From contig NZ_CP100000.1 of assembly GCF_024138165.1 (NCBI RefSeq), positions 3,596,001-3,660,000 on the forward strand: a stretch of 64,000 nucleotides of DNA, written 5' to 3'. Below the pieces are notes generated by a model. That model worked only from the letters and a program-made list of their open reading frames with translations, made no database searches and was not told the DNA's origin. Source of the stretch: Halorussus vallis. GTDB taxonomy: Archaea > Halobacteriota > Halobacteria > Halobacteriales > Haladaptataceae. Numbering within the stretch: position 1 is the stretch's first letter; each line of letters opens with the position of its first letter. The translations under genes and the position numbers were made by a program. This document shows, in pieces, positions 1 through 64,000 of this stretch.

Positions 1-465
1 GTGCTCGCCGACGCGCAAAATCTCTACCACACCGCCCAGAGCGTCTACAGCCGCAACATCGACTACTCCGCCCTCCTGGAGAAGTCGGTCCAGGACCGCG
101 AGGTGACCCGGGCCATCGCGTACGTCATCCAGGCCGACAGCCCCGACGAGGAGCGGTTCTTCGAGGCGCTGGCCGACATCGGCTTCGAGACGAAGATAAA
201 GGAACTCAAGACGTTCGGCGACGGGTCGAAGAAGGCCGACTGGGACGTCGGCATGAGCCTCGACGCGGTGACGCTGGCCAACCACGTCGACACCGTCGTC
301 CTCTGTACGGGCGACGGGGATTTCTCACGGCTCTGCTCGCACCTCCGCCACGAGGGCGTCCGGACCGAGGTCGTCAGCTTTGAGGAGTCAACCTCCGAGG
401 AACTCATCGAGGCGGCCGACGCTTTCGTCGATATGTCCGAGCGCCCGGAGACGTTTCTGCTGTAG
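1..465 (+). CDS. NYN-domain (LabA/DUF88-type) protein, 5' end cut by the window
   Basis: The visible 154 residues match the NYN (PIN-like) nuclease fold: an acidic residue in the opening strand (Asp4 of the motif DAQNLYH), a second acidic cluster around Asp80/Asp82 and a third at Asp105/Asp107 in CTGDGDF. These are the metal-binding positions of the family, whose members are predicted RNases. The frame is open from base 1, and NYN proteins normally have several residues before the first strand, so the true start lies outside the window and the GTG at base 1 is probably internal. The C-terminus is complete (TAG at 463-465). RNA substrate unknown. Confidence 0.85.
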   Translation: MLADAQNLYHTAQSVYSRNIDYSALLEKSVQDREVTRAIAYVIQADSPDEERFFEALADIGFETKIKELKTFGDGSKKADWDVGMSLDAVTLANHVDTVVLCTGDGDFSRLCSHLRHEGVRTEVVSFEESTSEELIEAADAFVDMSERPETFLL

Positions 466-503
466 CGCGAACGACCGCGACGGGACGAAAACGAGAGCCG
501 GTT

Positions 504-674
504 TCAGACCGGACGGCCTTCTTCGCCGTCGATGCCGATGAGCAGTGCGCCGGCCGCGAGGCCGAGCACCGCGACGGCCGAGATGATGTTGGTGGTGAAC
601 GACTGCGTGCTGGCGACCGCGAAGATGAGCGCACCCGCGACGAGCAGCAGGGCGATGCCGAGCTTGGTTTTCAT
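504..674 (-). CDS. Small two-helix membrane protein
   Basis: A 56-residue protein starting MKTKLGIALLL with two hydrophobic segments (about residues 5-20 and 27-46) separated by a polar turn and followed by an acidic tail. I chose the ATG at 672-674 rather than a start 15 codons upstream because the extra residues are basic and unlike a haloarchaeal protein. The gene converges with the NYN gene and diverges from the PUA gene. No family recognised; function unknown. Confidence 0.6.
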   Translation of the reverse strand: MKTKLGIALLLVAGALIFAVASTQSFTTNIISAVAVLGLAAGALLIGIDGEEGRPV

Positions 675-843
675 GGTATACCGGTACGTAGCGCCTCGAC
701 GAACATAAATCGCACTCAAACCGCCGCCGGAACTTTACGATAAATCGTTATACAATTACGGGTCAGGGGGACGATTGTTACCTAATAGCACGCGGTGGGG
801 CGAGGACGAAGGCTTTTCGCCGGGCGGCCCCAATCGCCGGAAA

Positions 844-1329
844 ATGAGCGACAGCGACACGCGAGACGGGGATCTCCCGGCGCTCCGGACGACCGCCGAC
901 TACCAGTTCGGCGCGGGCGTCGGGGCGGCGCTGTTCCCCGAGGGTGAACCGGTCGAAATCAAGCGGTCGTCTTCGGGACGACCCCAGCAGGTCGTCGCCG
1001 AGGAGGGTCGGCTGGTCACCTACGCCACCGATGGCCGGTTCACCCTCGGACTGGCCGGCGGCCGGCGCATCGTTGCCGCACTCGACGCGCCGGCGGGCCG
1101 GGTCGTCGTCGGCGACGAGAGCGAACCGTTCGTCCGCGACGGCAAGAACGTCTTCGCGAAGTTCGTCGCCGCGGCCGGTCCCGAGATTCGACCGGGCGAC
1201 GAGGTGGCGGTCGTCCACGAGGACGGCCGACTGCTGGGGGTCGGCCGGGCGGAACTCTCCGCCGACGCGATGGCCGACTTCGACACCGGCATGGCCGTGA
1301 TGGTCCGGGAAGGCGCGGGCGAGGCGTAG
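844..1329 (+). CDS. PUA-domain protein
   Basis: A 161-residue protein whose C-terminal half (about residues 75-155) reads as a PUA fold: it has the run of strands containing GDEVAVVHEDGRLLGVGRA typical of the RNA-binding module found in pseudouridine synthases and archaeosine tRNA-guanine transglycosylase. The N-terminal half resembles the pre-PUA region of archaeosine enzymes, and no catalytic domain is present. It probably binds RNA as a stand-alone adaptor in tRNA or rRNA modification. This is inference from fold only. Start ATG 844 was chosen; the longer frame upstream has unlike composition. Confidence 0.75.
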   Translation: MSDSDTRDGDLPALRTTADYQFGAGVGAALFPEGEPVEIKRSSSGRPQQVVAEEGRLVTYATDGRFTLGLAGGRRIVAALDAPAGRVVVGDESEPFVRDGKNVFAKFVAAAGPEIRPGDEVAVVHEDGRLLGVGRAELSADAMADFDTGMAVMVREGAGEA

Positions 1330-1394
1330 CGCTGACGAGGCGTAGTGTCGCAAGTTAGCGCGGGTAGGTCGTGGGACGGGTGGCCCAGCGACGG

Positions 1395-1997
1395 TCACCC
1401 CGTGGCGGTCGTTGTTCCGACCGAGAAGTTCGCCTCCTCGACCGTGACGCCGGCGGCCAGCCAGCCGCTCCGCCGGACGGCTCCGAGTTGGTCGCGGTAG
1501 GTGGCGTTCCCGGCGACGAGGTAGGTGCCGGGCAGCGTTGCGGCCTCGACGCCGACGCGGAGTTCGAACACCCGGCGTTCGCCCGGTCGAAGCCGGGGCA
1601 CGAAGACCCCGACGCGACCGTCCCGGTTCACCCCCGACCCGAAGAACAGCGTCGCGTTGTCGACCGTGAGCCACAGTCCGACGTCGAAGGCGGTTCCGCT
1701 CCCGACGTTCGTCAGCGCGAACCGGTAGACGACCGTCTCGCCGGGCAGCAAGGTCCGGTTCGAAACCGCGGTGAACGCGAGGACGGGAACTCCCTGCGCG
1801 CCGGCGGTTCGTTCGCCCACGGTCGAGAACCCGTCGTCGACAATCGCCGTCGGGCCGAGCGGCGTCGCGGGACCGCCGCTCGGCCCACCGGGACGGATTC
1901 CAGTTCCTGTGTCCGCGTTGGCCGCCGCAGCGACGAACCCGCCGAATGACGCGACCAGCACGACGGCGACGACGCCGACGGTAGCGAGCGGGCGCAT
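1395..1997 (-). CDS. Secreted or surface beta-sandwich protein (CARDB-like)
   Basis: 200 residues. Residues 1-25 form a Sec-type signal peptide (short basic N-terminus, long Val/Ala stretch). The remainder looks like a single immunoglobulin-like beta-sandwich of the kind in archaeal surface proteins, with motifs such as LLPGETVVYRFALTNVGSG and LRPGERRVFELRV. No C-terminal membrane anchor is visible, so it is either released or held by a partner. A TATA-like TTTCTATT on the minus strand (2021-2028) lies about 27 nt before the start. It converges with the PUA gene. Confidence 0.65.
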   Translation of the reverse strand: MRPLATVGVVAVVLVASFGGFVAAAANADTGTGIRPGGPSGGPATPLGPTAIVDDGFSTVGERTAGAQGVPVLAFTAVSNRTLLPGETVVYRFALTNVGSGTAFDVGLWLTVDNATLFFGSGVNRDGRVGVFVPRLRPGERRVFELRVGVEAATLPGTYLVAGNATYRDQLGAVRRSGWLAAGVTVEEANFSVGTTTATG

Positions 1998-2104
1998 ACC
2001 ACCCTTCCTAGCGGGCGAGGAATAGAAAACTACCGCCGAACCGCGTCGTCGCGTCGGTCGCGGCGACGTACCGCCGCGACCGCTCGTGACGGTCGTTCGC
2101 CACG

Positions 2105-2112
2105 CTTATTTT
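2105..2112 (+). promoter_or_regulatory. TATA-like box of the NAC-trmI unit
   Basis: CTTATTTT ends 23 nt before ATG 2135, the spacing expected for a leaderless haloarchaeal transcript. It supports 2135 rather than the in-frame ATG 24 nt upstream as the start of the NAC gene. Confidence 0.5.
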
Positions 2113-2134
2113 GACTGACTCCGACGCTTCGAGT

Positions 2135-2551
2135 ATGTTCGGAGGAGGCGGCGGGGGTCTGAATCCCCGTAAGATGAAGCAGATGATGAAGCAGATGGGC
2201 ATCGACGTCGACGAACTCGACGCCGAGCGGGTCGTCATCACCAAGAGCGACGGCGAGGAACTCGTCTTCGATGACCCCGAGATCACCGTCATGGACGCCC
2301 GCGGCCAGCAGACCTACCAGGTCGTCGGCGACCCCACGTCCCGCAAGTCGACCGCGGACGAGGACGGCACCTTGGCCGTCGAAGACGGCGAGTCCGGCGA
2401 CGCCGAGGAGTCGGCCGGCGGCGCGGGCGACATCCCCGACTCGGACGTCGAGATCGTCGCGCAGCGAACCGGCGCGAGCGAGGACGATGCCCGCGAGGCC
2501 CTCGAAGCCGCGGACGGCGACCTCGCCGCGGCGGTCGAGCGCCTAGAGTGA
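2135..2551 (+). CDS. nac: Nascent polypeptide-associated complex protein (archaeal NAC-alpha)
   Basis: 138 residues. A Gly-rich opening ([22 protein letters not shown]) leads into the NAC beta-barrel (about 25-70). A low-complexity acidic linker follows, then a C-terminal UBA domain (about 100-138, [19 protein letters not shown]). Archaeal NAC is a homodimer at the ribosome exit tunnel that contacts emerging chains. Its stop codon overlaps the GTG start of the next gene (GTGA), so NAC and TrmI are translationally coupled. Confidence 0.93.
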
Positions 2552-3288
2552 CGGTCCTGCTGGTCCACGGCGACCGGGAGTATCTGCGCGAACCGGGCGA
2601 GGAACTCCAGACCGACCTCGGCGTGCTGGAGGTCCCCGAGGACGTCTCGCACGGCGACACCCTGGAGACGCATCTGGGCGAACGGTTCGAGGTCCGACGC
2701 CTCCGCGGCCCGGACCTGTTCAACCACTTCGAGCGCACCGGCGCGCCGATGATGCCTCGCGACGTGGGCCTGGTCGTCGGCCACACCGGCGTCGGCGCGG
2801 GCGACCGAGTGCTCGACACCGGCACCGGGACCGGCGTGCTCGCGGCCTACCTCGGTCGGGTGGGCGCGAGCGTGACGACGTTCGAGCGCGACCCCGAGTT
2901 CGCCGACATCGCCCGCGAAAACATGGAACTGGCCGACGTGGCGGACCGCGTGGACGTGCGCACCGGCGACCTGACCGAGGAACTGGACGAGTCCGAGGGG
3001 ACCGACGAACTCGGCCGGTTCGACGTCCTGACCCTCGACACCGGCGACGCCGCCGAGGTTGTCGCGCGAGCGCCCGACCTGCTCGTGCCGGGCGGGTTCG
3101 TAGCCGTCTACTCGCCGTTCGTGGAGTCCTCGCGCGACGTCGTCGAGGCGGCCCGCGAGGCAGACCTTCAGAGCATCGAGACGCTCGAAACCATCCAGCG
3201 CCGGATGGACTTCGACGACCGCGGCTCTCGCCCGTCGACGGCGGGCGTGGGCCACACCGGCTACCTCACGTTCGCGCGCCGGCCCTGA
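2548..3288 (+). CDS. trmI: tRNA (adenine-N1)-methyltransferase TrmI
   Basis: 246 residues. A small N-terminal beta domain (1-60) is followed by a class I Rossmann methyltransferase. The SAM-binding loop is [16 protein letters not shown] near residue 91, and the conserved [10 protein letters not shown] precedes it as in archaeal TrmI, which methylates A57/A58 of tRNA from S-adenosylmethionine. The start is GTG 2548, overlapping the NAC stop by 4 nt. An imperfect inverted repeat follows at 3302-3342. Confidence 0.92.
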
Positions 3289-3301
3289 CTCGCGACTCAC
3301 T

Positions 3302-3342
3302 CGACTCGCCCGGTTCGTTCGCCGGACGAATCGGGCGAGTCG
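3302..3342. terminator. Inverted repeat after trmI
   Basis: Arms at 3302-3318 and 3326-3342 pair over 17 bp with one mismatch, around a 7-nt spacer. It sits 14 nt after the TrmI stop, so a role in transcript termination or 3'-end stability is plausible. There is no T-run. Confidence 0.5.
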
Positions 3343-3444
3343 CGTACGTCACGCGCCGCCTGTTCTCTGCGCTACGGCCCGTAGGAGCCCCATAACAAAG
3401 CCCGGAAGCGCCGTCTCCCCGCGTAGGACGCACTGAGAGAACGC

Positions 3445-4278
3445 ATGACCGATACGAACCTCCGAGTCGGACTCATCGTGCGCGGGTCGGACGTCCCGGC
3501 GTGGCAGGCCCGCACTATCGAACGGATGCTGGCTCGAACGGACGCCGAAGTAACGCACGTCGTCGCCAACGCCGCGACGAACGAGCAGGGCCTCGACCAC
3601 TACCTCGACCGGGCGCGGGAGAACCCCCTCTGGACGCCGGTCGGGGCGCTCTATCGCCTCCGGGGACCGCCGGCCCACCGACGCGGTCGGTCGCTCGACT
3701 CCATCGCGGGGCTTGGCGACCCGGAGGTCGTCCGGGTCGAACCCGAACCCGCGCCGGACTTCGGCAACGTCCTCCCCGAGGAGGGCGTCGAGGCACTGGC
3801 GGAGACCGACGTGGCGGTCCGGTTCGCGTTCGGCATCCTCAAAGGAGACGCGCTCGACGCGCCCGAACACGGCGTACTGAGCTTCCACCACGGCGACCTC
3901 CGGGAGTACCGCGGCCAGCCCTCCGGGTTCTGGGAGTACCTCCACGGCGACCCGACGGCGGGCGTGACCCTCCAGCGAATCAACGAGACGCTCGACGGCG
4001 GGGAGATCGTCGCCTTCGAGTCGGTGGACATCGCCGACGCCGCGACGTGGACCGAGGTGCGCGACCGCCTGTTCGTGGCCTCCGACGACCTGCTCGTGAA
4101 GGGCATCGAGAACGTCGCCCACGGAATCGACCCGCTGTCGCCCGACGAACTCGGCGACCTCTACAGCCTCCCCGAGGGTACGGACGTGCTGAAGTACGTG
4201 TTCAAGGAGTGCGTCGGCCGGATGCGCAAGTACGCCTCCGAGATTCAGGTCGGGAAGGCGCCCAAAGCGGTCGAGTGA
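3445..4278 (+). CDS. Formyltransferase-family protein (Fmt/PurN fold)
   Basis: 277 residues. The C-terminal part carries the formyltransferase active-site neighbourhood LSFHHGDLREYRG (145-157), followed about 25 residues later by ETLDGGEIV. In PurN/Fmt the catalytic trio is Asn-x-His and a downstream Asp. Here His148 and Asp184 are kept, but the Asn position is Ser146. The N-terminal domain is Rossmann-like. Archaeal initiation does not use formyl-Met, so a metabolic or sugar-modifying transfer is more likely than initiator-tRNA formylation. Substrate unknown. Confidence 0.75.
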   Translation: MTDTNLRVGLIVRGSDVPAWQARTIERMLARTDAEVTHVVANAATNEQGLDHYLDRARENPLWTPVGALYRLRGPPAHRRGRSLDSIAGLGDPEVVRVEPEPAPDFGNVLPEEGVEALAETDVAVRFAFGILKGDALDAPEHGVLSFHHGDLREYRGQPSGFWEYLHGDPTAGVTLQRINETLDGGEIVAFESVDIADAATWTEVRDRLFVASDDLLVKGIENVAHGIDPLSPDELGDLYSLPEGTDVLKYVFKECVGRMRKYASEIQVGKAPKAVE

Positions 4279-4623
4279 GCCACGAATAGTTCGAACTTTC
4301 CTCGCGGCATCTCGTCCGGACGATTCGCAGAGACTTCGCCGGGGGTCTGCGGTCGGCGCGCGCTGGCGCGACCTCGTGTCGCGCCTTCATGTGCGAGGGA
4401 TGACTGAGTGCCCCGGAGGGGCGCGAAGGAATCGGCTGGGGAGGCGTGTGGCCGTGGCGGTGGCGGTTGCGGAAATCGCACTAGCAGTCGAAGATGCAAA
4501 TACGCCGAGACGCGTCGCGTCTCGGCGTATTTGCGTGTCCTTTTTTGGTCCAGCTTTTTTCGAGGAGCGGTGGCTGATTCGCCGAAGGCGAATCAGCGAC
4601 CCGACGAAGAAAAAAGGTGGGTT
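4279..4623. terminator. Intergenic region with two hairpins and T-runs between convergent genes
   Basis: Nothing here looks coding. An 18-bp perfect inverted repeat (4496-4513 / 4517-4534, 3-nt loop) is followed by T6 at 4541-4546 and again at 4555-4560: a strong terminator for the rightward formyltransferase gene. A second 11-bp hairpin (4573-4583 / 4587-4597) and an A-run at about 4609-4615 (a T-run on the minus strand) lie just after the TFS stop and would end the leftward transcript. Confidence 0.75.
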
Positions 4624-4938
4624 CTAGTTATCGTCCTCGCGCCACTTGTGGTGGCACTCGGTGCAGATGAAGAATCGCGTCTCGCTCTCGTCGGCCGAGC
4701 GAATCTGTTGCATGTACCACCGGGCGCGGTCGTTGCCGCACTCCGGGCAGTGGGCGTCGGTGGTGGGGAGCGGGCTGTTGTCCTCGTCGCCGGTTTCGAT
4801 GACCTCGCTGGCCTCCTGGTCCTCGGTGATGACGTACTCGGCGTCGGGGTCCTTGGGCGTCTTGTGGCCGCAACTGCCGCAAACCCAGAGTTCGTCCTCG
4901 GCCTTCATCATCGAACCGCACTCGTCACAGAACTCCAT
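4624..4938 (-). CDS. tfs: Transcript-cleavage factor TFS (archaeal TFIIS homologue)
   Basis: 104 residues, the usual TFS length. The N-terminal zinc ribbon uses Cys4, Cys7, Cys20 and Cys23; the C-terminal ribbon uses Cys64, Cys67, Cys92 and Cys95. The tip of the second ribbon holds the acidic pair Asp83-Glu84 (motif RSADESETRFF), which in TFS/TFIIS enters the polymerase funnel and promotes cleavage of backtracked RNA. It is thus likely to be an active TFS rather than one of the inhibitory paralogues that lose this pair. Confidence 0.95.
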   Translation of the reverse strand: MEFCDECGSMMKAEDELWVCGSCGHKTPKDPDAEYVITEDQEASEVIETGDEDNSPLPTTDAHCPECGNDRARWYMQQIRSADESETRFFICTECHHKWREDDN

Positions 4939-5002
4939 TCTTAACTCGGACGTAGCCGACGCGGCAAGTTAAGCGGTGTGTTTCCTGCCGCGACGCCGAC
5001 CG

Positions 5003-5260
5003 TTACCCTTCGCCCTCCGACTGGTACGGTTCGCCGACCGCCTCCCGCGGGAGCGTGTTGTTGATTTCGTCGCGGAGTTCCTCGAACGACTCGTACTCCT
5101 CGGCCGGCGTCTCCGAAATTAGCTCTCCCAGATTCTCCTCCCCGTCCGAGAACGTCAGCGTCACGTCGTCGAACTCGCGGGCCGCCTCCGCCCGGGACAC
5201 CGGGTAGGAGAGTTCGGTCAACACCGAGTCGATCCGGCTGAGTTTGACCTCTCGTGCCAT
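5003..5260 (-). CDS. DUF5789 family protein
   Basis: 85 residues starting MAREVKLSRIDSVL, ending in an acidic tail. It belongs to the small haloarchaeal DUF5789 family, in which a conserved helix pair follows the phrase YPVSRAEAAREFDDV. Members are cytoplasmic and of unknown function. A second family member is encoded at 60969-61262. Confidence 0.75.
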   Translation of the reverse strand: MAREVKLSRIDSVLTELSYPVSRAEAAREFDDVTLTFSDGEENLGELISETPAEEYESFEELRDEINNTLPREAVGEPYQSEGEG

Positions 5261-5322
5261 GGCACCGGACTACGCCGTGGTCCCCCTTAGGCGTTCCCGC
5301 CTCCCGGGAGTCGCAGCGTCGC

Positions 5323-5359
5323 TTCGACCGCGCGGTTTCGACCGCACGACTTCGACCGA
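5323..5359 (+). promoter_or_regulatory. Three 9-bp direct repeats at 14-bp spacing upstream of the FAD oxidoreductase
   Basis: TTCGACCGC occurs at 5323-5331 and 5337-5345, and TTCGACCGA at 5351-5359. The units begin exactly 14 bp apart and end just before a TATA-like CATTTTTG (about 5362-5369) that is some 27 nt before ATG 5395. The placement fits an activator or repressor binding array, but no regulator is identified. Confidence 0.4.
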
Positions 5360-5394
5360 CCCCATTTTTGTGCGCGGCGGCCGAATCCGGAGGT

Positions 5395-6687
5395 ATGAGT
5401 AGCGTGGTCGTCGCGGGCGCGGGGCCGGCCGGACTGGTCGCGGCCCGCCGTCTCGCCGACGCGGGCGCGGACGTGACGGTGTACGAGCGCCACCGCGACG
5501 TGGGCGGCAGGGTGCGGTCGCTCCGGCGCGACGGGTTCGTCTTCGACCGGGGGTTCCAGGTGTTCTTCACGGCCTATCCGGCGGCCCGACGGGAACTCGA
5601 CTACGGCGACCTCGACCTACGTGGGTTCGCGCCCGGCGCCGTCGTCGCCCGGCCGGGCCACCGCGCGGTGCTCGCGGACCCGCTCCGGGACTCCAGGGAC
5701 GCGGTCGAGACGCTGTTCAACCGTGACGTGACGCTCCGCGACAAACTCCGGGTGCTCCGACTCCGGCGCGCGCTCGCCGACAGGCCCGCGAGCGGCATCT
5801 TCGACGGCCCGGACGCCGCGACCCGCGAGTACCTCCGCGAGTACGGCTTCTCGGAGCAGTTCCTCCGGAACTTCGCCGAACCGTTCTACGGCGGCATCTC
5901 CCTCGACCGGAGCCTCTCGACCTCCCGGAAGGCGTTCGAGTTCACCTTCAAGATGCTCGCAACCGGCGACGTCGCCGTCCCGGCCCGCGGGATGGGGGCG
6001 ATAAGCGAACAGCTCGCAGACCGCGCCCGTGACGCCGGCGCGGAGATAGTCACCGGGGAGACCGTCACCGACATCGATTCGGAGGTCGGGTCGGGACGCG
6101 ACTTCGGCAGCGGGGAACTCACCGTCGAACTCGGCCGCGAGTCGACCGACGCCGACGCGGCCGTCGTCGCCACCGACCCCAAAGAGGCCCGCGACCTGAC
6201 CGGCGTCGAGACGATTCCGACCGAGGCCAACGGCTGTGTCACCCAGTACTACGCCTTCGAGGGTCCACAGTTGGACGCGGTCGACCGCCTCCTGCTGAAC
6301 GCCGGGGACGGCGACGGGCCGAACCACGTGGCCCAACTGTCGTCGGTCGCGCCGGAGTACGCGCCCGACGACCGCAACCTGCTGAGCGCGACGTTCCTCG
6401 GAACGTCCGAGGACGCCGAGGAGGAACTCGCGGCCCGCACCGCCAGCGCACTCGGCGCGTGGTACCCCGAGCGCCGCCTCGGCCTCGAAGTCGTCCACAC
6501 CGACCGAATCGAGTTCGCGCAGTTCGCCCAACCGCCGGGTGTCTACGACTGCCTACCGGGCGTGCGCGCGCCCGACGGTCCGGTCTACCTCGCGGGCGAA
6601 TACACTCGGGCGTCGTCGCTCGACGCCGCGATGGAGAGCGGTCGGACGGCGGCCCGCGCCGTCGCGTCGGACCTCGACCTCCGGTAG
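5395..6687 (+). CDS. NAD(P)/FAD-dependent amine-oxidase-type oxidoreductase
   Basis: 430 residues. It opens with the FAD-binding GAGPAGLVAARRLADAGADV and the following Glu, then GGRVRS, the second flavin signature of the protoporphyrinogen-oxidase / phytoene-desaturase superfamily. The C-terminus has the matching flavin-closing motif YLAGEYTRASSLDAAMESG. It is most like the desaturase-type enzymes often annotated as carotenoid or protoporphyrinogen related, but the substrate cannot be told from sequence. It is cytosolic or membrane-associated and single-copy here. Start ATG 5395 fits the TATA-like box 30 nt upstream. Confidence 0.85.
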   Translation: MSSVVVAGAGPAGLVAARRLADAGADVTVYERHRDVGGRVRSLRRDGFVFDRGFQVFFTAYPAARRELDYGDLDLRGFAPGAVVARPGHRAVLADPLRDSRDAVETLFNRDVTLRDKLRVLRLRRALADRPASGIFDGPDAATREYLREYGFSEQFLRNFAEPFYGGISLDRSLSTSRKAFEFTFKMLATGDVAVPARGMGAISEQLADRARDAGAEIVTGETVTDIDSEVGSGRDFGSGELTVELGRESTDADAAVVATDPKEARDLTGVETIPTEANGCVTQYYAFEGPQLDAVDRLLLNAGDGDGPNHVAQLSSVAPEYAPDDRNLLSATFLGTSEDAEEELAARTASALGAWYPERRLGLEVVHTDRIEFAQFAQPPGVYDCLPGVRAPDGPVYLAGEYTRASSLDAAMESGRTAARAVASDLDLR

Positions 6688-6700
6688 CGTCGGTCCCGAT

Positions 6701-7396
6701 TCACAGCAATCGCCGGAACTCCCCGAGCGGCGGGAACTCGAGCGTCTCGCCCGCGTCCTCGTCGCGGACCACCGGCTGGAGCGCGTCGGCGTCGGTCACC
6801 AGCGGCGACTGGAAGTCGCGGGTCCCCATCCCGTTGACGACCGTGCCCGGCGCGATGCGGTTGAACGCCGGAAGCATCAGCACGTCGGCCCCGCGGTAGG
6901 TCCGGGGGCCGTACAGCAGGCAGGGCCGGCGCACGCCTTCGATTTCGATGGTCGGGTGGTCGTGGCCGACGACGTACCGGTCCGCGGTCGCCTCGGGGTG
7001 GGCGTCGCCGTGGTGGACGACGGTGTCGCCGAACCGGTGTTCGTCGGCGGCGTCGACCCCGGCCGCGTCGAGCACCGAGTCGAGCATCGAGTCGTGGTTC
7101 CCCCGGACGACGACCAGTTCGGCCCCCGCGTCGGCGACCGTCTCGGCGAGCGCCGAGACGGTCGCCTCGGTCCCCTCGGGCACCCGGTCGAAGGCGTGGA
7201 GCACGTCGCCCGCGACGACGAGTTCGCGCGGGGAGAACTCCGAGAGCAGCGCCGCGAGGCGGTCGGTCAGGTCGGCGCGCTCGCCCAGCGGGAGTTCGAC
7301 CGCCGAGGTGGCGTCCCGGCCGACGTGGACGTCGGCGACGACGAGGACGTCGTCGCCGGGCAGGTAGACGGCCCGGTCGCGCAACTGCGCGTTCAT
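6701..7396 (-). CDS. Calcineurin-like metallophosphoesterase
   Basis: 231 residues with the full dimetal set: Asp22 and His24 (ADVHVG), Asp64 (VAGDVLHAF), Asn100-His101-Asp102 (RGNHDS), then HHGDAH and GHDHP. Archaeal members near nucleic-acid genes act as small phosphodiesterases; the substrate here is unknown. The ATG overlaps the stop of the PIN gene (ATGA), so the two are translated as a pair. A 16-bp perfect inverted repeat (7133-7148 / 7151-7166) lies inside the coding sequence over residues 77-88. Confidence 0.88.
   Translation of the reverse strand: MNAQLRDRAVYLPGDDVLVVADVHVGRDATSAVELPLGERADLTDRLAALLSEFSPRELVVAGDVLHAFDRVPEGTEATVSALAETVADAGAELVVVRGNHDSMLDSVLDAAGVDAADEHRFGDTVVHHGDAHPEATADRYVVGHDHPTIEIEGVRRPCLLYGPRTYRGADVLMLPAFNRIAPGTVVNGMGTRDFQSPLVTDADALQPVVRDEDAGETLEFPPLGEFRRLL
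7133..7166. repeat. 34-bp palindrome inside the phosphoesterase gene
   Basis: Perfect 16-bp arms (7133-7148 / 7151-7166) with a 2-nt centre. The region encodes a helix (EATVSALAETVA). It belongs to the set of sequence-unrelated long palindromes seen through this window. Confidence 0.8.
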
Positions 7397-7920
7397 CGGG
7401 TGTCGTCTGGGTCCGGTCGGCCTTCCGGGTTGCGGTCCCGGTTCGACTCCCCTGGTTCGTCGGCACTCCCGCCCGCCCCACCGGGCGCGTCGGCGGCCCG
7501 GTGGGCCGCCGACCGCGCGAACCGCTCCAAGAACGCCTCACGCGGCGCGACCTCGATTCCGAGGACGCCGTCGACCTCGCGGAGGTGGGCGTCGTCGCTC
7601 ACCGCGAGGTCGGCCGCGCCGGCCAGCGCGGCCTCCAGCACCGCGTCGTCATCGGGGTCGGCGGCGACGTCGAGGTCGACGACCGGTTCGACAATTCGGG
7701 CGAATCGGGCCACGCGCTCGACCGCCGCTTCTCGCCGGCCGGCGGGAAGCGGCAGGCGGTCGTAGTCGAGGACGGCCGCGAACTCCCGGAGGAGCGCGGG
7801 CGAGACGACGAGTTCGACCGCCCCGTCCTCGGCCAGCGCGAAACAGCGCTCGCGCTCGTCGGGGAACGCGAGTTCGGCGACGAGGACGTTCGTGTCGAAG
7901 ACGACGATCGGTCGGGCCAC
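7393..7920 (-). CDS. PIN-domain protein
   Basis: 175 residues. The PIN nuclease acidic residues are visible: Asp9 (VVFDTNVLVAEL), Glu46, Asp91/Asp92 (DPDDDAVLEAA) and Asp109/Asp110 (VSDDAHL). This matches the COG1569-type 'putative toxin-antitoxin PIN' family. A disordered acidic tail of about 40 residues follows the domain. No antitoxin gene is next to it; instead it is coupled to the metallophosphoesterase by a 4-nt overlap, which suggests RNA processing rather than a classical toxin role. Confidence 0.85.
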   Translation of the reverse strand: MARPIVVFDTNVLVAELAFPDERERCFALAEDGAVELVVSPALLREFAAVLDYDRLPLPAGRREAAVERVARFARIVEPVVDLDVAADPDDDAVLEAALAGAADLAVSDDAHLREVDGVLGIEVAPREAFLERFARSAAHRAADAPGGAGGSADEPGESNRDRNPEGRPDPDDTR

Positions 7921-8002
7921 GCCCGACGTTGGTCGCCGCCGGCCGAAAGCGTTTGCGACCGCCGACCGCGCCGGTTACGCGGCGGCGCGGTTCGGCCGTC
8001 TC

Positions 8003-8707
8003 TCAGTCCTCTCGCACCACGAGGATGGGTCGTTCGAGTCGGTCGGCGACGGTGTCGTAGGTCTTGCCGAACACCCGCTCGACGTTCGGCTGTTGCGTCT
8101 CGCCCATGATGACCAGGTCGTCGTCCCGCCCGGCCTGCGCGATGGCGAACGCGGGGTCGTCGGAGACGACCACCTCCGTGTCGATGCTCACCTGACTGAA
8201 CCCTTCGTCGACGAGTCTCCGTTTCACCTGCGAGAGCAGGTCCTCGCCCGCCTCCACGTCCGCTTCGGTTTCGGCGACGTGGAGCAACGAGACGTGCAAC
8301 AGCACCTCCTCGTCGAGCGAACTCAGGAGTTCGGCGGCGGGTTCGGCGAACTTCTCGTCGCGGATCGCGACCAGGACGTGTCCCAGCGTCGTTATCGGGT
8401 TCGGCACCAGCACCGCGTCGACGTCGCGCTCCTCGGCGACTCGCGTCGGCGCGGCGCTCGCGTCCTCGCCCATCACGAGTTCGACCTCGGCGGTTTCACC
8501 CCGGCGGACGAAACTCGACGCGAGCGTGTACAGCGACTGGTAGGCCTCTATCTCGCGCCGGTGGCGCTCGTCGTCGTCGACGTCGTCGGAGAGGTCGTAG
8601 ACGCCGAGCAGGACGACTTTGCAGGAGGTCAGCCCCTCGACGAACGTCGACGGGAGCGGGTCCGGGTCGGGGAACTCTATCGGAATCAGAATCGTGGGTG
8701 AAGCCAT
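8003..8707 (-). CDS. UspA-type universal stress protein
   Basis: 234 residues with one complete and one diverged Usp alpha/beta unit. The C-terminal end has the family phrase DLVIMGETQQPNVERVFGKT and finishes ILVVRED. The ATP-binding loop G-2x-G-9x-G(S/T) is altered in the visible copy, so it may not bind ATP in the standard way. Such proteins in haloarchaea often sit beside transporters or regulators; here it is divergent from an HTH regulator. Confidence 0.75.
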   Translation of the reverse strand: MASPTILIPIEFPDPDPLPSTFVEGLTSCKVVLLGVYDLSDDVDDDERHRREIEAYQSLYTLASSFVRRGETAEVELVMGEDASAAPTRVAEERDVDAVLVPNPITTLGHVLVAIRDEKFAEPAAELLSSLDEEVLLHVSLLHVAETEADVEAGEDLLSQVKRRLVDEGFSQVSIDTEVVVSDDPAFAIAQAGRDDDLVIMGETQQPNVERVFGKTYDTVADRLERPILVVRED

Positions 8708-8847
8708 CGCTGATACCCTCGTGGTGTCCTACGACCCGCGACAGAAAAGGCCCTGTGGCTTCTCGCGGTCGTCGCCGCTCCGAGCGGCCTCGCGGCGTCT
8801 CCTCGTGTCGCGGGGATTTATGCCGGTGGTGGCGAATGTACCAAGGG

Positions 8848-9630
8848 ATGGCCGACGTACTGGAGAACAAACGCGCCTCGACGCGCTTTCGCATCCTCGC
8901 GGAGATCGCCGACCGCCAACCCGCGGTCAGTCAGGGCGAGATTGCCGACGCGGTGGGCGTGACCAGCCAGGCCGTCAGCGAGTACATCCGGGCGCTCGTC
9001 GAGGACGGACTGGTCGAGAAGGAGGGTCGGTCGCGCTACAGCGTCACGAAGGAGGGCGTCGATTGGCTCCTCCGGGAGGCCGCCGACGTGCGCCGGTACG
9101 CCGACCACGTCACCGAGGACATCCTCGGGAGCGTCCAGGAGGAGGCCGCCATCGCCACCGGGGACATCTCTGAGGGCGAGACGGTCACGCTGTCGCTGCG
9201 CGACGGCCTGCTCCACGCCGAACCCGGCGAGGGCGGTCCCGCGACCGGGGTGGCGACCACGGACGCGGCGGCCAGCGACGACGTCGGCGTCACCGACTTC
9301 GAGGGCATCATCGACTTCGATCCGGGGGGCGTCACCGTCTACCAGGTCCCGCCGATTCGGTCGGGTGGCAGTCGGGGCGCGGACGTCGACGCGCTGGCAG
9401 ACGCCGCCGCGGCGGCCGACATCGTCGCCGCCACGGGCGTGGAGGCCGTGGTGGCGCTCCGCCGGGCGGGCCACGCTCCCGCGACGGCGTTCGGCGCGGG
9501 CGAGGTCGCCGCGGCCGCCGCCGACCGGGGACTCGACGTGGTGGTTGTCGCGACCGCAGACGCCGTCGGTCGGGTGACCGACGCGCTCCGTGACGGAAGC
9601 GTCTCGTACGAAGTGACGGACCTCGGCTGA
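8848..9630 (+). CDS. Winged-helix transcriptional regulator (COG1497-like)
   Basis: 260 residues. The N-terminal HTH (about 15-60: VSQGEIADAVGVTSQAVSEYIRAL, recognition helix in the second half) is followed by a long alpha/beta sensory region rich in Ala. It matches the archaeal COG1497 family of predicted regulators. Two ATGs are close together (8836, 8848). The TATA-like TTTATG near 8816-8821 is 27-32 nt from 8848 but too near 8836, so 8848 is preferred. Ligand unknown. Confidence 0.8.
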   Translation: MADVLENKRASTRFRILAEIADRQPAVSQGEIADAVGVTSQAVSEYIRALVEDGLVEKEGRSRYSVTKEGVDWLLREAADVRRYADHVTEDILGSVQEEAAIATGDISEGETVTLSLRDGLLHAEPGEGGPATGVATTDAAASDDVGVTDFEGIIDFDPGGVTVYQVPPIRSGGSRGADVDALADAAAAADIVAATGVEAVVALRRAGHAPATAFGAGEVAAAAADRGLDVVVVATADAVGRVTDALRDGSVSYEVTDLG

Positions 9631-9687
9631 TTCGGTCGCTCGATTCGATTGACTCTATTCAATCGACTCGATTCGTCCGATGGATTC

Positions 9688-9730
9688 GATTCGGGTCGGG
9701 CGAGTCGGCACGACTCGCCCGACCCGAATC
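9688..9730. terminator. 19-bp perfect hairpin between convergent genes
   Basis: Arms 9688-9706 / 9712-9730 pair perfectly around a 5-nt loop. It lies between the stop of the HTH regulator and the stop of the J-domain gene and can serve both strands. The preceding 50 nt are built from repeated GATTCG/TCGATT units. A short AAAAG follows on the plus strand. Confidence 0.65.
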
Positions 9731-9738
9731 GGGAAAAG

Positions 9739-10329
9739 TTAGCTCGCGCGGTTCTTCGCGGCGGTGTAGGCCTCTCGGACCTGCTGGAACGCCTCGCGGT
9801 CGCCGCCGTGGTCGGGGTGGACCTCCTTGACCTTCTCGCGGTAGGCCTGCTTTATCTCGGCGAGCGTCGCGTTCGGCCCCACGCCGAGGACGGCGAACGC
9901 CGCCTCGGTCGGGTCGACGCCGCCGTCCTCGACGTCGAGTTCGGGCGTCTCGAACGGCAGTCGGTCGCCCAGGTGCATTCCGGGCATCTCGTGTTCGACC
10001 AGCACCGCGAACGTCGGCGACCGCTCGATGCGGAAGTACGCCCGTGCGTCGAAGGTGATGGCGACGTCGCGCTCGGGGAGGTAGAACGCCACGTGCTGGC
10101 CCTCGACGAAGTGGTCCTCGGCGAACTCCTCGCCGATGGCCGTGAGATACTGACGTATCTCGACGCGCCGCCGCCCCTCCCCCGACGTGCCGGGACCCGG
10201 CGACTCGGTGGGATAGAGGCGCGCGCCGACGAAGAACACCCCCGCGATGACGACGCCGACCGCGGCCGACAACCAGAGGCCGACGACGAGCCACTCCGGC
10301 AGACCGCCGGCCAACCATTCCGGCAACAC
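9739..10329 (-). CDS. Membrane-anchored J-domain protein
   Basis: 196 residues if started at GTG 10327-10329 (first residues MLPEWLAGGLPEWL). One transmembrane helix (about 14-37) is followed by a cytosolic domain of unknown type and a C-terminal J domain (about 143-196) with an intact HPD at 171-173, the motif that stimulates DnaK ATPase. A J domain at the C-terminus behind a membrane anchor suggests DnaK recruitment to the membrane. A longer upstream reading frame exists, but its translation is basic and unlikely. Confidence 0.8.
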   Translation of the reverse strand: MLPEWLAGGLPEWLVVGLWLSAAVGVVIAGVFFVGARLYPTESPGPGTSGEGRRRVEIRQYLTAIGEEFAEDHFVEGQHVAFYLPERDVAITFDARAYFRIERSPTFAVLVEHEMPGMHLGDRLPFETPELDVEDGGVDPTEAAFAVLGVGPNATLAEIKQAYREKVKEVHPDHGGDREAFQQVREAYTAAKNRAS

Positions 10330-10543
10330 GGTTCGACGTAGGGGCCGTGTGGTAAAGAATCTCCCGCCGGCCGGAAACCGCCCGACTCGCCACCGATTTC
10401 GGGGCGACGACCGCCGACCGAACTGCTCCTCCGTGCGCCGGTCGAACGTGTCTGACCGCCGACTTCCCCAAGGGTAACATTCATGATGGCAGGGTGGGAT
10501 ACCATGAACGACAAATGTCAGTTCGGTTCCTACACTCCGAACA

Positions 10544-11083
10544 ATGACGACACGTGATACGAACCCAGACGGAACGGGAGAACTCGAACCGAGCCAGATA
10601 CACAACGTCCTCCGGAACGACCGCCGGAGACACGTCCTGAAACACCTCCGAGACGTCGACGGGGTGCTCTCGGTGGACGCGCTCGCGGAGCACATCGCCA
10701 CCATCGAAACCGACGAGTCGCCCCCACCTCGGGACGTCCGCAAGAGCGTGTACGTGTCGCTTCACCAGACACATCTTCCCAAGCTGGACGACCTCGGAAT
10801 CGTCGACTACGACCAGCGCCAGCAGGAACTCGAACTCCGCGACCGCGCCGAGGAGGTGGAGGTGTACATGGAGGTCGTCCCCGAACACGACATCTCGTGG
10901 GCGACGTACTACCTCGGAATCAGCACCCTCGGCCTCGTGACGCTGACGTCGGTGAAGTTCGACCTGCTCTTCGTCTCGTCGTTCGGGGTGGAGTTCTGGT
11001 CGTGGTACTTCCTCGTGCTCTTCACGCTGTCGGCGCTGTATCACGCGTACAACGAACGGAAGTGGCGGATTCTGGGTTCGTAG
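10544..11083 (+). CDS. DUF7344-type HTH-like protein with two membrane helices
   Basis: 179 residues. The N-terminal part (IHNVLRNDRRRHVLKHLRD, then the helix run to about 100) is the winged-helix-like DUF7344 region common in haloarchaea. It is followed by two hydrophobic segments (about 122-142 and 148-168). The protein is therefore a candidate membrane-tethered regulator. A TATA-like element is not obvious; a short AT-poor leader precedes ATG 10544. Confidence 0.7.
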   Translation: MTTRDTNPDGTGELEPSQIHNVLRNDRRRHVLKHLRDVDGVLSVDALAEHIATIETDESPPPRDVRKSVYVSLHQTHLPKLDDLGIVDYDQRQQELELRDRAEEVEVYMEVVPEHDISWATYYLGISTLGLVTLTSVKFDLLFVSSFGVEFWSWYFLVLFTLSALYHAYNERKWRILGS

Positions 11084-11163
11084 TTCCGGACCGAAAAAGC
11101 GGGTCGTCGTTCCTGACCGAAAACCGTGTCGCCGCGAGCCGACGGCGGCGGATTCGCGCTCGT

Positions 11164-11919
11164 TCAGCCGATGTACCGCAGGTCCTCGTCGGCCGCCATC
11201 GCCTGCTGGTTCTCCATCTCCTGGATCTTGCCGACCACGTCCTCCATCTCGTCGGCGCGTTCCTCGAGCGACTCGAAGTCGACCTCGAAGCCCAGCGCGT
11301 CCTGGAGCACCTCCAGGACGGCCTGGGCGCTCTTGGGGTCGACGAGGTAGCCGCTGGTTTCGCCCATCAGGCAGGTCGCCCGGACCCCGCGGCGCTCGCC
11401 GAGTCCCAGGAGGAGGCCGCTGGTGCCGACGATGCCGCCCGCGGGTTCGTCCTCGCGGAACTCGACGCCGACCTCCTCGAGTTCCTCGACGAACTCCTCG
11501 TCGGTGGCCGCGCCGAGGACGCCGTACTCGTCGATGAGTTCGCCGGTGGGCACGCCGCCGAGCGCGTAGACCGACTCGACGCCGAACTCCTCGGCCACGT
11601 CGAGGAAGGAGTCGGTGAGGCGGTAGTGGCCCCGACTGTCGCTGGCCTGCTGGTCGCCGGTCAGCACCAGCAGGTCGCGGTCGTCGAGTTCGACCGCGTG
11701 GAACTCCGCACAGACCAGGTCGGTCGTGCCGTCGTCGCCGACGGTCACCTGCGGGGGGAAGTGTTCCGAGTAGACGCGACGGACGAGTTCGCCGTCCTTC
11801 TCCTCCACCAGGTGCTCGGCGGCCAGTTTTCCGACGTGGCCGACGCCCGGCAGCCCCTCGATGAGGACGGGGTCGCGTAGCTCCGGGTCGGCGACTGTCT
11901 CGATGTCGAGTTCGTCCAT
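11164..11919 (-). CDS. Proteasome assembly chaperone family protein (PAC2)
   Basis: 251 residues matching the PAC2/PbaB family: opening strand PVLIEGLPGVGHVGKLAAEH, internal VLTGDQQASDSRGHY and ALGGVPTG, and a C-terminal acidic coiled tail. Archaeal homologues are proposed ATP-independent chaperones for proteasome-related complexes. It is the last gene of the ribosomal/translation operon, 5 nt after Nop10, a conserved archaeal arrangement. Confidence 0.9.
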   Translation of the reverse strand: MDELDIETVADPELRDPVLIEGLPGVGHVGKLAAEHLVEEKDGELVRRVYSEHFPPQVTVGDDGTTDLVCAEFHAVELDDRDLLVLTGDQQASDSRGHYRLTDSFLDVAEEFGVESVYALGGVPTGELIDEYGVLGAATDEEFVEELEEVGVEFREDEPAGGIVGTSGLLLGLGERRGVRATCLMGETSGYLVDPKSAQAVLEVLQDALGFEVDFESLEERADEMEDVVGKIQEMENQQAMAADEDLRYIG

Positions 11920-11924
11920 ACGGA

Positions 11925-12107
11925 CTACTCGCGGGCGCGCTCCTTAAGTGCCCGTCGGTACTCTCCGTACGGGTCCTCGGGGTTGAATGGCGCTGGCGCG
12001 CTGTTGACGGCGTCGGCGCCGCACTCCGGACAGGTCGCAGAAAGGGTGTACACCGGGCGGTCGTGGCGGCCGCGCCACGCCGAACAGACCCGGATGTCGG
12101 ACTTCAT
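11925..12107 (-). CDS. nop10: H/ACA RNP protein Nop10
   Basis: 60 residues, the typical Nop10 size. The zinc ribbon is reduced (Cys8, then Cys26 and Cys29 in TLSATCPECG), and the C-terminal helix PFNPEDPYGEYRRALKERA is the part that binds Cbf5. Nop10 is a core subunit of the guide-RNA pseudouridylation complex. Its ATG directly follows the aIF2-alpha TAG with no spacer. Confidence 0.95.
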   Translation of the reverse strand: MKSDIRVCSAWRGRHDRPVYTLSATCPECGADAVNSAPAPFNPEDPYGEYRRALKERARE

Positions 12108-12908
12108 CTACTCGTCTTCGGTCTGGCGCTCGCGGTGGAACGACCCGGTGCCGCCGATGGACTCGATGGCCGACTCGGCGCGGGCCGCGCTCTCCTCGAG
12201 CTGGGCCTCGGCCGTCTTGTAGTTGGGGGCCTTGACCCGGATGCGGTACTCGGGCGCGCCGACGTAGGTCACTTCGAGTTCGATCTCGTCGGGAATCTCG
12301 CCGTTGCCCTCGGCGGCCTGCAGCGCCTCCTTGATGTCGTCGACGCCGCCGCTCGCGGCGCTCTCCAGGTTTACGTACCCGGTGACGGTCACGTACGGCA
12401 CCGAGACGTTCTCGCGGGCGGTTTCGACGATGGCGTCGACCTCCTCGTCGGTGAGGTCGGTCCCTTCGAGCGCTTCGGGGCCGTGGATGGCGGCCTGCTC
12501 GAAGCCGCCGTAGAGGCCGCCGAACTCTGCCAGCAGTTCGTTGGCGACGTGGGCGTACTTCTCGTCGCCCATCTCCTCGCCGAACGCCAGCTCCATCCAG
12601 TTGTCGGCCTTCTGCTCGTTCTTCCACTCCTGGATCTTCTCGGAGCGCTGGTGGTCGTTGACGTCCTTGTACGAGAGGTCTATCTGCTGGGCGCCCTCGT
12701 CGACGTCCAGTACCTTGCAGACCACCGTCTGCCCTTCGCTGACGTGGTCGCGAACGTTCTTGATCCAGCCGCTGGCGACTTCGCTGACGTGAATGAGGCC
12801 CCGCTTGTCCTCGTACTCCTCGAGGTCGACGAAGACGCCGAAGTCCTCGATCTCGTCGACCTTGCCGACGACGAGTTCGCCAGTTTCCGGCCAGCCGCTA
12901 AATTTCAT
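12108..12908 (-). CDS. eif2a: Translation initiation factor aIF2 subunit alpha
   Basis: 266 residues: an N-terminal S1/OB domain (12-85, [22 protein letters not shown]), a helical domain (90-175) and a C-terminal alpha/beta domain that contacts aIF2-gamma. With the beta and gamma subunits it brings Met-tRNAi to the small ribosomal subunit. The start ATG overlaps the S27e stop (ATGA), and Nop10 follows directly. Confidence 0.97.
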
Positions 12909-13078
12909 CGGGCCTCTACGGTCTCTGTTACTTCGCCTTCGATGTCGGCCTTGCCGCCGGTCGGCCGGGCGAGCGTCGCACCGCAGACCGCGCAGGCGAC
13001 CTCGGTCGCGGCCTTGTCGAAGACGATCTGTTCGTTGTCACAATCCGGACACTGGACGGTGTAGAAGCTTCCTGCCAT
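12905..13078 (-). CDS. rps27e: 30S ribosomal protein S27e
   Basis: 57 residues beginning [17 protein letters not shown]. The zinc ribbon cysteines Cys10, Cys13, Cys29 and Cys32 are all present and the C-terminus matches S27e. The gene is easily missed because of its length. Its TGA overlaps the aIF2-alpha ATG by 4 nt, and its start is 4 nt after the L44e stop, as in other archaea. Confidence 0.95.
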
Positions 13079-13082
13079 GGGT

Positions 13083-13364
13083 TTACTCCTGGAACTCCAG
13101 CCGACCGGCGCGCCATCCCTTGCGGAGGTGGGCCTTACCGCATTCGCTGCACCGGTACTTGAGGTCGGTCTTCTTCGTCGGCTTGTCGCCGCCGGGCACC
13201 TTCGAGAACCGGCCGCGGTTCCCGATACCCTTGCTGCCTTCGCGCTGCTTGCGCTGGTCCCACTTCATGCCGGACGACCGGCCGGTTCGGACCTTCTCGA
13301 CTTCGTGCTGTTCGTGGGCCTTGCAAAACGGACAGTACGTGTTGAACCGTCGTGGCATCTGCAT
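13083..13364 (-). CDS. rpl44e: 50S ribosomal protein L44e
   Basis: 93 residues starting [14 protein letters not shown] and ending [11 protein letters not shown], near identical in pattern to haloarchaeal L44e. The zinc-binding cysteines are Cys11, Cys14, Cys72 and Cys75. It heads the operon L44e-S27e-aIF2alpha-Nop10-PAC2. A TATA-like TTTTAAG on the minus strand (about 13400-13406) lies some 38 nt upstream. Confidence 0.96.
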
Positions 13365-13622
13365 AGATATCTACCTTGGCGTTTCGTAGAAGCGCGGGGC
13401 TTAAAACCCGTTTGGTTCACGCCGGCCCGGACGCGGGCGATTCGCCCCGACGCGCGGTACGGCCGGACTCGTCGGGTCGCCGGGACGCGGGGTTCGCCCG
13501 GCCGAGCGTTCGGCCGGGCCGGTTTTACTTTCACCGAGAGTGGAACGATTTTAAGGTCGTACGCACTATATTTCACGCCAACGGTCGCGGGAAGAGGCGG
13601 TTCCGCGGCCGGGGAGGTAACC
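13365..13622. promoter_or_regulatory. Divergent intergenic region with hairpin and promoters
   Basis: Between L44e and the next rightward unit. It holds the leftward TATA (about 13400), a 10-bp perfect hairpin (13496-13505 / 13510-13519) followed by GGTTTTACTTT, and a rightward TATA-like CTATATTT (13566-13573). A strong ribosome-binding site GGAGGT (13613-13618) lies 4 nt before ATG 13623. The hairpin plus T-rich run could end a short rightward transcript. No gene seen. Confidence 0.5.
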
Positions 13623-13691
13623 ATGAAAACGGGCAACGTCGACGCCGGGAGGCGTCACCGAACGCGATTCAGGGGAGGGTCGAGTCGATGA
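13623..13691 (+). CDS. 22-codon leader peptide coupled to the next gene
   Basis: ATG 13623 opens a 22-residue very basic frame (MKTGNVDAGRRHRT... ending SSR) whose TGA (13689-13691) overlaps the ATG of the next gene (13688). It has the best ribosome-binding site in the area (GGAGGT, 4-nt spacing), whereas the downstream gene has none of its own beyond what lies in this frame. This arrangement is typical of a translated leader that governs downstream initiation. A basic peptide is unusual for a haloarchaeon, so translation rather than product may be the function. Confidence 0.5.
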   Translation: MKTGNVDAGRRHRTRFRGGSSR

Positions 13692-14524
13692 GCGTGGCCG
13701 CGCTACTCGCGTCGGTCGCGCAGGGAGCGCCGTGTCAACGCGTGCGCACCTACTATCTCACCGACGGGGCGGCCGCGCCGCACCTGCGGGACTTCGCGAC
13801 CGCGATGGAGCGAACCGCCGGCGCGCTCTGCGTCCGAACACAGAGCGCGCCGGCGGGCGAGCGGGTCGTCCGCTACGCGAGCGACGGGGACCGGGGCCGC
13901 GACCGGAGTCCGACGGGCGGCGACTGGGAGTGTGCCACCCGCGAAAACGTGAGCGAGGAGTGGTCGGTCGAATCGACGTCGCGCGAGAGGGTGCTCGCGT
14001 GGCTCGAAGCCGGCGTCCGGTCGGACGGAAACGTCCCCGACCTGCTCGCTTACGACGACATTCGGGGTGCGTTCGAGGGCGGGAGCGACGCTCCGGGGCG
14101 AACCGCACCGTGCGGCGACCGCGACTCGGTCGGTGACGCGTCGGACGCCACCGACGCTCCGACGCTCACGGACGGGGGCGTGCGCCCGTCGGTCGACGGG
14201 CGCACGCCCGACGCGATTCCGGTCGCCGAACACGACCTGCTGGCCGACCCGGTCCTGGCCAGTGCATTCCGGGCGGTCGGTCCCGGCGAGCGCGTCTTCC
14301 GACTCCCGCTCTCGCTCGCCGCGGAGACGGTGCTCGAACCGGTTTCGGGGAGCGACCGCGTGTTCGTCGCCGCGTCCGTCCCCGAGCGCGAAACCGACCG
14401 GGCCCACTACGTCCGACAGGGTCGAGCGAGCGACCGGTTCCCGAAGGCCGAAACCGCGGTGTACGAGCGCCCGAGCATGGACGATAGAGCCGAGGGTCGG
14501 GAAGACGGAGGTGAGGCGGCGTGA
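13688..14524 (+). CDS. Haloarchaeal protein of unknown function, first of three coupled genes
   Basis: 278 residues starting MSVAALLASVAQGAP. It opens with a short alpha/beta stretch (RVRTYYLTDGAAAPHLRDFA) and has a long acidic Asp/Ser-rich middle (about 115-180). A C-terminal globular part (about 190-260, FRAVGPGERVFRLPLSLAAETVLEPV) follows, then a charged tail. I do not recognise the family. Two long inverted repeats lie in the coding sequence (13815-13856 and 14176-14209). The stop overlaps the next start (GTGA). Confidence 0.75.
   Translation: MSVAALLASVAQGAPCQRVRTYYLTDGAAAPHLRDFATAMERTAGALCVRTQSAPAGERVVRYASDGDRGRDRSPTGGDWECATRENVSEEWSVESTSRERVLAWLEAGVRSDGNVPDLLAYDDIRGAFEGGSDAPGRTAPCGDRDSVGDASDATDAPTLTDGGVRPSVDGRTPDAIPVAEHDLLADPVLASAFRAVGPGERVFRLPLSLAAETVLEPVSGSDRVFVAASVPERETDRAHYVRQGRASDRFPKAETAVYERPSMDDRAEGREDGGEAA
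13815..13856. repeat. 16-bp inverted repeat with 10-nt loop inside the coding sequence
   Basis: Arms 13815-13830 and 13841-13856 pair perfectly. It is one of two long palindromes in the 13688-14524 gene. Confidence 0.8.
14176..14209. repeat. 15-bp inverted repeat inside the acidic linker
   Basis: Arms 14176-14190 and 14195-14209 pair perfectly around a 4-nt centre. The region encodes GGVRPSVDGRTPD, in the low-complexity middle of the protein where length changes should be tolerated. Confidence 0.8.
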
Positions 14525-15108
14525 GCAGCGGTCTGTCGCCCCACCCGGAGGACGACCGGCCGCGCTCGCCCGACGCCGAGCGGTCGGCCGACGAGGAACC
14601 GACCGCCCGGGCGGACGCCGCCGGGAGGACGCGACGGGGCGAAACCGCCGACGAGGAGCCGACACCGCCGGAAACGCTGCCCGACGTCTCGCCCGGCGAC
14701 GAGGTTCGGCTGGCGGTGCCGGACTACGAGTGGGCGAGTCCGCTGTCGGTTCGGCGGGTTTCCCACGAAGCGGGTTCCCGGACGGTCTACCTCGACGGGC
14801 CGCGGGGCGGGAGCTACGCGGTCGTCGCCGACGGCGAGTCGCCGCCGACCTGCTACCGCACCGAGGGGCTGGAACTCGGGCTGAAGCGCGGCGACGTGAC
14901 CCGGTTCGAACTCGCCGACCCGACCGAGTACGGCCCGGTCGAACTCCCCGACCACGTGACCCGCGAGGAGTTGCAGGCGGCGGTCGAGTCGTCGTCGACC
15001 GTCTTCCAGGTTCAGCGGAAGCTCCGGATGGGCCGCGAACAGCTCTCGCCGGTGCTGGCTCGGTTGGGCCTCCGCGACGAACTCGAGGACCCCTCCTCGC
15101 GGCTATGA
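14521..15108 (+). CDS. Haloarchaeal protein of unknown function, second of three coupled genes
   Basis: 195 residues. Residues 1-60 are disordered and Pro/Glu/Asp-rich. Residues 60-140 look like a small beta domain (SPGDEVRLAVPDYEWASPL through SYAVVADGESPPTCYR). The C-terminal 50 residues form a helical bundle resembling an HTH (TREELQAAVESSSTVFQVQR). GTG start overlaps the previous stop; its own stop overlaps the next start (ATGA). Family not recognised; the HTH-like end suggests nucleic-acid binding, weakly. Confidence 0.7.
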   Translation: MSSGLSPHPEDDRPRSPDAERSADEEPTARADAAGRTRRGETADEEPTPPETLPDVSPGDEVRLAVPDYEWASPLSVRRVSHEAGSRTVYLDGPRGGSYAVVADGESPPTCYRTEGLELGLKRGDVTRFELADPTEYGPVELPDHVTREELQAAVESSSTVFQVQRKLRMGREQLSPVLARLGLRDELEDPSSRL

Positions 15109-15509
15109 CAGACGAGTACCGCTTCGAGTGCGTCGAGTGCGGCGCGGTGATTCGAGCGGCCGGCGCCGACCCCGAGACGGCCCGCCGCCGCGCCCGCGAA
15201 CGCGGGGCCGACCACGTCAACGACGCCCACGCCGACCGACTCGCCGAAGCGGCCGACCGGCCCGACGAACTCGCGCCCGACGACCTGCTGACCGGCGCGG
15301 CGGCCTACGGGTCGATGCACGGCTGGCTCGCGCCCGAGGACCACCTGCTGGTCTGTGCGGACTGCGGCTACTACTTCGGAGACCCCGAAATCGACGAGCG
15401 CCGCGAACCGGTCGGCGACGGGGGACTCATCTGTGCGGCCTGCTACGACCGCCGCGTCCACGACCGGGTCGAGGCGGTGACGCGCGCCGTCGACGATTTC
15501 TTGCGGTGA
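15105..15509 (+). CDS. Zinc-ribbon protein, third of three coupled genes
   Basis: 134 residues with three CxxC-type pairs: FECVECG near residue 9, LVCADCGYYFG near 84 and LICAACYDRRVHD near 109, plus His residues between them. These are likely two treble-clef or ribbon zinc sites. The N-terminal half carries the charged helix ETARRRARERGADHVNDAHADRL. No catalytic motif is seen. Coupling to the two preceding genes implies a shared task, unknown. Confidence 0.72.
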   Translation: MTDEYRFECVECGAVIRAAGADPETARRRARERGADHVNDAHADRLAEAADRPDELAPDDLLTGAAAYGSMHGWLAPEDHLLVCADCGYYFGDPEIDERREPVGDGGLICAACYDRRVHDRVEAVTRAVDDFLR

Positions 15510-15583
15510 GCGCGGCTCGCCCCGTATTTTTCGTTTTACAGAGGCAAGAATTAAGTACCGGTGGTGTACAGCGGGAAACGAAC

Positions 15584-16492
15584 ATGACGGTCGATCGGAG
15601 ACAGTTCCTGAAGCGCACCGGTGCGACGACTGCTGGGCTGGCCGCGGTGGCGGCGTCGGCGGGCACGGCGACGGCCTACGACGTAGGCCTCGTCTCGACC
15701 CGCGACCACTACACCGACGACGGCTCCTCGCTGGTGTCGGGCGAGACGAAGTACAGCTACGACACCAACGGGCAGGTTCCGGGCGTCGACACCGGGTGCG
15801 TCTCGGACCTGACCGTCTTCGTCCACGGCTGGGACAAGAAGAGCAGCGAGAGCGACGCCGAGGCGGCCGCCCGCGAGAAGATCCGCCACGCCCGCGACTC
15901 GCTGGTCGGTGCGGGCTACGGCGGCACCGTCGTCGGCTACACCTGGGACAACGACGTCGGCGGCGGCGCCGACTACGGGTGGGGCGAGGCCCAGGACGTC
16001 GCCCAGAAGAACGGGCTGAAACTCGCGCAGTTCGCGGTCGACTACAAGTACGCCTGCCCGAACGGTCGGCTCCGATTCGTCAGCCACTCGCTGGGCGCGC
16101 AGGTGGTTCTGAGTTCGCTCCGGTCGCTGAACGCCACGTCGTGGTGGCACGACAACGGCCACGACGTCTACTCGACCCACATCCTCGGCGGCGCGCAGGA
16201 CAACGAAGCGCCCACCCAGGAGTGGACCGACACCTACGAGGCCATCCGCGACGCGGCGGTCGCCGCCTTCAACTACCACAGCCACGAGGACGACGTGCTC
16301 CAGTGGATCTACAACTCCTTCGAGGCCGACCAGGCGCTCGGCGAGACGGGCTACGAGGACGGCAACACGCCCGCGCCCAACTACACCGAGTACGACGCCA
16401 CCTCCCAGGTCGGCAACGACCACTCGGGCTACCTCTCGAACCTCTCGGACGAAGTGGTCTACCACATGGAACACGTCGGCTCGTACGTCTGA
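15584..16492 (+). CDS. Tat-exported alpha/beta-hydrolase (lipase-like)
   Basis: 302 residues. A twin-arginine signal peptide (MTVDRRQFLKRT, then an Ala-rich core to about residue 30) directs export of the folded protein. The hydrolase core has the oxyanion segment TVFVHGWDKK at 78-86 and the nucleophile elbow SHSLG with Ser169 (Ser replaces the first Gly of GxSxG). Acid and His candidates lie in NYHSHEDDVLQW near 265-275. It is likely a secreted esterase or lipase; substrate unknown. Confidence 0.85.
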   Translation: MTVDRRQFLKRTGATTAGLAAVAASAGTATAYDVGLVSTRDHYTDDGSSLVSGETKYSYDTNGQVPGVDTGCVSDLTVFVHGWDKKSSESDAEAAAREKIRHARDSLVGAGYGGTVVGYTWDNDVGGGADYGWGEAQDVAQKNGLKLAQFAVDYKYACPNGRLRFVSHSLGAQVVLSSLRSLNATSWWHDNGHDVYSTHILGGAQDNEAPTQEWTDTYEAIRDAAVAAFNYHSHEDDVLQWIYNSFEADQALGETGYEDGNTPAPNYTEYDATSQVGNDHSGYLSNLSDEVVYHMEHVGSYV

Positions 16493-16844
16493 GTCGTACC
16501 GTCGAATTTACTGCCGGCTATCCTCAGAACCCCATAACTCGAAATCCCTCGCACGGTAGCCACCGGCAGACGGTCCTGCTCGCTCCCTGCGGTCGCTGTG
16601 CGGGCTGCGACTGTCGAGGTCACACTCGCTCGCGGCTCCGCCGCTTCGCTCGCGTGACTCCCGCGGCCGCATCTGCGCTCCTCGGCTTGGCGGCCTGCGG
16701 TCCTCGTCCCTCGTGCGTGTCGGTGCGGCCGAAACCGCCGGCGCACCAGCACGCGCCGTGACCTAACCTGGTATCACGCATCCTCGTTCAGCCACCGGCG
16801 CAGAAGATAACTCTGGGACAAACTTCGGACCTAGAACGTTCAAA
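16493..16844. other. Gene-free region, GC-rich left half and AT-rich right half
   Basis: The first 280 nt are GC-rich with scattered CGCTCGCGG-type words common between haloarchaeal genes, and hold no convincing gene. From about 16780 the composition turns abruptly AT-rich and stays so through the next two genes. No terminal repeats or integrase are visible at the change. Confidence 0.5.
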
Positions 16845-16982
16845 ATGTTTATCATTATCGAGATTGTAACGCTACTCGTTGTAATCATTGGACATCGGTC
16901 AGAAAATTCGAGGCTGGAACATCGGTTAGAGAGTCGCAGCAGGAATCTTCGGACGTTAACTCGAAAGTGGAAATCGATATGA
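16845..16982 (+). CDS. 45-residue single-pass membrane peptide
   Basis: ATG 16845 opens a frame of 45 codons. Residues 1-16 are almost wholly hydrophobic (MFIIIEIVTLLVVIIG), and the rest is a basic, Arg/Ser/Glu-rich helix. Its TGA (16980-16982) overlaps the ATG of the next gene (16979), a tight coupling that supports both frames. It is probably a membrane-anchored partner of the degenerate M48-like protein. Family not recognised. Confidence 0.6.
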   Translation: MFIIIEIVTLLVVIIGHRSENSRLEHRLESRSRNLRTLTRKWKSI

Positions 16983-17794
16983 ACTCGCCTTCACTGACCT
17001 GGCGCGGTAAACTCGGATACTACCTGCTGTATATCGTTGGAATGGGACTGGCGTTACTAACGCTCTCGTTTACTATCGTACTCAGTACTCTCTTCCAAAT
17101 CGGAACGGTAGTGTTGTTCTTACTGCTGTTTGGGCAAATATTGAGTTTGATACATAATCCGTATAAAGACTCCCAGGCTCCCATCGTTCACGAGTTCGAA
17201 CAACCATACCGGTCTGAATACGTGCAATTGTGTGCCGAGTTTGGTACACCGGTTGAGGGAAGTTGGGTTACCTACGACCTCTGGGACGCGTACGGCTACG
17301 CGGAAATTCGCGGGTTAATACCGAAAAATAGACATCTCTTCCTCGACGCAGACTTCTTCGATTTGTACGCCGACGAAGAACGAATCGCCGCCATCGCGTG
17401 GGAGAGTAAACTGGCAGACTCATTCTACCCTCTTTTCTCGACGACGCTCATCTTCCTCACACTCGCTACCTATATCGCAATCGTAGTCGTGAGTGAGTCA
17501 GTCGGTTGGGTGTCGTTTTCGAATTGGCCGCTCGTACCGGAACTACTGTTGGTGCCACTCCTACTGCTCGGTATTCTTTGGACGAGACGAAAGGTATACC
17601 GAGCCGACGAATTCGCGGCCAGACGAACCTCCGTCGACACGGCCATCGTTGCGTTAGCGAAACTCGAGAGGGAGAAATCTAAGACGAACGACGGACGCGC
17701 GGAGATTGCCCTCGCATCGAAAATCTGGACGCGCCCATCTCCTCGAAAACGGATTGCACACTTGCGAACGCAGAAAGCTGACGACACCCTCTGA
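16979..17794 (+). CDS. Membrane protein resembling M48/HtpX peptidase but lacking the zinc motif
   Basis: 271 residues. Topology follows HtpX: two hydrophobic segments near the N-terminus (about 18-60), a soluble stretch, then two more (about 155-205). The segment YADEERIAAIAWESKLADSF occupies the place of the HExxH helix (normally ...AHELAHI...), with both His missing. YRADEFAARRTS matches the downstream ExxxD zinc-ligand helix of M48. Likely a pseudo-protease. Codon use is far more AT-rich than the neighbours, a sign of transfer. ATG 16979 is supported by the overlap with the upstream peptide. Confidence 0.65.
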   Translation: MNSPSLTWRGKLGYYLLYIVGMGLALLTLSFTIVLSTLFQIGTVVLFLLLFGQILSLIHNPYKDSQAPIVHEFEQPYRSEYVQLCAEFGTPVEGSWVTYDLWDAYGYAEIRGLIPKNRHLFLDADFFDLYADEERIAAIAWESKLADSFYPLFSTTLIFLTLATYIAIVVVSESVGWVSFSNWPLVPELLLVPLLLLGILWTRRKVYRADEFAARRTSVDTAIVALAKLEREKSKTNDGRAEIALASKIWTRPSPRKRIAHLRTQKADDTL

Positions 17795-18030
17795 ACAGAA
17801 TCGAATACGAGAACTCGATTGTCCCCTGAAAAGTAGGCGTCTCCAGCGTAACGGTCGGCCTGTCGTTGCAGTCTGCGGTGCGGTCGAGTGAGTCGCGGCC
17901 GCATCCCTCCCTTCGTCGAATCGTTGTAATGGCGAACACGTCCGGGATACCATCTCCACGGACACGAACCCCGAAAGCCGAACGAAGCAGTCCCGAAGCG
18001 CTTAAACGGACTCCTTCCGAATCCGCGAGC

Positions 18031-18297
18031 ATGAAGCGACTCATCATCCACGGCGACCCGGGCATCCGGAAGAACGCCGTCATCGACTACGACGGCGGCG
18101 AGCGCGTCTGCTTCGCCATCAGCCGCCAGGGCGACTGGCACGGTCCGGACGAGCCCCAGCTCTGGTGCACCATCGGCACCGAGGACGAGCGCGACGACTT
18201 CGAGACGCGCAACTTCGTCCCCCACTGGCTCGAAACCGAGTCCATCGACGCCGAGGACCTCGAAGTCATCAAACGCGCCGACGAAGTCGCGGTCTAG
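18031..18297 (+). CDS. HAH_0734 family protein
   Basis: 88 residues (MKRLIIHGDPGIRKNAVIDY...), a compact acidic haloarchaeal family of unknown function. Its core has Cys50 Arg/Trp positions around ISRQGDWHG and LWCTIGTEDERDDFE. A TATA-like CTTAAACG (about 18001-18008) is 23-30 nt before the ATG, giving a leaderless transcript. Composition returns to the GC-rich norm here, after the AT-rich island. Confidence 0.8.
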   Translation: MKRLIIHGDPGIRKNAVIDYDGGERVCFAISRQGDWHGPDEPQLWCTIGTEDERDDFETRNFVPHWLETESIDAEDLEVIKRADEVAV

Positions 18298-18351
18298 GTA
18301 CCTCGTCTCGACACCGTCCTTCGTCCCGAACCTGCTCGTTCGATTAGATTT

Positions 18352-19119
18352 CTACTCCTCCAGCACTTCCGCCGAATCGTCCCGCGGCCGGTAGCCGACG
18401 GCCCGCATCGTCTCGGTCAGCGACATGTAGCGGTCGTCGTTCCGCGAGATGCCGTGCGCCACGACGGAGGAGTCGGGCAGGTCGGCCTCGACGCACCGTC
18501 GGACGACCTCGCGGCAGTCCCGCGGGCTGAGCCACATCGCGCGGGCGAACCGCGCCCTGGCTTCGTCGCCGTCCTGGGTTTCGCGCAACTCGTCCTCGTC
18601 CATCAGCCAGCCGATGCGGAGGTTCACCGCCTCGATGTCGTGGCGCTCGGCGTAGAGTTGCCCCAGCGCCTCGCCGGCGACCTTGCTCACGCCGTAGTAG
18701 GAGTCGGGCTTGGTCGGGTCGTCGGGCGACACCGTCCGGGCGTCTTCGCGCAGCGACTCGGGTTCGGCGGGGTCGGCGACGTTGTGCAACTGGACCGCGT
18801 GGTTCGAGGAGGCGAACACCACCCGGTCGAGTCCTCGCTCGCGGGCGACCTCGTAGGCGTTGTACGTCCCGCCGATGTTGGTTTCGAACACGCCCTCCCA
18901 GTCGGCGTCGGGCGAGGGGTTGCCCGCGAGGTGGACCAGCACGTCCTGGCCCTCCAGGGCGTCGGAGAAGGTTTCGCGGTCGGTCACGTCGAGCGTCGGC
19001 CCCGGGAGTTCCTCGCGCTCGCGGTGGGTGACGGGCGTGACCTCGTGGTCGCCTTCGAGGGCGGCGAGCACCTGCCTGCCGACGTTGCCCGCCGCGCCGG
19101 TGACTGCGACTCTGACCAT
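18352..19119 (-). CDS. NAD-dependent SDR epimerase/dehydrogenase (uronate-dehydrogenase/Azf-like)
   Basis: 255 residues. Rossmann motif TGAAGNVGRQV at 7-17, Ser in VVFASSNHAV, and the catalytic YxxxK as YYGVSKVAGE. The ASSNHA phrase and overall length fit the extended-SDR subgroup that includes uronate dehydrogenase and the haloarchaeal NAD-dependent glucose-6-phosphate dehydrogenase Azf. Which sugar it oxidises cannot be said. A TATA-like ATTTTTCC on the minus strand (about 19142-19149) is 23-30 nt before the start. Confidence 0.8.
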   Translation of the reverse strand: MVRVAVTGAAGNVGRQVLAALEGDHEVTPVTHREREELPGPTLDVTDRETFSDALEGQDVLVHLAGNPSPDADWEGVFETNIGGTYNAYEVARERGLDRVVFASSNHAVQLHNVADPAEPESLREDARTVSPDDPTKPDSYYGVSKVAGEALGQLYAERHDIEAVNLRIGWLMDEDELRETQDGDEARARFARAMWLSPRDCREVVRRCVEADLPDSSVVAHGISRNDDRYMSLTETMRAVGYRPRDDSAEVLEE

Positions 19120-19151
19120 GCCGGCGGTAAGGCGAGGAGGCGGAAAAATGT

Positions 19152-19191
19152 GCTCGCCGGCGGCGCGACGCGCGTCGCGCCGCCGGTGAGC
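19152..19191. terminator. 19-bp near-perfect hairpin after the MFS gene
   Basis: Arms 19152-19170 / 19173-19191 pair with one mismatch and a 2-nt centre. It lies downstream of the leftward MFS stop and upstream of the SDR promoter. Confidence 0.6.
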
Positions 19192-19255
19192 GGTTCGGTC
19201 CTCGGGCGTCGGTCGGCGCGACTTCCGGTCGCCGACCCGCGACTCGCGACGGTTC

Positions 19256-20551
19256 TCAGTCGTCGGCCGCCGCGACCGAGTGCTCGGGCGCGGGTTCCAG
19301 CGTGAACAGCCACGCGAACGTCGCCGCCGAGACGACGATGAACGCCGCGGCGGTCCAGAACGCGACGAACACGTTGGTCGCGTCCCAGATGGCCCCGACC
19401 AGCACGGGACCGCCGACCTGCCCGACCTTCCAGGAGATGGAGCGCAGCGAGAGACTGCTCGCCACCGCGTCGAAGTGCTCGCCCTCCTCGACGAACAGCC
19501 CCATGCTCGCCGGCAGTCGGAGGCTGTCGCCGATGCCCAGCACCGCGTAGGCCGCGAAGAGGACGAAGAACGCGCCCGGCAGGACCAGTTCGCGGCCAAG
19601 CGCCGCGAGGGTCATCCCCGGCACGTACTCGTGGGCGTACTCGGCCAGCGGAACCAGCGCGACCCCGACCGCGTAGACCAGCGCGCCCGCCAGGATGAAC
19701 CGGTACTGCTCGCCGAACCGGTCGGTGAGGTCGCCGACCCACCCCTGAGTGAGCGCCTTGGTGAGCTTTCCGCCGGCCATGATGCCGCCGATGACGAAGG
19801 CGTTGATGCCGAACTCGGTCTTGGCGTAGATGGGCAGGAAGATGATGATGGCCATCTTCCCGACGCTGAACGCCCCGCGGAAGAAGACGAGGGCCTTGAT
19901 GGCCCGTCGCTCCAGGAGGTCCCGGAGCGTCTCGTAGCCCGTGGCCTCCTCGGGGTCGGCCCGGCCGCCGGGGTTGTCCCGGAGGAACGCGAACACTGAG
20001 AGGAACGCCCCGATGGTGATGACCGACAGCACCGCGTAGGTCGCCTCGAAGCCGTAGACGAACAGCAGCAGGCCGCCGAAGACGTCGCCGAAGAGACTCG
20101 ACAGCGCGCCGACCTGGTTGTAGGTACCGATCCAGAGGCCGCGGGACTCGTCGGGGCTGATCTCGCCGACGACGGTCGTGCCGGTTATCCAGAGGATGCT
20201 CGCGCTGAACCCCTGCAACACCCGGATGAGGACGACGTGCTCGACGCTCTCGGCGAACGCGAACGCGACGAACACGACGACGTTGAGCGCCAGACCGACC
20301 AGCAGGAACTTCTTCGAGTCCCGCAGGTCGACGTACCGACCCAGCGGCAGGACGATGAGCAACTGGACCGCGGCGAACGCCGTGCCGAACAGTCCCTCGA
20401 CGGTGCCGGAGGTGTGGAAGATGTCGGCGTACAGCGCCAGCGCGATGAGGATGGTCGAGTAGGCCTGACTCCGGGCGAACGCGGTGCTCGCCAGGGCGAC
20501 GAACTCGCGGTTCCCGAACAGGCGAAGCGACCCGCTACTCGACTCGGCCAC
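19256..20551 (-). CDS. MFS transporter
   Basis: 431 residues with twelve hydrophobic segments. The MFS loop 2-3 motif A is visible as LPLGRYVDLRDSKKFL, and the mirrored motif in the second half as GWVGDLTDRFGEQYRF. This is a proton- or sodium-coupled exporter type with unknown substrate. No linked enzyme gene points to a substrate. The long cytoplasmic loop between helices 6 and 7 is acidic (PGGRADPEEATGYETL). Confidence 0.88.
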   Translation of the reverse strand: MAESSSGSLRLFGNREFVALASTAFARSQAYSTILIALALYADIFHTSGTVEGLFGTAFAAVQLLIVLPLGRYVDLRDSKKFLLVGLALNVVVFVAFAFAESVEHVVLIRVLQGFSASILWITGTTVVGEISPDESRGLWIGTYNQVGALSSLFGDVFGGLLLFVYGFEATYAVLSVITIGAFLSVFAFLRDNPGGRADPEEATGYETLRDLLERRAIKALVFFRGAFSVGKMAIIIFLPIYAKTEFGINAFVIGGIMAGGKLTKALTQGWVGDLTDRFGEQYRFILAGALVYAVGVALVPLAEYAHEYVPGMTLAALGRELVLPGAFFVLFAAYAVLGIGDSLRLPASMGLFVEEGEHFDAVASSLSLRSISWKVGQVGGPVLVGAIWDATNVFVAFWTAAAFIVVSAATFAWLFTLEPAPEHSVAAADD

Positions 20552-20637
20552 TGTTACGATTCGAAGTAGGGGGACTCCCGTTTAAAAATCCACTCTTCGC
20601 GGAGAGTCCGGCCTCGGCGGAGCGCCCTCCGGCGATT

Positions 20638-20673
20638 GCCGTCGGTTCGACCGCGGGCGGTCGAACCGACGGC
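20638..20673. terminator. 16-bp perfect hairpin upstream of the MFS gene
   Basis: Arms 20638-20653 / 20658-20673 with a 4-nt loop, between the leftward membrane hydrolase-family gene (stop 20706) and the MFS start. It is probably the terminator of the former. Confidence 0.6.
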
Positions 20674-20705
20674 GACGCCTCCTTCTTCGGCGGCGACTCT
20701 GCCGC

Positions 20706-21257
20706 TCACCCGCTCGACTCCACCATCGGCACGTCGACCGTCGAGTACGCGAACGCGACGACCAGCAGTTGGACGCCGACCCCGGCGGCCAGCAGTCCCC
20801 AGTTCCACGCCGGGTCGCCGGGGTGCATCAGACCGAACGCGACGGTGTCCTGCGAGAGCGGCCAGAGCGGTTCGACCGGTTCACCCCCGATGGGAATCGG
20901 AAGCACGTCGGCGAACAGGTGGCTGCCGAGCCCCGCGAGCGCGCCGCCGGCCCCGAGCGCGAACGCCGTCCGAGGACTGAACGCGGGAACAGCCGAAATT
21001 CGGCGGGCGAGTTGCGAGGTCGCGGCCGCCACCGCCGCGAACGCCGCGCCGACCGTCGCAGCCGCGACCAGCGCGAAGAACACGGTGTGGGTCCCGCCGT
21101 GGTGGTGGACCAGCGGGAGCGGCGTGTCCACGTCCGGCAGGAGCGCGGTCGCGAGCGCGAGTACCACGACCGCGGCGTACCGGCGCGGGGCGGCGAGCAG
21201 CACCGCCGCCGGCGTCGCGAACAGCAGGGCCATCCCGAGGTGGCCCAGCGGAAACAT
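20706..21257 (-). CDS. YdjM-like membrane-bound metal-dependent hydrolase family protein
   Basis: 183 residues, mostly hydrophobic (four to five helices). It carries the family's conserved polar residues: the opening MFPLGHLGMA, then LLPDVDTPLPLVHHHGGTHT and a later GSHLFADVL with GLMHPGDP. These His/Asp positions are the expected metal ligands of the YdjM/PF04307 family. Biochemical role unknown; often membrane-lipid or stress related. Confidence 0.75.
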   Translation of the reverse strand: MFPLGHLGMALLFATPAAVLLAAPRRYAAVVVLALATALLPDVDTPLPLVHHHGGTHTVFFALVAAATVGAAFAAVAAATSQLARRISAVPAFSPRTAFALGAGGALAGLGSHLFADVLPIPIGGEPVEPLWPLSQDTVAFGLMHPGDPAWNWGLLAAGVGVQLLVVAFAYSTVDVPMVESSG

Positions 21258-21353
21258 GGCTATCGGTTACGCGCCGGGCGTATTGAAGCCGACGGCCGGG
21301 AGCCGCGGCTACGGCGTTCGTATCGGCGAAAAGTGCGGTGGGTGGGTCGGCGC

Positions 21354-21767
21354 TCAGTCGTCTTCGAGCGCGTCGGCGATGCGCTGAAGCTGACGGGTGG
21401 CGTCGCGGACCTCGTCGCGGAGCTGCCGGACCTCGCGGACGATCTCCTCGTTGCCGCCCTCGCTCTCGCCGGGTCGACCGCCCGGACCCGCGCCGGGACC
21501 GCCGCCCATGCCGCCGCCGGGGCCGCCGCCCATCATGCCGCTCATCATCTGTGCGAAGGGGTTGCCGCCACCGCCACCCATGCCGCCGCCGGGGCCGCCG
21601 CCCATCATCTCTTCCATGCGCTCGCGGCGCTCCTCGTCGCTCTCGCCCTCGCCCTCCTCGGCGCGCTTCTCTCGGATCTCCTCGACGCGCTCTCGGAACG
21701 ACTTCTCTTCGTCGTCGGACTCGGATTCGGCGTCTGCGTCGGTGTCTCGGGACTCGTCGTCTGCCAT
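21354..21767 (-). CDS. Acidic coiled-coil protein with a Gly/Met-rich centre
   Basis: 137 residues in three parts: an acidic N-terminus (1-55) with a charged helix (SFRERVEEIREKRAEEGEGE), a Gly/Met-rich centre (about 50-100) with two near-identical MMGGGPGGGMGG blocks around NPFAQMMSG, and a C-terminal heptad helix (EEIVREVRQLRDEVRDATRQ) likely to oligomerise. The Met/Gly block resembles the client-binding tails of SGTA/Sgt2-type chaperones, but that is analogy only. Family not recognised. Confidence 0.7.
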   Translation of the reverse strand: MADDESRDTDADAESESDDEEKSFRERVEEIREKRAEEGEGESDEERRERMEEMMGGGPGGGMGGGGGNPFAQMMSGMMGGGPGGGMGGGPGAGPGGRPGESEGGNEEIVREVRQLRDEVRDATRQLQRIADALEDD

Positions 21768-21947
21768 ACCGGGTCGTTCGCGGGCCGGGTGGAAAAGCGT
21801 GGTGTCTCGTCGGCGGTGGCCGGCCGTTAGGGTAAGTCACGCCGGCCGTGGAGAAATCCTTGAGGTCGGCGATGTGCGAGATTCTTCGAACGACAGCATA
21901 CGCGCGTCTGACGCAACGTTTACTTGATAGAGTGCAAAACCACCCCC

Positions 21948-22859
21948 ATGACAAGCCTCGCGGAGGCCTACGAGGAGAACGTCGGCGAGGTCGCCAACCC
22001 CCGCCGACTCTACCTCGGGGTCGGTCTGTTCGCCGTCGGGGCACTTCTCGTCGTCCTCGCCATCGTGATGGCCACGACGGGCATCCACGCCGCGTTCGGA
22101 CTCGAGTACTGGCAGGGCCGGGAGATCGCCGGCATCCTAGCGGGACTCGGCGTCCCGGCGGTGTTCGTCGGCATCTTCAGCGTCCTGCCCGCGAGCGAGC
22201 GCGTCCGGGCCGCTGCGACCATCGGCGCGGGCATCGCGATGCTCGGGGTCGCGCTGTTCGCCTACGCCTACCCCTACTGGTGGGCGGGCGTCGGCGAGGG
22301 TCCCGACTACACCTTCCAGGTCGTCGCCGTCTACTTCGTCGGGGTCATCGTCACGTTCTGGTGTCTGTTCGTCGCCGTGGCGAACTTCAAGACGCGCAAC
22401 GACCCCGGCGGCACCGTCACCCTCGAAATCACCCGCGAGGGCGAGGTCCACACCGTCGAGGTTTCGAAGGGCGACCTGGAGGACTTCGAGGACCTCGACC
22501 GACTCACCGGGATGCACACCGAACTGGGCGATTCGGGGAGCGAACCCACGGGACTCGGCGGCGTCGGCTTCTTCGGGGAGGTCCCGGACGGCGAGACGCC
22601 GACCCAGACCGCGGGTCGGGGACCCGGCCCCGGCCACGCGACCAGCGACGGAGGCACCACGACGAACGACATCCGGTCGCCGCTCGACGACCCCGACGCC
22701 GACCCACTGCCCCGCCAGGGCACCACCGACGCCTACTGCGGCAACTGCCGGCACTTCCGGTACGTCCGGACCAGCGACGGGATGCAACCCCACTGCGGCT
22801 ACTACAGTCGCACGATGCAGGACATGGACGCCTGCGACGAGTGGGAACCGAACAGCTAG
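21948..22859 (+). CDS. DUF7139-type membrane protein with C-terminal zinc site
   Basis: 303 residues. Four hydrophobic helices (about 22-45, 57-78, 85-105, 125-145) are followed by a long polar cytoplasmic region and a C-terminal cysteine cluster (DAYCGNCRHFRY, then HCGYYSR and DACDEWE) likely to bind zinc. A TATA-like GTTTACTTG (about 21919-21927) is 21-29 nt before ATG 21948, marking a leaderless transcript. Function unknown; the family is restricted to haloarchaea as far as I recall. Confidence 0.75.
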   Translation: MTSLAEAYEENVGEVANPRRLYLGVGLFAVGALLVVLAIVMATTGIHAAFGLEYWQGREIAGILAGLGVPAVFVGIFSVLPASERVRAAATIGAGIAMLGVALFAYAYPYWWAGVGEGPDYTFQVVAVYFVGVIVTFWCLFVAVANFKTRNDPGGTVTLEITREGEVHTVEVSKGDLEDFEDLDRLTGMHTELGDSGSEPTGLGGVGFFGEVPDGETPTQTAGRGPGPGHATSDGGTTTNDIRSPLDDPDADPLPRQGTTDAYCGNCRHFRYVRTSDGMQPHCGYYSRTMQDMDACDEWEPNS

Positions 22860-22941
22860 AACGCGAGGTACCTCTCGGGGTCCGGCCAACTGTTTTCGGC
22901 TTCGTTCGCTTTTTCGATAGCAGTCCTGTACCCCGTCATAG

Positions 22942-22995
22942 ATGGTGACCCTCTCAAAGGAAGACTACGAGCGACTGTACCGACGAACGCGTTGA
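22942..22995 (+). pseudogene. Possible antitoxin N-terminus remnant
   Basis: A 17-codon frame reading MVTLSKEDYERLYRRTR, then TGA. The pattern (strand, then S-x-E-x-Y-E-R-L helix) is how small VapB/Phd-type antitoxins of archaea begin. No continuation or toxin partner follows, so this may be a broken gene or chance. The rest of 22860-23029 shows nothing else supportable. Confidence 0.2.
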
Positions 22996-23029
22996 CTGCA
23001 CGGCGGAAATTCTGCTAATCGTTCGCTAC

Positions 23030-23587
23030 TCAGGAATCGCAGTCGTACGAACGTCTCTCTTTCTCGACGGTGACCGTCCGAGTTGCGTTAGCGACGACAG
23101 TGCTCGATTCACGCAGGCGAACGCGAATCTCGGCCGGTTTGCCGACCGAAAGCGCTTCGTCATCGCGGACGACCCAGAAGACGTTCACTCGCTCCCGGCC
23201 CGTTCGCTGAACGGGTTCGGTCGTGGTCTTCGTGGTGTTGTCGATGCTCACTTCAACATCGTACTTAGGGCCATCTCCGTCTTCTAACGGTGTCTCGACG
23301 ACGATGTCGGCACGGACAGTGACGTGGTCACCGGGCGTTCCGCTCGCAATACACTTTGCGACGGTGCCGTTCCCCACATCCGGTATCCTGATTTCGTCGT
23401 TGAGGTGGACGGACACGTTGGAGACTTCGACGGAGGGCTCGTCAGGGCTGATCTGGTTGGTGATCGGTGCGAACAGTATCAGGGTACCGACGCTGAACGC
23501 CGTCACGAAGAGAAAAGCGACGATGGAGGCAGGGCGGGGCGGCCAGTTGAGCAGCCACGGCAATATATTCACAACTTCATCCCCCAA
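23030..23587 (-). CDS. Membrane-anchored extracellular beta-rich protein
   Basis: 185 residues. One transmembrane helix (about 19-40, ASIVAFLFVTAFSVGTLILF) is followed by an outside domain of mixed strands with many Thr/Val and several N-x-S/T sites (NVSVH, NTT, NATRT). The fold looks like an immunoglobulin-type domain. Composition is less GC-rich than in conserved genes nearby. Family not recognised. An AT-rich gene-free stretch of about 180 nt separates it from the VOC gene. Confidence 0.6.
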   Translation of the reverse strand: MGDEVVNILPWLLNWPPRPASIVAFLFVTAFSVGTLILFAPITNQISPDEPSVEVSNVSVHLNDEIRIPDVGNGTVAKCIASGTPGDHVTVRADIVVETPLEDGDGPKYDVEVSIDNTTKTTTEPVQRTGRERVNVFWVVRDDEALSVGKPAEIRVRLRESSTVVANATRTVTVEKERRSYDCDS

Positions 23588-23770
23588 TCACAACTGAATA
23601 AACCCTCCGTATCTTGTACGAACGTCTCGATTCGCTCAGTCACTGTCAGAAACGGAGTACTGAATAGCGAGTGCGCATCGGCCACACCGGTTCTCCGATA
23701 GCACGTATAGAAACGGGATTGTAGACCGGTCCAGAGGATACGTTACCTCTGCGCCCAGTAGTGGGTGGAA

Positions 23771-24169
23771 TCAGCGGTGTTCTATAAGTTCGATGCGGAC
23801 ACCGGACGGGTCGGTGAAGAACGCGATGTTCAGGTCACCGAAGACGGATGGTTCCATGATAAATTCGACTCCGGCCGCTGTGAGTTCTCGATACGCACTC
23901 TCGATATCGTCGACCACGAATCCGAAGTGAAGGAATCCAAGCGGAACTTCGTCGACCAGTCCAGCGGCCTCGTAGGGGGCTCGGTCAAAGAAGTACACCC
24001 GCTTGTCAGCGACCGCCAGAGCTGCGTGGTTGACGGCAGTCGCTCCTTCCCCGGTTTCTGCGTCTCCTCGCTCTATCAATTCTGCATCGAACTGCTCGCG
24101 GTAAAATTCGACGCACTCGTCGATGTCACGGACCTTCAGTGCGACGTGGAAGAACGATTCGGGCTTCAT
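23771..24169 (-). CDS. VOC (glyoxalase/dioxygenase superfamily) protein
   Basis: 132 residues from ATG 24167-24169 (MKPESFFHVALKV...). Two beta-alpha-beta-beta-beta units form the VOC fold; His8, His107-type positions (FLHFGFVVDD) and Glu in RIELIEHR are the usual metal ligands. It could be a glyoxalase-like lyase or a dioxygenase; no neighbour decides this. A TATA-like TATTTAC on the minus strand (about 24188-24194) lies 20-26 nt upstream. The longer upstream frame is unlike a haloarchaeal protein. Confidence 0.8.
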   Translation of the reverse strand: MKPESFFHVALKVRDIDECVEFYREQFDAELIERGDAETGEGATAVNHAALAVADKRVYFFDRAPYEAAGLVDEVPLGFLHFGFVVDDIESAYRELTAAGVEFIMEPSVFGDLNIAFFTDPSGVRIELIEHR

Positions 24170-24470
24170 ACCGCGATTAATGTTGTACAGTAGTAAATAG
24201 TCTCTCCGACGATAGATGGAAACCGTAGGAGCGTCACCGGACCTGCATGCTAGCCATACCTGTCGTGCTTGGCACACCCGCTGTATTCAGCACGCCGTTT
24301 GTGTCAGTTTTGAGGTTCCTAACAAAGCTGGGTCGCTGAGCGACCGCGAGCGGGGGCTTTCGGGGCGGTTTCCTTCGCCGCAGTCGTCGTTGTCTTAGTA
24401 GGTGGACAGCGGAGGCTCTTCGCGAATCTCTCGACGGAATCGGACGGTCCGAAACCTCCGATTACTCCTC
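24170..24470. other. Gene-free region
   Basis: About 300 nt with mixed composition between the VOC promoter and the Mut7-C stop. It contains GCTTGGCACACC and TGTATTCAGCACGCC words that partly mirror each other and a GC-rich stretch with no open frame of haloarchaeal character. No RNA gene recognised. Confidence 0.4.
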
Positions 24471-25028
24471 TCACTCGGAGGAGAGTCCGTTCAGCGTCTC
24501 CGCCACCCGGTCCCAGTGACTGCCCTTCCAGAAGTGCTTCCCGCACGCCGGACACCGCCAGACCCGGCGCTCGTCGAGGTCGGGCGCGTACTCGGGCGTC
24601 GTCTCGCCGTCCCCGACCTCGACCAGTTCCGAGTTACACGCAGAACACCGCGTGGGCTCCGATAGCCCCAGTTCGAACCCCGGACTCCGAAGTTCGGCGA
24701 GCTGGTCCGTCACGTCCCGCGATTCGAGCAACACTCCCGCGTCGCCCGCACGCCGCGCCAGCGCCGCGTCCCGCGTCACCAGCAGACGACCCTCCTCGCG
24801 AGCCAGTTCGAGCAGGCGGTCGTCGGCCTCCTCGTCCCGGTCCAGCGCGTAGGCCGCGTCGTAGCCGCACATCCGGAGGTAGGTCGCGAGTTTGCCCAGC
24901 ATCACGTCGAGCAGGACCGGAGTGTCCGCGGGCGACCGCACCGTGGCGCGGTCGCCCGCGTCCGGTGGGCGTTCTTGGCCGTCCAGCGACCGTTCACGGC
25001 CGTCCGGCGAGCGTTCACGGTTCCCCAT
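24471..25028 (-). CDS. Mut7-C RNase-domain protein
   Basis: 185 residues. The PIN-like Mut7-C core starts with VLLDVMLGKLATYLRMCGYD and has acidic Asp in ALDRDEEADDRLLELA and LLVTRDAALARRA. The C-terminal zinc ribbon uses four cysteines (RCSACNSEL and WRCPACGKHFW). Proteins of this family are predicted RNases. The N-terminal 30 residues contain three RERSPDG/ERSLDG/ERPPDA-like repeats encoded by imperfect 24-nt repeats, so the true start may be further in. It lies 1 nt from PolX. Confidence 0.85.
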   Translation of the reverse strand: MGNRERSPDGRERSLDGQERPPDAGDRATVRSPADTPVLLDVMLGKLATYLRMCGYDAAYALDRDEEADDRLLELAREEGRLLVTRDAALARRAGDAGVLLESRDVTDQLAELRSPGFELGLSEPTRCSACNSELVEVGDGETTPEYAPDLDERRVWRCPACGKHFWKGSHWDRVAETLNGLSSE

Positions 25029-25029
25029 C

Positions 25030-26775
25030 TCAGTGCAGGAACTCCCGGACGCCTTCTGCGTCCCGGGCGTTCAGAACGTCGGCCGCCTCGGCCCACCCGC
25101 GCCGGGCGGTGTGGACGCCGTACCGGACGTTGGCGTACTCGCCGGGCGAGTGGGCGTCGGTGTCGATGGCGATGGTCGCGCCCTGCTCGACGGCCTGCTT
25201 GACCGCGCTCCCCCAGAGGTCGAGGCGGTGCGGATTGCTGTTGATTTCGAGCGCGGTGCCGTGCTCCACGGCGGCCGCCGCGACCGCCTCGACGTCGAAC
25301 TCCAGGCCCGGCCGACCGTTGAGGATGCGCCCACTCGGGTGGCCCAGGATGTCGACGCTCGGATGCGAGACGGCCGCGACCAGTCGGTCGGTCGCGTCGC
25401 CGTCCAGACCGCTGTGGGGCGAGGCGACCACGCAGTCGAGTTCCTCGAGCACGTCGTCGCCGACGCTGATGGTTCCCTCGACGTCGATGTTGGCCTCGAC
25501 GCCTGCGAACACGGTCACCGGGAGGTCGGCTTCGAGGTCCCGAATCTCGGCGAGTTGCTCGCGCAGGTCCTCGTCGTCGAGGCCGACGCCGCCGACCATC
25601 CCCGGCCCGGTGGCGTGGTCCGACACCGAGATGTAGTCGTGGCCGAACTCGGCGGCCGCCTCTGCCATCTGCTCGATGGTGTACTCGCCGTCGGACCACT
25701 CGGTGTGGAGGTGGAGGTCGCCCCGGACCGCGCCCTCCTCGATTAGTTCGGGAAGGTCACCCGACGCGGCCGCTCGAATCTCGCCGCGGTCCTCGCGCAT
25801 CTCGGGCGGAATCGGCGGGAGGTCGAGCGCAGTATAGATTTCGTCCTCGGTTTCGCCGCCGACGCGTTCGCCGACTCGCTGGCCGGCGTCCGGGTCGTCG
25901 ACCTCGCTCACGTCGAAGATTCCGTACTCGTTGATTTTGAAGTCGCGGTCGATGGCGTAGTTGCGCAGGCGGATGTTGTGCTCCTTGCTCCCGGTGAAGT
26001 ACTGGAGCGCCGACCCGAACTCGGCGGGCGCGATGACCCGGAGGTCGACGCGCTGGCCGTTCGAGCGCACGCTGGCCTTGTCGGTGCCGGCCTCGATGAC
26101 GTCGCTCGCCTGGTCCCAGTCGGTGAAGGCGTCGACCACGGCCTGGCGGTCCTCGTCTTCGACTTCGACCAGCACGTCGATGTCGCCGATGGTGGGCTTC
26201 CACCGCCGGAGCGACCCCGCGAGTTCGCACCGGCCGGCCTCCGGGATGGCCTCGAAGAACGCCAGGGCCTCCTCGCCGACCGGCCGGGCGTCGCCGAGCA
26301 GTTCCCGCTCCTGGGACTGGCGGGCGAACGCGATGCCGTCGAGGATGTTCTGTTCGGACTTCTCGCCGTAGCCCGACACCTCCCGGATCTCGCCCGCCTC
26401 GGCCGCCGCTTCGAGGTCGTCCAGGTCCCGCACGTCGAGTTCGCGGTAGAGGTCGCCGACCGTCTTCGGGCCGACGCCCTCGACGGCGGTGAGTTCGGCC
26501 ATCGCGACCGGCATCTCCGCCCGGGCCTCCTCCAACCGCTCGAAGGTGCCCTCGTCGAGGATCTCGAAGACCTTCTCGGCGATGGACTCGCCCACGTCCG
26601 GAATCTCCCCGACCGCGTCGGGGTCGTCGGTCGCCACGTCCTCGATGTCGTAGGGGTGGTCGCGGATGCTCTCGGCCGCCCGGCGGTAGGCCTTGGGCTT
26701 GTAGCCCACGTCCTGGGCCGCCAGCAGGTCGGCGTACTCTTCGAGTAGACTCGCTACTTCGGCGTTGCGTCTCAT
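25030..26775 (-). CDS. polX: DNA polymerase/3'-5' exonuclease PolX
   Basis: 581 residues. The N-terminal X-family polymerase has HhH motifs (VEGVGPKTVGDLYR near 104) and the catalytic acidic pair in PTIGDIDVLVEVE (about 212). The C-terminal PHP exonuclease carries DLHLHTEWSDGEYT near 347, HATGPG and ANIDVEG metal ligands. It fills short gaps in base-excision repair and trims 3' ends. It is followed 1 nt later by the Mut7-C gene, and preceded 25 nt upstream by DUF5788. Confidence 0.95.
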   Translation of the reverse strand: MRRNAEVASLLEEYADLLAAQDVGYKPKAYRRAAESIRDHPYDIEDVATDDPDAVGEIPDVGESIAEKVFEILDEGTFERLEEARAEMPVAMAELTAVEGVGPKTVGDLYRELDVRDLDDLEAAAEAGEIREVSGYGEKSEQNILDGIAFARQSQERELLGDARPVGEEALAFFEAIPEAGRCELAGSLRRWKPTIGDIDVLVEVEDEDRQAVVDAFTDWDQASDVIEAGTDKASVRSNGQRVDLRVIAPAEFGSALQYFTGSKEHNIRLRNYAIDRDFKINEYGIFDVSEVDDPDAGQRVGERVGGETEDEIYTALDLPPIPPEMREDRGEIRAAASGDLPELIEEGAVRGDLHLHTEWSDGEYTIEQMAEAAAEFGHDYISVSDHATGPGMVGGVGLDDEDLREQLAEIRDLEADLPVTVFAGVEANIDVEGTISVGDDVLEELDCVVASPHSGLDGDATDRLVAAVSHPSVDILGHPSGRILNGRPGLEFDVEAVAAAAVEHGTALEINSNPHRLDLWGSAVKQAVEQGATIAIDTDAHSPGEYANVRYGVHTARRGWAEAADVLNARDAEGVREFLH

Positions 26776-26800
26776 GGTTCGTGGTTCCTGGTTTCGGTCC

Positions 26801-27238
26801 TCAGAGCCGTCCGCGACTGCTCGCGTCCTCGCGGCCGAGCGCCTGCTTCAAGAACGACATCCAGCGCTTCTGGTCGGCGGCCTCCTGGGCCTGGGCCTCG
26901 CGTTCGAGGTCGGTCGGTCCCAGGCTCTCGAGGGCGTTGAGCGCCCGCTCGATGCCGATGATGGCGGCGGCCAACCCTTCGCCCTCCTCGTACGTGATGT
27001 CGCCGTCCTCCAGCAGTTGGCGGCGCTGGAGGCGCTCGCGCCGGAGGTTCTTCTTCGCGCGCTCGACGCGCTCGCGCTCGCCCGCGGGGACGGTGTCGCG
27101 GCGCTTGATTTCGAAGACGAACTCCTGGAGGTCGACCGACTCGCCCTGCACGTCGATGGTGTCGGGGATGGTCGCGCCGACCGTCGCACCCTCGCGGTCG
27201 ACGCGCTCCAGGAGTTGCTTTCGCTGGTACTCCTTCAC
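26801..27238 (-). CDS. DUF5788 family protein
   Basis: 145 residues, almost entirely helical and charged (MKEYQRKQLLERVDREGATV..., RERVERAKKNLRRERLQRRQ). It belongs to the haloarchaeal DUF5788 family. Likely a cytosolic helical bundle. The position directly upstream of polX suggests co-transcription, but nothing in the protein indicates a repair role. Confidence 0.78.
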   Translation of the reverse strand: MKEYQRKQLLERVDREGATVGATIPDTIDVQGESVDLQEFVFEIKRRDTVPAGERERVERAKKNLRRERLQRRQLLEDGDITYEEGEGLAAAIIGIERALNALESLGPTDLEREAQAQEAADQKRWMSFLKQALGREDASSRGRL

Positions 27239-27436
27239 GTTCTACGTTCGGGGCGCGAGCGGCAAAAATCCGAGGGACGCTCTTCCGAACGTCGCTGGCG
27301 CGCTCGCGGTTCACCCTCGCGTCGCGCCCGGACGTGTCGTCCCGGCGTTGCGTCTCGATATGCGTCTCGGAAATACTCTCACCCGGGGCGATAATCCGAA
27401 CAAAAGCATACGTACCTGCGACGGCTACGGAGGTGC

Positions 27437-28132
27437 ATGAAAAAGCCCGGCGAAGTGTTCGCTGACGCGAGCGTCTACGACCCCGGCATCGAGGCCATCG
27501 TGCCGCGGTACGACGAACTCCACGACGCCATCCTCAACGCGCCGCCCCACGAGCGCGGGTCGGAGATTCGGGTGCTCGAACTCGGCGCGGGCACCGGTGA
27601 ACTCACCGCGAAACTGCTGACGCGCTTCCCGAAGAGTTCGGTACTCGTCGTCGACCACAGCGAGCAGATGTTGGAGCAGGCCGAGCGCAAACTGGAGACG
27701 TTCGGCGACCGCGCGACCCTCGAACGCGGCGCGTTCCCCGACGACTACCCCGACGCCGCGTCGGCCGACGAGTTCGACCTCGTCATCTCGTCACTGGCGA
27801 TTCACCACCTCTCGGAGGCCGACAAGCGCGCGCTCTTCGAGGCGATTCGCGACGCCCTCGCGCCCGGCGGATGGTTTCTCAACGGCGACGTGGTCCAGTT
27901 CGAGGCACCTCACCTGGAGGAACTGTCGGGCGACATGATCGAGAACTGGGTGCGCTCGAAGGGCTGGGAGGAGGCCGACTTCATGGACGAGTGGGAGGCC
28001 AGCGACGACTACGACGACCCTTCGACGCTGACCGACCAACTGGTGTGGCTCCGCGAGTCGGGCTTCGACTGCGTAACCTCCATCTGGCAGTACTACAACT
28101 TCGCGGTGTACGGCGGGCGGAAAGGGGAGTAG
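27437..28132 (+). CDS. Class I SAM-dependent methyltransferase
   Basis: 231 residues. Motif I is VLELGAGTGELTAKLL near 45, the acidic end of strand 2 is VVDHSEQMLEQAE, and motif IV is DLVISSLAIHHLSEADKR. It is a small-molecule-type Methyltransf_25 enzyme; acceptor unknown. A ribosome-binding GGAGG lies 6 nt upstream (27429-27433). A gap of over 400 nt follows. Confidence 0.85.
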   Translation: MKKPGEVFADASVYDPGIEAIVPRYDELHDAILNAPPHERGSEIRVLELGAGTGELTAKLLTRFPKSSVLVVDHSEQMLEQAERKLETFGDRATLERGAFPDDYPDAASADEFDLVISSLAIHHLSEADKRALFEAIRDALAPGGWFLNGDVVQFEAPHLEELSGDMIENWVRSKGWEEADFMDEWEASDDYDDPSTLTDQLVWLRESGFDCVTSIWQYYNFAVYGGRKGE

Positions 28133-28569
28133 GGAAGGAGCGGTTTTCTCGTCGCTGTTGGGCTTCGTCAGCGTTGCCATCCCGTACATTGTGACAGCGG
28201 ACACGACCGCCGCTAACTGCGAACGGGACCGCCGCTCGCACTCTACATACGAGTGGCCGCTCCGCAACGGCCACACGCCTCCCCAGCCGATTCGCTCACT
28301 CCCTGTGGCGGTGCGGTCACTCATATGTGGAGTGTAAGCGGTCTGTAGTGCTGTCATAGCGCTCTGCAGTGCGGTCTGCGGTGTCGTCGTAGTCGCGGTT
28401 GCGGTGACAGCGCGGTTTCCCCTGTCCAACCGGTCACCCGAAATCCCTCTTTCCGCTGAGACGACAACTCGTCCTCGAAACCCGACACGAAACCGCTATC
28501 GCCGCGTGTTCCCGGCACGGAAGCCGACGACCCAAATCCCTTTCACGTCCCGACCCCAAGCCCAATCCA
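28133..28569. other. Gene-free region carrying a pair of related dyads
   Basis: No convincing gene. The main structure is two palindromic sites CACTC-N7-GAGTG (28239-28255 and 28318-28334). With their flanks they form a 27-nt imperfect inverted repeat. The right part is a G/T-rich stretch with repeated GCGGT words. The promoter of the rhomboid gene must lie at the right end, though no clear TATA box is seen. Confidence 0.5.
28239..28334. repeat. Two CACTC-N7-GAGTG dyads in inverted orientation
   Basis: Site 1 28239-28255 and site 2 28318-28334 each have perfect 5-bp half-sites with a 7-nt spacer. Flanking bases (GCCGCTCCGC after site 1; the complement of GCGGTGCGGT before site 2) extend the similarity to about 27 nt in inverted orientation. 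They look like operator pairs or the ends of a lost element. Confidence 0.45.
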
Positions 28570-29505
28570 ATGGCGAAGTGTGACGCGTGCGGCAAGCACG
28601 AAAATATGCCGTACAAGTGCCGACGATGCGGCGGCACCTACTGCGGGGAACACCGACTCCCCGAGAGCCACGACTGTCCGGGGTTGAACGAGTGGAACGA
28701 CCCCTCGGGCGTCTTCGACAGCGGTTTCGACGACAGCGTCGACAATCAGGGCAGGTCGTCGGGCGGCGTGGCGAGCCGGGTCGGCCTCGACACGGGCACG
28801 GGCGGCCCGCTGGGCTACTTCCGCGGGAACATGACCTACGTGTTCCTCGGGCTGATGTGGCTGACGCTTGCGGCCCAGTACCTCGTCGCGCCGCTGTTGG
28901 GAATCAACGCACCGACACCCGAGGGTCCCGGCGACCCGCTCTGGTACACGCTCTTCACGCTCAATTCCGCGAACCCTCTCTACGTCTGGACGTGGGTCAC
29001 GTCCGTGTTCTCACACGGCGGTCTGTTCCACATCGCGGGCAACAGCCTTGCGCTGTACTTCTTCGGACCGCCGGTCGAGCGCTACATCGGTTCGAAGAAG
29101 TTCGCCGCGCTGTTCCTCGTGAGCGGGATAATCGCCGGGCTCAGCCAGGTCGGCACCATGTTCGCGCTCGGGACCGTCGGCGGCGTCGTCCTCGGCGCGA
29201 GCGGCGCGGTGATGGCGATAATGGGCGTGCTCACCGTCCTGAATCCGAACCTGCGGGTGATGCTCATCTTCCCGCCGATTCCGATGCCCATCTGGGTGCT
29301 GACCGGCGGCTACGCCCTGCTGTCGGTCATCGGCGGCCTCGGCCCGGTTTCGGGCGGCATCGCCCACTTCGCGCACCTCTCGGGACTGCTCATCGGCTTG
29401 GGATACGGCAAGTACGTCAAGGGCAGGCGCCGCGCACCCCAGCAACTCGGCAGCGGCGGCGGGTTCGGCCGCCGCGGCCCCGGCGGTCCGGGCGGTCGTT
29501 TCTGA
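28570..29505 (+). CDS. Rhomboid intramembrane serine protease with N-terminal zinc finger
   Basis: 311 residues. Residues 4-36 form an AN1-like zinc finger (Cys4, Cys7, Cys17, Cys20, Cys25, His28, His34, Cys36). Six helices follow. The catalytic Ser is Ser211 in GASG, the oxyanion His154/Asn158 in HIAGNSL, and the catalytic His is in GGIAHFAHLSG (266 or 269). It is similar in layout to the haloarchaeal RhoII-type proteases that cut within the membrane and affect glycosylated surface proteins. The tail is Gly-rich. Confidence 0.9.
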   Translation: MAKCDACGKHENMPYKCRRCGGTYCGEHRLPESHDCPGLNEWNDPSGVFDSGFDDSVDNQGRSSGGVASRVGLDTGTGGPLGYFRGNMTYVFLGLMWLTLAAQYLVAPLLGINAPTPEGPGDPLWYTLFTLNSANPLYVWTWVTSVFSHGGLFHIAGNSLALYFFGPPVERYIGSKKFAALFLVSGIIAGLSQVGTMFALGTVGGVVLGASGAVMAIMGVLTVLNPNLRVMLIFPPIPMPIWVLTGGYALLSVIGGLGPVSGGIAHFAHLSGLLIGLGYGKYVKGRRRAPQQLGSGGGFGRRGPGGPGGRF

Positions 29506-29547
29506 CCACCGACACTCCACCGACACTCAACCAACCTTCGATTCTCC

Positions 29548-30417
29548 ATGAACGTGACTCACCCCGAGTTCGTACCCGACCCGTCGCTCTCGCGCGCCGA
29601 GATGGAGGCGCTCCAGCGCGACATCGCGGCCGAAGCCGTCTTCGAGGACCGACTGGACTTCGACCCGACCGCCGTCTCGGCCGGGTCGACCGAACACGAC
29701 GACCCCGCCGACGCCGAGCAGACCGAACTCGGCGACCTCGGCGGTTCGACCGAAGATGGAAACGCCTCCGAGGAGACGACCAGGGACTCCGCCGCGGCGG
29801 AGTCGCCGGTCGTGGTCGGCGTCGACCAGGCGTTCGCCCACGACGGCGACACCGCGGTCAGCGCCATCGTCGCGATGCAGGACGGCGAGGTAATCGAGCG
29901 CGTCCACGCGACCGAGCCGACTGAGATACCCTACATCCCGGGCCTGCTCTCGTTCCGCGAGGGCGGGGCCATCCTCGCGGCGTTCGAGGAACTGTCGGTC
30001 GACCCCGACCTCGCCATCGTCGACGGGAGCGGGCGCATCCACTTCCGGCAGGCCGGCATCGCCACCCACATCGGGGTGACGCTCGACCTGCCGGCCGTCG
30101 GCGTCGCAAAGAGCCTGCTGTGCGGCCGCCCGCAGGATTCGCTCGACTCGCCACTCCCGGAGGGCATCCGCGTCCCCATCGAGTCGAACGAGCGCGTCGA
30201 CGCGCCCGAGGGGACGATCATCGGCTACGCGCTCCAGTCCCGCCAGTACGACAACCCCGAGAAGCGCCACGTCAATCCGCTGTACGTCAGTCCCGGCCAC
30301 CGCGTCGGCGCCGAAACCGCGACCGACCTCGTCTGGCGGCTGTGCGCCGGCTACAAACTCCCCGAACCGACCCGGCTGGCCGACGGCTACGCCGACGAAG
30401 TCAAGCGCTCGCTGTAG
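29548..30417 (+). CDS. nfi: Endonuclease V
   Basis: 289 residues. The catalytic residues are Asp93 (VVVGVDQAF), Glu138 (LLSFREGG) and Asp159 (LAIVDGSGRIHFRQAG). The enzyme cuts the second bond 3' of deaminated adenine (inosine) in DNA or RNA. The N-terminus before the first catalytic Asp carries an extra acidic, low-complexity stretch (about 40-86) not found in bacterial Nfi. A 20-bp palindrome (29785-29804) lies in this insertion. The next gene follows within 70 nt. Confidence 0.93.
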   Translation: MNVTHPEFVPDPSLSRAEMEALQRDIAAEAVFEDRLDFDPTAVSAGSTEHDDPADAEQTELGDLGGSTEDGNASEETTRDSAAAESPVVVGVDQAFAHDGDTAVSAIVAMQDGEVIERVHATEPTEIPYIPGLLSFREGGAILAAFEELSVDPDLAIVDGSGRIHFRQAGIATHIGVTLDLPAVGVAKSLLCGRPQDSLDSPLPEGIRVPIESNERVDAPEGTIIGYALQSRQYDNPEKRHVNPLYVSPGHRVGAETATDLVWRLCAGYKLPEPTRLADGYADEVKRSL

Positions 30418-30486
30418 GGGAGAGGGAAGCGGCAGGTGTCGAAGGAACCGGCGGAAGTTAACTGTCCGCGCCGCGACAGTGGGAAC

Positions 30487-31329
30487 GTGACCGAAACTGT
30501 CCTCATCACTGGCTGTTCGTCCGGCATCGGCCGGGAGACCGCGCTCGCGTTCCTCGAAGACGGCTGGGAGGTGTACGCCACCGCCCGGAACCCCGCCGAC
30601 ATCGAGGCGCTCGGCGAGAAGGGGTGTAACATCGCCACGCTCGACGTGACCGAAGACGACGACGTCGAGCGGGTCGTCGACCGTATACTGGACGAGGAGG
30701 GTCGCATCGACTGTCTGGTCAACAACGCGGGCTACGCCCAACTCGGCCCCGTCGAGGACGTGGCGGTCGAGAGCGTCCGGAGCCAGTTCGACGTCAACGT
30801 CTTCGGCCCCCACCGGCTGATACGGGCGGTACTGCCCCACATGCGCCAGCGCCGGACGGGCCGCATCGTCAACGTCTCCAGCGTCGCGGGCCGGGTCGCC
30901 ACGCCCGGGATGGGCATCTACAACGGTTCGAAGTTCGCGATGGAGGCCATCAGCGACGCGCTCCGACCCGAGGTCGACGAGTACGGCATCGACGTGGTGC
31001 TGGTCGAACCCGGACCGGTCGACACCGCGTTCGTCGAGCGCGCCTCCAGCGAGATAGAGGGCATCGAGCGGTCGGACGCCTACGATACCCTCTACTCGAT
31101 TCTGGACGACAGCGAGGCCATCGGCGGCGGCGGGCCGGGCGCAGTTCATCCCAGGGAGGTCGCAGAGACCATCCTCGACGCCGCCAACGTCACCGACCCC
31201 GAGGCCCGCTACCCGGTCGGCCGGGTCGCCGAACTCTCGGGGCTCGCGCGGTTCCTGCCCGCGAGCCTCCAGGACAAGTTCTACAATCTCGCGGTGTCGC
31301 TGGTGGCGAAGAGCCCGCTGAGTGACTGA
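30487..31329 (+). CDS. SDR-family oxidoreductase
   Basis: 280 residues from GTG 30487 (MTETVLITGCSSGIG...). The cofactor loop TGCSSGIG, the NNAG motif, Ser in VNVSSVAGRV and the catalytic YNGSK (YxxxK) are all present: a classical NAD(P)-dependent short-chain dehydrogenase. A TATA-like AGTTAAC (30455-30461) sits 26-32 nt before GTG 30487, supporting it over a GTG 51 nt upstream. Substrate unknown. Confidence 0.85.
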   Translation: MTETVLITGCSSGIGRETALAFLEDGWEVYATARNPADIEALGEKGCNIATLDVTEDDDVERVVDRILDEEGRIDCLVNNAGYAQLGPVEDVAVESVRSQFDVNVFGPHRLIRAVLPHMRQRRTGRIVNVSSVAGRVATPGMGIYNGSKFAMEAISDALRPEVDEYGIDVVLVEPGPVDTAFVERASSEIEGIERSDAYDTLYSILDDSEAIGGGGPGAVHPREVAETILDAANVTDPEARYPVGRVAELSGLARFLPASLQDKFYNLAVSLVAKSPLSD

Positions 31330-31358
31330 GCGACTGAGCGGCAGAACGCGCGGAACAC

Positions 31359-31393
31359 GTGCGGTCGGGCCGCCGTCGGCGGCCCGACCGCAC
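31359..31393. terminator. 16-bp perfect hairpin between convergent genes
   Basis: Arms 31359-31374 / 31378-31393 around GTC, between the SDR stop (31329) and the ArsA-like stop (31502). No T-run. The 100 nt after it are purine-rich and gene-free. Confidence 0.6.
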
Positions 31394-31501
31394 GAGATAG
31401 ACGCCGAGGGGTTCGGGGGTGGAGAGGGTCGCGAGCGTGGAGGGAAGTGAGGAAAGCGAGACAGTCGAGAGAGTCGAGAGAAGCGAGGCGAGCCGACGCG
31501 A

Positions 31502-32626
31502 TCAGTCGAGACAGGCGGCCACGAGTCGGAGCATCTCCTCGCCGCGGACCTCGTCGGCGAACAGCGGCACGCGCTTGACGTCGTGGCCGCGGAAGACCTC
31601 CTGGGCCGCCGCGAGGGCGTCCTGCTGGACCTTCCAGCGGCGCTCGCAGAACTCGCAAGTGTCGATGTTCGGCGTGACGAAGGCGTCGGCGTTCGCTTCG
31701 GGTGCGACGTCCGCGAGGTCCTCCATCACCCGGTTGACGACGACGGTGCCGACCGGCACGCCGTACTCGCCGAGTTGGGCCAGCAGGCGCTTGGACTCGA
31801 AGACGCTCATCTCCTCGGGAACCATCACCACCCGGAAGTCGGTCCGGCCGGGATCCCGGAGCACCTCGCGCAGTCGCTCGATGCGCGCCGCCAGTTCTTC
31901 GAGGTCGTCCAGCCCCTGTTCGGGGTCGGCGTCGCTCCCGCCGAACATCCCCTTCATCCCCTCCATCATCCCCTGGAACTTCTGGCGGAACTTCAGGATG
32001 CGGCCCACCATCGAGTCCATCAGTTCCGGCAGTTCTAGGAGTCGCAGGGTGTGGCCGGTCGGCGCGGTGTCGACGATCACGCGCTCGAACCGGTCGTCGT
32101 CCATGTACTCCAGGAGCTTCTGCATCGCCGCGGCCTCGTCGGACCCCGGCATCGGCCCGCCGAGCAGCGACCCCAGGTCGCCGTCGCCGCCGAGCATCCC
32201 GCCGAGGCCGCCGAGCGGCCCGGCGTCGCCCTCGTCCGCGCCACCCGGCCCCGCGCTCGGGTCGTCGGCGAAGGGGTCGGCGTCCGATTCTCCCTCTCCG
32301 GCGGCGCCGCCGAAGATGGCCTGGCCGTCCTGCAGCGCCTGGTCGGGGTCTATCTCGGCGGCGTAGAGCGGCACGTCCTCTCGAATCCGCTGGGGGTCGG
32401 CCGGAATCTCCGTCTCGAAGGTGTCCGAAAGCGAGTGGGCCGGGTCGGTCGAGACGACCAGCGTCGCCGTGCCGTCGCGGGCGCTGGCGAGCGCCGTCGC
32501 CGCCGCCATCGTCGTCTTGCCGACGCCGCCTTTGCCCCCGTAGAGGACGTACTCGGGGGCGTCGACGCCCGTCGGCACGTCCGCGTCGTCGATGTGCTCG
32601 ACCGCTTCAACGTCGAGTTCGGCCAT
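31502..32626 (-). CDS. ArsA/Get3-family ATPase
   Basis: 374 residues. The deviant Walker A is GGKGGVGKTT (30-39), switch I is TDPAHSLSDTFE, switch II follows IVDTAPTGHTLR, and the C-terminal CEFC pair is the CxxC that bridges Get3 dimers. Two Gly/Met-rich insertions (about 110-165 and MMEGMKGMFGG near 220) occupy the region that in Get3 binds tail-anchored proteins. No ars genes are nearby, so a Get3-type targeting role is more plausible than arsenite export, though unproven. Confidence 0.85.
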   Translation of the reverse strand: MAELDVEAVEHIDDADVPTGVDAPEYVLYGGKGGVGKTTMAAATALASARDGTATLVVSTDPAHSLSDTFETEIPADPQRIREDVPLYAAEIDPDQALQDGQAIFGGAAGEGESDADPFADDPSAGPGGADEGDAGPLGGLGGMLGGDGDLGSLLGGPMPGSDEAAAMQKLLEYMDDDRFERVIVDTAPTGHTLRLLELPELMDSMVGRILKFRQKFQGMMEGMKGMFGGSDADPEQGLDDLEELAARIERLREVLRDPGRTDFRVVMVPEEMSVFESKRLLAQLGEYGVPVGTVVVNRVMEDLADVAPEANADAFVTPNIDTCEFCERRWKVQQDALAAAQEVFRGHDVKRVPLFADEVRGEEMLRLVAACLD

Positions 32627-32751
32627 ACCGGTGAGTCGTGGGCGCGCGCTTGTGTACTCGTCGGTCCTCGTCGATTTCACGGCCGCCTCGGTCGGCGCTC
32701 TCGTCGACGCGATGCGAGTCCTTTTCCCGCCTCCCGGGCCTACCACCGGGC

Positions 32752-33372
32752 ATGGAAGCGGACCGGAACTCCGAGTCGGCGGCCGACGACCGGACCTACC
32801 GCGTGCTCGCAGTCCCCGAACGCGGGCGACTTCGCCTGCTCGACCGTGAACGCTACGAACCGGTCGTCACCGCCGCCGAGGGCCACGACGCGTCGGTGGA
32901 AGCCGCGCGGCCGGGCTACCTCGTCGACGTCGACCTCGACTGGTCGACCGCCGAACCGACCGTCACGTCGCTGTCGGTGGTCCGGCCGACGCTGTACGCC
33001 TTCGCCGACGGCGTCGAACCGATGTTCGAGGCCGCCCAGAACGCGTGGGCCGACGCCCAGGCATCCGGCGATTCGATGAACAGCCGCGTGACCAGGAACA
33101 CCGACAACGAGGTCAACGGCGTCCTCTACGTCTTCGCCGAGGACGCCGCGGGCGGGACGTTCGAGTCGCTCCGCGACGGGACGCGCCCGCTCGAACCGCT
33201 GGTCGACAGGGTGAACGAGAACGAGGGCGAGGCGCCCCGGGAGGTGTTCGTCCTCCGACCCGCCGACGGCCGGTACGTCGTCGTCACCATCGCGCTCCGG
33301 AAGGGCGGCCAGTTCGCCGACACGCTGCGAGACACCTACGACTGCCCGCGACCGCCGGAGTCGTCCGAGTAG
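32752..33372 (+). CDS. DUF6663 family protein
   Basis: 206 residues, acidic, with a beta-rich first half (TYRVLAVPERGRLRLLD..., YLVDVDLDWSTAEPTVT) and an alpha/beta second half. It is the DUF6663 family of haloarchaea, of unknown function. A TATA-like CCTTTTCC (about 32719-32726) is 26-33 nt before ATG 32752. The gene is divergent from the ArsA-like ATPase. Confidence 0.72.
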   Translation: MEADRNSESAADDRTYRVLAVPERGRLRLLDRERYEPVVTAAEGHDASVEAARPGYLVDVDLDWSTAEPTVTSLSVVRPTLYAFADGVEPMFEAAQNAWADAQASGDSMNSRVTRNTDNEVNGVLYVFAEDAAGGTFESLRDGTRPLEPLVDRVNENEGEAPREVFVLRPADGRYVVVTIALRKGGQFADTLRDTYDCPRPPESSE

Positions 33373-33415
33373 GCTCGGGTTCCCGCGAATCGCGTCCGCT
33401 TCTGCGACCCCCGTT

Positions 33416-34549
33416 TCACTCTCCGCGAACGTCGGCGACGTCCGCGCGCGACGCCGTCAGCACTTCCTTCGGCGAGAGGTCGGCGTCGGTCCAGGCGGGC
33501 AGTCTGGCGTCTTCGTTCCCGTCTTCGCCGCCCGCTCCTCGCTCGTCCGGCGCCGAAATCGCCTCGGCGTACGTCTCGACCTGCCCGCGCTCGTCGGCCG
33601 GGTCGTAGTCGAGTCCGTTGAACGCGGCGTCGGCGGCGTAGCCCGAGACGAACTCCGCGGCCGTCTCACGGTAGCGCGCCGGGAGCGTCGCGTAGTCGGG
33701 TTCGACACCGTGGTTCTCCACGGCGCGGAAGAGGGCGGCCGCGACGTGCTCGCTCATGTCCGAGAGGCCGGTCGGCCCGGAGACGGCGCGGTGGTCGTGC
33801 TCGTAGCGCCCGAGGTCGACTTGGGCGGTTCCGTCGAAGCCGGCGTGCTCGAAGGCCTCGCCGAGCGTACCGACCTCCAGGCCCCAGTGGCGCTCGACGC
33901 GGAGCGAGCGCGCGAGGTCGGCGGTCACGGCGAACTCGCCCGCCAGCGCGTAGCGGAACGCCCCGAGGTAGTCGAGGACCGCCTCCCCGGGATTCTCGTC
34001 GGCGAGCGCCCGCACCAGCGGCGCGTAGAACAGCCGAAACAGCCGGCCGTAGAGCCGGCCGTTCTCGACCCGGGCGTAGTAGCCCTTCGCGAAGTCGTAG
34101 CCGCGGGCGAGCGGGAAGAGCAGGCGGGCCGCGTCGGCGGCCTCGTAGGTCCTGGCGTCGGCGTCGTGGACGACGACGTACTCGTGGGTCGCCGCGGCGG
34201 TGCCCAGCGCCAGCCAGACGTCCCGACCCTTGCCGGCCGCGCCGTTCAACCCCCGGTCGCCGAGCAGGTCGGTCGTTCCGGGACCGTTGCACCACAGCAC
34301 CGTCAGCGGGAGGTCGAACCCCGCGAGCCAGTCGCAGAACGCCGCGACCTTCCCGGCGGGTGCCCGGAGCGCGACGACCACCCGGTCGGGCGCGAGGCGT
34401 TCGAGTTCCGAGAGGACGCGCTCGGCGGCCAGTCCGGCGTACTCGCGCTCGGTCATCGGGACGACCACGGCCGCCCGGTCGGTGGGGGCCTCGGGCACGC
34501 GGTCGGTCAACCGGTGGAGGGTGGCGATGCGCTCTTGACCGTACTCCAT
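33416..34549 (-). CDS. GT81-like glycosyltransferase (glucosyl-3-phosphoglycerate synthase type)
   Basis: 377 residues. The nucleotide-sugar metal site is DAD at 129-131 (VVVHDADARTYEA), preceded by GKGRDVWLAL, and followed by the FAKGYYAR and GEFAVTADLARSL regions characteristic of the GpgS/MpgS-type family GT81. Such enzymes make glucosyl- or mannosyl-3-phosphoglycerate, precursors of compatible solutes. No phosphatase partner gene is adjacent, so the acceptor is inferred only. Cytosolic; C-terminal tail variable and acidic. Confidence 0.78.
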   Translation of the reverse strand: MEYGQERIATLHRLTDRVPEAPTDRAAVVVPMTEREYAGLAAERVLSELERLAPDRVVVALRAPAGKVAAFCDWLAGFDLPLTVLWCNGPGTTDLLGDRGLNGAAGKGRDVWLALGTAAATHEYVVVHDADARTYEAADAARLLFPLARGYDFAKGYYARVENGRLYGRLFRLFYAPLVRALADENPGEAVLDYLGAFRYALAGEFAVTADLARSLRVERHWGLEVGTLGEAFEHAGFDGTAQVDLGRYEHDHRAVSGPTGLSDMSEHVAAALFRAVENHGVEPDYATLPARYRETAAEFVSGYAADAAFNGLDYDPADERGQVETYAEAISAPDERGAGGEDGNEDARLPAWTDADLSPKEVLTASRADVADVRGE

Positions 34550-34625
34550 CGGGTGGGTCTTGGCAGAGGGGGTACGAAAAGGCCGGGGAAACGCGGGCGA
34601 GTCGAAGACCTCGAGAATCCGGGAG

Positions 34626-35843
34626 TCAGTCGCCCGAAACCACGCTCGGGTCCTCGCCGCCGGTCGGCAGTTTGTCCGTCGCGTACAGCGCGACCAGCAC
34701 GACCAGAATCAGTATCAGCGCGGCCGAGAACGCCCGGAACACCTGGTTGTAGCCGTACTCCATCTCCAGGAGCGCTCCGATGGCCACGCTCCCGGTCGCC
34801 TGGAATATCATCATCGACCCGCTGTACAGCGAGTAGGCGCTGGCGCGGTTCTCGTCGGGCAGCGAGTCGAGCAGGTAGGTGTCCATCGCCGGGAAGAGGC
34901 TGTGGATGACGTAGCCCATGACGGCGGTGACGACCGCGATGACCGCGAGCCCTTCGGCGACCGTGAGCGCCAGCAGCGTGACGACGAACGACCCCAGGAT
35001 GGTCAGCATCAGCGGGACGTGCGGGAAGCGGTCGGCGACCCGGCCGGTCATCCAGAAGGCGGGCACGCCGGCGGCGAACACCACCGTCAGGAGCGTGCGG
35101 GCGGTCGCGGGGTCGATTCCCTTCGTGGCGGTGACGTACTTGACGTAGAAGTTGAAGAAGCCGTTCCAGACGAATCCCGTCGCGCCGAGGATGGCGACGC
35201 CGCTCACGATGATGGGCCACTGGCGCCGGGCGGCGACCAGCAGGTGGCGGTCCTCGCTCCCGGCGTCCGGAAGCTCGGTCCGCCTGGCAGTCCGATAGAA
35301 GACCGCGGTCGTCGCCGCGGCGACGACCGCGGTCCCCCAGAAGGTGAGCCGCCACTCGTCGAACACCGTCCACCACTGCTCGAGCGCCAGGACCGCGCCG
35401 ACGAACAGCGGCGCGGCGACGGCGGCGAGTTGACTCGCGGTGCCGTGGATGCCGATGACCCGGCCGACCCGTTCGGGGTAGAGTTCGGTGATGAGCGGGT
35501 TGGCGGCGATGAAGTACGCGCCGCTGGCCAGACCCATCAGGAACGCCCCCGCGCCGAGGGTAAACACGGAGGTCGCCGACGCGGTGAACGCCGCCGCGCC
35601 GGTCAGCACCGCGCCCGTCCCGAGGACGACGCGGTGGCGCTGGACCCGGGTGAGCAGGTAGCCGGTCGGAATCCGGGGGAGCGCGCTCCCCAGCCACGCC
35701 AGCGTCGCTATCAGACCGGCGGTCGCGTCGCTCATGGTGAACGCCGCCGAGAGCGGTTCCAGCAGGGGAGCGAAGACCACCCGGGCGAGGTTCACCAGAA
35801 AGACCATCGAGCACAGCGACGCGAACAACCGGCCTCGTGACAC
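34626..35843 (-). CDS. MFS transporter
   Basis: 405 residues with twelve hydrophobic segments. Motif A-like sequences RIPTGYLLTRVQRHRV and GRVADRFPHVPLM mark the two halves. It lacks the long N-terminal tail of drug efflux pumps. Substrate unknown; a weak link to its downstream glycosyltransferase neighbour is possible because both are leftward and 76 nt apart. A perfect 34-bp palindrome (35301-35334) lies within the coding sequence in the helix GTAVVAAATTAV. Confidence 0.87.
   Translation of the reverse strand: MSRGRLFASLCSMVFLVNLARVVFAPLLEPLSAAFTMSDATAGLIATLAWLGSALPRIPTGYLLTRVQRHRVVLGTGAVLTGAAAFTASATSVFTLGAGAFLMGLASGAYFIAANPLITELYPERVGRVIGIHGTASQLAAVAAPLFVGAVLALEQWWTVFDEWRLTFWGTAVVAAATTAVFYRTARRTELPDAGSEDRHLLVAARRQWPIIVSGVAILGATGFVWNGFFNFYVKYVTATKGIDPATARTLLTVVFAAGVPAFWMTGRVADRFPHVPLMLTILGSFVVTLLALTVAEGLAVIAVVTAVMGYVIHSLFPAMDTYLLDSLPDENRASAYSLYSGSMMIFQATGSVAIGALLEMEYGYNQVFRAFSAALILILVVLVALYATDKLPTGGEDPSVVSGD
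35301..35334. repeat. Perfect 34-bp palindrome inside the MFS gene
   Basis: 17-bp arms with no spacer (35301-35317 / 35318-35334). Encodes part of a transmembrane helix made of Ala, Val and Thr, whose GCN/GTN/ACN codons make such symmetry easier to tolerate. Confidence 0.85.
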
Positions 35844-35917
35844 GCTCGGAACTACTCCCAGGAGACAGTCAAACCTTCCGAAACTGGCAGACGAGACGGT
35901 GACACTGGTTAGCTCCC

Positions 35918-35950
35918 CGCGTTCGGCGGCGATTCTCGCCGCCGAACGCG
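35918..35950. repeat. 15-bp inverted repeat between divergent genes
   Basis: Arms 35918-35932 / 35936-35950 with a TTC loop, upstream of both the leftward MFS gene (start 35843) and the rightward zinc-finger gene (36026). Not at a gene end, so a terminator role is unlikely; it may be regulatory. Confidence 0.6.
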
Positions 35951-36025
35951 CGAATTTGGACGTGTCGGCAGGTCTACCTTACCGACCCCAACCTTTTCGT
36001 CCTATCACGATAGATATGTGTGCGG

Positions 36026-36193
36026 ATGAAATCAGTTCGCCGCGGGCTCCGGGACGGCGACGTGGAAAAGGACACCTACGGGCGACTGTCGTGTAACGAC
36101 TGCGGGAGTTCGCTCTCGACGCGCGACCCGGACGACGAGATATACAAGGTGAAGGCGTGCCCGGAGTGCGGCAGGGAGTGGAAGGAACTCTAG
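36026..36193 (+). CDS. HVO_0758 family zinc-finger micro-protein
   Basis: 55 residues, MKSVRRGLRDGDVEKDTYGR at the start. One zinc site: Cys24 and Cys27 (LSCNDCGSS; positions approximate) with Cys45 and Cys48 (ACPECGREW). The family is named after a studied Haloferax volcanii micro-protein. Its role is probably regulatory. The stop is 1 nt from the stop of the convergent aldo/keto reductase gene, so the two transcripts must overlap. Confidence 0.9.
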   Translation: MKSVRRGLRDGDVEKDTYGRLSCNDCGSSLSTRDPDDEIYKVKACPECGREWKEL

Positions 36194-36194
36194 C

Positions 36195-37283
36195 TCACTC
36201 GAACACGGCGTCGAACGCGTCGGCGCCGAGCGGTTCGTACTGACCCGCGGCGACGTTCTCCTCGACGTGCTCGGGGTTCGCCATCCCGACGAGCGAGGAG
36301 GTGACCCCCGGAGCGCTCCGGGCGAAGTTGATGGCGCGCTGGGCGGTCGTCTCGCCCTGGAGTCGCTCGGCGACCTCCTCGGGCATCCCGTCGGCGAGTT
36401 CGCCCTGCGCGATGCTGGCGCTTGTGAAGACGTTCAACCCCGCCTCGTGGGCGAACCAGAGCGCGCTCTGCGGGCCTTCGGGGCCGTCGTGGGATTCGAC
36501 GGTGAAGGCGTCGGCCATGAAAACGTTGAAGGGTAACTGAATCGCCCGGAGGTTGGTCGCGGTGTTCTCGGCGGCCTTCGCGGCCTTGCGGGCGCGCGAG
36601 ACGACTTCGGGGAGCGAGAGGTAGTCGTCGTCGCCCTTCTCGACCCGGAAGGCGTTCCAGGTTGCCACGCCGTAACTCCCGATGTCGCCCGCGGCCGCGC
36701 GCTCTTCGAGGCGCGTGAACGTCGCCTCCAACTGGTCGTACACCTCCTCGCGCGACCGGGCGTGGAGTTGCGTCTCGGGATTGTGGACGTAGTAGCAGTC
36801 GACGCCGTCCACCCCGAGGTTCTCCAGCGACCGGTCCAGTTGGTCGTCGATGAACTCGGGCGCGATGCAGTGACTTCCGCGCGCGAGGTCGTCCCTGTCG
36901 ACGAGGCCCGTCTCGACGAACTCCCGGCGGACGTACTCGCCGGGGTTCTCGGGGCGCTCGCTGTCGAACGGGAGGAAGCCGCCCTTGGTCGCGACGAACA
37001 CCTCGTCGCGGGAGACGTCGGCGTCCTCGATGGCGTCGCCGACGACGCGCTCGCTGCGCTGGCACCGGTAGTTGATAGCGGTGTCGACGACGTTGATGCC
37101 GCGCTCGAACGCGGTCGTCAGCGCGTCGCGGTAGCTCGCGTCGACGGCGTCGGTCGGCTCGCCGAGGTAGGTGCCCGCGCCGACGCTCGACACCGCGAGG
37201 TCGTCGAACCGCCGGAAGTACGTCCGGGCGAACTCGTCGCCGTGCTGGAGTTTGTACTCGTAAGTCCCGTCGGCGGTGGCCAT
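36195..37283 (-). CDS. Aldo/keto reductase
   Basis: 362 residues from ATG 37281-37283 (MATADGTYEYKLQHGD...). The AKR barrel signature is present: Asp and Tyr in GINVVDTAINYRCQRSERVVGDAI and Lys in VFVATKGGFLP, with a late NADP-binding segment SLVGMANPEHVEEN. The His of the usual tetrad is in YYVHNPE. It is probably an NADP-dependent reductase of unknown substrate. A GTG 6 nt further upstream is an alternative start. Downstream it abuts the zinc-finger gene. Confidence 0.87.
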   Translation of the reverse strand: MATADGTYEYKLQHGDEFARTYFRRFDDLAVSSVGAGTYLGEPTDAVDASYRDALTTAFERGINVVDTAINYRCQRSERVVGDAIEDADVSRDEVFVATKGGFLPFDSERPENPGEYVRREFVETGLVDRDDLARGSHCIAPEFIDDQLDRSLENLGVDGVDCYYVHNPETQLHARSREEVYDQLEATFTRLEERAAAGDIGSYGVATWNAFRVEKGDDDYLSLPEVVSRARKAAKAAENTATNLRAIQLPFNVFMADAFTVESHDGPEGPQSALWFAHEAGLNVFTSASIAQGELADGMPEEVAERLQGETTAQRAINFARSAPGVTSSLVGMANPEHVEENVAAGQYEPLGADAFDAVFE

Positions 37284-37344
37284 ACTCACACTTCCGTCGC
37301 GCCCGAGATAAGCCCGCGGGATTCTCGCGCGGCCCTCTGGACCT

Positions 37345-37378
37345 TCGGCCGGGCGACGGCGCGCCGTCGCCCGGCCGA
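37345..37378. terminator. Perfect 34-bp palindrome downstream of the DHH gene
   Basis: 17-bp arms with no spacer (37345-37361 / 37362-37378), 20 nt after the DHH stop on the leftward strand and upstream of the aldo/keto reductase start. Likely 3' end of the DHH transcript. Confidence 0.65.
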
Positions 37379-37397
37379 GAAGACGGTTCCGACCGGG

Positions 37398-38582
37398 CTA
37401 CACGTCGCCGTTGAGCGCCGCGAAAACGTCCTCGGTGAGTTCGCTCTGCTTCCACAGTTGAGCGTCGGACCCGTCAGCGTAGGCCGCACCCTCCACGGGG
37501 ACCTGGCCGCCGCCCATCCGGGCGTGGCCGCCCGCGCTCGCGCCGGGGATGCCGTCGGCGACGCGTTCGAGCGCCCGGCCCATGTGAACCCGGTCGTCGC
37601 GCGAGCGCCCCGAGACGTGGACGGTGTCCTCGCGGCGGCCGTAGACGACCACCGCGGTGACGCCCTCCAGTTGGAGGAGTTCGTCGGCGGCCTGTGGAAC
37701 CGCGTCGGCGTTGCTGAGTCGGCCGACGTCGCTGACCGCGAACGACCCCCGGACGTCGCGTTCGGAGATGGCCCGCGACTTGACCTCCAGCACCTCGGCG
37801 CCGACCTGCGGGTTGGCGATGCGGTCGAGCAGGTCCTCGTCGACGCCGTCGTAGAGGTACGCCGCGGCGGAGAACTCCGCCTCGGTACAGCCCTTCGTGA
37901 GGTGCTTGGTGTCGGACTGGATGCCGTAGAGCAGTCCGGTCGCGATTTCGGACGGGACGACGAACCCGTCGTCGTCTACCGCGTCGGGACCGAGCGGTTT
38001 GCCCCCGAGGTCGTCCAGGTACTCGGCGACGATGGTCGCGCAGGACCCGTAGTCGGTGCGCTGGTCGGTGAACACCTCGCCGGTGCCGTTTCCGGGGTGG
38101 TGGTCGACGACGGCGTACGGTTCGACGCGCTCGGCCCCTTCGAACCCCCTGGGCGTGTTGTGGTCGACCAGGATGACGTCCTCGGCGGCCAGTTGACCCA
38201 TGTGCTCGATGCGGTCGAGTTCGAGGTCGAGCACCGTCCGGAACGCCCGGTTCTCCTGGTGGCGTATCTGGCCGGCGTACTGCAGGGTCGCCTCGGTTCC
38301 GACCTCCGACGCCAGGTGGGCCACCCCGATGGCGCAGGCCATCGCGTCGGGGTCGGGGTTCGGGTGCATGAGGACGGCCACCCGGTCGCGCTTCGACAGC
38401 GCGCGCTTGAGTCGCGCGCCCATCGGCCGCCGAATCCAGCGGACGGCGAGCCACAGCGAGGCGAGCAGCGCGACCGTCCCGAGCGCGGCCGCTCCCGCCA
38501 CTTCCGGGTTCGTCAGGCCGAAGTTCTCGACGGCCCGCGCGACGCCCCGGAGCGGGAGTTCCGGGATGGCCGGCAATGACAT
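37398..38582 (-). CDS. DHH-family phosphoesterase with N-terminal membrane helix
   Basis: 394 residues. A transmembrane segment (about 28-48) precedes a full DHH/DHHA1 enzyme: HPNPDPDA (His73, Asp77, Asp79), VDHN (140-142), VDHHPG (160-162) and the C-terminal GGHARMGGG that binds the substrate. Relatives hydrolyse short oligonucleotides or 3'-phosphoadenosine phosphate (NrnA-like). The membrane anchor with a cytosolic catalytic domain is as in GdpP-like haloarchaeal enzymes. It should be active, in contrast to the paralogue at 52903-54018. Confidence 0.88.
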   Translation of the reverse strand: MSLPAIPELPLRGVARAVENFGLTNPEVAGAAALGTVALLASLWLAVRWIRRPMGARLKRALSKRDRVAVLMHPNPDPDAMACAIGVAHLASEVGTEATLQYAGQIRHQENRAFRTVLDLELDRIEHMGQLAAEDVILVDHNTPRGFEGAERVEPYAVVDHHPGNGTGEVFTDQRTDYGSCATIVAEYLDDLGGKPLGPDAVDDDGFVVPSEIATGLLYGIQSDTKHLTKGCTEAEFSAAAYLYDGVDEDLLDRIANPQVGAEVLEVKSRAISERDVRGSFAVSDVGRLSNADAVPQAADELLQLEGVTAVVVYGRREDTVHVSGRSRDDRVHMGRALERVADGIPGASAGGHARMGGGQVPVEGAAYADGSDAQLWKQSELTEDVFAALNGDV

Positions 38583-38642
38583 ACCTGCAACTGTCTACCC
38601 CGATAGACAAGAAATTTTCCCGATACAGTGAATACGCGGTAT

Positions 38643-39539
38643 TTATCGCCCCTCGTTGCGATACGATTCGACCGCGGAACGGTAGCCTTCCCGATACGTC
38701 GGGTAGACGAACTCGTAATCCAGCGACCGGAGCTTCGCGTTCGAACACCGTTTGCTGGTCAGGAGTCGCCGCCTAGTGCGCTCGCCGAGGTCCTCTGCTT
38801 CGAGTCGCTCCTCGGTCGTCTGCTTGGCGGGGCGCTCGACGCCGCACTCGTCGGCGAGCCAGTCGGCGAACGTCCACTTCGAGACGGGTTCGTCGTCCAC
38901 GACCAGGACGACCTCGCCGCGCGCGAGGTCCTCCGAAAGGAGATGTCGTATCGCACCCGCGACGTCGTCACGGTGAATCATGTTCAAGTAGCCCTCGGTC
39001 ACCGGGCCTTCCAGGTACCGCTCCAGGCGGTTCCGGCCCGGCCCGTATATGCCGGCGAGTCGCGCGACGGTGCCGTCCATCCCCGCCTCGGCGGTTTCTT
39101 CGAGCGCGATTCGCTCGGCCGCCGCCAGCACCTCGGTCTTCTCGGTCGTCGGCGAAATCGGCGTCTCCTCATCGACCCAGTCGCCCCCGTGGTCGCCGTA
39201 GACGCCCGTGCTCCCCGTATAAACGAATCGCTCGGGCGGGTCGTCTCGGCCCCCGAAGTGGCGGATGGCGGTTCGAAGCCCCTCGACGTACACCTCGCGG
39301 GCGGCCGCGGCGTCGCGGCCGCCCGAACTCGCCGCGAACACCGCGGCGTCGACGTCCGGCACGGCCGAGAGCGCCTCGGCGTCGGTCACGTCGGCGCGAA
39401 CCCCCTCGAACCCGGCCGCTTCGACCTCCTCGACGCCGTCCTCCGAGCGCCGGACGCCGACCGCCCGATGGCCTGCGTCCGTCAACTGTCGGCCGAGTTC
39501 GAGTCCGACGTACCCACAACCCAGAATCGCCACGTCCAT
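38643..39539 (-). CDS. NAD(P)-dependent SDR epimerase-like protein
   Basis: 298 residues. Rossmann loop AILGCGYVGLELGRQL at 4-19, YTGSTGVYGDHGG, then GIYGPGRNRLER and a C-terminal domain that closes the pocket. It resembles YeeZ-type atypical extended SDRs; the YxxxK catalytic pair is replaced, so it may have no dehydrogenase activity. Substrate unknown. Ala-rich segment GGRDAAAARE contains a 12-bp inverted repeat (39298-39325). Confidence 0.78.
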   Translation of the reverse strand: MDVAILGCGYVGLELGRQLTDAGHRAVGVRRSEDGVEEVEAAGFEGVRADVTDAEALSAVPDVDAAVFAASSGGRDAAAAREVYVEGLRTAIRHFGGRDDPPERFVYTGSTGVYGDHGGDWVDEETPISPTTEKTEVLAAAERIALEETAEAGMDGTVARLAGIYGPGRNRLERYLEGPVTEGYLNMIHRDDVAGAIRHLLSEDLARGEVVLVVDDEPVSKWTFADWLADECGVERPAKQTTEERLEAEDLGERTRRRLLTSKRCSNAKLRSLDYEFVYPTYREGYRSAVESYRNEGR

Positions 39540-39620
39540 GGTCGGTCATTCGCCCGCACGGTGTTAACTCCCGCGACGCGCTCGGAACCTTTCTGCGACG
39601 TGCCCGGGCTCTTCCGCGAC

Positions 39621-39664
39621 TTGCCGCCGGGACCGCCCGGCGCGCCGGGCGGCCCCGGCGGCAA
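39621..39664. repeat. 44-bp near-perfect palindrome upstream of the epimerase
   Basis: Two 22-nt arms (39621-39642 / 39643-39664) with a single mismatch and no spacer, between the DUF5791 stop (39704) and the epimerase start (39539). Both genes are leftward, so it can terminate the DUF5791 transcript. Confidence 0.7.
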
Positions 39665-39703
39665 ATCGCGCGTCTCAGTGGCTGGTCGCGCTCGCGTTCC
39701 GCC

Positions 39704-40132
39704 TTACCGGTCGTTCTGGCTCGCGATGAAGTGGTGGAGTCGGGCGAACTCCTTCAGGGACATCTCCATCCGGCCCTCTATCTTCTGTTGTATCTCCTTG
39801 GCATCCATGTCGTCCATCTCGGCGGCGATCTTGTCCACGTCGAGGACCGCGGTCGTCATCCCCATTAGCAGGTGGTCGCGGGTTTCCAGTTTGACGGCGT
39901 CGGCGTCGGGGGTATCGTCGTCGAGCGCCAGGATGGCGGCCGCCTCCGCGACGGTCACCCGCGGCGACTCGCCGTCGGCGAGCGCCGCGACCGTCTCGCG
40001 GTCGACGCCACTCGCGTCGGCCACTTCGTCGACGCCTTCGGCTGCGATAACGTCGGCGAGTTCCGCCTCGTAGTCGGCGCGAAGTTGCTCGGGCGACGTC
40101 TCCTCCGGGTCGTCTACCTCGTCGTAGAGCAT
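39704..40132 (-). CDS. DUF5791 family protein
   Basis: 142 residues, mostly helical and acidic (TSPEQLRADYEAELADVIAA, LKEFARLHHFIASQNDR at the end). It is the haloarchaeal DUF5791 family. An HTH-like middle (VDEVADASGVDRETVAALAD) could bind DNA. It follows the secretion cluster by 57 nt in the same direction, but the gap suggests a separate transcript. Function unknown. Confidence 0.75.
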   Translation of the reverse strand: MLYDEVDDPEETSPEQLRADYEAELADVIAAEGVDEVADASGVDRETVAALADGESPRVTVAEAAAILALDDDTPDADAVKLETRDHLLMGMTTAVLDVDKIAAEMDDMDAKEIQQKIEGRMEMSLKEFARLHHFIASQNDR

Positions 40133-40189
40133 ACGCGCACCGACGACCCCCCGGTTGAAAGGGATTTCACTTGGCGCTCGACGGCCGAC

Positions 40190-43100
40190 TCACCGCCCGT
40201 TCGACCACCCCTTCGACCGCTCGTCGGCGTCGCCGTCGGTGTCGCCGACCCCCGACTTTCCCGGCGGGACGACCACGACGACGACGGTGCTGACGTCGAA
40301 CGAGACGGGTTCCGTCCGGCCGAGCGTCTCCGCCTCGCCGTCTGCGTCGACGTCGAGGCGAACACGCCCGGCCTCGCGGGTATAGGCGACCGACCCGTCG
40401 GGCGAGAGCGGCGACCCCCGCGGCGCGCGAACCGTGAACCGGGCGTACCGGCCCTCGACGCCGACGTGCCAGACGTTCGCCGTCGCGTACCAGTAGCCGG
40501 GAACCGGCGCGACCGGAAGCCCCGCCGGCACCTGCGACAGCACCTCGCCGAACCAGCGCTTGCGGGCGCGCTCGGTGGCGTTGGCGAGCGCGTCGCCGAG
40601 CACGCGCTTGGCCTCCTGTCGGGCGAGTGTCCGGGCCGCCTCGCTCGCGCGCCCGACCGCCGACTCCGGGGGTCCCCCGGCGCGCTCTCGCGCCCGTTCG
40701 AGCGCCGTCCGAACTTGTCCCCGAATCCGAGTTTGGGCGCGAGCATCTCCCCCGCTCCCGGACCCGGCGCGCAACTCCTCGGCCACCGCGTCGGCCGCCG
40801 ACCCGTTCGCCGCGGCCAGCGCCCGCGCGGCCGTGGTGTTCCACCGGCCGAACCCCGCCCGAACCGCCGCCTCGCGCTCGGCCCTGGTGACGTCGAGTCG
40901 CCGGTCGAGCCGACGGGCGAAGTCGGAGCGTACCCGCCGGAGTGACGACGCGAGCGCGGCCCGGAGCCTCGCGCGTCGCGCTCGGAGCGTCCGATTCGTC
41001 CGGTTGGCCAGCGCCCGGTTCGCTCCCCGAAGCGCCAGCGCGGCGGTCCGGAGGTCGGTCCGTCGGCTTCCGCGCGCACCGTCGAGCAGTCCGACGGCGG
41101 TGTCGGCGGCGTCGGCGTACGGCGCGGTGAAGACGTTCAGGTTCCGAGCGGCGAGCGGATACCGCGTCTCGCCTTCCGGAATCGCGGCGACCCGTTCGTG
41201 GCCGAGCGCGGTCAGCGTCAGGTACGGCGGCGCGCCGTCGACGCTGAGATTCGTCGGCGACCCGGGTCCGGCGGCGGCCATCGGCCGAGGCGCCGGCGTC
41301 TCGACCGAGCGCGTCGCGTCGGCGATGCGGCGCACGCGGTCGAGCGAGATTCCGGCGTTCGAGAGCGCGCGCCCGACGCCCGACTGGAGTCGAGTCGTTC
41401 GACCTGCTCGCGCCTCGAGTCGCTCGACCACCTCGTCGATGTACGCTCGGCGGGCGGCGACCCGCGCCCGGTCCGCGACGCCGTCGTACCTGGTCGGCGC
41501 GGCGACGAGCGACTCCCGGCGCTCGCGGAGTCGCTCGGCGAGGGCGGCGGCCGGGGTCGCCCGACCGGTGACCAGTCCCTCCCGCGACACCTCCACGGTG
41601 ACGTTCCGGACGCGCTCGCGGAGAGTTCGCAAGTCCTCGACGACCCACGCCCGGAGTTCGGCGGGCCGTCGTCCGGTCACGGTCACCGGACGGGTGTCGA
41701 GCGTCGCCCCGACCGCCCGTCGTGCAAGTCGGTCGTAGCCGCCCCGCCGGTCGACGAGTCGGTTGACCGCCTTCGCTCGAACGTCCCGGAAGTTGGGTCC
41801 GTCGAGCGCGCCGCCGGGTTCGTGGACGCGGGCTATCGGTCGCGGCGGAGCGCCGTCGACTTCACGGTGGTCGCCCGCGACGCCGACGCCGACGCGGTAC
41901 TCCTCGGTCCACCGCCGGATGGTCTGGCGCGTCTCGTTGCCCCGTCGCCACCGAACGACCAGGGCGAGACTCCGGACGACTCGACGGGTTTCGGCCGTCA
42001 ACCGATGCCACCCTGACGGCACTCCCGGTTCGAGGCCGGCGGACGCCTCGACGCGGACCGTCGTCTCGACGCGTTTCTCCGCGACGGTCCAGTTGTCGGG
42101 CGACCCGACGTCTGGCGGCCGAGGCGTCGGGCGCGGGTCCGACCGCACCGTCTCGACGGCGGCGGTGAGCCGAACGTCCGCGCCGTACGCGTTCCGGAGG
42201 ACGGCGTCGAGTCCGTCGGAGTTCCTTCCGCCGCCGACCAGCGCGGCGTACGCGCGTTCGGCGGTTCGGTTCACTCCGACCCGGAGCGACCGCGAGGGGT
42301 CGCGGGAGAGCCGCGAACGGGTTTCAGAGAGCGGCGGCGTCCGGCCGAACTTCTTCGCGGCGGTCAGCAGACGGTTCGTTCGGGCCGTCCCGCGCCGGGC
42401 GTGGACGGCCTCGACGAAGTCGGTCGCGGCCACGCGGGCGGTCGTCCAGCGGAGCGCCCGCCGACCGGCGGGGTCGCTCCGGCCGAACGCGATCCGCTGT
42501 TCGCGGAGTATCGCGCCGTTCGTCGCGAGTTCGACGTGGCGGTTCGCCACGACGTTCTCGATGGGCGCACCGCCGTACTGGGCGTAGCCCCGGGCCCACG
42601 CCACGGCGTAGAGGCGCGCGGTGAGTCGCCGGCCCAGACCGGGCGAGAGCGGGCCGCGATTCAGCCGGGATTCGAACCGCTCGACCCGGTCGTGGAGCGC
42701 CAGCGCGGGCGTCGCGACGACGAGTTCGGGCGTGAACGTCTCGTGCGCGGCGACTCGACCGCCGCGCTCGGCGACGACCGTGACGTCGTCGATCCGAACG
42801 CGCAGTCCGGATTCGCCGCGTCGGCCCGCACGCTCGACGTGCACGCGGCGCTTCGCGGCCCGGAGTGCGCTGGCGTTCGGCGTGGCCGGAAGCGACGCCG
42901 ACGCCTCGACGCCGGTACCGCCGCCACCGTCGGCGCCACTCCCGCCCCCAACCTGGACGGTCGAGGCGGCGAGCGCCGCGCGCGCCGCGAGGTAGATGCG
43001 GATTCGGAGGTAGTCGCGGAACGGGTTCGAGTCGTTCAGGACGCGCCCGACGGTCGTGTTCGCGGGAGTTGTCACGGGCGCGCGGGCGGCCCGCCGTCCC

Positions 43101-43294
43101 GCCCGCGCGACGGCGCCGCGGAGCGCGGTCTGGCTCGCGGCGGTCGCTCGGTCGACGGCCCGCTCGACCGACCGGTCGACGTCGGCCTCCGGAGCACTCG
43201 TCAACGTGGCGCTCAACGACGCGCTCGCGACCAGGAGCAGGACGCCGACCAGCGCGAACGGGACCCGCGCTCGCTCGTCGTCGGCCAGTTTCAC
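40190..43294 (-). CDS. Large TadE/G-like membrane-anchored protein of the secretion cluster (DUF7286-like)
   Basis: 1034 residues if started at GTG 43292-43294, which overlaps the previous stop by 4 nt (GTGA); a GTG 45 nt upstream would add 15 basic residues. The start reads MKLADDERARVPFALVGVLLL, a charged leader and then one helix, much like the DERGQ-type start of TadE/TadG. The rest is an extracellular, Arg/Ala/Asp-rich helical protein without cysteines or catalytic motifs. A C-terminal segment PPGKSGVGD... lies outside. I believe such proteins are filed as DUF7286; that number is from memory. Confidence 0.72.
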   Translation of the reverse strand: MKLADDERARVPFALVGVLLLVASASLSATLTSAPEADVDRSVERAVDRATAASQTALRGAVARAGRRAARAPVTTPANTTVGRVLNDSNPFRDYLRIRIYLAARAALAASTVQVGGGSGADGGGGTGVEASASLPATPNASALRAAKRRVHVERAGRRGESGLRVRIDDVTVVAERGGRVAAHETFTPELVVATPALALHDRVERFESRLNRGPLSPGLGRRLTARLYAVAWARGYAQYGGAPIENVVANRHVELATNGAILREQRIAFGRSDPAGRRALRWTTARVAATDFVEAVHARRGTARTNRLLTAAKKFGRTPPLSETRSRLSRDPSRSLRVGVNRTAERAYAALVGGGRNSDGLDAVLRNAYGADVRLTAAVETVRSDPRPTPRPPDVGSPDNWTVAEKRVETTVRVEASAGLEPGVPSGWHRLTAETRRVVRSLALVVRWRRGNETRQTIRRWTEEYRVGVGVAGDHREVDGAPPRPIARVHEPGGALDGPNFRDVRAKAVNRLVDRRGGYDRLARRAVGATLDTRPVTVTGRRPAELRAWVVEDLRTLRERVRNVTVEVSREGLVTGRATPAAALAERLRERRESLVAAPTRYDGVADRARVAARRAYIDEVVERLEARAGRTTRLQSGVGRALSNAGISLDRVRRIADATRSVETPAPRPMAAAGPGSPTNLSVDGAPPYLTLTALGHERVAAIPEGETRYPLAARNLNVFTAPYADAADTAVGLLDGARGSRRTDLRTAALALRGANRALANRTNRTLRARRARLRAALASSLRRVRSDFARRLDRRLDVTRAEREAAVRAGFGRWNTTAARALAAANGSAADAVAEELRAGSGSGGDARAQTRIRGQVRTALERARERAGGPPESAVGRASEAARTLARQEAKRVLGDALANATERARKRWFGEVLSQVPAGLPVAPVPGYWYATANVWHVGVEGRYARFTVRAPRGSPLSPDGSVAYTREAGRVRLDVDADGEAETLGRTEPVSFDVSTVVVVVVPPGKSGVGDTDGDADERSKGWSNGR

Positions 43295-44193
43295 GCCGAC
43301 CGACCTCCGGCCACGCTTTCGGTTCCTCGTGCCCGCCACGTCCTGACGGTGACGGTCACCCGGCCGACCGCGACCGCCCGCGCGGCCGCGGTCGGCGTCG
43401 CGAATCGGGCTTCGAGTCGCCGCTCGAAGTCGTGGGCCAGCGCCCGCCGGAGGTTTCGATTCGCCCGCGCTACGTCTCCGGCCGACAGCGCGCGCTCGAC
43501 GCTCGTGTCGGTCGCTTTCGCGATGCGGCGGTAGCGAGCGGCCAGCGGTTCCGCGACGGCGGGTTCGGCCCGGAGCGCGACCGCGGTCGTGTTCGCGGGG
43601 AACGCGCCGTCGACGACTGCCCCGGCGACGACCCGCGCCACGCCGCCGTACCCGTCTCGCCGGGCCGCGGCGCGCGCCGCGGCCCGGCGGCTCGGTAGTC
43701 CACTCGGGACTCGAATCACCGCGGCCCGAACGTCGGCGTCGGCCGGCGGTTTCGCGCCGGCCGTCACCCGCCCGCGGAGCGCCGACCCCCAGTACGGTTC
43801 CCAGCGGGCGACGACCTGCGCGCGCAGGTCATCGCGGCCGGTCGCGCCTCGAATCGCCGTTCGCCGGAGCGACGCCGCCACGGTCCGCGCGACGGCGCGA
43901 CGAAATCCGCCGCTGTGGGGGAACAGCCCGCGCTGGTGACCCTCGACGGTGGCGTTCGTCACGGCCGCGGTCGCGAGGAGTCCGGCGAGGGTGTCGTGGA
44001 CGGTTCGGGGCCGGCGCTCGTCGCCGAGGGCGTAGGTGACGTTCGCCGTGCTCGTCGCGACGACCCCCGCCGTCGTCTCCGCTGTGTCCCGGGACGGTTC
44101 GCGTTCGCTCGGCGCCCCGACCAGCGTGACGACGCTCGCGGTGACGAACAGCAGGCAGAGCGCCACGTCGAGAACGGTGCTCGTCGCTCTCAC
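43291..44193 (-). CDS. TadE-like membrane-anchored protein of the secretion cluster (DUF7284-like)
   Basis: 300 residues from GTG 44191-44193, overlapping the previous stop by 4 nt. It starts MRATSTVLDVALCLLFVTAS: Arg-Ala directly before one long helix, then an extracellular domain rich in Ala/Arg/Val with no cysteines after the helix. Its stop overlaps the next start. A perfect 32-bp palindrome (43658-43689) encodes the symmetric stretch RRAAARAAARR. Likely a pseudopilin-type or periplasm-like subunit; inference from position and N-terminus. Confidence 0.72.
   Translation of the reverse strand: MRATSTVLDVALCLLFVTASVVTLVGAPSEREPSRDTAETTAGVVATSTANVTYALGDERRPRTVHDTLAGLLATAAVTNATVEGHQRGLFPHSGGFRRAVARTVAASLRRTAIRGATGRDDLRAQVVARWEPYWGSALRGRVTAGAKPPADADVRAAVIRVPSGLPSRRAAARAAARRDGYGGVARVVAGAVVDGAFPANTTAVALRAEPAVAEPLAARYRRIAKATDTSVERALSAGDVARANRNLRRALAHDFERRLEARFATPTAAARAVAVGRVTVTVRTWRARGTESVAGGRSA
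43658..43689. repeat. Perfect 32-bp palindrome inside the secretion-cluster gene
   Basis: 16-bp arms with no spacer (43658-43673 / 43674-43689), made of CGC/GCC/GCG codons. It encodes a mirror-symmetric Arg/Ala stretch. Confidence 0.85.
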
Positions 44194-44597
44194 GTCCACA
44201 CCACCACCCGGAGCCGCCCCGGGCGAATCCGGCCGGGCGCGACCCGGACGCTCACCGTTCGGGCAGCAACGTCGGGCCGCGCCGATTCGTCGGCGCGGCC
44301 CGACGCCGCGACCGATTCCGGCGGCGACGGTCCCGCGTGCCACGCCCGTCCGCCGACCGCGAGCGTGAGGTTCGTCCGGTACCCGTCGGGCGCCGCGCGG
44401 AGTCCCGACGGCAGTCGACCCGGTCGAACGACCCCTGCGCGCTCGACCGCCGAGCGAACCCGCTCGGCGGTCGGCCCGGCGACGTTCCGGTCGGGGTTCG
44501 GGAGCGCGTCTGCAACGACGCCCGCGTAGGCGCTCAGCGCGACGCCGACCGCGAAGACGGCGACCAGCGCGGCGAGGGGTTCGACCTGCCCTCGCAT
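44190..44597 (-). CDS. Pilin/TadE-like small protein of the secretion cluster (DUF7285-like)
   Basis: 135 residues from ATG 44595-44597. It begins MRGQVEPLAALVAVFAVGVA: Arg-Gly, then Gln-Val-Glu-Pro and one long hydrophobic helix, very close to class III signal/TadE starts (RGQ-x-x-E). The outside part is short and Arg/Ala-rich. If processed after Gly3 it would be a true pseudopilin. A 12-bp palindrome (44597-44622) lies just before the start, and a 16-bp one (44270-44305) within the gene, in the linker GRADESARPD. The next gene overlaps by 4 nt. Confidence 0.7.
   Translation of the reverse strand: MRGQVEPLAALVAVFAVGVALSAYAGVVADALPNPDRNVAGPTAERVRSAVERAGVVRPGRLPSGLRAAPDGYRTNLTLAVGGRAWHAGPSPPESVAASGRADESARPDVAARTVSVRVAPGRIRPGRLRVVVWT
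44270..44305. repeat. 16-bp inverted repeat inside the pilin-like gene
   Basis: Arms 44270-44285 / 44290-44305, perfect, 4-nt centre TTCG. Falls in a low-constraint polar stretch of the protein. Confidence 0.8.
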
Positions 44598-44622
44598 TCG
44601 CGCCGCCGGTCGGCGGCGCGAA
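44597..44622. repeat. 12-bp inverted repeat at the start of the pilin-like gene
   Basis: Arms 44597-44608 / 44611-44622, 2-nt centre, spanning the region just before ATG 44597 on the leftward strand. As RNA it would fold at the ribosome-binding position of this start codon, so it may lower or time translation. Confidence 0.6.
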
Positions 44623-44628
44623 CGCGAC

Positions 44629-45060
44629 TCACCCGACCAGCGCGACATCGACTCCCTCCCACGAAACCCGCCGGACGGTCAATTCGTCGCCGCGCTCCCA
44701 CGTCCGCCACTCGGCCGGCGAGGCGAACGCCCGGTCCGGGGGCGTCCCCCGGAGCACGTTCCATAGGGGAGTTCCCGGCGCGGCAGGCGTCACCGGTCCG
44801 TAGGCGAACGTCGCGTGCGAAACCGCGCCGTCGCGCCGGAGGGCGACGCGCTCGGGACCGAGTTTCACCGCGTCGGCCGCGAGGGGGACCTTCCTGGTCG
44901 CGGCGTAGTCGCTGGCGGCCACGGAGTCGACCGCGTCGGCGGCGCTCGCGGCGTCGGGCGGCGGCGCGCTGGGGAGCGAGGCGGCGAGGCCGAATGCGAC
45001 CGTGCTCGCCAGGGCCACGCCGAGCCAGACGTACCACGCGTCGACGGGTGCGTCGAACAT
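44629..45060 (-). CDS. Membrane-anchored protein of the secretion cluster (DUF7283-like)
   Basis: 143 residues. It begins MFDAPVDAWYVWLGVALAST, one helix (about 10-30), then an outer domain with a beta-rich centre (VALRRDGAVSHATFAYGPVTPAAPGTPLW). It heads the third transcription unit of the cluster and has its own copy of the shared promoter module (45061-45094). No cysteines. A minor filament or assembly component by context. Confidence 0.7.
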   Translation of the reverse strand: MFDAPVDAWYVWLGVALASTVAFGLAASLPSAPPPDAASAADAVDSVAASDYAATRKVPLAADAVKLGPERVALRRDGAVSHATFAYGPVTPAAPGTPLWNVLRGTPPDRAFASPAEWRTWERGDELTVRRVSWEGVDVALVG

Positions 45061-45094
45061 GGCCCGGGTTGGTCCCGTTCTCAGACTTAAACCT
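45061..45094 (-). promoter_or_regulatory. Promoter module C of the secretion cluster
   Basis: 34 nt directly before ATG 45060. On the leftward strand it reads AGGTTTAAGTCTGAG..., with TATA-like TTTAAG 25-30 nt upstream of the start, then ACGGGACCA. It matches the modules at 48896-48929 and 50088-50121 at identical distance. Confidence 0.65.
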
Positions 45095-46922
45095 ACGTCA
45101 CCAGTCCGGCGGCGACGAACGCGGCGAGGTAGGTCGCGGCCGCCGAGAGCACGGCCAGTCCGACCCGGTAGCCGACCAGCGCGCGGTCGAGGCCGCGCTC
45201 CAGTCCGGTCGCCAGCGCGGTGAGCACCGCCGCCAGCAGGAGGACGTACGCGCCCACCGCGACGCCGAGGGCGGCGGTCGGAAGCGGATCGCCGAACGCC
45301 GGGGTCGTCCCGGCCGAGATCGTCGATTTCGCGGCCGTGCTATCCGCGAGCGCGACCGTCGCGCCGCCGACCAGCGGCGCGAAGACGGCGGCGGTGTTCC
45401 GGAGCGTGCCGGTCACCTGGGCCAACTCCCGGCGCGCCTCGCGCTCGACGCCCCGGAGGTCGTCGACGTGGTCGGCCATCGCCACCGCCGGCCGGCCGGC
45501 GGGTCGGCCCTCGCGCCCCGCCACCGCGAGGAGTTCGGCGACGCTCCGGGCCTGGGGGTTCGGCACGTCGGCGAGCGCACCGTGCTCGCCGAGGAAGGCG
45601 TCGCGAACCCCGACGCGGAGGCGGCGCTGGACGCCCGCGGCGTCGGCCAGCACCTCGCCGGTTTCGCCCGGGACCTCCGCGGCGGCGTCGGCCACGGCCG
45701 CCTCGACGGCGCGACCCTCTCCGACCCGACGGCCGACGAGGTAGAGCGCGTCGGTCAGGTTCTCCTCGACGGCGCGGGCGTGGTCGCGAATCTCCTTCAC
45801 CGGCCGGTACCACGCCGCGAGCGGGACGCCGACCGCCGCGGCCGCGGCGGTCGGCCAGCGCGTCCAGCCCGGCAGAACGGGTATCGCGGCGACCGCCGCG
45901 GCGGTCGCCGCGCCCGCGAGGAGTCCGCCGACGACCGCGAGCCACCGGCGCTCGGGGTCCGGCGCGTCGGGGTGCGAGGCGGGAACGTCGGGCGGCGGAA
46001 ACGCGGCCGGCCGACGGACCAGGAGCCACGCGCCCGCCCAGACGAGCGCGCCCGGGAGGACCACGTCGTAGACGGCGACGAGGACGGGGACGGAGACGGG
46101 GACCCCGGCGACCCGCGCCGCGGGGAGCACCGCCACGAGCGCCAGCGGAAGCAGCACGCCGAAGGCGTACAGCGCGGTCGTCGGTCCCCGGACGGAGTCC
46201 GCGAACTCGGCCATCCGGTCGCGGGTCCCCTCCGAGATGGCCGTCGTCGCCCGGTCGAGGGTCCGACCGCGCTCGCCGGGCGGTGCGTCGGCGGCCGCCT
46301 CCACGAGCAACGCGGCCCGCCGGAGCGGCGGATTCCACTCGGTCCACGCCTCGCCGAACGCCGCGAGTCCCGACTCGGGGGTTCCGTCCGCGCGCCGGAC
46401 GTGTTCGCCGAGGCTCGCCGCCAGCGGTCCGGCCCCCGAGCGGGCGGCGAACGCCGCCGCCCGCTCGCTCGTCGGTTCGATTCGCATCCGGAGGACTGCC
46501 CGCCCGACGAGGGCGGGGGCCGACCCAAGCGCGCTCGTTCGGCGCGCGGCGGCGATCGCGAGCGGTCCTCGCCGTCTAAGCAGGGCGATGCCGAGGCCGG
46601 CCGCGAGGCCGCTCGCGGCGACCATCGGTCGGAGAGGTGCGGGCGCAAGCGCCGCCAGCGCGAGTCCGAGGAGAGCGGTCAGGACCCCGCCCGCGTTCCC
46701 CGCCCGAACCACGGTTTCGGCGTCGAGGTCCGAATCGAGGAATGCGAGCGCCCGGTCGAGGTCGGCGAGAGCGCGCCCGGAGTCGGCGGTTCCGCCGACT
46801 CCGGGCGCGCTCTCGGTATTCCCTCCGACACCGAAGGCATCCGCATCCGGCCAGGTCTTCGCCAGCGCCGCGACGACGACTTCCCAGGTCGCGGTCGGTC
46901 GACTCGCGGGAGTTCGCTTCAC
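45093..46922 (-). CDS. tadC-like: TadC/GspF-like secretion platform with two T2SSF-type halves
   Basis: 609 residues, about twice the length of a bacterial TadC. Two blocks of hydrophobic helices (about 80-115, 245-300, 310-355 and 495-605) flank two cytosolic helical domains, the pattern of tandem T2SSF domains in archaeal type IV filament systems. A long cytosolic N-terminus (1-75) is low in complexity. GTG start overlaps the ATPase stop (GTGA), so ATPase and platform are made together. A 50-bp palindrome (46766-46815) lies within the N-terminal linker. Confidence 0.88.
   Translation of the reverse strand: MKRTPASRPTATWEVVVAALAKTWPDADAFGVGGNTESAPGVGGTADSGRALADLDRALAFLDSDLDAETVVRAGNAGGVLTALLGLALAALAPAPLRPMVAASGLAAGLGIALLRRRGPLAIAAARRTSALGSAPALVGRAVLRMRIEPTSERAAAFAARSGAGPLAASLGEHVRRADGTPESGLAAFGEAWTEWNPPLRRAALLVEAAADAPPGERGRTLDRATTAISEGTRDRMAEFADSVRGPTTALYAFGVLLPLALVAVLPAARVAGVPVSVPVLVAVYDVVLPGALVWAGAWLLVRRPAAFPPPDVPASHPDAPDPERRWLAVVGGLLAGAATAAAVAAIPVLPGWTRWPTAAAAAVGVPLAAWYRPVKEIRDHARAVEENLTDALYLVGRRVGEGRAVEAAVADAAAEVPGETGEVLADAAGVQRRLRVGVRDAFLGEHGALADVPNPQARSVAELLAVAGREGRPAGRPAVAMADHVDDLRGVEREARRELAQVTGTLRNTAAVFAPLVGGATVALADSTAAKSTISAGTTPAFGDPLPTAALGVAVGAYVLLLAAVLTALATGLERGLDRALVGYRVGLAVLSAAATYLAAFVAAGLVT
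46766..46815. repeat. 50-bp palindrome inside the TadC-like gene
   Basis: Perfect 24-bp arms (46766-46789 / 46792-46815) with a 2-nt centre TT. It encodes SAPGVGGTADSGRAL in the variable N-terminal linker, next to another GVGGNTES, so the protein also carries a short internal repeat. It is the longest perfect palindrome I found in the window. Confidence 0.9.
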
Positions 46923-48895
46923 GCGCGCTCCCCTCGCACGTCCTCGCCCCGCACGTCCTCTCCTCGGGTTGCGTAGGCGGCGGTCACGTCGGCCGCGCTC
47001 GTCCGTCCCTCCTCCGCGAGCGTTCCGAGGAGCGTGGCCCGGTCGGCAAGCGCGCGGCGAACGTCGGCGTAGGTTTCACCGCTCCGCGCCAGCGAGGCGA
47101 CGAGCGCACTGTTCCCGCGGTCGATACGGCCCGTGGCTTCGAGGTCGCCGTCTCGTCGTTCGAACAGTGCTTCGAACCGGTCCGGGCCGACGACCTCCTC
47201 GACGGCCTTCACGCGACGGCGACGACCGGCAGGCGTTCGATGCGGTTCGAGCGTGACCACGAGGTCGGTCGCGGCGAACGACGATTCGGGGACGCCGAGG
47301 TCGGAGACGACGCGCTCGCGAATCGCCTCGGACCTGTCGCCGTGGATTGTGCCGAGGACGGCGCTTCCGCTCGCGCCGACTCGCATCGCCTCGTAGAGGA
47401 CCGCGGCCTCCGCGCCCCGGACCTCCCCGACGACCAGCGCGCCCTCGCCGAGACGGAGTGCGGTCCTGAGCGCCGCGACCGGCGCGAGGCCGGGTCCGGT
47501 CGCCGCGTCGTCGCCCTCGTCGCCGCCCGCGCTGGCGCTCGTCCGGAGCGGTTGGACGTCCCGGCCCCGGCGCTGGAGTACCGCGACCGGGAGTTCGGGG
47601 GTGTCTTCGATGACGACGGTCCGCGTCGCGGCGGGCAGTTCCCAGAGGAGCGCCCCCAGGAGCGTCGTCTTGCCGGCGCCCCGAGTGCCGGCGACGAGTC
47701 CGGCGACCGCGCGCTCGACCGCCACCGAGAGGAAGGCGGCCGCCTCGGCCGTGAGCGTCCCGTTCTCGACGAGCGCGGGCAGGGTCAGCGCCGCGGCGTC
47801 GTGGGCGCGGAAGGCGAACCCCGGTCCGTCGCTGACGGGCGCGGTGACGCCCGCGACCCGGACGGTTCCCGTTCCCGTTCGACCGTCTCCACTGTCCGCC
47901 GCGACGCCCGCGTCGACTTCGGCGGTCGCGTCGAGCGTGGGCGAGGCGCGCGAGAAAGCCCGCCCGCTGGCGCGCCGGAGCCGAGACGCGAGCGTCTCGG
48001 CCCCGGATTCGGTGAGCCTCACGTTAGTGCGCATCCGCTCGCCGTCGACGGAAACCCGGAGGACGTTCTGGCCGACCGGTGCGGTGGCGAACACGTCGGA
48101 AACCGTGGGGTCGGCGAAGCAGTCGGTCAGGACGCCGTAGCCGCGGGTGTGCTTGCGGAGCGCGGCGGCGAGCGTCTCGACGGGGTCGTCGGGGCCGGCG
48201 ACTCGCCGAACCGCCCGTCCCGGCGCGCGCTCTCCGCCCGCGACCGCGCCGTCGGCGAGGAGTTCGTAGGCGCGGGACAGCGTGGCGAGGTCGGCGGCGG
48301 AGAGCGCGTACTCGGCCGGTTCGAGGTGGTAGGTCCGGAGCGACATCTCGGGGTCGTCGTAGATGCGGACGGTCGCACCGGTCGAGAGGGTCCGTTCGGC
48401 GTCGAGCGTCGCGCCCCGCGGCGGACGGGCGGCCACTCGCGCCCGGGCGACTCGCGGGCCGACGAACGCCCGGAGCGCCTCGCCGTAGTCCCCGAACCGG
48501 CGCGCGCCTTCCGCGAGTCCGGTTTCGGCCGCGACGTCGGCGACGGGCCCCGCGCGCCCTCCCGCCGCGCGGCCGGCCGCGAGCGGGTCGGTCCGGGCGC
48601 AGTCGGCGAGGTAGGCGTCGTAGAACGCGGCGCGCTCGACGAACCGGCCGGCCGCGACGAGTATCGCCGCCGCGTCGTCTTCGTACGCGCGCTCGACGCC
48701 CGCGGTTCGGGTCACGACCAACTCGGCGTCGCGGTCGGCCAGCGCCTCGACGGCGGTCGCCCGGCAGTTCGGGTCGGCGGCGAGATCGCCGCCGCCCAGG
48801 CAGTCCTCCGCGTCGACGACGAGTCGGTCGCCCTCGAACGTCGGCGCGCACGCGCAGGCCCGGTCGTCGTCCCGGAACCGAGACAGTAGGTCCAT
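46919..48895 (-). CDS. tadA-like: TadA/GspE-like secretion ATPase
   Basis: 658 residues. The motor domain has Walker A GTRGAGKTT (403-411), Asp box VVIEDTPEL (428-434), Walker B GALVVGEVRG (485-494) and a His box GTIHGD with His518. The N-terminal third holds a Cys-rich patch (Cys14, Cys16, Cys32, Cys44), an unusual possible metal site. The C-terminus ends in a twice-repeated GEDVR. It should energise filament assembly or secretion through the TadC-like platform. Confidence 0.93.
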   Translation of the reverse strand: MDLLSRFRDDDRACACAPTFEGDRLVVDAEDCLGGGDLAADPNCRATAVEALADRDAELVVTRTAGVERAYEDDAAAILVAAGRFVERAAFYDAYLADCARTDPLAAGRAAGGRAGPVADVAAETGLAEGARRFGDYGEALRAFVGPRVARARVAARPPRGATLDAERTLSTGATVRIYDDPEMSLRTYHLEPAEYALSAADLATLSRAYELLADGAVAGGERAPGRAVRRVAGPDDPVETLAAALRKHTRGYGVLTDCFADPTVSDVFATAPVGQNVLRVSVDGERMRTNVRLTESGAETLASRLRRASGRAFSRASPTLDATAEVDAGVAADSGDGRTGTGTVRVAGVTAPVSDGPGFAFRAHDAAALTLPALVENGTLTAEAAAFLSVAVERAVAGLVAGTRGAGKTTLLGALLWELPAATRTVVIEDTPELPVAVLQRRGRDVQPLRTSASAGGDEGDDAATGPGLAPVAALRTALRLGEGALVVGEVRGAEAAVLYEAMRVGASGSAVLGTIHGDRSEAIRERVVSDLGVPESSFAATDLVVTLEPHRTPAGRRRRVKAVEEVVGPDRFEALFERRDGDLEATGRIDRGNSALVASLARSGETYADVRRALADRATLLGTLAEEGRTSAADVTAAYATRGEDVRGEDVRGERA

Positions 48896-48929
48896 GCCCC
48901 GCCGTGGCCCCGTCTTCGGACTTAAACCT
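48896..48929 (-). promoter_or_regulatory. Promoter module B of the secretion cluster
   Basis: 34 nt directly before ATG 48895. On the leftward strand it reads AGGTTTAAGTCCGAAGACGG then GGCCA. TATA-like TTTAAG is 25-30 nt upstream of the start. Same module as at 50088-50121 and 45061-45094, so ATPase plus platform form an independent unit. Confidence 0.65.
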
Positions 48930-49461
48930 CCGGACCGGGTCCGCGTTCGTCGCGCGCCGTCGAGACGACGACGGTCGGTCGCCCGCGATACCGCACGAGT
49001 CGGAGCGTCAGTCCGTGGGTTCCGCCGCGTCGGACCAGCGCCCGGCGGTCCCGGAGCACGCGCCCGTCCCGAACGAGTCGGAGGTCCACCCCGACGCGAC
49101 GGACACACCACTCGCCGCCCGCGAGTCGGTAGGCGAGCACGTCGGAACGCTCGGTGTCGGCCGCGCGCGTTCGGTTCTCGGGTCGCCTCGTTGTCGGAAC
49201 CCCGCCGACCGCAATCGCGGCGACCTCGGCGCGAGTCGGTGCGGAATCGGGCACCGAGAGCGCCACCGCTCGACGCGCGCTCGCGCTGCCGACGGGGACT
49301 GGGTCCTCCTCGCGGGCGAGTTCCTCGGCCGCCGACCCGACCGCCCAAAGTTCGTCCGCGGCGACCCGGTCGGCCCGGGCGGTTCGCGCGGCGTCGAGCG
49401 CGGGCGCGGTGACCGCCAACATCGCCGCCGCGAGGACGACGGCGAGTACCGCGCGCAGCAC
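48922..49461 (-). CDS. Membrane-anchored protein of the secretion cluster (DUF7311-like)
   Basis: 179 residues from GTG 49459-49461, whose G overlaps the previous TAG (TAGTG). One helix (about 4-24, AVLAVVLAAAMLAVTAPAL) precedes an outer domain with strands (WCVRRVGVDLRLVRDGRVLR, LTLRLVRYRGRPTVVV). It has a single cysteine near the centre. I recall similar proteins as DUF7311 next to TadA-like genes; the number is unverified. Confidence 0.7.
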   Translation of the reverse strand: MLRAVLAVVLAAAMLAVTAPALDAARTARADRVAADELWAVGSAAEELAREEDPVPVGSASARRAVALSVPDSAPTRAEVAAIAVGGVPTTRRPENRTRAADTERSDVLAYRLAGGEWCVRRVGVDLRLVRDGRVLRDRRALVRRGGTHGLTLRLVRYRGRPTVVVSTARDERGPGPEV

Positions 49462-50087
49462 TACTCCGTCTCCGTGATTCCCGGCGCCCGGGCCTCCGTC
49501 GCGCTGCCGGACACCCTCGTGCCGCCGATTCCGACGAGCGCCGCCAAGCGTGTGAGGACGCCGAGGTCGTTCGCGGCGTCCGCGTCGTCACTTCGCGGGT
49601 CTTCGGTGCCAAAGGTGCGTTCGGCGTCTCGAACCGGGCGACCGCCGGTATCGACGGATTCGGGAGTCGCGACGCCGGCGGGTCGCCGTCGGTCGCAGTC
49701 ACAGTCGGGCGACGGGTCCGTCGTACCGCCGTGTTCCCCGTCGCGTCCGTACGTCCCGTCGGCAGTCTCGGTCGTCGTTTCGCCCGCCGTCTCGGCCGTC
49801 GCTTCGACGGCCGTCCTGGCCGACTCGGCGGCCGCCAGCGCGGCGTCGGCCCGGCGCTCGACGGCCTCGTTGACGGCCCGGACGTTCCCGACGTAGCCCC
49901 GGAGCGCCTGGGTCGCGGTGTCGAGGTCGTCGGCACGTCGTTCGAGCGCTGCGAGGCGGTCGGCCAACTCGTCGAGGTCGTCGGCTACCGCGGCGGCACC
50001 CTGCAGGTCGGTCAGGTCGCGGTCGGCGTCGGTCAGCGCGCGTTCGACCGCGCGGAGTCGCTCGTCCAGCGTTTCGAGGTCTGTCAC
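49461..50087 (-). CDS. Coiled-coil protein heading the secretion cluster (DUF7310-like)
   Basis: 208 residues. A long N-terminal coiled coil (about 3-100, LETLDERLRAVERALTDADR...) is followed by an acidic disordered region with PSPDCDCDRRRPAG (CxC) and a C-terminal small domain that may sit at the membrane (LGVLTRLAALVGIGG). GTG start preceded by promoter module A. It is probably a cytosolic scaffold or regulator of the machine. I recall it as DUF7310, unverified. Confidence 0.7.
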   Translation of the reverse strand: MTDLETLDERLRAVERALTDADRDLTDLQGAAAVADDLDELADRLAALERRADDLDTATQALRGYVGNVRAVNEAVERRADAALAAAESARTAVEATAETAGETTTETADGTYGRDGEHGGTTDPSPDCDCDRRRPAGVATPESVDTGGRPVRDAERTFGTEDPRSDDADAANDLGVLTRLAALVGIGGTRVSGSATEARAPGITETE

Positions 50088-50121
50088 GCCGCGACCTGGC
50101 CTCGCCTTCGGATTTAAGGCT
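50088..50121 (-). promoter_or_regulatory. Promoter module A of the secretion cluster
   Basis: 34 nt before GTG 50087. On the leftward strand it reads AGCCTTAAATCCGAAGGCG then AGGCCA. TATA-like CTTAAA 25-30 nt from the start. It is the first of three copies; the divergent CetZ gene starts 157 nt away. Confidence 0.65.
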
Positions 50122-50244
50122 ACGGGGCGCTCGCGGCGATCATGCGCGTATATAGATTCCGGTATTACCAGAATTCGAACCTTACGGGCCGCTGGAAGGC
50201 GCTTCGTCGGAAGGTTGATTATCTACCAATTCGAGGCGTTTCGC

Positions 50245-51324
50245 ATGAAAGTCGTCCTGATTGGCGTCGGTCAGGCTGGGGGAAAACTCACCCAGCAACT
50301 GGCCGAGTACGACCAGCGAATGGGTTTCGGCGCCGTCCAAGGCGCGCTCGCGGTGAACTCCGCGAAGGCCGACCTGCAATCGCTCGACCTCGACACGGTG
50401 CTCGTCGGCCAAGACCGCGTCAACGGCCACGGCGTCGGCGGTGACAACGAACTCGGCGCGGAAGTGATGCAGAGCGACGCGACCGAAGTGATGGACGCCC
50501 TCGACGGCCGAATCACCGCGCAGGCCGAGGCCATCTTCGTGGTCGCCGGCCTCGGCGGCGGCACCGGGTCGGGCGGCGCGCCCGTCCTCGCGCGCGAACT
50601 CAACCGCGTCTACCGGATTCCCGTCTACGGCCTCGGCGTCCTCCCCGGCCGGGGCGAAGGGTCGATGTACCAGGTCAACGCGGGCCGCTCGCTCAAGACG
50701 CTCGTCCGGGAAGCCGACGCGACCCTCCTCATCGACAACGACGCGTGGCACACCTCCGGCGAGAGCGTCGGCGAGGCGTTCGACAAGATCAACCAGAACA
50801 TCGCCCAACGGGTCGGCCTGCTGTTCGCTTCCGGCGAGGCGGTCGAGGGCGTCGGCGAGAGCGTCGTCGACTCCAGCGAGGTCATCAACACCCTCCGGTC
50901 GGGCGGCATCGCAACGCTCGGGTTCGCCAGCGCCGAGGCCAGCGAGGACGCCGAGGAGAACATCAACACCGTCACCTCCACCACCCGCCGCGCCCTCCTC
51001 AGCAACCTCAGCCTGCCGAACGCCATCGACGCCGACTCGGGGCTACTCGTGGTCGCCGGCAAACCCGACGCGATTCCCCGGAAGGGCGTCGAGCGCGCCC
51101 GCAAGTGGATGGAGGAGGAGACCGGCAGCCTCCAGGTCCGGGGCGGGGACTTCCCGCTCGACAGCGAGCGACTCGCCACCCTCATCGTGCTCGGCGGCGT
51201 CGAACGCTCCCAGCGCGTCGAGGACTTCATCGAGCGCGCCAAGCAGGCGAGCAAGGAGGCCGAGCAGGAACGTCAGGACCCCGCGGAGATGTTCCATAAC
51301 GACCAGATCGACGACCTGATATAG
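50245..51324 (+). CDS. cetZ: CetZ-type tubulin/FtsZ-superfamily GTPase
   Basis: 359 residues starting MKVVLIGVGQAGGKL. The GTPase signature is GGGTGSG at 104-110; N-terminal GQAGGK and the NSAKADL loop are typical of archaeal CetZ rather than FtsZ1/2. The C-terminal end is charged and helical (EQERQDPAEMFHNDQI). CetZs shape haloarchaeal cells and affect motility and surface-structure placement. A TATA-like GATTATC (50217-50223) is 22-28 nt before ATG 50245. It is divergent from the secretion cluster. Confidence 0.92.
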   Translation: MKVVLIGVGQAGGKLTQQLAEYDQRMGFGAVQGALAVNSAKADLQSLDLDTVLVGQDRVNGHGVGGDNELGAEVMQSDATEVMDALDGRITAQAEAIFVVAGLGGGTGSGGAPVLARELNRVYRIPVYGLGVLPGRGEGSMYQVNAGRSLKTLVREADATLLIDNDAWHTSGESVGEAFDKINQNIAQRVGLLFASGEAVEGVGESVVDSSEVINTLRSGGIATLGFASAEASEDAEENINTVTSTTRRALLSNLSLPNAIDADSGLLVVAGKPDAIPRKGVERARKWMEEETGSLQVRGGDFPLDSERLATLIVLGGVERSQRVEDFIERAKQASKEAEQERQDPAEMFHNDQIDDLI

Positions 51325-51457
51325 CGACCGACCCCGATTCGGGTCGTCCCGCCCCGATTTTCGACGGTGCAATCGGAAACGCGGAGCCATCGCTCGAAGA
51401 CGTGGCGCCGTCGACCGAAAGAAGAGAACTCGCCGAACGTCCGACCGCGAGTTCCGA

Positions 51458-52801
51458 CTACACCAGGCTCTTGCCGTCGAACTCGGCGGCGTCGTAGTCC
51501 ATCTCCATCAGGTCGAGGATGGTGGGCGTGATGTCGTAGAGGTCGACGTCGCGCATCGAGGCGTCCGGGTCGTCGACGAACAGCGTGGCGTTGTCGAAGC
51601 TGTGCATGCCGTTGCGCGGCCCCTCGCCGAACACGTCGTCGTGGCCCTTGAACCCGGCCTTGAGGTCGAAGCCGTAACTCGGGATTGCGACGAGGTCGGG
51701 CGCGATGTCGTCGTGGTCGCCGTCGAAGGCCTCCTCCTTGGTGACCACGCGGTCACAGACCTTCTCGCCGTTCGGCCCTTCGAGCGATTCGAGGGCGTCC
51801 TTGAGTTGGTCGCGCTTCTCCTCGTACTCGCTCTGCGGGACCGACCCGCGGGGTTCGCGGCCTTCGAGGTTGATGTAGAAGCGGCCGGGGATGAGCGAGT
51901 AGGCCTCGGTGTCCTCGCTGATGTCGCCCAGTTCCTCGTGGTCGTCGTCTTCGTAGGAGAGCCACCCCTCCTGTTCGAGCCAGGTGTTGAAGTGGACCTC
52001 GTAGTCGAGGCTGGTGAACCCGTGGTCGGAGGCGACCATCATCGTCACGTCGTCCGGGAGATTCTGTCGAATCTCGCCGAGGTAGCGGTCGACCTTCTTG
52101 TAGAAGTCGATGAACTCCTGTTTGTACTCCATGTCCTCCTCGTAGTGGCGGTAGAGGAAGTGGTTCACCCGGTCGGTGGTCATGAAGACGCCGAAGAACA
52201 GGTCCCAGTCGTCCTGCTGGATGTAGTGTTTGAACGCCTCGTAACGGGCGTCGAGCGTCTCGTGGGCGTTCTCGATGAACTCCGATTTGTCGTCCTTGTG
52301 CCCGAGTTTGGCGTTGGAGTCGATCCGGTAGTCGATGGACTCGAGGTAGTCGCGCATCTCGTCGGGGTACGCCGCCTTGTCGACGCCCGGCGAGAGGAAG
52401 CCCGAAACCATCCGCTGGACGTTGCGCTGGGGCGGGAAGGTGACGGGGACGTTCATCACCGTCGCGTCCCGGCCGGCGTCCTGGACGCGGTCCCAGACGC
52501 GAGTCGCCTGGACGTCCCGGCCCATCGGCACGTAGGTGTCGTAGGAGCCGACCTCGCGGTCCTGGAAGCCGTAGACGCCGGTCTGTCCGGGGTTGACGCC
52601 GGTGGTCAGGGAGGGCCAGCAGGCCGAGGATTCGGGGGGAACGATGCTGTCTATCGCGCCCGACGACCCCTCGTCGGCGAGCGCGCTCAGATGTTCGAAC
52701 TCGTCGAAGTTGTCCTCTAGGAAGCTATACGGAACGCCGTCGATACCAAAGAAAGCGACACGCGGCTTATCCTCGCCACGGATCCTGTCGAAGAGACCCA
52801 T
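51458..52801 (-). CDS. Alkaline-phosphatase-superfamily phosphodiesterase
   Basis: 447 residues. The metal-binding residues of the nucleotide pyrophosphatase/phosphodiesterase branch are visible: Asp21 (FFGIDGVPYS), the nucleophile region SSACWPSLTTGVNPG, ASDHGF and a late MHSFDNATLF. Substrate could be a phosphodiester or an exported sugar phosphate; no signal peptide, so cytosolic. A TATA-like AATTTCTT on the minus strand lies about 30 nt before ATG 52801. Confidence 0.85.
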   Translation of the reverse strand: MGLFDRIRGEDKPRVAFFGIDGVPYSFLEDNFDEFEHLSALADEGSSGAIDSIVPPESSACWPSLTTGVNPGQTGVYGFQDREVGSYDTYVPMGRDVQATRVWDRVQDAGRDATVMNVPVTFPPQRNVQRMVSGFLSPGVDKAAYPDEMRDYLESIDYRIDSNAKLGHKDDKSEFIENAHETLDARYEAFKHYIQQDDWDLFFGVFMTTDRVNHFLYRHYEEDMEYKQEFIDFYKKVDRYLGEIRQNLPDDVTMMVASDHGFTSLDYEVHFNTWLEQEGWLSYEDDDHEELGDISEDTEAYSLIPGRFYINLEGREPRGSVPQSEYEEKRDQLKDALESLEGPNGEKVCDRVVTKEEAFDGDHDDIAPDLVAIPSYGFDLKAGFKGHDDVFGEGPRNGMHSFDNATLFVDDPDASMRDVDLYDITPTILDLMEMDYDAAEFDGKSLV

Positions 52802-52902
52802 ACGTTCGGCTACGACGTAGAGGTACAAGAAATTTCTTTTCGCCGAGACTCTCTCGTATGCGAACGAGTATCACGATTCGGAGGGGTCGAGATGACAGTG
52901 CG

Positions 52903-54018
52903 CTACGAACTCTCGAACGCCTCGAACAGCGCCTTCCGGGTGCTGGCGTCGATGAGCATGTCCAGCGTCTCGGTGTGGTCGCTGTCGACCTGCGCGAACA
53001 GGCCGAGCGGGACTCGGGCAGTCGCGGCGTCGGTGTTGCCGCCGGTCGTCTCGCTCGCGTCGAAGGCGGTGTCGAGGATGTCGAGGGCGTTCGTCCGGAC
53101 GTCCTCGGCCCGGCAGGAGACGACGATGGTTTCCTCGTGGATGCCGAACACCGCGGCGGTCGAGACGCCCTCCAGTCGGAGCATCGTGTCGGCGGCCTCT
53201 TCGAGCGAAGACACCGACGGTACCGCCCCGACGTTCGTCACGGCGAAACTCGCCCGGCGCTCGCGGTTGGCGATGGCGTCGCTTATCACGTCGAAGGTGT
53301 CGCCGCTCATTCCCGGCGAGCGCAGGTCCTCGATGCGCCCGAGGTCGGCGTAGGTGTGGAGGAAGCCGGCGGCCTCGTAGTCGTGCTGGCCGTTCGCGCG
53401 CCGGAACTCGTGGGTGCCCGCCCGGATGCCGTGTAACAGCGCGGTGGCGACCCGCTGGTCGGGCACGACCTCCTCCTCGCGGAGCAGGCGCGTGACCGTC
53501 GTGGCGGTCGCACCGTCGTCGGTCGGGGTGACGGTGAGGATGTTCTCCTCGGCGGTCGGGCGGTGGCGGACGACGGCGACGACCGGCGGGTTGTTCGAGA
53601 GTCGCGGAACTGCCCCGCCGCCGCCGACCGCGATGGCGGCGTCGCAGTCGGCCAGCGTGTCGGTCCCTTCCGAGACGACGCTCAGTTCAACGTCGAAGAT
53701 GTTGCAGAACGTCTTGCTGTCCTCGCCGGTGACGGGGCCTTCGGCGAACAGTCGGCCGGTGACGCCCCACTCCTTCGAGAGCGCCTGGAGGCCCACCGCC
53801 GCGGCCAGCGCGTCGATGCTCGGCCCGTCGGGGACGACCAGCGCCACGCGGTTCTGTCCGGCGATAGTCGCCCGGAGCGCGTCGGACGGCGACTCGTCGT
53901 CGCGGCGGCGCCAGTCGGTCACCGACTGGGCGGCGTAGAAGACCAGACCCCCCGAAACCAGAAGCGTCGCTGCCAGCATCACCAACTCGCTACTGCCGAG
54001 TACGGGTCCGGTCGCCAT
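52903..54018 (-). CDS. DHH-family protein with degenerate active site and N-terminal membrane helix
   Basis: 371 residues, same layout as 37398-38582: N-terminal transmembrane segment (about 13-33), DHH-like then DHHA1-like domain. The catalytic motifs are lost: the HPNPDPDA position reads PDGPSIDA (63-70), VDHN reads VGGGGA (131-136), VDHHPG reads VRHRPT (150-155), and no GGH is seen at the C-terminus. The fold motifs FAVTNVGAV and LLHGIRAGTHEF remain. It is most probably a non-catalytic sensor or a partner of the active paralogue. Confidence 0.75.
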   Translation of the reverse strand: MATGPVLGSSELVMLAATLLVSGGLVFYAAQSVTDWRRRDDESPSDALRATIAGQNRVALVVPDGPSIDALAAAVGLQALSKEWGVTGRLFAEGPVTGEDSKTFCNIFDVELSVVSEGTDTLADCDAAIAVGGGGAVPRLSNNPPVVAVVRHRPTAEENILTVTPTDDGATATTVTRLLREEEVVPDQRVATALLHGIRAGTHEFRRANGQHDYEAAGFLHTYADLGRIEDLRSPGMSGDTFDVISDAIANRERRASFAVTNVGAVPSVSSLEEAADTMLRLEGVSTAAVFGIHEETIVVSCRAEDVRTNALDILDTAFDASETTGGNTDAATARVPLGLFAQVDSDHTETLDMLIDASTRKALFEAFESS

Positions 54019-54145
54019 CGGTTCTCGGTTCGGGGTGCCGAGGCCAGACTGAAATAGTTTCGGGCAACTGTCTGTCTACTGTGAGTGTCGAAATGCGGAG
54101 AGAAACGGTAGATCGGTCGGGGGAGCGACCGACGGTCACGGGGGG

Positions 54146-54181
54146 AAATCGCCGGCCCTGACCGGTCGGGGCCGGCGATTT
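54146..54181. terminator. 13-bp hairpin after ppa
   Basis: Arms 54146-54158 / 54169-54181, 10-nt loop with its own GACCGGTC symmetry, 25 nt after the leftward pyrophosphatase stop (54206). Confidence 0.55.
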
Positions 54182-54205
54182 GGGAGCGGTCGTCCTCGCG
54201 GCGGT

Positions 54206-54739
54206 TCAGCCGAAGTGCTCTTCGTAGAGGTCCATCGCGTGTTCGATGGCGTCCTTCGCGGCCGCCTTGTCCTCCCAGCCGAGGGTTTCGACTTCCTTGC
54301 CGGCTTCGAGGTTCTTGTACGTCTCGAAGAACTCCTCGATCTCGGCCTTCTTCTGGTCGGTGAGGTCGTCGACGTCCTGGACGTGGTCGTAGCGCGGGTC
54401 CTCGATGGGGACGGCGATGACCTTGTCGTCCTGCTCGCCGTCGTCGTCCATCTTCATCATCGCGACCGGACGGGCCTCGATGACGCACCCGGGGAACGTC
54501 TGGTCCTTGACGAGGACGAGCACGTCGAAGGGGTCCTCGTCGTCGTAGTACGACTGCGGGATGAAGCCGTAGTCGCTGGGGTAGTGGACGTTGCTGTGGA
54601 GGACCCGGTCGAGCATGACGCCCGGGATGTCCTTGTCGTACTCGTACTTGTTGCGCTCGCCTTTGAGACACTCGACGACCGCGTAGATCTCTTCCGGCGG
54701 GTTCGGTCCCGTCTCCAAGTCTTCCCAGAGGTTCGTCAT
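54206..54739 (-). CDS. ppa: Inorganic pyrophosphatase (class A/family I)
   Basis: 177 residues, the normal family I size. Active-site phrases include ERNKYEYDK, HSNVHYPSDYGFIPQSYYDDEDPFDVLV (with the Asp cluster) and DDKVIAVPIEDPRY. It hydrolyses pyrophosphate in the cytosol, pulling biosynthetic reactions forward. ATG 54739 faces the padR gene across a promoter-rich gap. Confidence 0.97.
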   Translation of the reverse strand: MTNLWEDLETGPNPPEEIYAVVECLKGERNKYEYDKDIPGVMLDRVLHSNVHYPSDYGFIPQSYYDDEDPFDVLVLVKDQTFPGCVIEARPVAMMKMDDDGEQDDKVIAVPIEDPRYDHVQDVDDLTDQKKAEIEEFFETYKNLEAGKEVETLGWEDKAAAKDAIEHAMDLYEEHFG

Positions 54740-55033
54740 AGTGCGCTCGAAACTGCGTCAGAGTCGGGGAAAGTCCTTTCGGCATCCGTTTCGCGCCGGA
54801 TTTCGGGGTTTTCGGCGACCGAGCGCCGTGACCTCCGATTTGGGCGTCTCGGAGTTTTCGTCGTGTTGGCCGCTGGATAATAAGATACGTCCGTGACAGA
54901 TACCGGCGTCCTTCAGTCCCCTACTTAAACTGGATTAAAATACGGTACTACAACTGAGCCATAACCGGGGAAACTCTGTCTAAGTTGGGAAGGATTAAAT
55001 ACCGGCGTGACAAATCTTCGTCTGTCAGACTCT
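54740..55033. promoter_or_regulatory. Divergent promoter region between ppa and padR
   Basis: Gene-free. Three similar TATA-plus-downstream blocks occur: GGATAATAAGATACG (54875-54889), GGATTAAAATACGG (about 54931-54944) and GGATTAAATACCGG (54992-55005). The first and third continue as near-copies of each other (ATAC-N3-CGTGACA-x-AT, 54885-54901 and 54999-55015, 13 of 17 identical). This may be a PadR-type autoregulatory site set. Confidence 0.45.
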
Positions 55034-55384
55034 ATGTCAGAGGCACAGACACTCACAGAGACGAGTACCGCACGTAACCTCACCGCGTTCCAGCACAACA
55101 TCCTCGTCATCCTCTCGGAGGAGCCCATGTACGGTCTCGCCATCAAGCGAGAACTCGAGGACTACTACGGCGAGGAGGTAAACCACGGCCGTCTCTACCC
55201 CAACCTCGACACCCTGGTCGAGAAGGGATTCGTCGAGAAGAGCGAACTCGACAAGCGAACCAACCAGTACGAGCTCACCGACGAGGGCCTCGGCGCCGTC
55301 GTGGACTCGCTACAGTGGACGCTCGAGAAGTTCGTCACCGACGAAGAGCGCGCCGAACAGATCCGCGAACTCACCGAAGAGTAG
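55034..55384 (+). CDS. PadR-family transcriptional regulator
   Basis: 116 residues from ATG 55034 (MSEAQTLTETSTARNLTAFQ...). The winged helix has FQHNILVILSEEPMYGLAIK, HGRLYPNLDTLVEKGFVEK (recognition and wing) and DKRTNQYELTDEG; the C-terminal helix dimerises. ATG 55034 lies some 30 nt downstream of the TATA-like box near 54994. Haloarchaeal PadR members are widespread; the target is unknown, but self-control at 54740-55033 is plausible. Confidence 0.9.
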   Translation: MSEAQTLTETSTARNLTAFQHNILVILSEEPMYGLAIKRELEDYYGEEVNHGRLYPNLDTLVEKGFVEKSELDKRTNQYELTDEGLGAVVDSLQWTLEKFVTDEERAEQIRELTEE

Positions 55385-55452
55385 TCGCCCGTTCGGGCCG
55401 TCTTTCCGCCCGAACCGTCCCCGACGCGGACGACGCCCCACCGGGGGTGGAT

Positions 55453-56091
55453 TTACCGTCTGGTAGGCGCTCGTTCGTCCGCGACGTCGAAACAGCGTTC
55501 GACCGATTCCTCGACGACCGCCCGCTGTTCTTCTGTCGGCCACGCGTTCCGTGGAAAGTACTCCGCGAGGAACTCCGACACTTCCTCAGCGGTCGCCGAC
55601 TCGACGGGTCGCGCGTAGTGGTTACTCATGAAGTCGGCGAACGCCGCGGCGTTGTCGCCGTGGACGTCGCCGTGGGCGTCTCGCACGCGCGCCGCGACCG
55701 ACCTATTGTGGTCGTCGACCGCGTCCCACTCGTCGGGGTCGCCCGGCCCGTCGAGGGGAACCTCGACGGCCCGGTCGGTGTCCTCGACGCGTTCGACCCG
55801 TATCCTCCCGTCCTCGACCCACTCCTCGGGGTGGAGGACGAGTACCGTGGCGGCGTCGTCCTCGCGTTCGTGCGCGACAAACTCCCGGTCTTCGAGCAGC
55901 GACGCCCGTTCTTCGCGGTAGGCCGCCGCTTCCGCCTCGTCGACCGCCTCGCGCGCCAGTCGAGTGAGCCGTTCGGCCCGCTCGACGACCGTCTCGGGGA
56001 GTTCGTCGCGGGACTCCTCCTCGGATTCGGGATTTCGAGCGTCCGTCTCGGAACGCCGTCGGCCGGACTCGGCGTGTCGTTCCTCATCCAT
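55453..56091 (-). CDS. rnhA-operon protein (DUF7108-like)
   Basis: 212 residues, acidic, helical N-terminus then a compact domain (FVAHEREDDAATVLVLHPEEWVEDGRIRVERV). It overlaps the RNase HI stop by 8 nt and sits downstream of it, the layout for which such proteins are named 'rnhA operon protein'. Its role is unknown; the tight overlap suggests a partner in RNA:DNA hybrid handling. Confidence 0.75.
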   Translation of the reverse strand: MDEERHAESGRRRSETDARNPESEEESRDELPETVVERAERLTRLAREAVDEAEAAAYREERASLLEDREFVAHEREDDAATVLVLHPEEWVEDGRIRVERVEDTDRAVEVPLDGPGDPDEWDAVDDHNRSVAARVRDAHGDVHGDNAAAFADFMSNHYARPVESATAEEVSEFLAEYFPRNAWPTEEQRAVVEESVERCFDVADERAPTRR

Positions 56092-56677
56092 TATCCAGGG
56101 CCTCGTTCACCAGTTTGTCGGCGCGCTCGTTTATCTCCCGCGGAACGTGCTGGAGCGTCCACTCGTCGAAGTTCGTCAGCAGTTCCCGAGCGGTGACCCT
56201 GAGTTCGCGGAGGTCCGGGTCGTTGGTGTTCCACGCGCCGTTGACCTGCTTGACGATGAGTTCCGAGTCGCCCTTCACGTCGAGGCTGTCGAAGCCGTAG
56301 TCGCGGGCGGCCCGGAGCGCCCGGACCAGCGCCTCGTACTCGGCCTGGTTGTTGGTCGCGCGCCCGATGGTTTCGCTCCCCTCGGCGGCGATGCCGTCGC
56401 TGGTGACGATGACCCAGCCCACGGCCGCGGGACCTGGATTCCCCCGACTTCCGCCGTCGAAGTAGACGTACGCGTGACCGCCCGCCTCGCGGAGGACCGC
56501 CTCGATGTCGCCGGGACTCGCCCCTTGGACGACGACCTTCCCGTCGTACGCGACCGCGTTGGCGTCGCCGTACTCGGCGCGCCAGCGCTCGTGCTCCGAG
56601 TTCCCGGACGACACCTCGGCTCCGGCGTCGACCAACTTCTCGCGGGCGGCGTCGACGTCGCACTCGATGACCGGCAT
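56084..56677 (-). CDS. rnhA: Ribonuclease HI with N-terminal extension
   Basis: 197 residues. The catalytic domain (68-197) has Asp74 (YVYFDGGSRGN), Glu113 (NNQAEYEAL), Asp137 (VKGDSEL) and Asp187 (INERADKLV). The first 66 residues form an extra domain with YGDANAVAYDGKVVVQGASP, similar in pattern to the TBP-like hybrid-binding module of RNase HIII or to N-terminal domains of other RNases HI. It removes RNA from RNA:DNA hybrids and primers. The downstream partner overlaps by 8 nt. Confidence 0.93.
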   Translation of the reverse strand: MPVIECDVDAAREKLVDAGAEVSSGNSEHERWRAEYGDANAVAYDGKVVVQGASPGDIEAVLREAGGHAYVYFDGGSRGNPGPAAVGWVIVTSDGIAAEGSETIGRATNNQAEYEALVRALRAARDYGFDSLDVKGDSELIVKQVNGAWNTNDPDLRELRVTARELLTNFDEWTLQHVPREINERADKLVNEALDNG

Positions 56678-56821
56678 ACGGGATGACCTCCTCGATAGCC
56701 GTATAAACGACTTCCGATGGTGCTCTCCTCTCGTGGTTTCGAGAATACCGGCCGAATTTGCGGCATTAAGCGGTCCCTGAGAAATTCCGACGCCCGAGAT
56801 ACGCGACGTTGACGACCGAGG

Positions 56822-56829
56822 GTTTAAGT
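56822..56829 (+). promoter_or_regulatory. TATA-like box of the TFB gene
   Basis: GTTTAAGT at 56822-56829 ends 28 nt before ATG 56858. A second AT-rich run (CTATAAAAG, about 56845-56853) lies too near the start to be the TATA box. Confidence 0.45.
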
Positions 56830-56857
56830 GTTTCCGGAATACTACTATAAAAGTGCG

Positions 56858-57823
56858 ATGACACGGTCCACTCGCCAGCGGGAGCGCCAAGCCGAGGCGG
56901 AGCAAACGGAGGACGAGAGCGAGGGCGTACGGGAATGCCCGGAGTGCAATTCCGACAATCTCGTCAAGAGCTCCGACAGGGCGGAACTCATCTGCGACGA
57001 CTGCGGTCTGGTCGTCGAGGAGGAGCAGATAGACCCCGGCCCTGAGTGGCGCGCGTTCAACCATCAGGAACGGCAGGAAAAGTCGCGCGTGGGAGCCCCG
57101 ACGACCCAGACGATGCACGACAAGGGGCTGACCACGACCATCGACTGGAAGGACAAGGACGCCTACGGTCGCTCTATTTCCTCGAAGAAACGGAGCCAGA
57201 TGCACCGTCTGCGGAAATGGCAGGAGCGCATCCGGACGAAGGACGCGGGCGAGCGCAATCTCCAGTTCGCGCTCAGCGAGATCGACCGCATGGCCTCGGC
57301 GCTCGGCGTTCCGCGCTCCGTCCGCGAGGTGGCGAGCGTCATCTACCGGCGGGCGCTCAAGGAGGACCTCATCCGGGGTCGCTCCATCGAGGGCGTCGCC
57401 ACCAGCGCGCTCTACGCCGCCTGTCGGAAGGAAGGTATCCCGCGAAGCCTCGAAGAAATCTCGGAAGTATCGCGCGTCGAACGAAAGGAGATCGGCCGAA
57501 CGTATCGCTACATCTCCCAGGAACTCGGCCTGGAGATGAAGCCCGTCGACCCGAAGAAGTACGTCCCGCGGTTCTGTTCTGAACTCGAACTCAGCGAAGA
57601 AGTCCAGACGAAGGCCAACGAAATCATCGAAACTACGGCCGAGGAAGGGCTCCTCTCCGGCAAGTCGCCGACGGGGTACGCGGCGGCGGCCATCTACGCG
57701 GCGTCGTTACTCTGTAACGAGAAGAAGACCCAGCGCGAGGTCGCAGACGTCGCGCAGGTCACCGAAGTCACCATCCGCAACCGCTACCAGGAACAGATCG
57801 AAGCGATGGGCATCCACAGTTAG
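56858..57823 (+). CDS. tfb: Transcription initiation factor TFB
   Basis: 321 residues. Zinc ribbon Cys27, Cys30, Cys46 and Cys49; B-finger/reader region [20 protein letters not shown]; two cyclin folds (about 120-210 and 215-310) ending in the HTH that binds the BRE element. It joins TBP and RNA polymerase at promoters; haloarchaea carry several TFBs and this one cannot be ranked. ATG 56858 gives the conserved start [11 protein letters not shown]. Confidence 0.96.
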
Positions 57824-58151
57824 GACCCGCTGTTCCGATTCCCGCGGTTTCGATTCTCGGGGTTCTCGGTTTCCCGCAGTTCTCGGTCGCTCGCAGTCCT
57901 CGGCTTCTCGTTCCCGGTCGTCCGTAGATTCAAATACCGAAACGAAACCACCTGCGGGTATGTAGCGACCGCCCGCGCGCCGGCCGCGAAACGGGGTCAC
58001 GACCGGCGCGCCCGCTTGCCAGCGAACCGCCGGACGCGTCTTAAGACGCGTCCGGCGGTTCGCCCCTCTCGTGGTCCCTGTACGCCCCTCGTTCTCCACC
58101 GCCGTTCGCGGCGAGTAAGGTTCAAACCCTCTCGCTCCCAAGGTCGAACGA
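57824..58151. other. Gene-free region with a 42-bp perfect palindrome
   Basis: The left part is repetitive in TTCTCGG/CCGCGG-like words and TTCAAATACC. It then holds a 9-bp inverted repeat (about 57976-58011) and a perfect palindrome (58022-58063). Downstream GTTCAAACC precedes ATG 58152 by about 30 nt. No gene or tRNA found. Confidence 0.5.
58022..58063. repeat. Perfect 42-bp palindrome between tfb and nreA
   Basis: 21-bp arms with no spacer, centre TTAA. It is 200 nt after the TFB stop and 88 nt before NreA. In DNA it can extrude a cruciform; in RNA it would fold as a long hairpin. Confidence 0.9.
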
Positions 58152-59411
58152 ATGCGTCTCGACGAGTTCATCGAAGGTCTCGGGCCGGACGAGGCCGACC
58201 GGAAACGTCGCCTCGCCGAGGAGAAGTCCTACGAGATCCTCGACTACGTCGACAAGTTCGAGAACCGCTTCTCCGAGGTCACGCAGGGCGACTCGCTGTT
58301 CGGAAGCACGTCGCCTTCGGTGTTCGTCGGTCGGTCGAACTACCCGAACGTCTCGACCGGCATCCTCTCGCCCGTGGGAGCGGAAGACCGCGCCGCGGAG
58401 CACGCCGTCTCCGGCGACTGGTACGACCGCGGCCTCGGCATCGACGACGTGCTCCAGTACCGGACGGGACTGCTCAACTCCAACCGGTCGGCGGACGTCG
58501 GCAACGTCAGTGACGCCTGGGACGGCTTCCTCGGCACCCAGCGCGAGGTCGCCATCGCCGACCGACCGGTCGACGTCGAGATCGGACTGTCAAACTCGCT
58601 CGACCTCGACTTCGGCATCGACGACGTGACCTCGCCGACCGGTCCCGCGGCGCGCGCGACCTCCGCCGACCTCGCGGAGAACCCCCACGTCCCGCGCCCG
58701 GTCAAGAAGACCCTGGAGGACGACGACTGGCAGGCCCAGGGCGCAATGACCTACCTCTATCGGCGGGGGTTCGACGTCTACGAGATAAACGACATCCTCT
58801 CGGCGGGCGCGCTCGGCCGCGGCGAGAACCGCCGACTCGTCCCGACCCGGTGGTCCATCACGGCGGTCGACGACACCATCGGCCAGTACCTCCGCGGGCG
58901 AATCCGGACGAACCCGAGCGTCGACGAAACTCAGGTGTGGGTCAACGAGTACGTCGGCAACCGCTACTGGGTGGTCCTCACGCCCGGCCAGTGGGAGTAC
59001 GAACTCGTCGAGATGAAGGCGCCCGGCAGCATCTGGAACCAGGACCCCAACGGCGAGACGTGGATGGGGAGCGCCAGCGAGGGCTTCGAGGGCCGGACGA
59101 AGTACGTCGAGGAGACGGCGGGCGCGTACTACGCCTCCCGACTCGCGGTGCTCGAACACCTCGACTCGGTGGGTCGGCAGGCGAAGTGTCTCGTCCTCCG
59201 GGAGGTTTCGGACGACTACTGGGCGCCGGTCGGCGTCTGGCAGATCCGCGAGAGTGTCCGCAACGCCTTCGACGGCGAGTTCGGCGAGGCCGAGACGTTC
59301 CACGGTGCAGTCCGGGAGATCGTCCCGAACCTCCCGGTGTCGCTGGCGGACCTCCGGCGCAAGTCCGACATGCTCTCCGGACTCCAGGCGAACCTCTCTG
59401 ACTTCTCCTGA
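58152..59411 (+). CDS. nreA: DNA repair protein NreA
   Basis: 419 residues, matching haloarchaeal NreA along its length (MRLDEFIEGLGPDEADRKRR, FGSTSPSVFVGRSNYPNVST, GTQREVAIADRPVDVE, APGSIWNQDPNGETW). The C-terminal GLQANLSDFS is a PIP-box-like motif (Q-x-x-L-x-x-F) expected to bind PCNA, as reported for Nre proteins. Role: response to DNA damage with PCNA; the enzymatic activity is not known. Confidence 0.93.
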   Translation: MRLDEFIEGLGPDEADRKRRLAEEKSYEILDYVDKFENRFSEVTQGDSLFGSTSPSVFVGRSNYPNVSTGILSPVGAEDRAAEHAVSGDWYDRGLGIDDVLQYRTGLLNSNRSADVGNVSDAWDGFLGTQREVAIADRPVDVEIGLSNSLDLDFGIDDVTSPTGPAARATSADLAENPHVPRPVKKTLEDDDWQAQGAMTYLYRRGFDVYEINDILSAGALGRGENRRLVPTRWSITAVDDTIGQYLRGRIRTNPSVDETQVWVNEYVGNRYWVVLTPGQWEYELVEMKAPGSIWNQDPNGETWMGSASEGFEGRTKYVEETAGAYYASRLAVLEHLDSVGRQAKCLVLREVSDDYWAPVGVWQIRESVRNAFDGEFGEAETFHGAVREIVPNLPVSLADLRRKSDMLSGLQANLSDFS

Positions 59412-59482
59412 GAACGGACCTCGTTACGGGCCGACTTCGCGCGAGGAGAAAGCTTACGTCGCTTCCGTCACCAGTGGCGACC

Positions 59483-59749
59483 ATGTTCCCCCTGTTCGGT
59501 CCCGTCCCCGGCGGGATGGAGATGCTGGTCGTCCTCCTCATCGCCGTCCTGCTGTTCGGCCTCCCGCTGGTGCTCCTCGGCGGTCTGTTCTTCACCTACC
59601 GGAGCGTGTCCGACGAGTCGAACGACGAGGTGTCGGCGCTCCGGCGCGAGGTCGACCACCTCCGCGAAGAGGTCGACCGACTCGAAGACGAGGAGCGACG
59701 AGACGACAACCGGCGAGACGCGGACGCGGAACGGAGAGACGGGCGGTAA
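59483..59749 (+). CDS. TatA-like small membrane protein with coiled-coil tail
   Basis: 88 residues from ATG 59483 (MFPLFGPVPGGMEMLVVLL...). The N-terminus PGG-x-E-hydrophobic helix is similar to TatA, but after the helix comes a second hydrophobic stretch and then a charged coiled coil (SALRREVDHLREEVDRLEDE) instead of the amphipathic APH and Gly hinge. It is often annotated as a TatA-type protein, but a true Tat role is doubtful. A GTG 9 nt upstream is an alternative start. Confidence 0.7.
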   Translation: MFPLFGPVPGGMEMLVVLLIAVLLFGLPLVLLGGLFFTYRSVSDESNDEVSALRREVDHLREEVDRLEDEERRDDNRRDADAERRDGR

Positions 59750-59766
59750 TCGGAAGTGCGCCGTAG

Positions 59767-60216
59767 TTACGTCGCGTCGAGGTTCGCCCACGCCTCGTCG
59801 ACGAGCGCACCGGTTTCGGCGACGATGTCCTCCCACTCGTCGTCGTCGGGCGCCATTCCGGCGAGACGCGCTATCTTCATGATACTGACGTGGTAGACCT
59901 TCTGGCGGCCTGGTTCCTCCTGCCAGACCACGACGTTGCAGGGGAATAGCGCGCCGATTTGGTTGCCGCTGGCGTCGAGCGCGCGGTCGGCCATCCCCGG
60001 GTTGCACGCGCCTAGCAGGTGGTAGGGGTCGTGGTCGGCGTCGACCTTCTCGTTGAGCAGTTCCGAGGGCGAGAACTCCGCGGGCATCCCGAACCCGGCG
60101 TCGGTGAACACCTCCCGGACGTGTTCGACGGCCTCCTCGTGGTCCATCTCCAGCGTGGCCTCCTTCTCGCCGATGTCGTCGGCGTCGAGTGCCGTGGGAT
60201 CGATTGGAAGAGACAT
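59767..60216 (-). CDS. DUF302 family protein
   Basis: 149 residues. The DUF302 fold is visible in HLLGACNPGMADRALDAS and GALFPCNVVVWQEEPG. Known relatives include small proteins of sulfur and metal metabolism, and no consensus role exists. It is convergent with the TatA-like gene, 17 nt apart. Confidence 0.8.
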   Translation of the reverse strand: MSLPIDPTALDADDIGEKEATLEMDHEEAVEHVREVFTDAGFGMPAEFSPSELLNEKVDADHDPYHLLGACNPGMADRALDASGNQIGALFPCNVVVWQEEPGRQKVYHVSIMKIARLAGMAPDDDEWEDIVAETGALVDEAWANLDAT

Positions 60217-60286
60217 ACAATACTACCTTCGGTCCGGTCGTTCAAAAACCCGGCCTATTCGGAATCCGACGGATTCCCGGAGCGGC

Positions 60287-60967
60287 CTACAGCGGTATCG
60301 GGAGCCACGACAACCACCGGACCACCTGCTCGGGCGGGAAGAGCGGTTCGTGGAGCACCAGCCAGTCCAGCACGGCGAGTCCGATGCCGTGGGCGACGAC
60401 CGAGGGGAGCAACGACCGGCTCTTGTAATCGACCGCGCCGAACAGCACGTCGGTCGGCGCCGACAGCATCAGTTCGACCGGCGGCTTGTACATGTGGTGG
60501 AACGCGTAGAGGAACGGGCTGATGAACACGCTCTTGAACCCGATTTCACGCACGCCGACGCAGAGCAGGCCGCGGTAGTACGTCTCGGCAGCCAGCGCGA
60601 CGACGAACTGCTTGAGCGCGTGCGGTAGAAACTCACCGAGCGCGGCGCCCGTCTCCCACATCGGGTAGTAGTGTCGAATCGTCGGGAGCGACGAACCCAC
60701 GACGTAGAAGGGAAGCACGAACAGCGAGAGGAGAATCGTGTTCCGCACCGCGGTTCGGTCGATTCGGTAGCCCAGGTCGCGGCCGTGGGAGAGCGCCAGC
60801 GCCGCGGGCGCGAGGATGTAGACCACGGTGTCGCGGACGAGGCGCTCGTTCAGTCCCGAAACGTCCCACGACATCCACGCGACGGTCAGGAGCGCGCCCA
60901 CCACGAGCGAGCGCTGGACCCACGTGAGGCGGGTGACGCCCCGCCGAACCGACTCGACGACCGACAC
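60287..60967 (-). CDS. CPBP-family intramembrane metalloprotease-like protein
   Basis: 226 residues with six or seven helices. The CPBP motifs are AAETYYRGLL (ExxxR; the usual EExxxR has Glu-Thr here), FLYAFHHMYKP (FxxxH) and SVVAHGIGLAV (HxxxN/D, with no Asn/Asp in place). The first Glu and the His are kept, so activity is uncertain. Family members include Rce1-like proteases and bacteriocin-immunity proteins. Its start lies 1 nt from the DUF5789 stop. Confidence 0.75.
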   Translation of the reverse strand: MSVVESVRRGVTRLTWVQRSLVVGALLTVAWMSWDVSGLNERLVRDTVVYILAPAALALSHGRDLGYRIDRTAVRNTILLSLFVLPFYVVGSSLPTIRHYYPMWETGAALGEFLPHALKQFVVALAAETYYRGLLCVGVREIGFKSVFISPFLYAFHHMYKPPVELMLSAPTDVLFGAVDYKSRSLLPSVVAHGIGLAVLDWLVLHEPLFPPEQVVRWLSWLPIPL

Positions 60968-60968
60968 G

Positions 60969-61262
60969 CTACTCGTCTGCGGTCGGTATCGGTCCAGGGC
61001 CGGTGACGGCCCGAATCTCGTTCAGGAACTCCTGGCGGCGCTCGAAGTACGTCTCGTCGGCCTCGGCGAGCAGGTCGGACAGCACGCGCGGGCCGTCGGG
61101 CGTCCGAACCGTCGACTCGCCTTCCTTGCGGTCGATTTCGCTCTTCTGGATGGGCCAGTGGAGTCGCGAAGCCACGCGAGCGAGCGGCGCACCCTCGACG
61201 CGTTCGCCTTCGCCGAGTTCGACGGCGGGTGCTTCCTCTTCTTCCTCGGTATCGTCGGCCAT
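60969..61262 (-). CDS. DUF5789 family protein (second copy)
   Basis: 97 residues (MADDTEEEEEAPAVELGEGE..., then LARVASRLHWPIQKSEIDRK). It is a longer relative of the protein at 5003-5260, with an acidic N-terminus and the same YFERRQEFLNEI helix pair. It directly precedes the CPBP gene and both are leftward, so they form an operon. Function unknown. Confidence 0.7.
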   Translation of the reverse strand: MADDTEEEEEAPAVELGEGERVEGAPLARVASRLHWPIQKSEIDRKEGESTVRTPDGPRVLSDLLAEADETYFERRQEFLNEIRAVTGPGPIPTADE

Positions 61263-61587
61263 ACGACCGATTTCGAATTCCTCCGGATTAGACTTTTCGA
61301 ACCGGACCCCGCCGTCGGCGACGGACCGCGCGGGTGGCATCCGAGGGGAGAGCGCGGCGTCCGAGGAGGGAAACGGACGAGTTACGCGAGTGAGCAAGCG
61401 AGAGACGAGAGGCGGCGTCTCGACGGGACGAGAAGTCGAAAAAGAAGAAGTCGGTCGGACGGCGCGTCGCACCTCCCCTCCGCCGGTCGTCTCGCTGGGG
61501 GTGGGCACCGCGTCGGCGGCGGTTCGATGGCGGCCGTCGAACGGTCGGCCGGCGAGGTCGACGGGGCTGGCGAGGCCGCGGGGGAGG
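61263..61587. other. Gene-free region, purine-rich
   Basis: About 325 nt between the HalOD1 stop and the DUF5789 start. The plus strand is rich in GA repeats (GAGAGACGAGAGG, AAAAAGAAGAAG) and shows no frame of haloarchaeal character. It must hold the promoter of the leftward DUF5789-CPBP unit; an AT-rich stretch near 61266-61292 (TTTCGAATTCCTCCGG, then TTAGACTTTTC) is the best candidate. Confidence 0.4.
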
Positions 61588-61890
61588 CTACTCTTCGACG
61601 ACTACGTTCCCGTCGCTGTAGACGGTCACTTCGTAGTCGAGGAGGGTGAAGACGACGTGGCCGCTACCGCGGGGCATTCCATTGTGACGATCGCTAAATA
61701 AGTTGTCGAGGGCGTCGGGATCGATCTGTTCGTAGAGAGAAGTTCCTAAATTAGCGGGGTCCATGCCGGCGGCCTCCGCGACGGCATCCACGACGATGGA
61801 ACTGAGCGGTTCGGCCGGTTCGCTCGAACGCCGCTGGATGGTGTCGCTGACCGTGCTGTTGGTGTGTGCTTCGGTTAGATTCTCGCTCAT
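61588..61890 (-). CDS. HalOD1 output-domain protein
   Basis: 100 residues. The HalOD1 domain (about 25-95, VVDAVAEAAGMDPANLGTS, LYEQIDPDALDNLF, GHVVFTLLDYEVTVYSDG) is a haloarchaeal signal-output module. Here it stands alone, with no receiver or HTH. A ribosome-binding GGAGGGAG lies 8-15 nt upstream of ATG 61890 and a TTTTTTATAC run farther upstream. Role: probably regulatory. Confidence 0.85.
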   Translation of the reverse strand: MSENLTEAHTNSTVSDTIQRRSSEPAEPLSSIVVDAVAEAAGMDPANLGTSLYEQIDPDALDNLFSDRHNGMPRGSGHVVFTLLDYEVTVYSDGNVVVEE

Positions 61891-62096
61891 TTGATAACTC
61901 CCTCCGTGTGCTCGGAGTACTCATGTTTGCTCCACCCGAGTATAAAAAATCTCCGTTACTGTATTGAATCGGTTGGCGGTCTATCACTATCGGCCTGACG
62001 CCGGCCCGCATCACCGCCGTACCGCCGGAGGAAGCACGACGGTACGAGTGTCTACGGTATCACCGAGACGGCCGCGGTTCGGCGGCGTCCGACCGG

Positions 62097-63380
62097 TCAG
62101 GGTCGCCGCTCCGCGATTTCCTCCACCGCGCCGGCCAGCACGTCGACGCCGATAGCGATCGACGCCTCGTCCACGTCGAACGTGGCGGTGTGGTGGCCGC
62201 CGGGGTGGTCGGTGCCGACGCCGACGTAGGCGGCGAGGCCGCCGTTCTCCTGGACCGCCCGCATCAGGTAGGTCGCGTCCTCGCTCCCCCCGAGGTCGTC
62301 GCGCTCGACCACGTTCTCGACACCGTCGGTTTCGCCCGCGACCTCGCCCACCGCGTCGACGAGCGCCTGGTCGCTTTCGGCGCTCGGCGCCTCCCCGTTC
62401 GTGGTCCGCTCGACCGTACAACCGTGCATCTCCGCGGCAGCGTCGAGCGCGCGCTCGGCGCGGTCTTTCATGTAGTCTTTGAGTTCGGTCGTCTCGCCCC
62501 GGACCTCGCCCTCGATGAACGCCTGCTCCGGGACGATGTTGGTCGCGGTGCCGCCGCCGACCTGGCCCGCGTTGACGCGGGTCGCGCCGTCCTCGTGGCG
62601 CGGGATGGCGTAGAGGTTCTGGACCGCGGTCGCCATCGCCTGGACGGCGTTCTCGCCCTCGTTGGGCTGACCGCCCGCGTGGGCCGGTTCGCCCGAGAAC
62701 TCCGCCCGGAAGTGACTCACCGCGAGGAAGCCGTCGAGTCCCGCGACGATCTCGCCCGTCGGGTGGTCGAGGCCGACGTGCGCGGCGAGCAGGTAGTCGA
62801 CGTCGGCGAGGTGGTCGCTCTCGGCCATCGACTTGCCGCCCGCGATCATCTCCTCGCCCGGCTGGAAGAACACCTTGAACGTCCCCTCGAAGTCGCTGTC
62901 CTTCACCGCTTCGAGGACGCCGATACCGATGGTCGCGTGGGCGTCGTGGCCGCAAGCGTGCATCGCGCCCTCGTTCTCGGAGCGGAAGCCCTCCGCGGCG
63001 GGGACGTGGTCGTCGTCTTCCGACTCCTCGCGGAGCAGGCCGTCGATGTCCACCCGGAGGCCGACGGTCGGTCCCTCGCCGCGTTCGAGGACCGCGACCG
63101 CGCCGGTGTATCCGCCTTCGAGTCGCTCCAGCACCTCGGGGTCGGCGCCCGCCTCGCGGGCCCGTTCGAACCACTCGTCGAGTTCGCCGTCGTCCGGGAC
63201 GGCCATCCGCTCGTCGGCGGCGATGGCGTCCGGGCCGACGTACAGGTCGTCGACGCCCACGCGTTCGAGTTCCTCGACGATTCGCGCGGTCGTGTAGAAC
63301 TCGCGCCACGCCGGTTCGGGGTGTCGGTGCAGGTCGCGTCGCAGGTCCACTAGGCGGTCGCCCGCAGTCTGCTGGCTCAT
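62097..63380 (-). CDS. M20-family amidohydrolase
   Basis: 427 residues from ATG 63378-63380 (MSQQTAGDRLVDLRRDLHRH...). Metal-binding and dimer motifs: HRHPEPAW, VDIDGL, ACGHDAHAT and QPGEEMIAGG, with the lid-domain HAGGQPNEGENAV. Such peptidases (AbgB/Hip-O type) cleave N-acyl amino acids or short amides; the exact substrate is unknown. Contains the Asp/Glu insert SEDDDHVPAAEGF typical of haloarchaeal adaptation. Confidence 0.9.
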   Translation of the reverse strand: MSQQTAGDRLVDLRRDLHRHPEPAWREFYTTARIVEELERVGVDDLYVGPDAIAADERMAVPDDGELDEWFERAREAGADPEVLERLEGGYTGAVAVLERGEGPTVGLRVDIDGLLREESEDDDHVPAAEGFRSENEGAMHACGHDAHATIGIGVLEAVKDSDFEGTFKVFFQPGEEMIAGGKSMAESDHLADVDYLLAAHVGLDHPTGEIVAGLDGFLAVSHFRAEFSGEPAHAGGQPNEGENAVQAMATAVQNLYAIPRHEDGATRVNAGQVGGGTATNIVPEQAFIEGEVRGETTELKDYMKDRAERALDAAAEMHGCTVERTTNGEAPSAESDQALVDAVGEVAGETDGVENVVERDDLGGSEDATYLMRAVQENGGLAAYVGVGTDHPGGHHTATFDVDEASIAIGVDVLAGAVEEIAERRP

Positions 63381-63506
63381 ACCCGTCCGGTGGCGCGCCG
63401 GCGACATAAGTGCTTGAGGCCCGGCAATCGCCTCGGTCCGCCACGACCGACCCCACAGGCGTGACAGACAGTCACGACAGTCAGTTCGAACGCCACCTTT
63501 AGCAGG

Positions 63507-63517
63507 TGATTATTTAT
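63507..63517 (+). promoter_or_regulatory. TATA-like box of the NhaC-type gene
   Basis: ATTATTTATAC (63507-63517) is about 40 nt before ATG 63556. Upstream, GTGACAGACAGTCAC and CGACAGTCAG form a small repeated dyad (about 63459-63483) that could be regulatory. Confidence 0.4.
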
Positions 63518-63555
63518 ACCGATTCTCGATACAGTTGTCGTACAGAGAGCCGAGT

Positions 63556-64000
63556 ATGGCAGACGACGATACACAGGAACGCGCAGTCGAGGCGGAACTG
63601 GCCGACGCCCAGCGGGCGCGCCGGGGGCGTCGAATCGAGTTCTACGGCGGGCCGGCCGCCAGCGCGATTCCCATCGCGCTGTTCATCGCGTGGGCCGTCT
63701 TCCAGAGCGGCCTGATGAGAATCGGCGACACCACCGGCCTGGTCGCGGGGATGCTGGTTTCGCTGATCGTCGGCATGTTCTTCGCGAAGGGCGACTGGAA
63801 GACCTACGCAAACACCATCTTCGAGGGGATGACCCAGCGAGTGGCCGCGACGGCCATCGTGGCCTGGCTCTGGGCGGGCATGTTCGCCGACACCATCCAG
63901 GCCGGCGGCTTCGTCGGCGGTCTGGTGTGGGCGGCCGAGGCGCTGAACGTCGGCGCCGACCTCTTTCCCGCCATCACCTTCCTGCTCGCGGCGCTGTTGG
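63556..64000 (+). CDS. NhaC-type Na+/H+ antiporter, 3' end cut by the window
   Basis: The frame is open to the window end. It starts MADDDTQERAVEAELADAQR, a charged cytosolic tail, then helices IPIALFIAWAVFQSGLM and GLVAGMLVSLIVGMFFAKGD and the NhaC-like TAIVAWLWAGMFADTIQAGG. The last visible bases (LLAALL) are within a further helix. It is likely an Na+/H+ or organic-ion antiporter of the NhaC family, membrane-bound. Confidence 0.85.
   Translation, partial: MADDDTQERAVEAELADAQRARRGRRIEFYGGPAASAIPIALFIAWAVFQSGLMRIGDTTGLVAGMLVSLIVGMFFAKGDWKTYANTIFEGMTQRVAATAIVAWLWAGMFADTIQAGGFVGGLVWAAEALNVGADLFPAITFLLAALL

Follow-up and report, generated by a model that had tools for sequence, protein, structure and literature searches.

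A pil-2 (PilB2/PilC2) type IV filament locus in Halorussus vallis and the co-inheritance of its six partner families

The haloarchaeal pil-2 locus is the closest described system to the gene cluster analysed here. In H. salinarum the locus has seven ORFs from pilB2 onward that are co-transcribed, including three prepilins predicted by FlaFind; the pilB2 transcript is 8.5-fold higher in adherent cells, and the locus was found by blastn to be confined to haloarchaea (PMC4292770). The pilC2 gene of this species has an in-frame stop, and pilB2 of NRC-1 is interrupted (PMC4292770). Makarova et al. 2016 characterized subclade 4F by a Cys-rich N-terminal ATPase domain, a coiled-coil component and, in Halobacteria, an FtsZ-like neighbour (PMC4858521), and in a further paper H. 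volcanii PilB2 is assigned to subclade 4C (PMC6491452). The pilB2/C2 regulon adjoins cetZ2 together with an epimerase gene and a second conserved gene, as described by Brown and Duggin (PMC9856176).

The window, that is, the whole stretch of 64,000 nucleotides of Halorussus vallis DNA that was analysed, contains eight back-to-back minus-strand genes (g1 to g8) at positions 40190-50087. These genes and their nearest neighbours are as follows.

50245..51324, plus strand: CetZ2 tubulin-like protein, divergent (PF21011/PF00091)
49461..50087, minus strand: g1, coiled-coil protein, DUF7310 (Pfam PF23991, 4e-29), no TM segment
48922..49461, minus strand: g2, DUF7311, one N-terminal TM helix and an outer domain (PF23993, 1e-32)
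46919..48895, minus strand: g3, PilB2-type assembly ATPase (T2SSE/VirB11 family) with an N-terminal four-cysteine motif (PF00437, 5e-15)
45093..46922, minus strand: g4, PilC2 platform protein, TadC-like, about 8 TM segments (named from position and literature)
44629..45060, minus strand: g5, DUF7283, one N-terminal TM helix (PF23954, 4e-45)
44190..44648, minus strand: g6, DUF7285, prepilin-like N-terminus R(G/A)Q-x-EP and a TM helix (PF23956, 1e-35)
43291..44193, minus strand: g7, DUF7284, prepilin-like N-terminus; GTG start 44193 preferred over 44199 (PF23955, 4e-78)
40190..43294, minus strand: g8, DUF7286, about 1035 aa, single-pass, prepilin-like N-terminus R(A/G)R(V/I)PFA; GTG start 43294 preferred over 43339 (PF23957, E=0, 1174 bits)
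39704..40132, minus strand: DUF5791 protein (PF19104, 4e-49), downstream in most relatives
38643..39539, minus strand: NAD-dependent epimerase (PF01370), conserved downstream in relatives

The cluster is pil-2 (PilB2/PilC2), the type IV filament locus that earlier work on haloarchaea placed beside cetZ2; the system itself is known, and the Halorussus vallis locus is another member of it. Comparison with pil-2 of H. salinarum (OE1347R-OE1332R) and with pilB2/C2 of Haloferax volcanii showed the ATPase, the platform and the partners in that order, as well as the coiled-coil protein, the N-terminal ATPase cysteines and the CetZ2 and epimerase neighbours, with no difference of substance and with the Halorussus vallis genes intact. 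The cetZ2, epimerase and DUF5791-type neighbours of pil-2 (cf. PMC9856176) are all present in the window, and a DHH protein and a phosphodiesterase are also found among the neighbours. The tubulin-like protein scores 525 bits to 4b45 (CetZ2) compared with 336 to 4b46 (CetZ1). The DUF5791 protein is probably arCOG04674, the epimerase probably arCOG03095 and DUF7310 probably arCOG07564, which is the coiled-coil component in loci of subclade 4F; the numbers are in each case taken from order and description. A VirB11-type ATPase with a Cys-rich N-terminus and an adjacent TM-free coiled-coil protein are the subclade 4F features of the window, and the assignment to 4F is a fit to these features and the neighbours rather than a placement in an ATPase tree. 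A preliminary description of this DNA had proposed a Tad-like type IV filament or secretion machine with partners; a Tad/VirB11-type filament locus with conserved partners is indeed what is encoded, and it was already in the literature (PMC4292770, PMC4858521, PMC9856176).

The tight leftward packing reported in that description is borne out, with overlaps of 1, 4 or 20 nt and gaps of 26 or 32 nt. Genes g1 and g2 overlap by 1 nt (TAGTG), g2 and g3 are separated by 26 nt, g3 and g4 overlap by 4 nt (GTGA), g4 and g5 are separated by 32 nt, and g5 and g6 overlap by 20 nt. The g6/g7 and g7/g8 junctions are 4 nt overlaps (GTGA) provided that translation starts at the later GTG codons, 44193 and 43294, which are preferred because they fit the relatives better. 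The G+C content of the cluster genes is 0.82-0.90 at third and 0.57-0.66 at second codon positions. In every gene compared with the nearest Halorussus relatives, position 3 diverges more than positions 1 and 2, which is the expectation for genes under protein-level constraint. The cluster is not a chance arrangement, since seven of the eight genes have Pfam matches and homologues of all eight, similarly ordered, occur in dozens of genomes.

The secretion ATPase recognized earlier is confirmed: g3, which starts at ATG 48895, matches T2SSE (PF00437), its closest solved relatives are GspE, CpaF and FlaI, with 2oap among the structures matched, and it is a VirB11/TadA-type assembly ATPase. The four-cysteine motif at its N-terminus is present in all 31 haloarchaeal relatives compared and also in the methanogen orthologues. 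The protein scores under every NCBIfam equivalog cut-off. It resembles TadA/CpaF of the bacterial Tad/Flp system (T4cP), although it reaches only 114 bits against the TadA equivalog cut-off of 373 (TIGR03819), and the cluster differs from Tad/Flp in that a single long platform protein stands in place of TadB and TadC, and in that it has neither an Flp pilin nor a match to the TadE/F/G families. The ATPase is likewise related to that of the archaellum (FlaI, 4ii7), yet scores 73 bits against the FlaI equivalog cut-off of 550, and no archaellum-specific family was matched in the cluster. The platform protein g4 has 609 aa and about 8 TM segments, and its gene adjoins the ATPase gene in relatives; it has no Pfam or PDB match, so the name PilC2 rests on position and literature. 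An internal duplication in g4 received a probability of 3%, in register yet not significant, and its profile did not match multi-TM ORFs beside other ATPases in the same genome. The single long gene first described as a platform is present; a double length is usual for platform proteins, the TadB/TadC split being confined to bacterial Tad (PMC10191384).

Of the six partners, g1 has no TM segment and g2, g5, g6, g7 and g8 have exactly one each, close to the N-terminus, in agreement with the topology first proposed (a coiled coil, or one N-terminal helix and an outer domain). They are not outside catalogued families as had been thought, with matches to Pfam DUF7310, 7311, 7283, 7285, 7284 and 7286 far above cut-off; no partner matched TadE, TadF or TadG in Pfam or NCBIfam. 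In 30 of 31 relatives the N-terminus of DUF7285 carries R/K-G/A with Q, T, V or F as the next residue, that of DUF7286 carries R/E-G/A-R/H/W-V/I/L-PFA in 28 of 30, and that of DUF7284 carries R-A/G-x-S in 24 of 31, the R(A/G) site being missing in 7/31. These motifs resemble archaeal prepilin cleavage sites and are treated as putative sites; no recognizable site was found in DUF7311 and DUF7283. The earlier statement that no ordinary pilin is visible was accordingly too strong, in view of the prepilin-like N-termini of DUF7285, DUF7284 and DUF7286. A prepilin peptidase, also reported as missing, is lacking from the cluster and not from the genome, which encodes a single Peptidase_A24 elsewhere (G000:C1:2249691). 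Archaea are not expected to have a secretin, and its reported absence is unremarkable in this organism.

Structure models of DUF7285 and DUF7286 were built on alignments of 11-12 sequences each and reached pLDDT values of 81 and 64 (the latter low confidence), respectively. At E<=0.001 neither model matched a solved structure, and a pilin fold is therefore only conjectural for these two proteins; the best matches, all with TM-scores <0.4, were to ribosomal proteins (E 0.05) and to SecB and other small unrelated proteins (E no better than 0.14), and were set aside. The description of the substrate and outer part as foreign to known families is therefore fair for the substrate, with g6 and g8 lacking a fold match, and no longer holds for the families, which are catalogued. 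When the profiles of DUF7286, 7284, 7285, 7283 and 7311 were searched against the sequences of solved structures, no convincing match emerged; the best, between residues 184-286 of DUF7284 and ribosomal uL16 (4e-4), was judged a likely composition match. No homology was detected when DUF7285, 7283, 7311 and 7284 were compared pairwise.

Linkage was analysed in 116 haloarchaeal genomes of one class, 85 of which carry the ATPase, in 86 loci. DUF7310, 7311, 7283, 7285 and 7286 occur in all 85 of these genomes and DUF7284 in 84, and partner families are found without the ATPase in five genomes only. All six partners lie within 12 kb of the ATPase in 77 of the 86 loci, so that the ATPase is linked to its partners in most relatives, and the gene order of the window is kept in 75/86. 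The exceptions to clustering are two contig breaks, one genome (G010) without detectable DUF7284, and six rearrangements, in which every partner family survives elsewhere in the genome (in G033, G046 and G069, for example, the genes are separated and the partners retained). A view of the partners as unrelated bystanders was dropped after these co-occurrence counts. With co-inheritance this close to complete, the six orphan families become candidate subunits of a single machine.

Relatives of DUF7286 also occur in methanogens, including Methanosarcina acetivorans, a named control. In the methanogen loci L042, L043 and L048 (one family) and L047 (another), single-pass genes precede DUF7286 in the positions of DUF7311, 7283, 7285 and 7284. 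Comparison of haloarchaeal with methanogen profiles by hhalign gave 94.8% for DUF7311, 97.3% for DUF7285 and 97.5% for DUF7284, with two mismatched control comparisons below 1%; the DUF7283 counterpart is assigned by position only (5.7%). Methanosarcina and related genomes share with the haloarchaea an ATPase-TadC pair that is orthologous (38-46% identity), has the N-terminal cysteines and is adjoining in most loci read, and the DUF7311/7285/7284/7286 order where read. The difference is that the motor pair and the partner set lie at separate sites, 20 kb to 1.9 Mb apart where one contig holds both. This spacing, and a second partner-set copy without ATPase in one genome (L055 in G077), would be compatible with two independent systems that merely happen to be neighbours, the motor pair being one and an unrelated membrane complex the other. 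Such an arrangement is very improbable, as presence and absence agree almost perfectly, losses in Halobacteria included. In a set of 345 genomes from the phylum, the ATPase and DUF7286 are both present in 87 and both absent from 250, with the ATPase alone in 3 and DUF7286 alone in 5; these counts are not phylogenetically independent, and the losses within Halobacteria carry more weight.

The locus probably serves type IV filament assembly of the archaeal subclade-4F kind, in which PilB2/PilC2 would build a short filament or a tip complex out of the single-pass proteins. This reading draws on the T2SSE match, the solved relatives GspE, CpaF and FlaI, the co-inheritance, the gene order in methanogens, the prepilin-like N-termini, the peptidase and the pil-2 literature. 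The A24 peptidase would trim some of the single-pass proteins, which PilB2, acting through PilC2, would lift from the membrane as a short filament; alternatively they may make up only a tip (minor-pilin) complex, the filament itself having a major pilin with its gene at another site. DUF7286, the giant among them, could lie at the distal end or act as an anchor. The motor may be regulated by the coiled-coil DUF7310 protein and the machine positioned by CetZ2, and its expected role would be surface attachment or contact. Against filament assembly, however, no filament has yet been seen for pil-2, and pili were lost in H. salinarum on deletion of pilB1 (pil-1). The lack of a fold match for DUF7285/DUF7286, the site gaps in DUF7284, DUF7311 and DUF7283 and a platform without a family also count against it.

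Some of the same observations bear on two further explanations. The ATPase is related to GspE and TadA, the locus has no obvious major pilin, and the five single-pass proteins, the largest encoded last, are similar in number and size order to a pseudopilin set. They might then form the short pseudopilus of a type II-like secretion machine that drives the export of a soluble or surface protein across the S-layer, with no long filament. We consider this possible, if doubtful: no conserved cargo gene lies beside the cluster in Halobacteria, and archaeal major pilins are often encoded elsewhere (PMC4858521). It is unlikely, on the other hand, that the five proteins, instead of being extruded, stay in the envelope as a fixed scaffold on which the motor docks, comparable to TadG or to the FlaF/FlaG stator of the archaellum, given that the prepilin-like motifs are conserved in DUF7285 and DUF7286. 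The lack of a recognizable cleavage site in DUF7311 and DUF7283, the absence of a pilin fold match for the DUF7285 and DUF7286 models and the large helical ectodomain predicted for DUF7286 (in a low-confidence model) would fit such a scaffold.

Within the filament-assembly reading, a more speculative proposal can be made. DUF7311, 7283, 7285, 7284 and 7286 might together correspond, in archaea, to the GspHIJK/PilHIJK tip complex without detectable sequence relation to it, and prime the filaments of subclade-4F motors across Halobacteriota. The ~1000-aa DUF7286 would be a giant tip subunit, and in haloarchaea the set would have become joined to the motor beside CetZ2, which would position the machine. 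We hold this as a tentative idea, not a likely one. The locus has been described yet little explored; the six DUF families were not found mentioned in the literature searched, in which the locus and the ATPase arCOG are rarely named. Our additions are the co-inheritance of the whole set, the methanogen split with partner order kept, the conserved four-cysteine ATPase N-terminus in haloarchaea, and a three-unit promoter pattern. The split arrangement separates motor genes from partner-set genes, and the cluster supplies a concrete partner list for probing the role of CetZ2.

The promoter pattern is made up of three TATA-like elements.

50113..50117, minus strand: TATA-like element about 30 nt before g1
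48922..48926, minus strand: TATA-like element about 31 nt before g3, overlapping the g2 stop
45087..45091, minus strand: TATA-like element about 31 nt before g5, beside the g4 stop

A scan for bacterial-type promoters and terminators found none, as expected in an archaeon. Among the relatives, a TTTAA-like element, mostly about 30 nt upstream, precedes g1 in 12/31, g3 in 17/32 and g5 in 27/33, compared with a shuffled expectation of 1.2-1.8, and in the same scan it is essentially absent upstream of g2, g4, g6, g7 and g8. This distribution suggests three putative transcription units, starting at g1, g3 and g5. In one Halorussus locus (L006) the blocks g1-g2, g3-g4 and g5-g8 are rearranged as units, and in locus L010 the same is seen for g3-g4 and g5-g8.

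Among the eight minus-strand genes of the pil-2 locus, g1-g8, only g1 (DUF7310), g3 (the PilB2-type ATPase) and g5 (DUF7283) are preceded by a TATA-like element, each lying ~30 nt upstream:

50113-50117, TATA-like element upstream of g1
48922-48926, TATA-like element upstream of g3
45087-45091, TATA-like element upstream of g5

Because these elements precede no other gene of the cluster, their distribution suggests three transcription units. The relative order of blocks g1-g2, g3-g4 and g5-g8 is shuffled in the Halorussus loci L006 and L010 with a single neighbourhood retained, the shuffling in L010 covering g3-g4 and g5-g8; g1-g2 was not seen inside that locus. The whole cluster is present twice in genome G058 (L028/L029), and L055 (G077) carries an extra g5-g8 copy without an ATPase. 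Partner genes also remain without the ATPase in L053 (G045) and L059-L061 (G067, G012 and G056), loci that are apparently in decay and are still flanked by cetZ, DUF5791 and epimerase genes.

The g3 ATPase (46919-48895) has four cysteines (CxC, C, CR) within its first 60 residues, likely forming a metal-binding site. Across the compared loci (L006-L040 and L062-L074), the motif is kept in 31 of 31 haloarchaeal relatives, and the methanogen ATPase has a cysteine-rich N-terminal counterpart.

DUF7284 occurs, depending on the genome, in a short form of ~150-190 aa or a form of ~280-300 aa (L006, L007, L010, L016, L021 and L022); g7 (43291-44193) is of the longer form. Profile comparison gave a weak match of its residues 184-286 to ribosomal protein uL16 (E=4e-4), which is probably compositional.

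DUF7286 is followed in methanogens by a small gene whose start resembles a signal peptide and for which no counterpart was seen in Halobacteria:

L042 11870-12484, small gene after DUF7286
L048 12110-12706, small gene after DUF7286
L044 6924-7541, small gene after DUF7286

The methanogen partner set in L042 is adjoined on the opposite strand by a second series of short single-pass genes (383-4049), one of them matching DUF7287; the series is probably another pilin operon.
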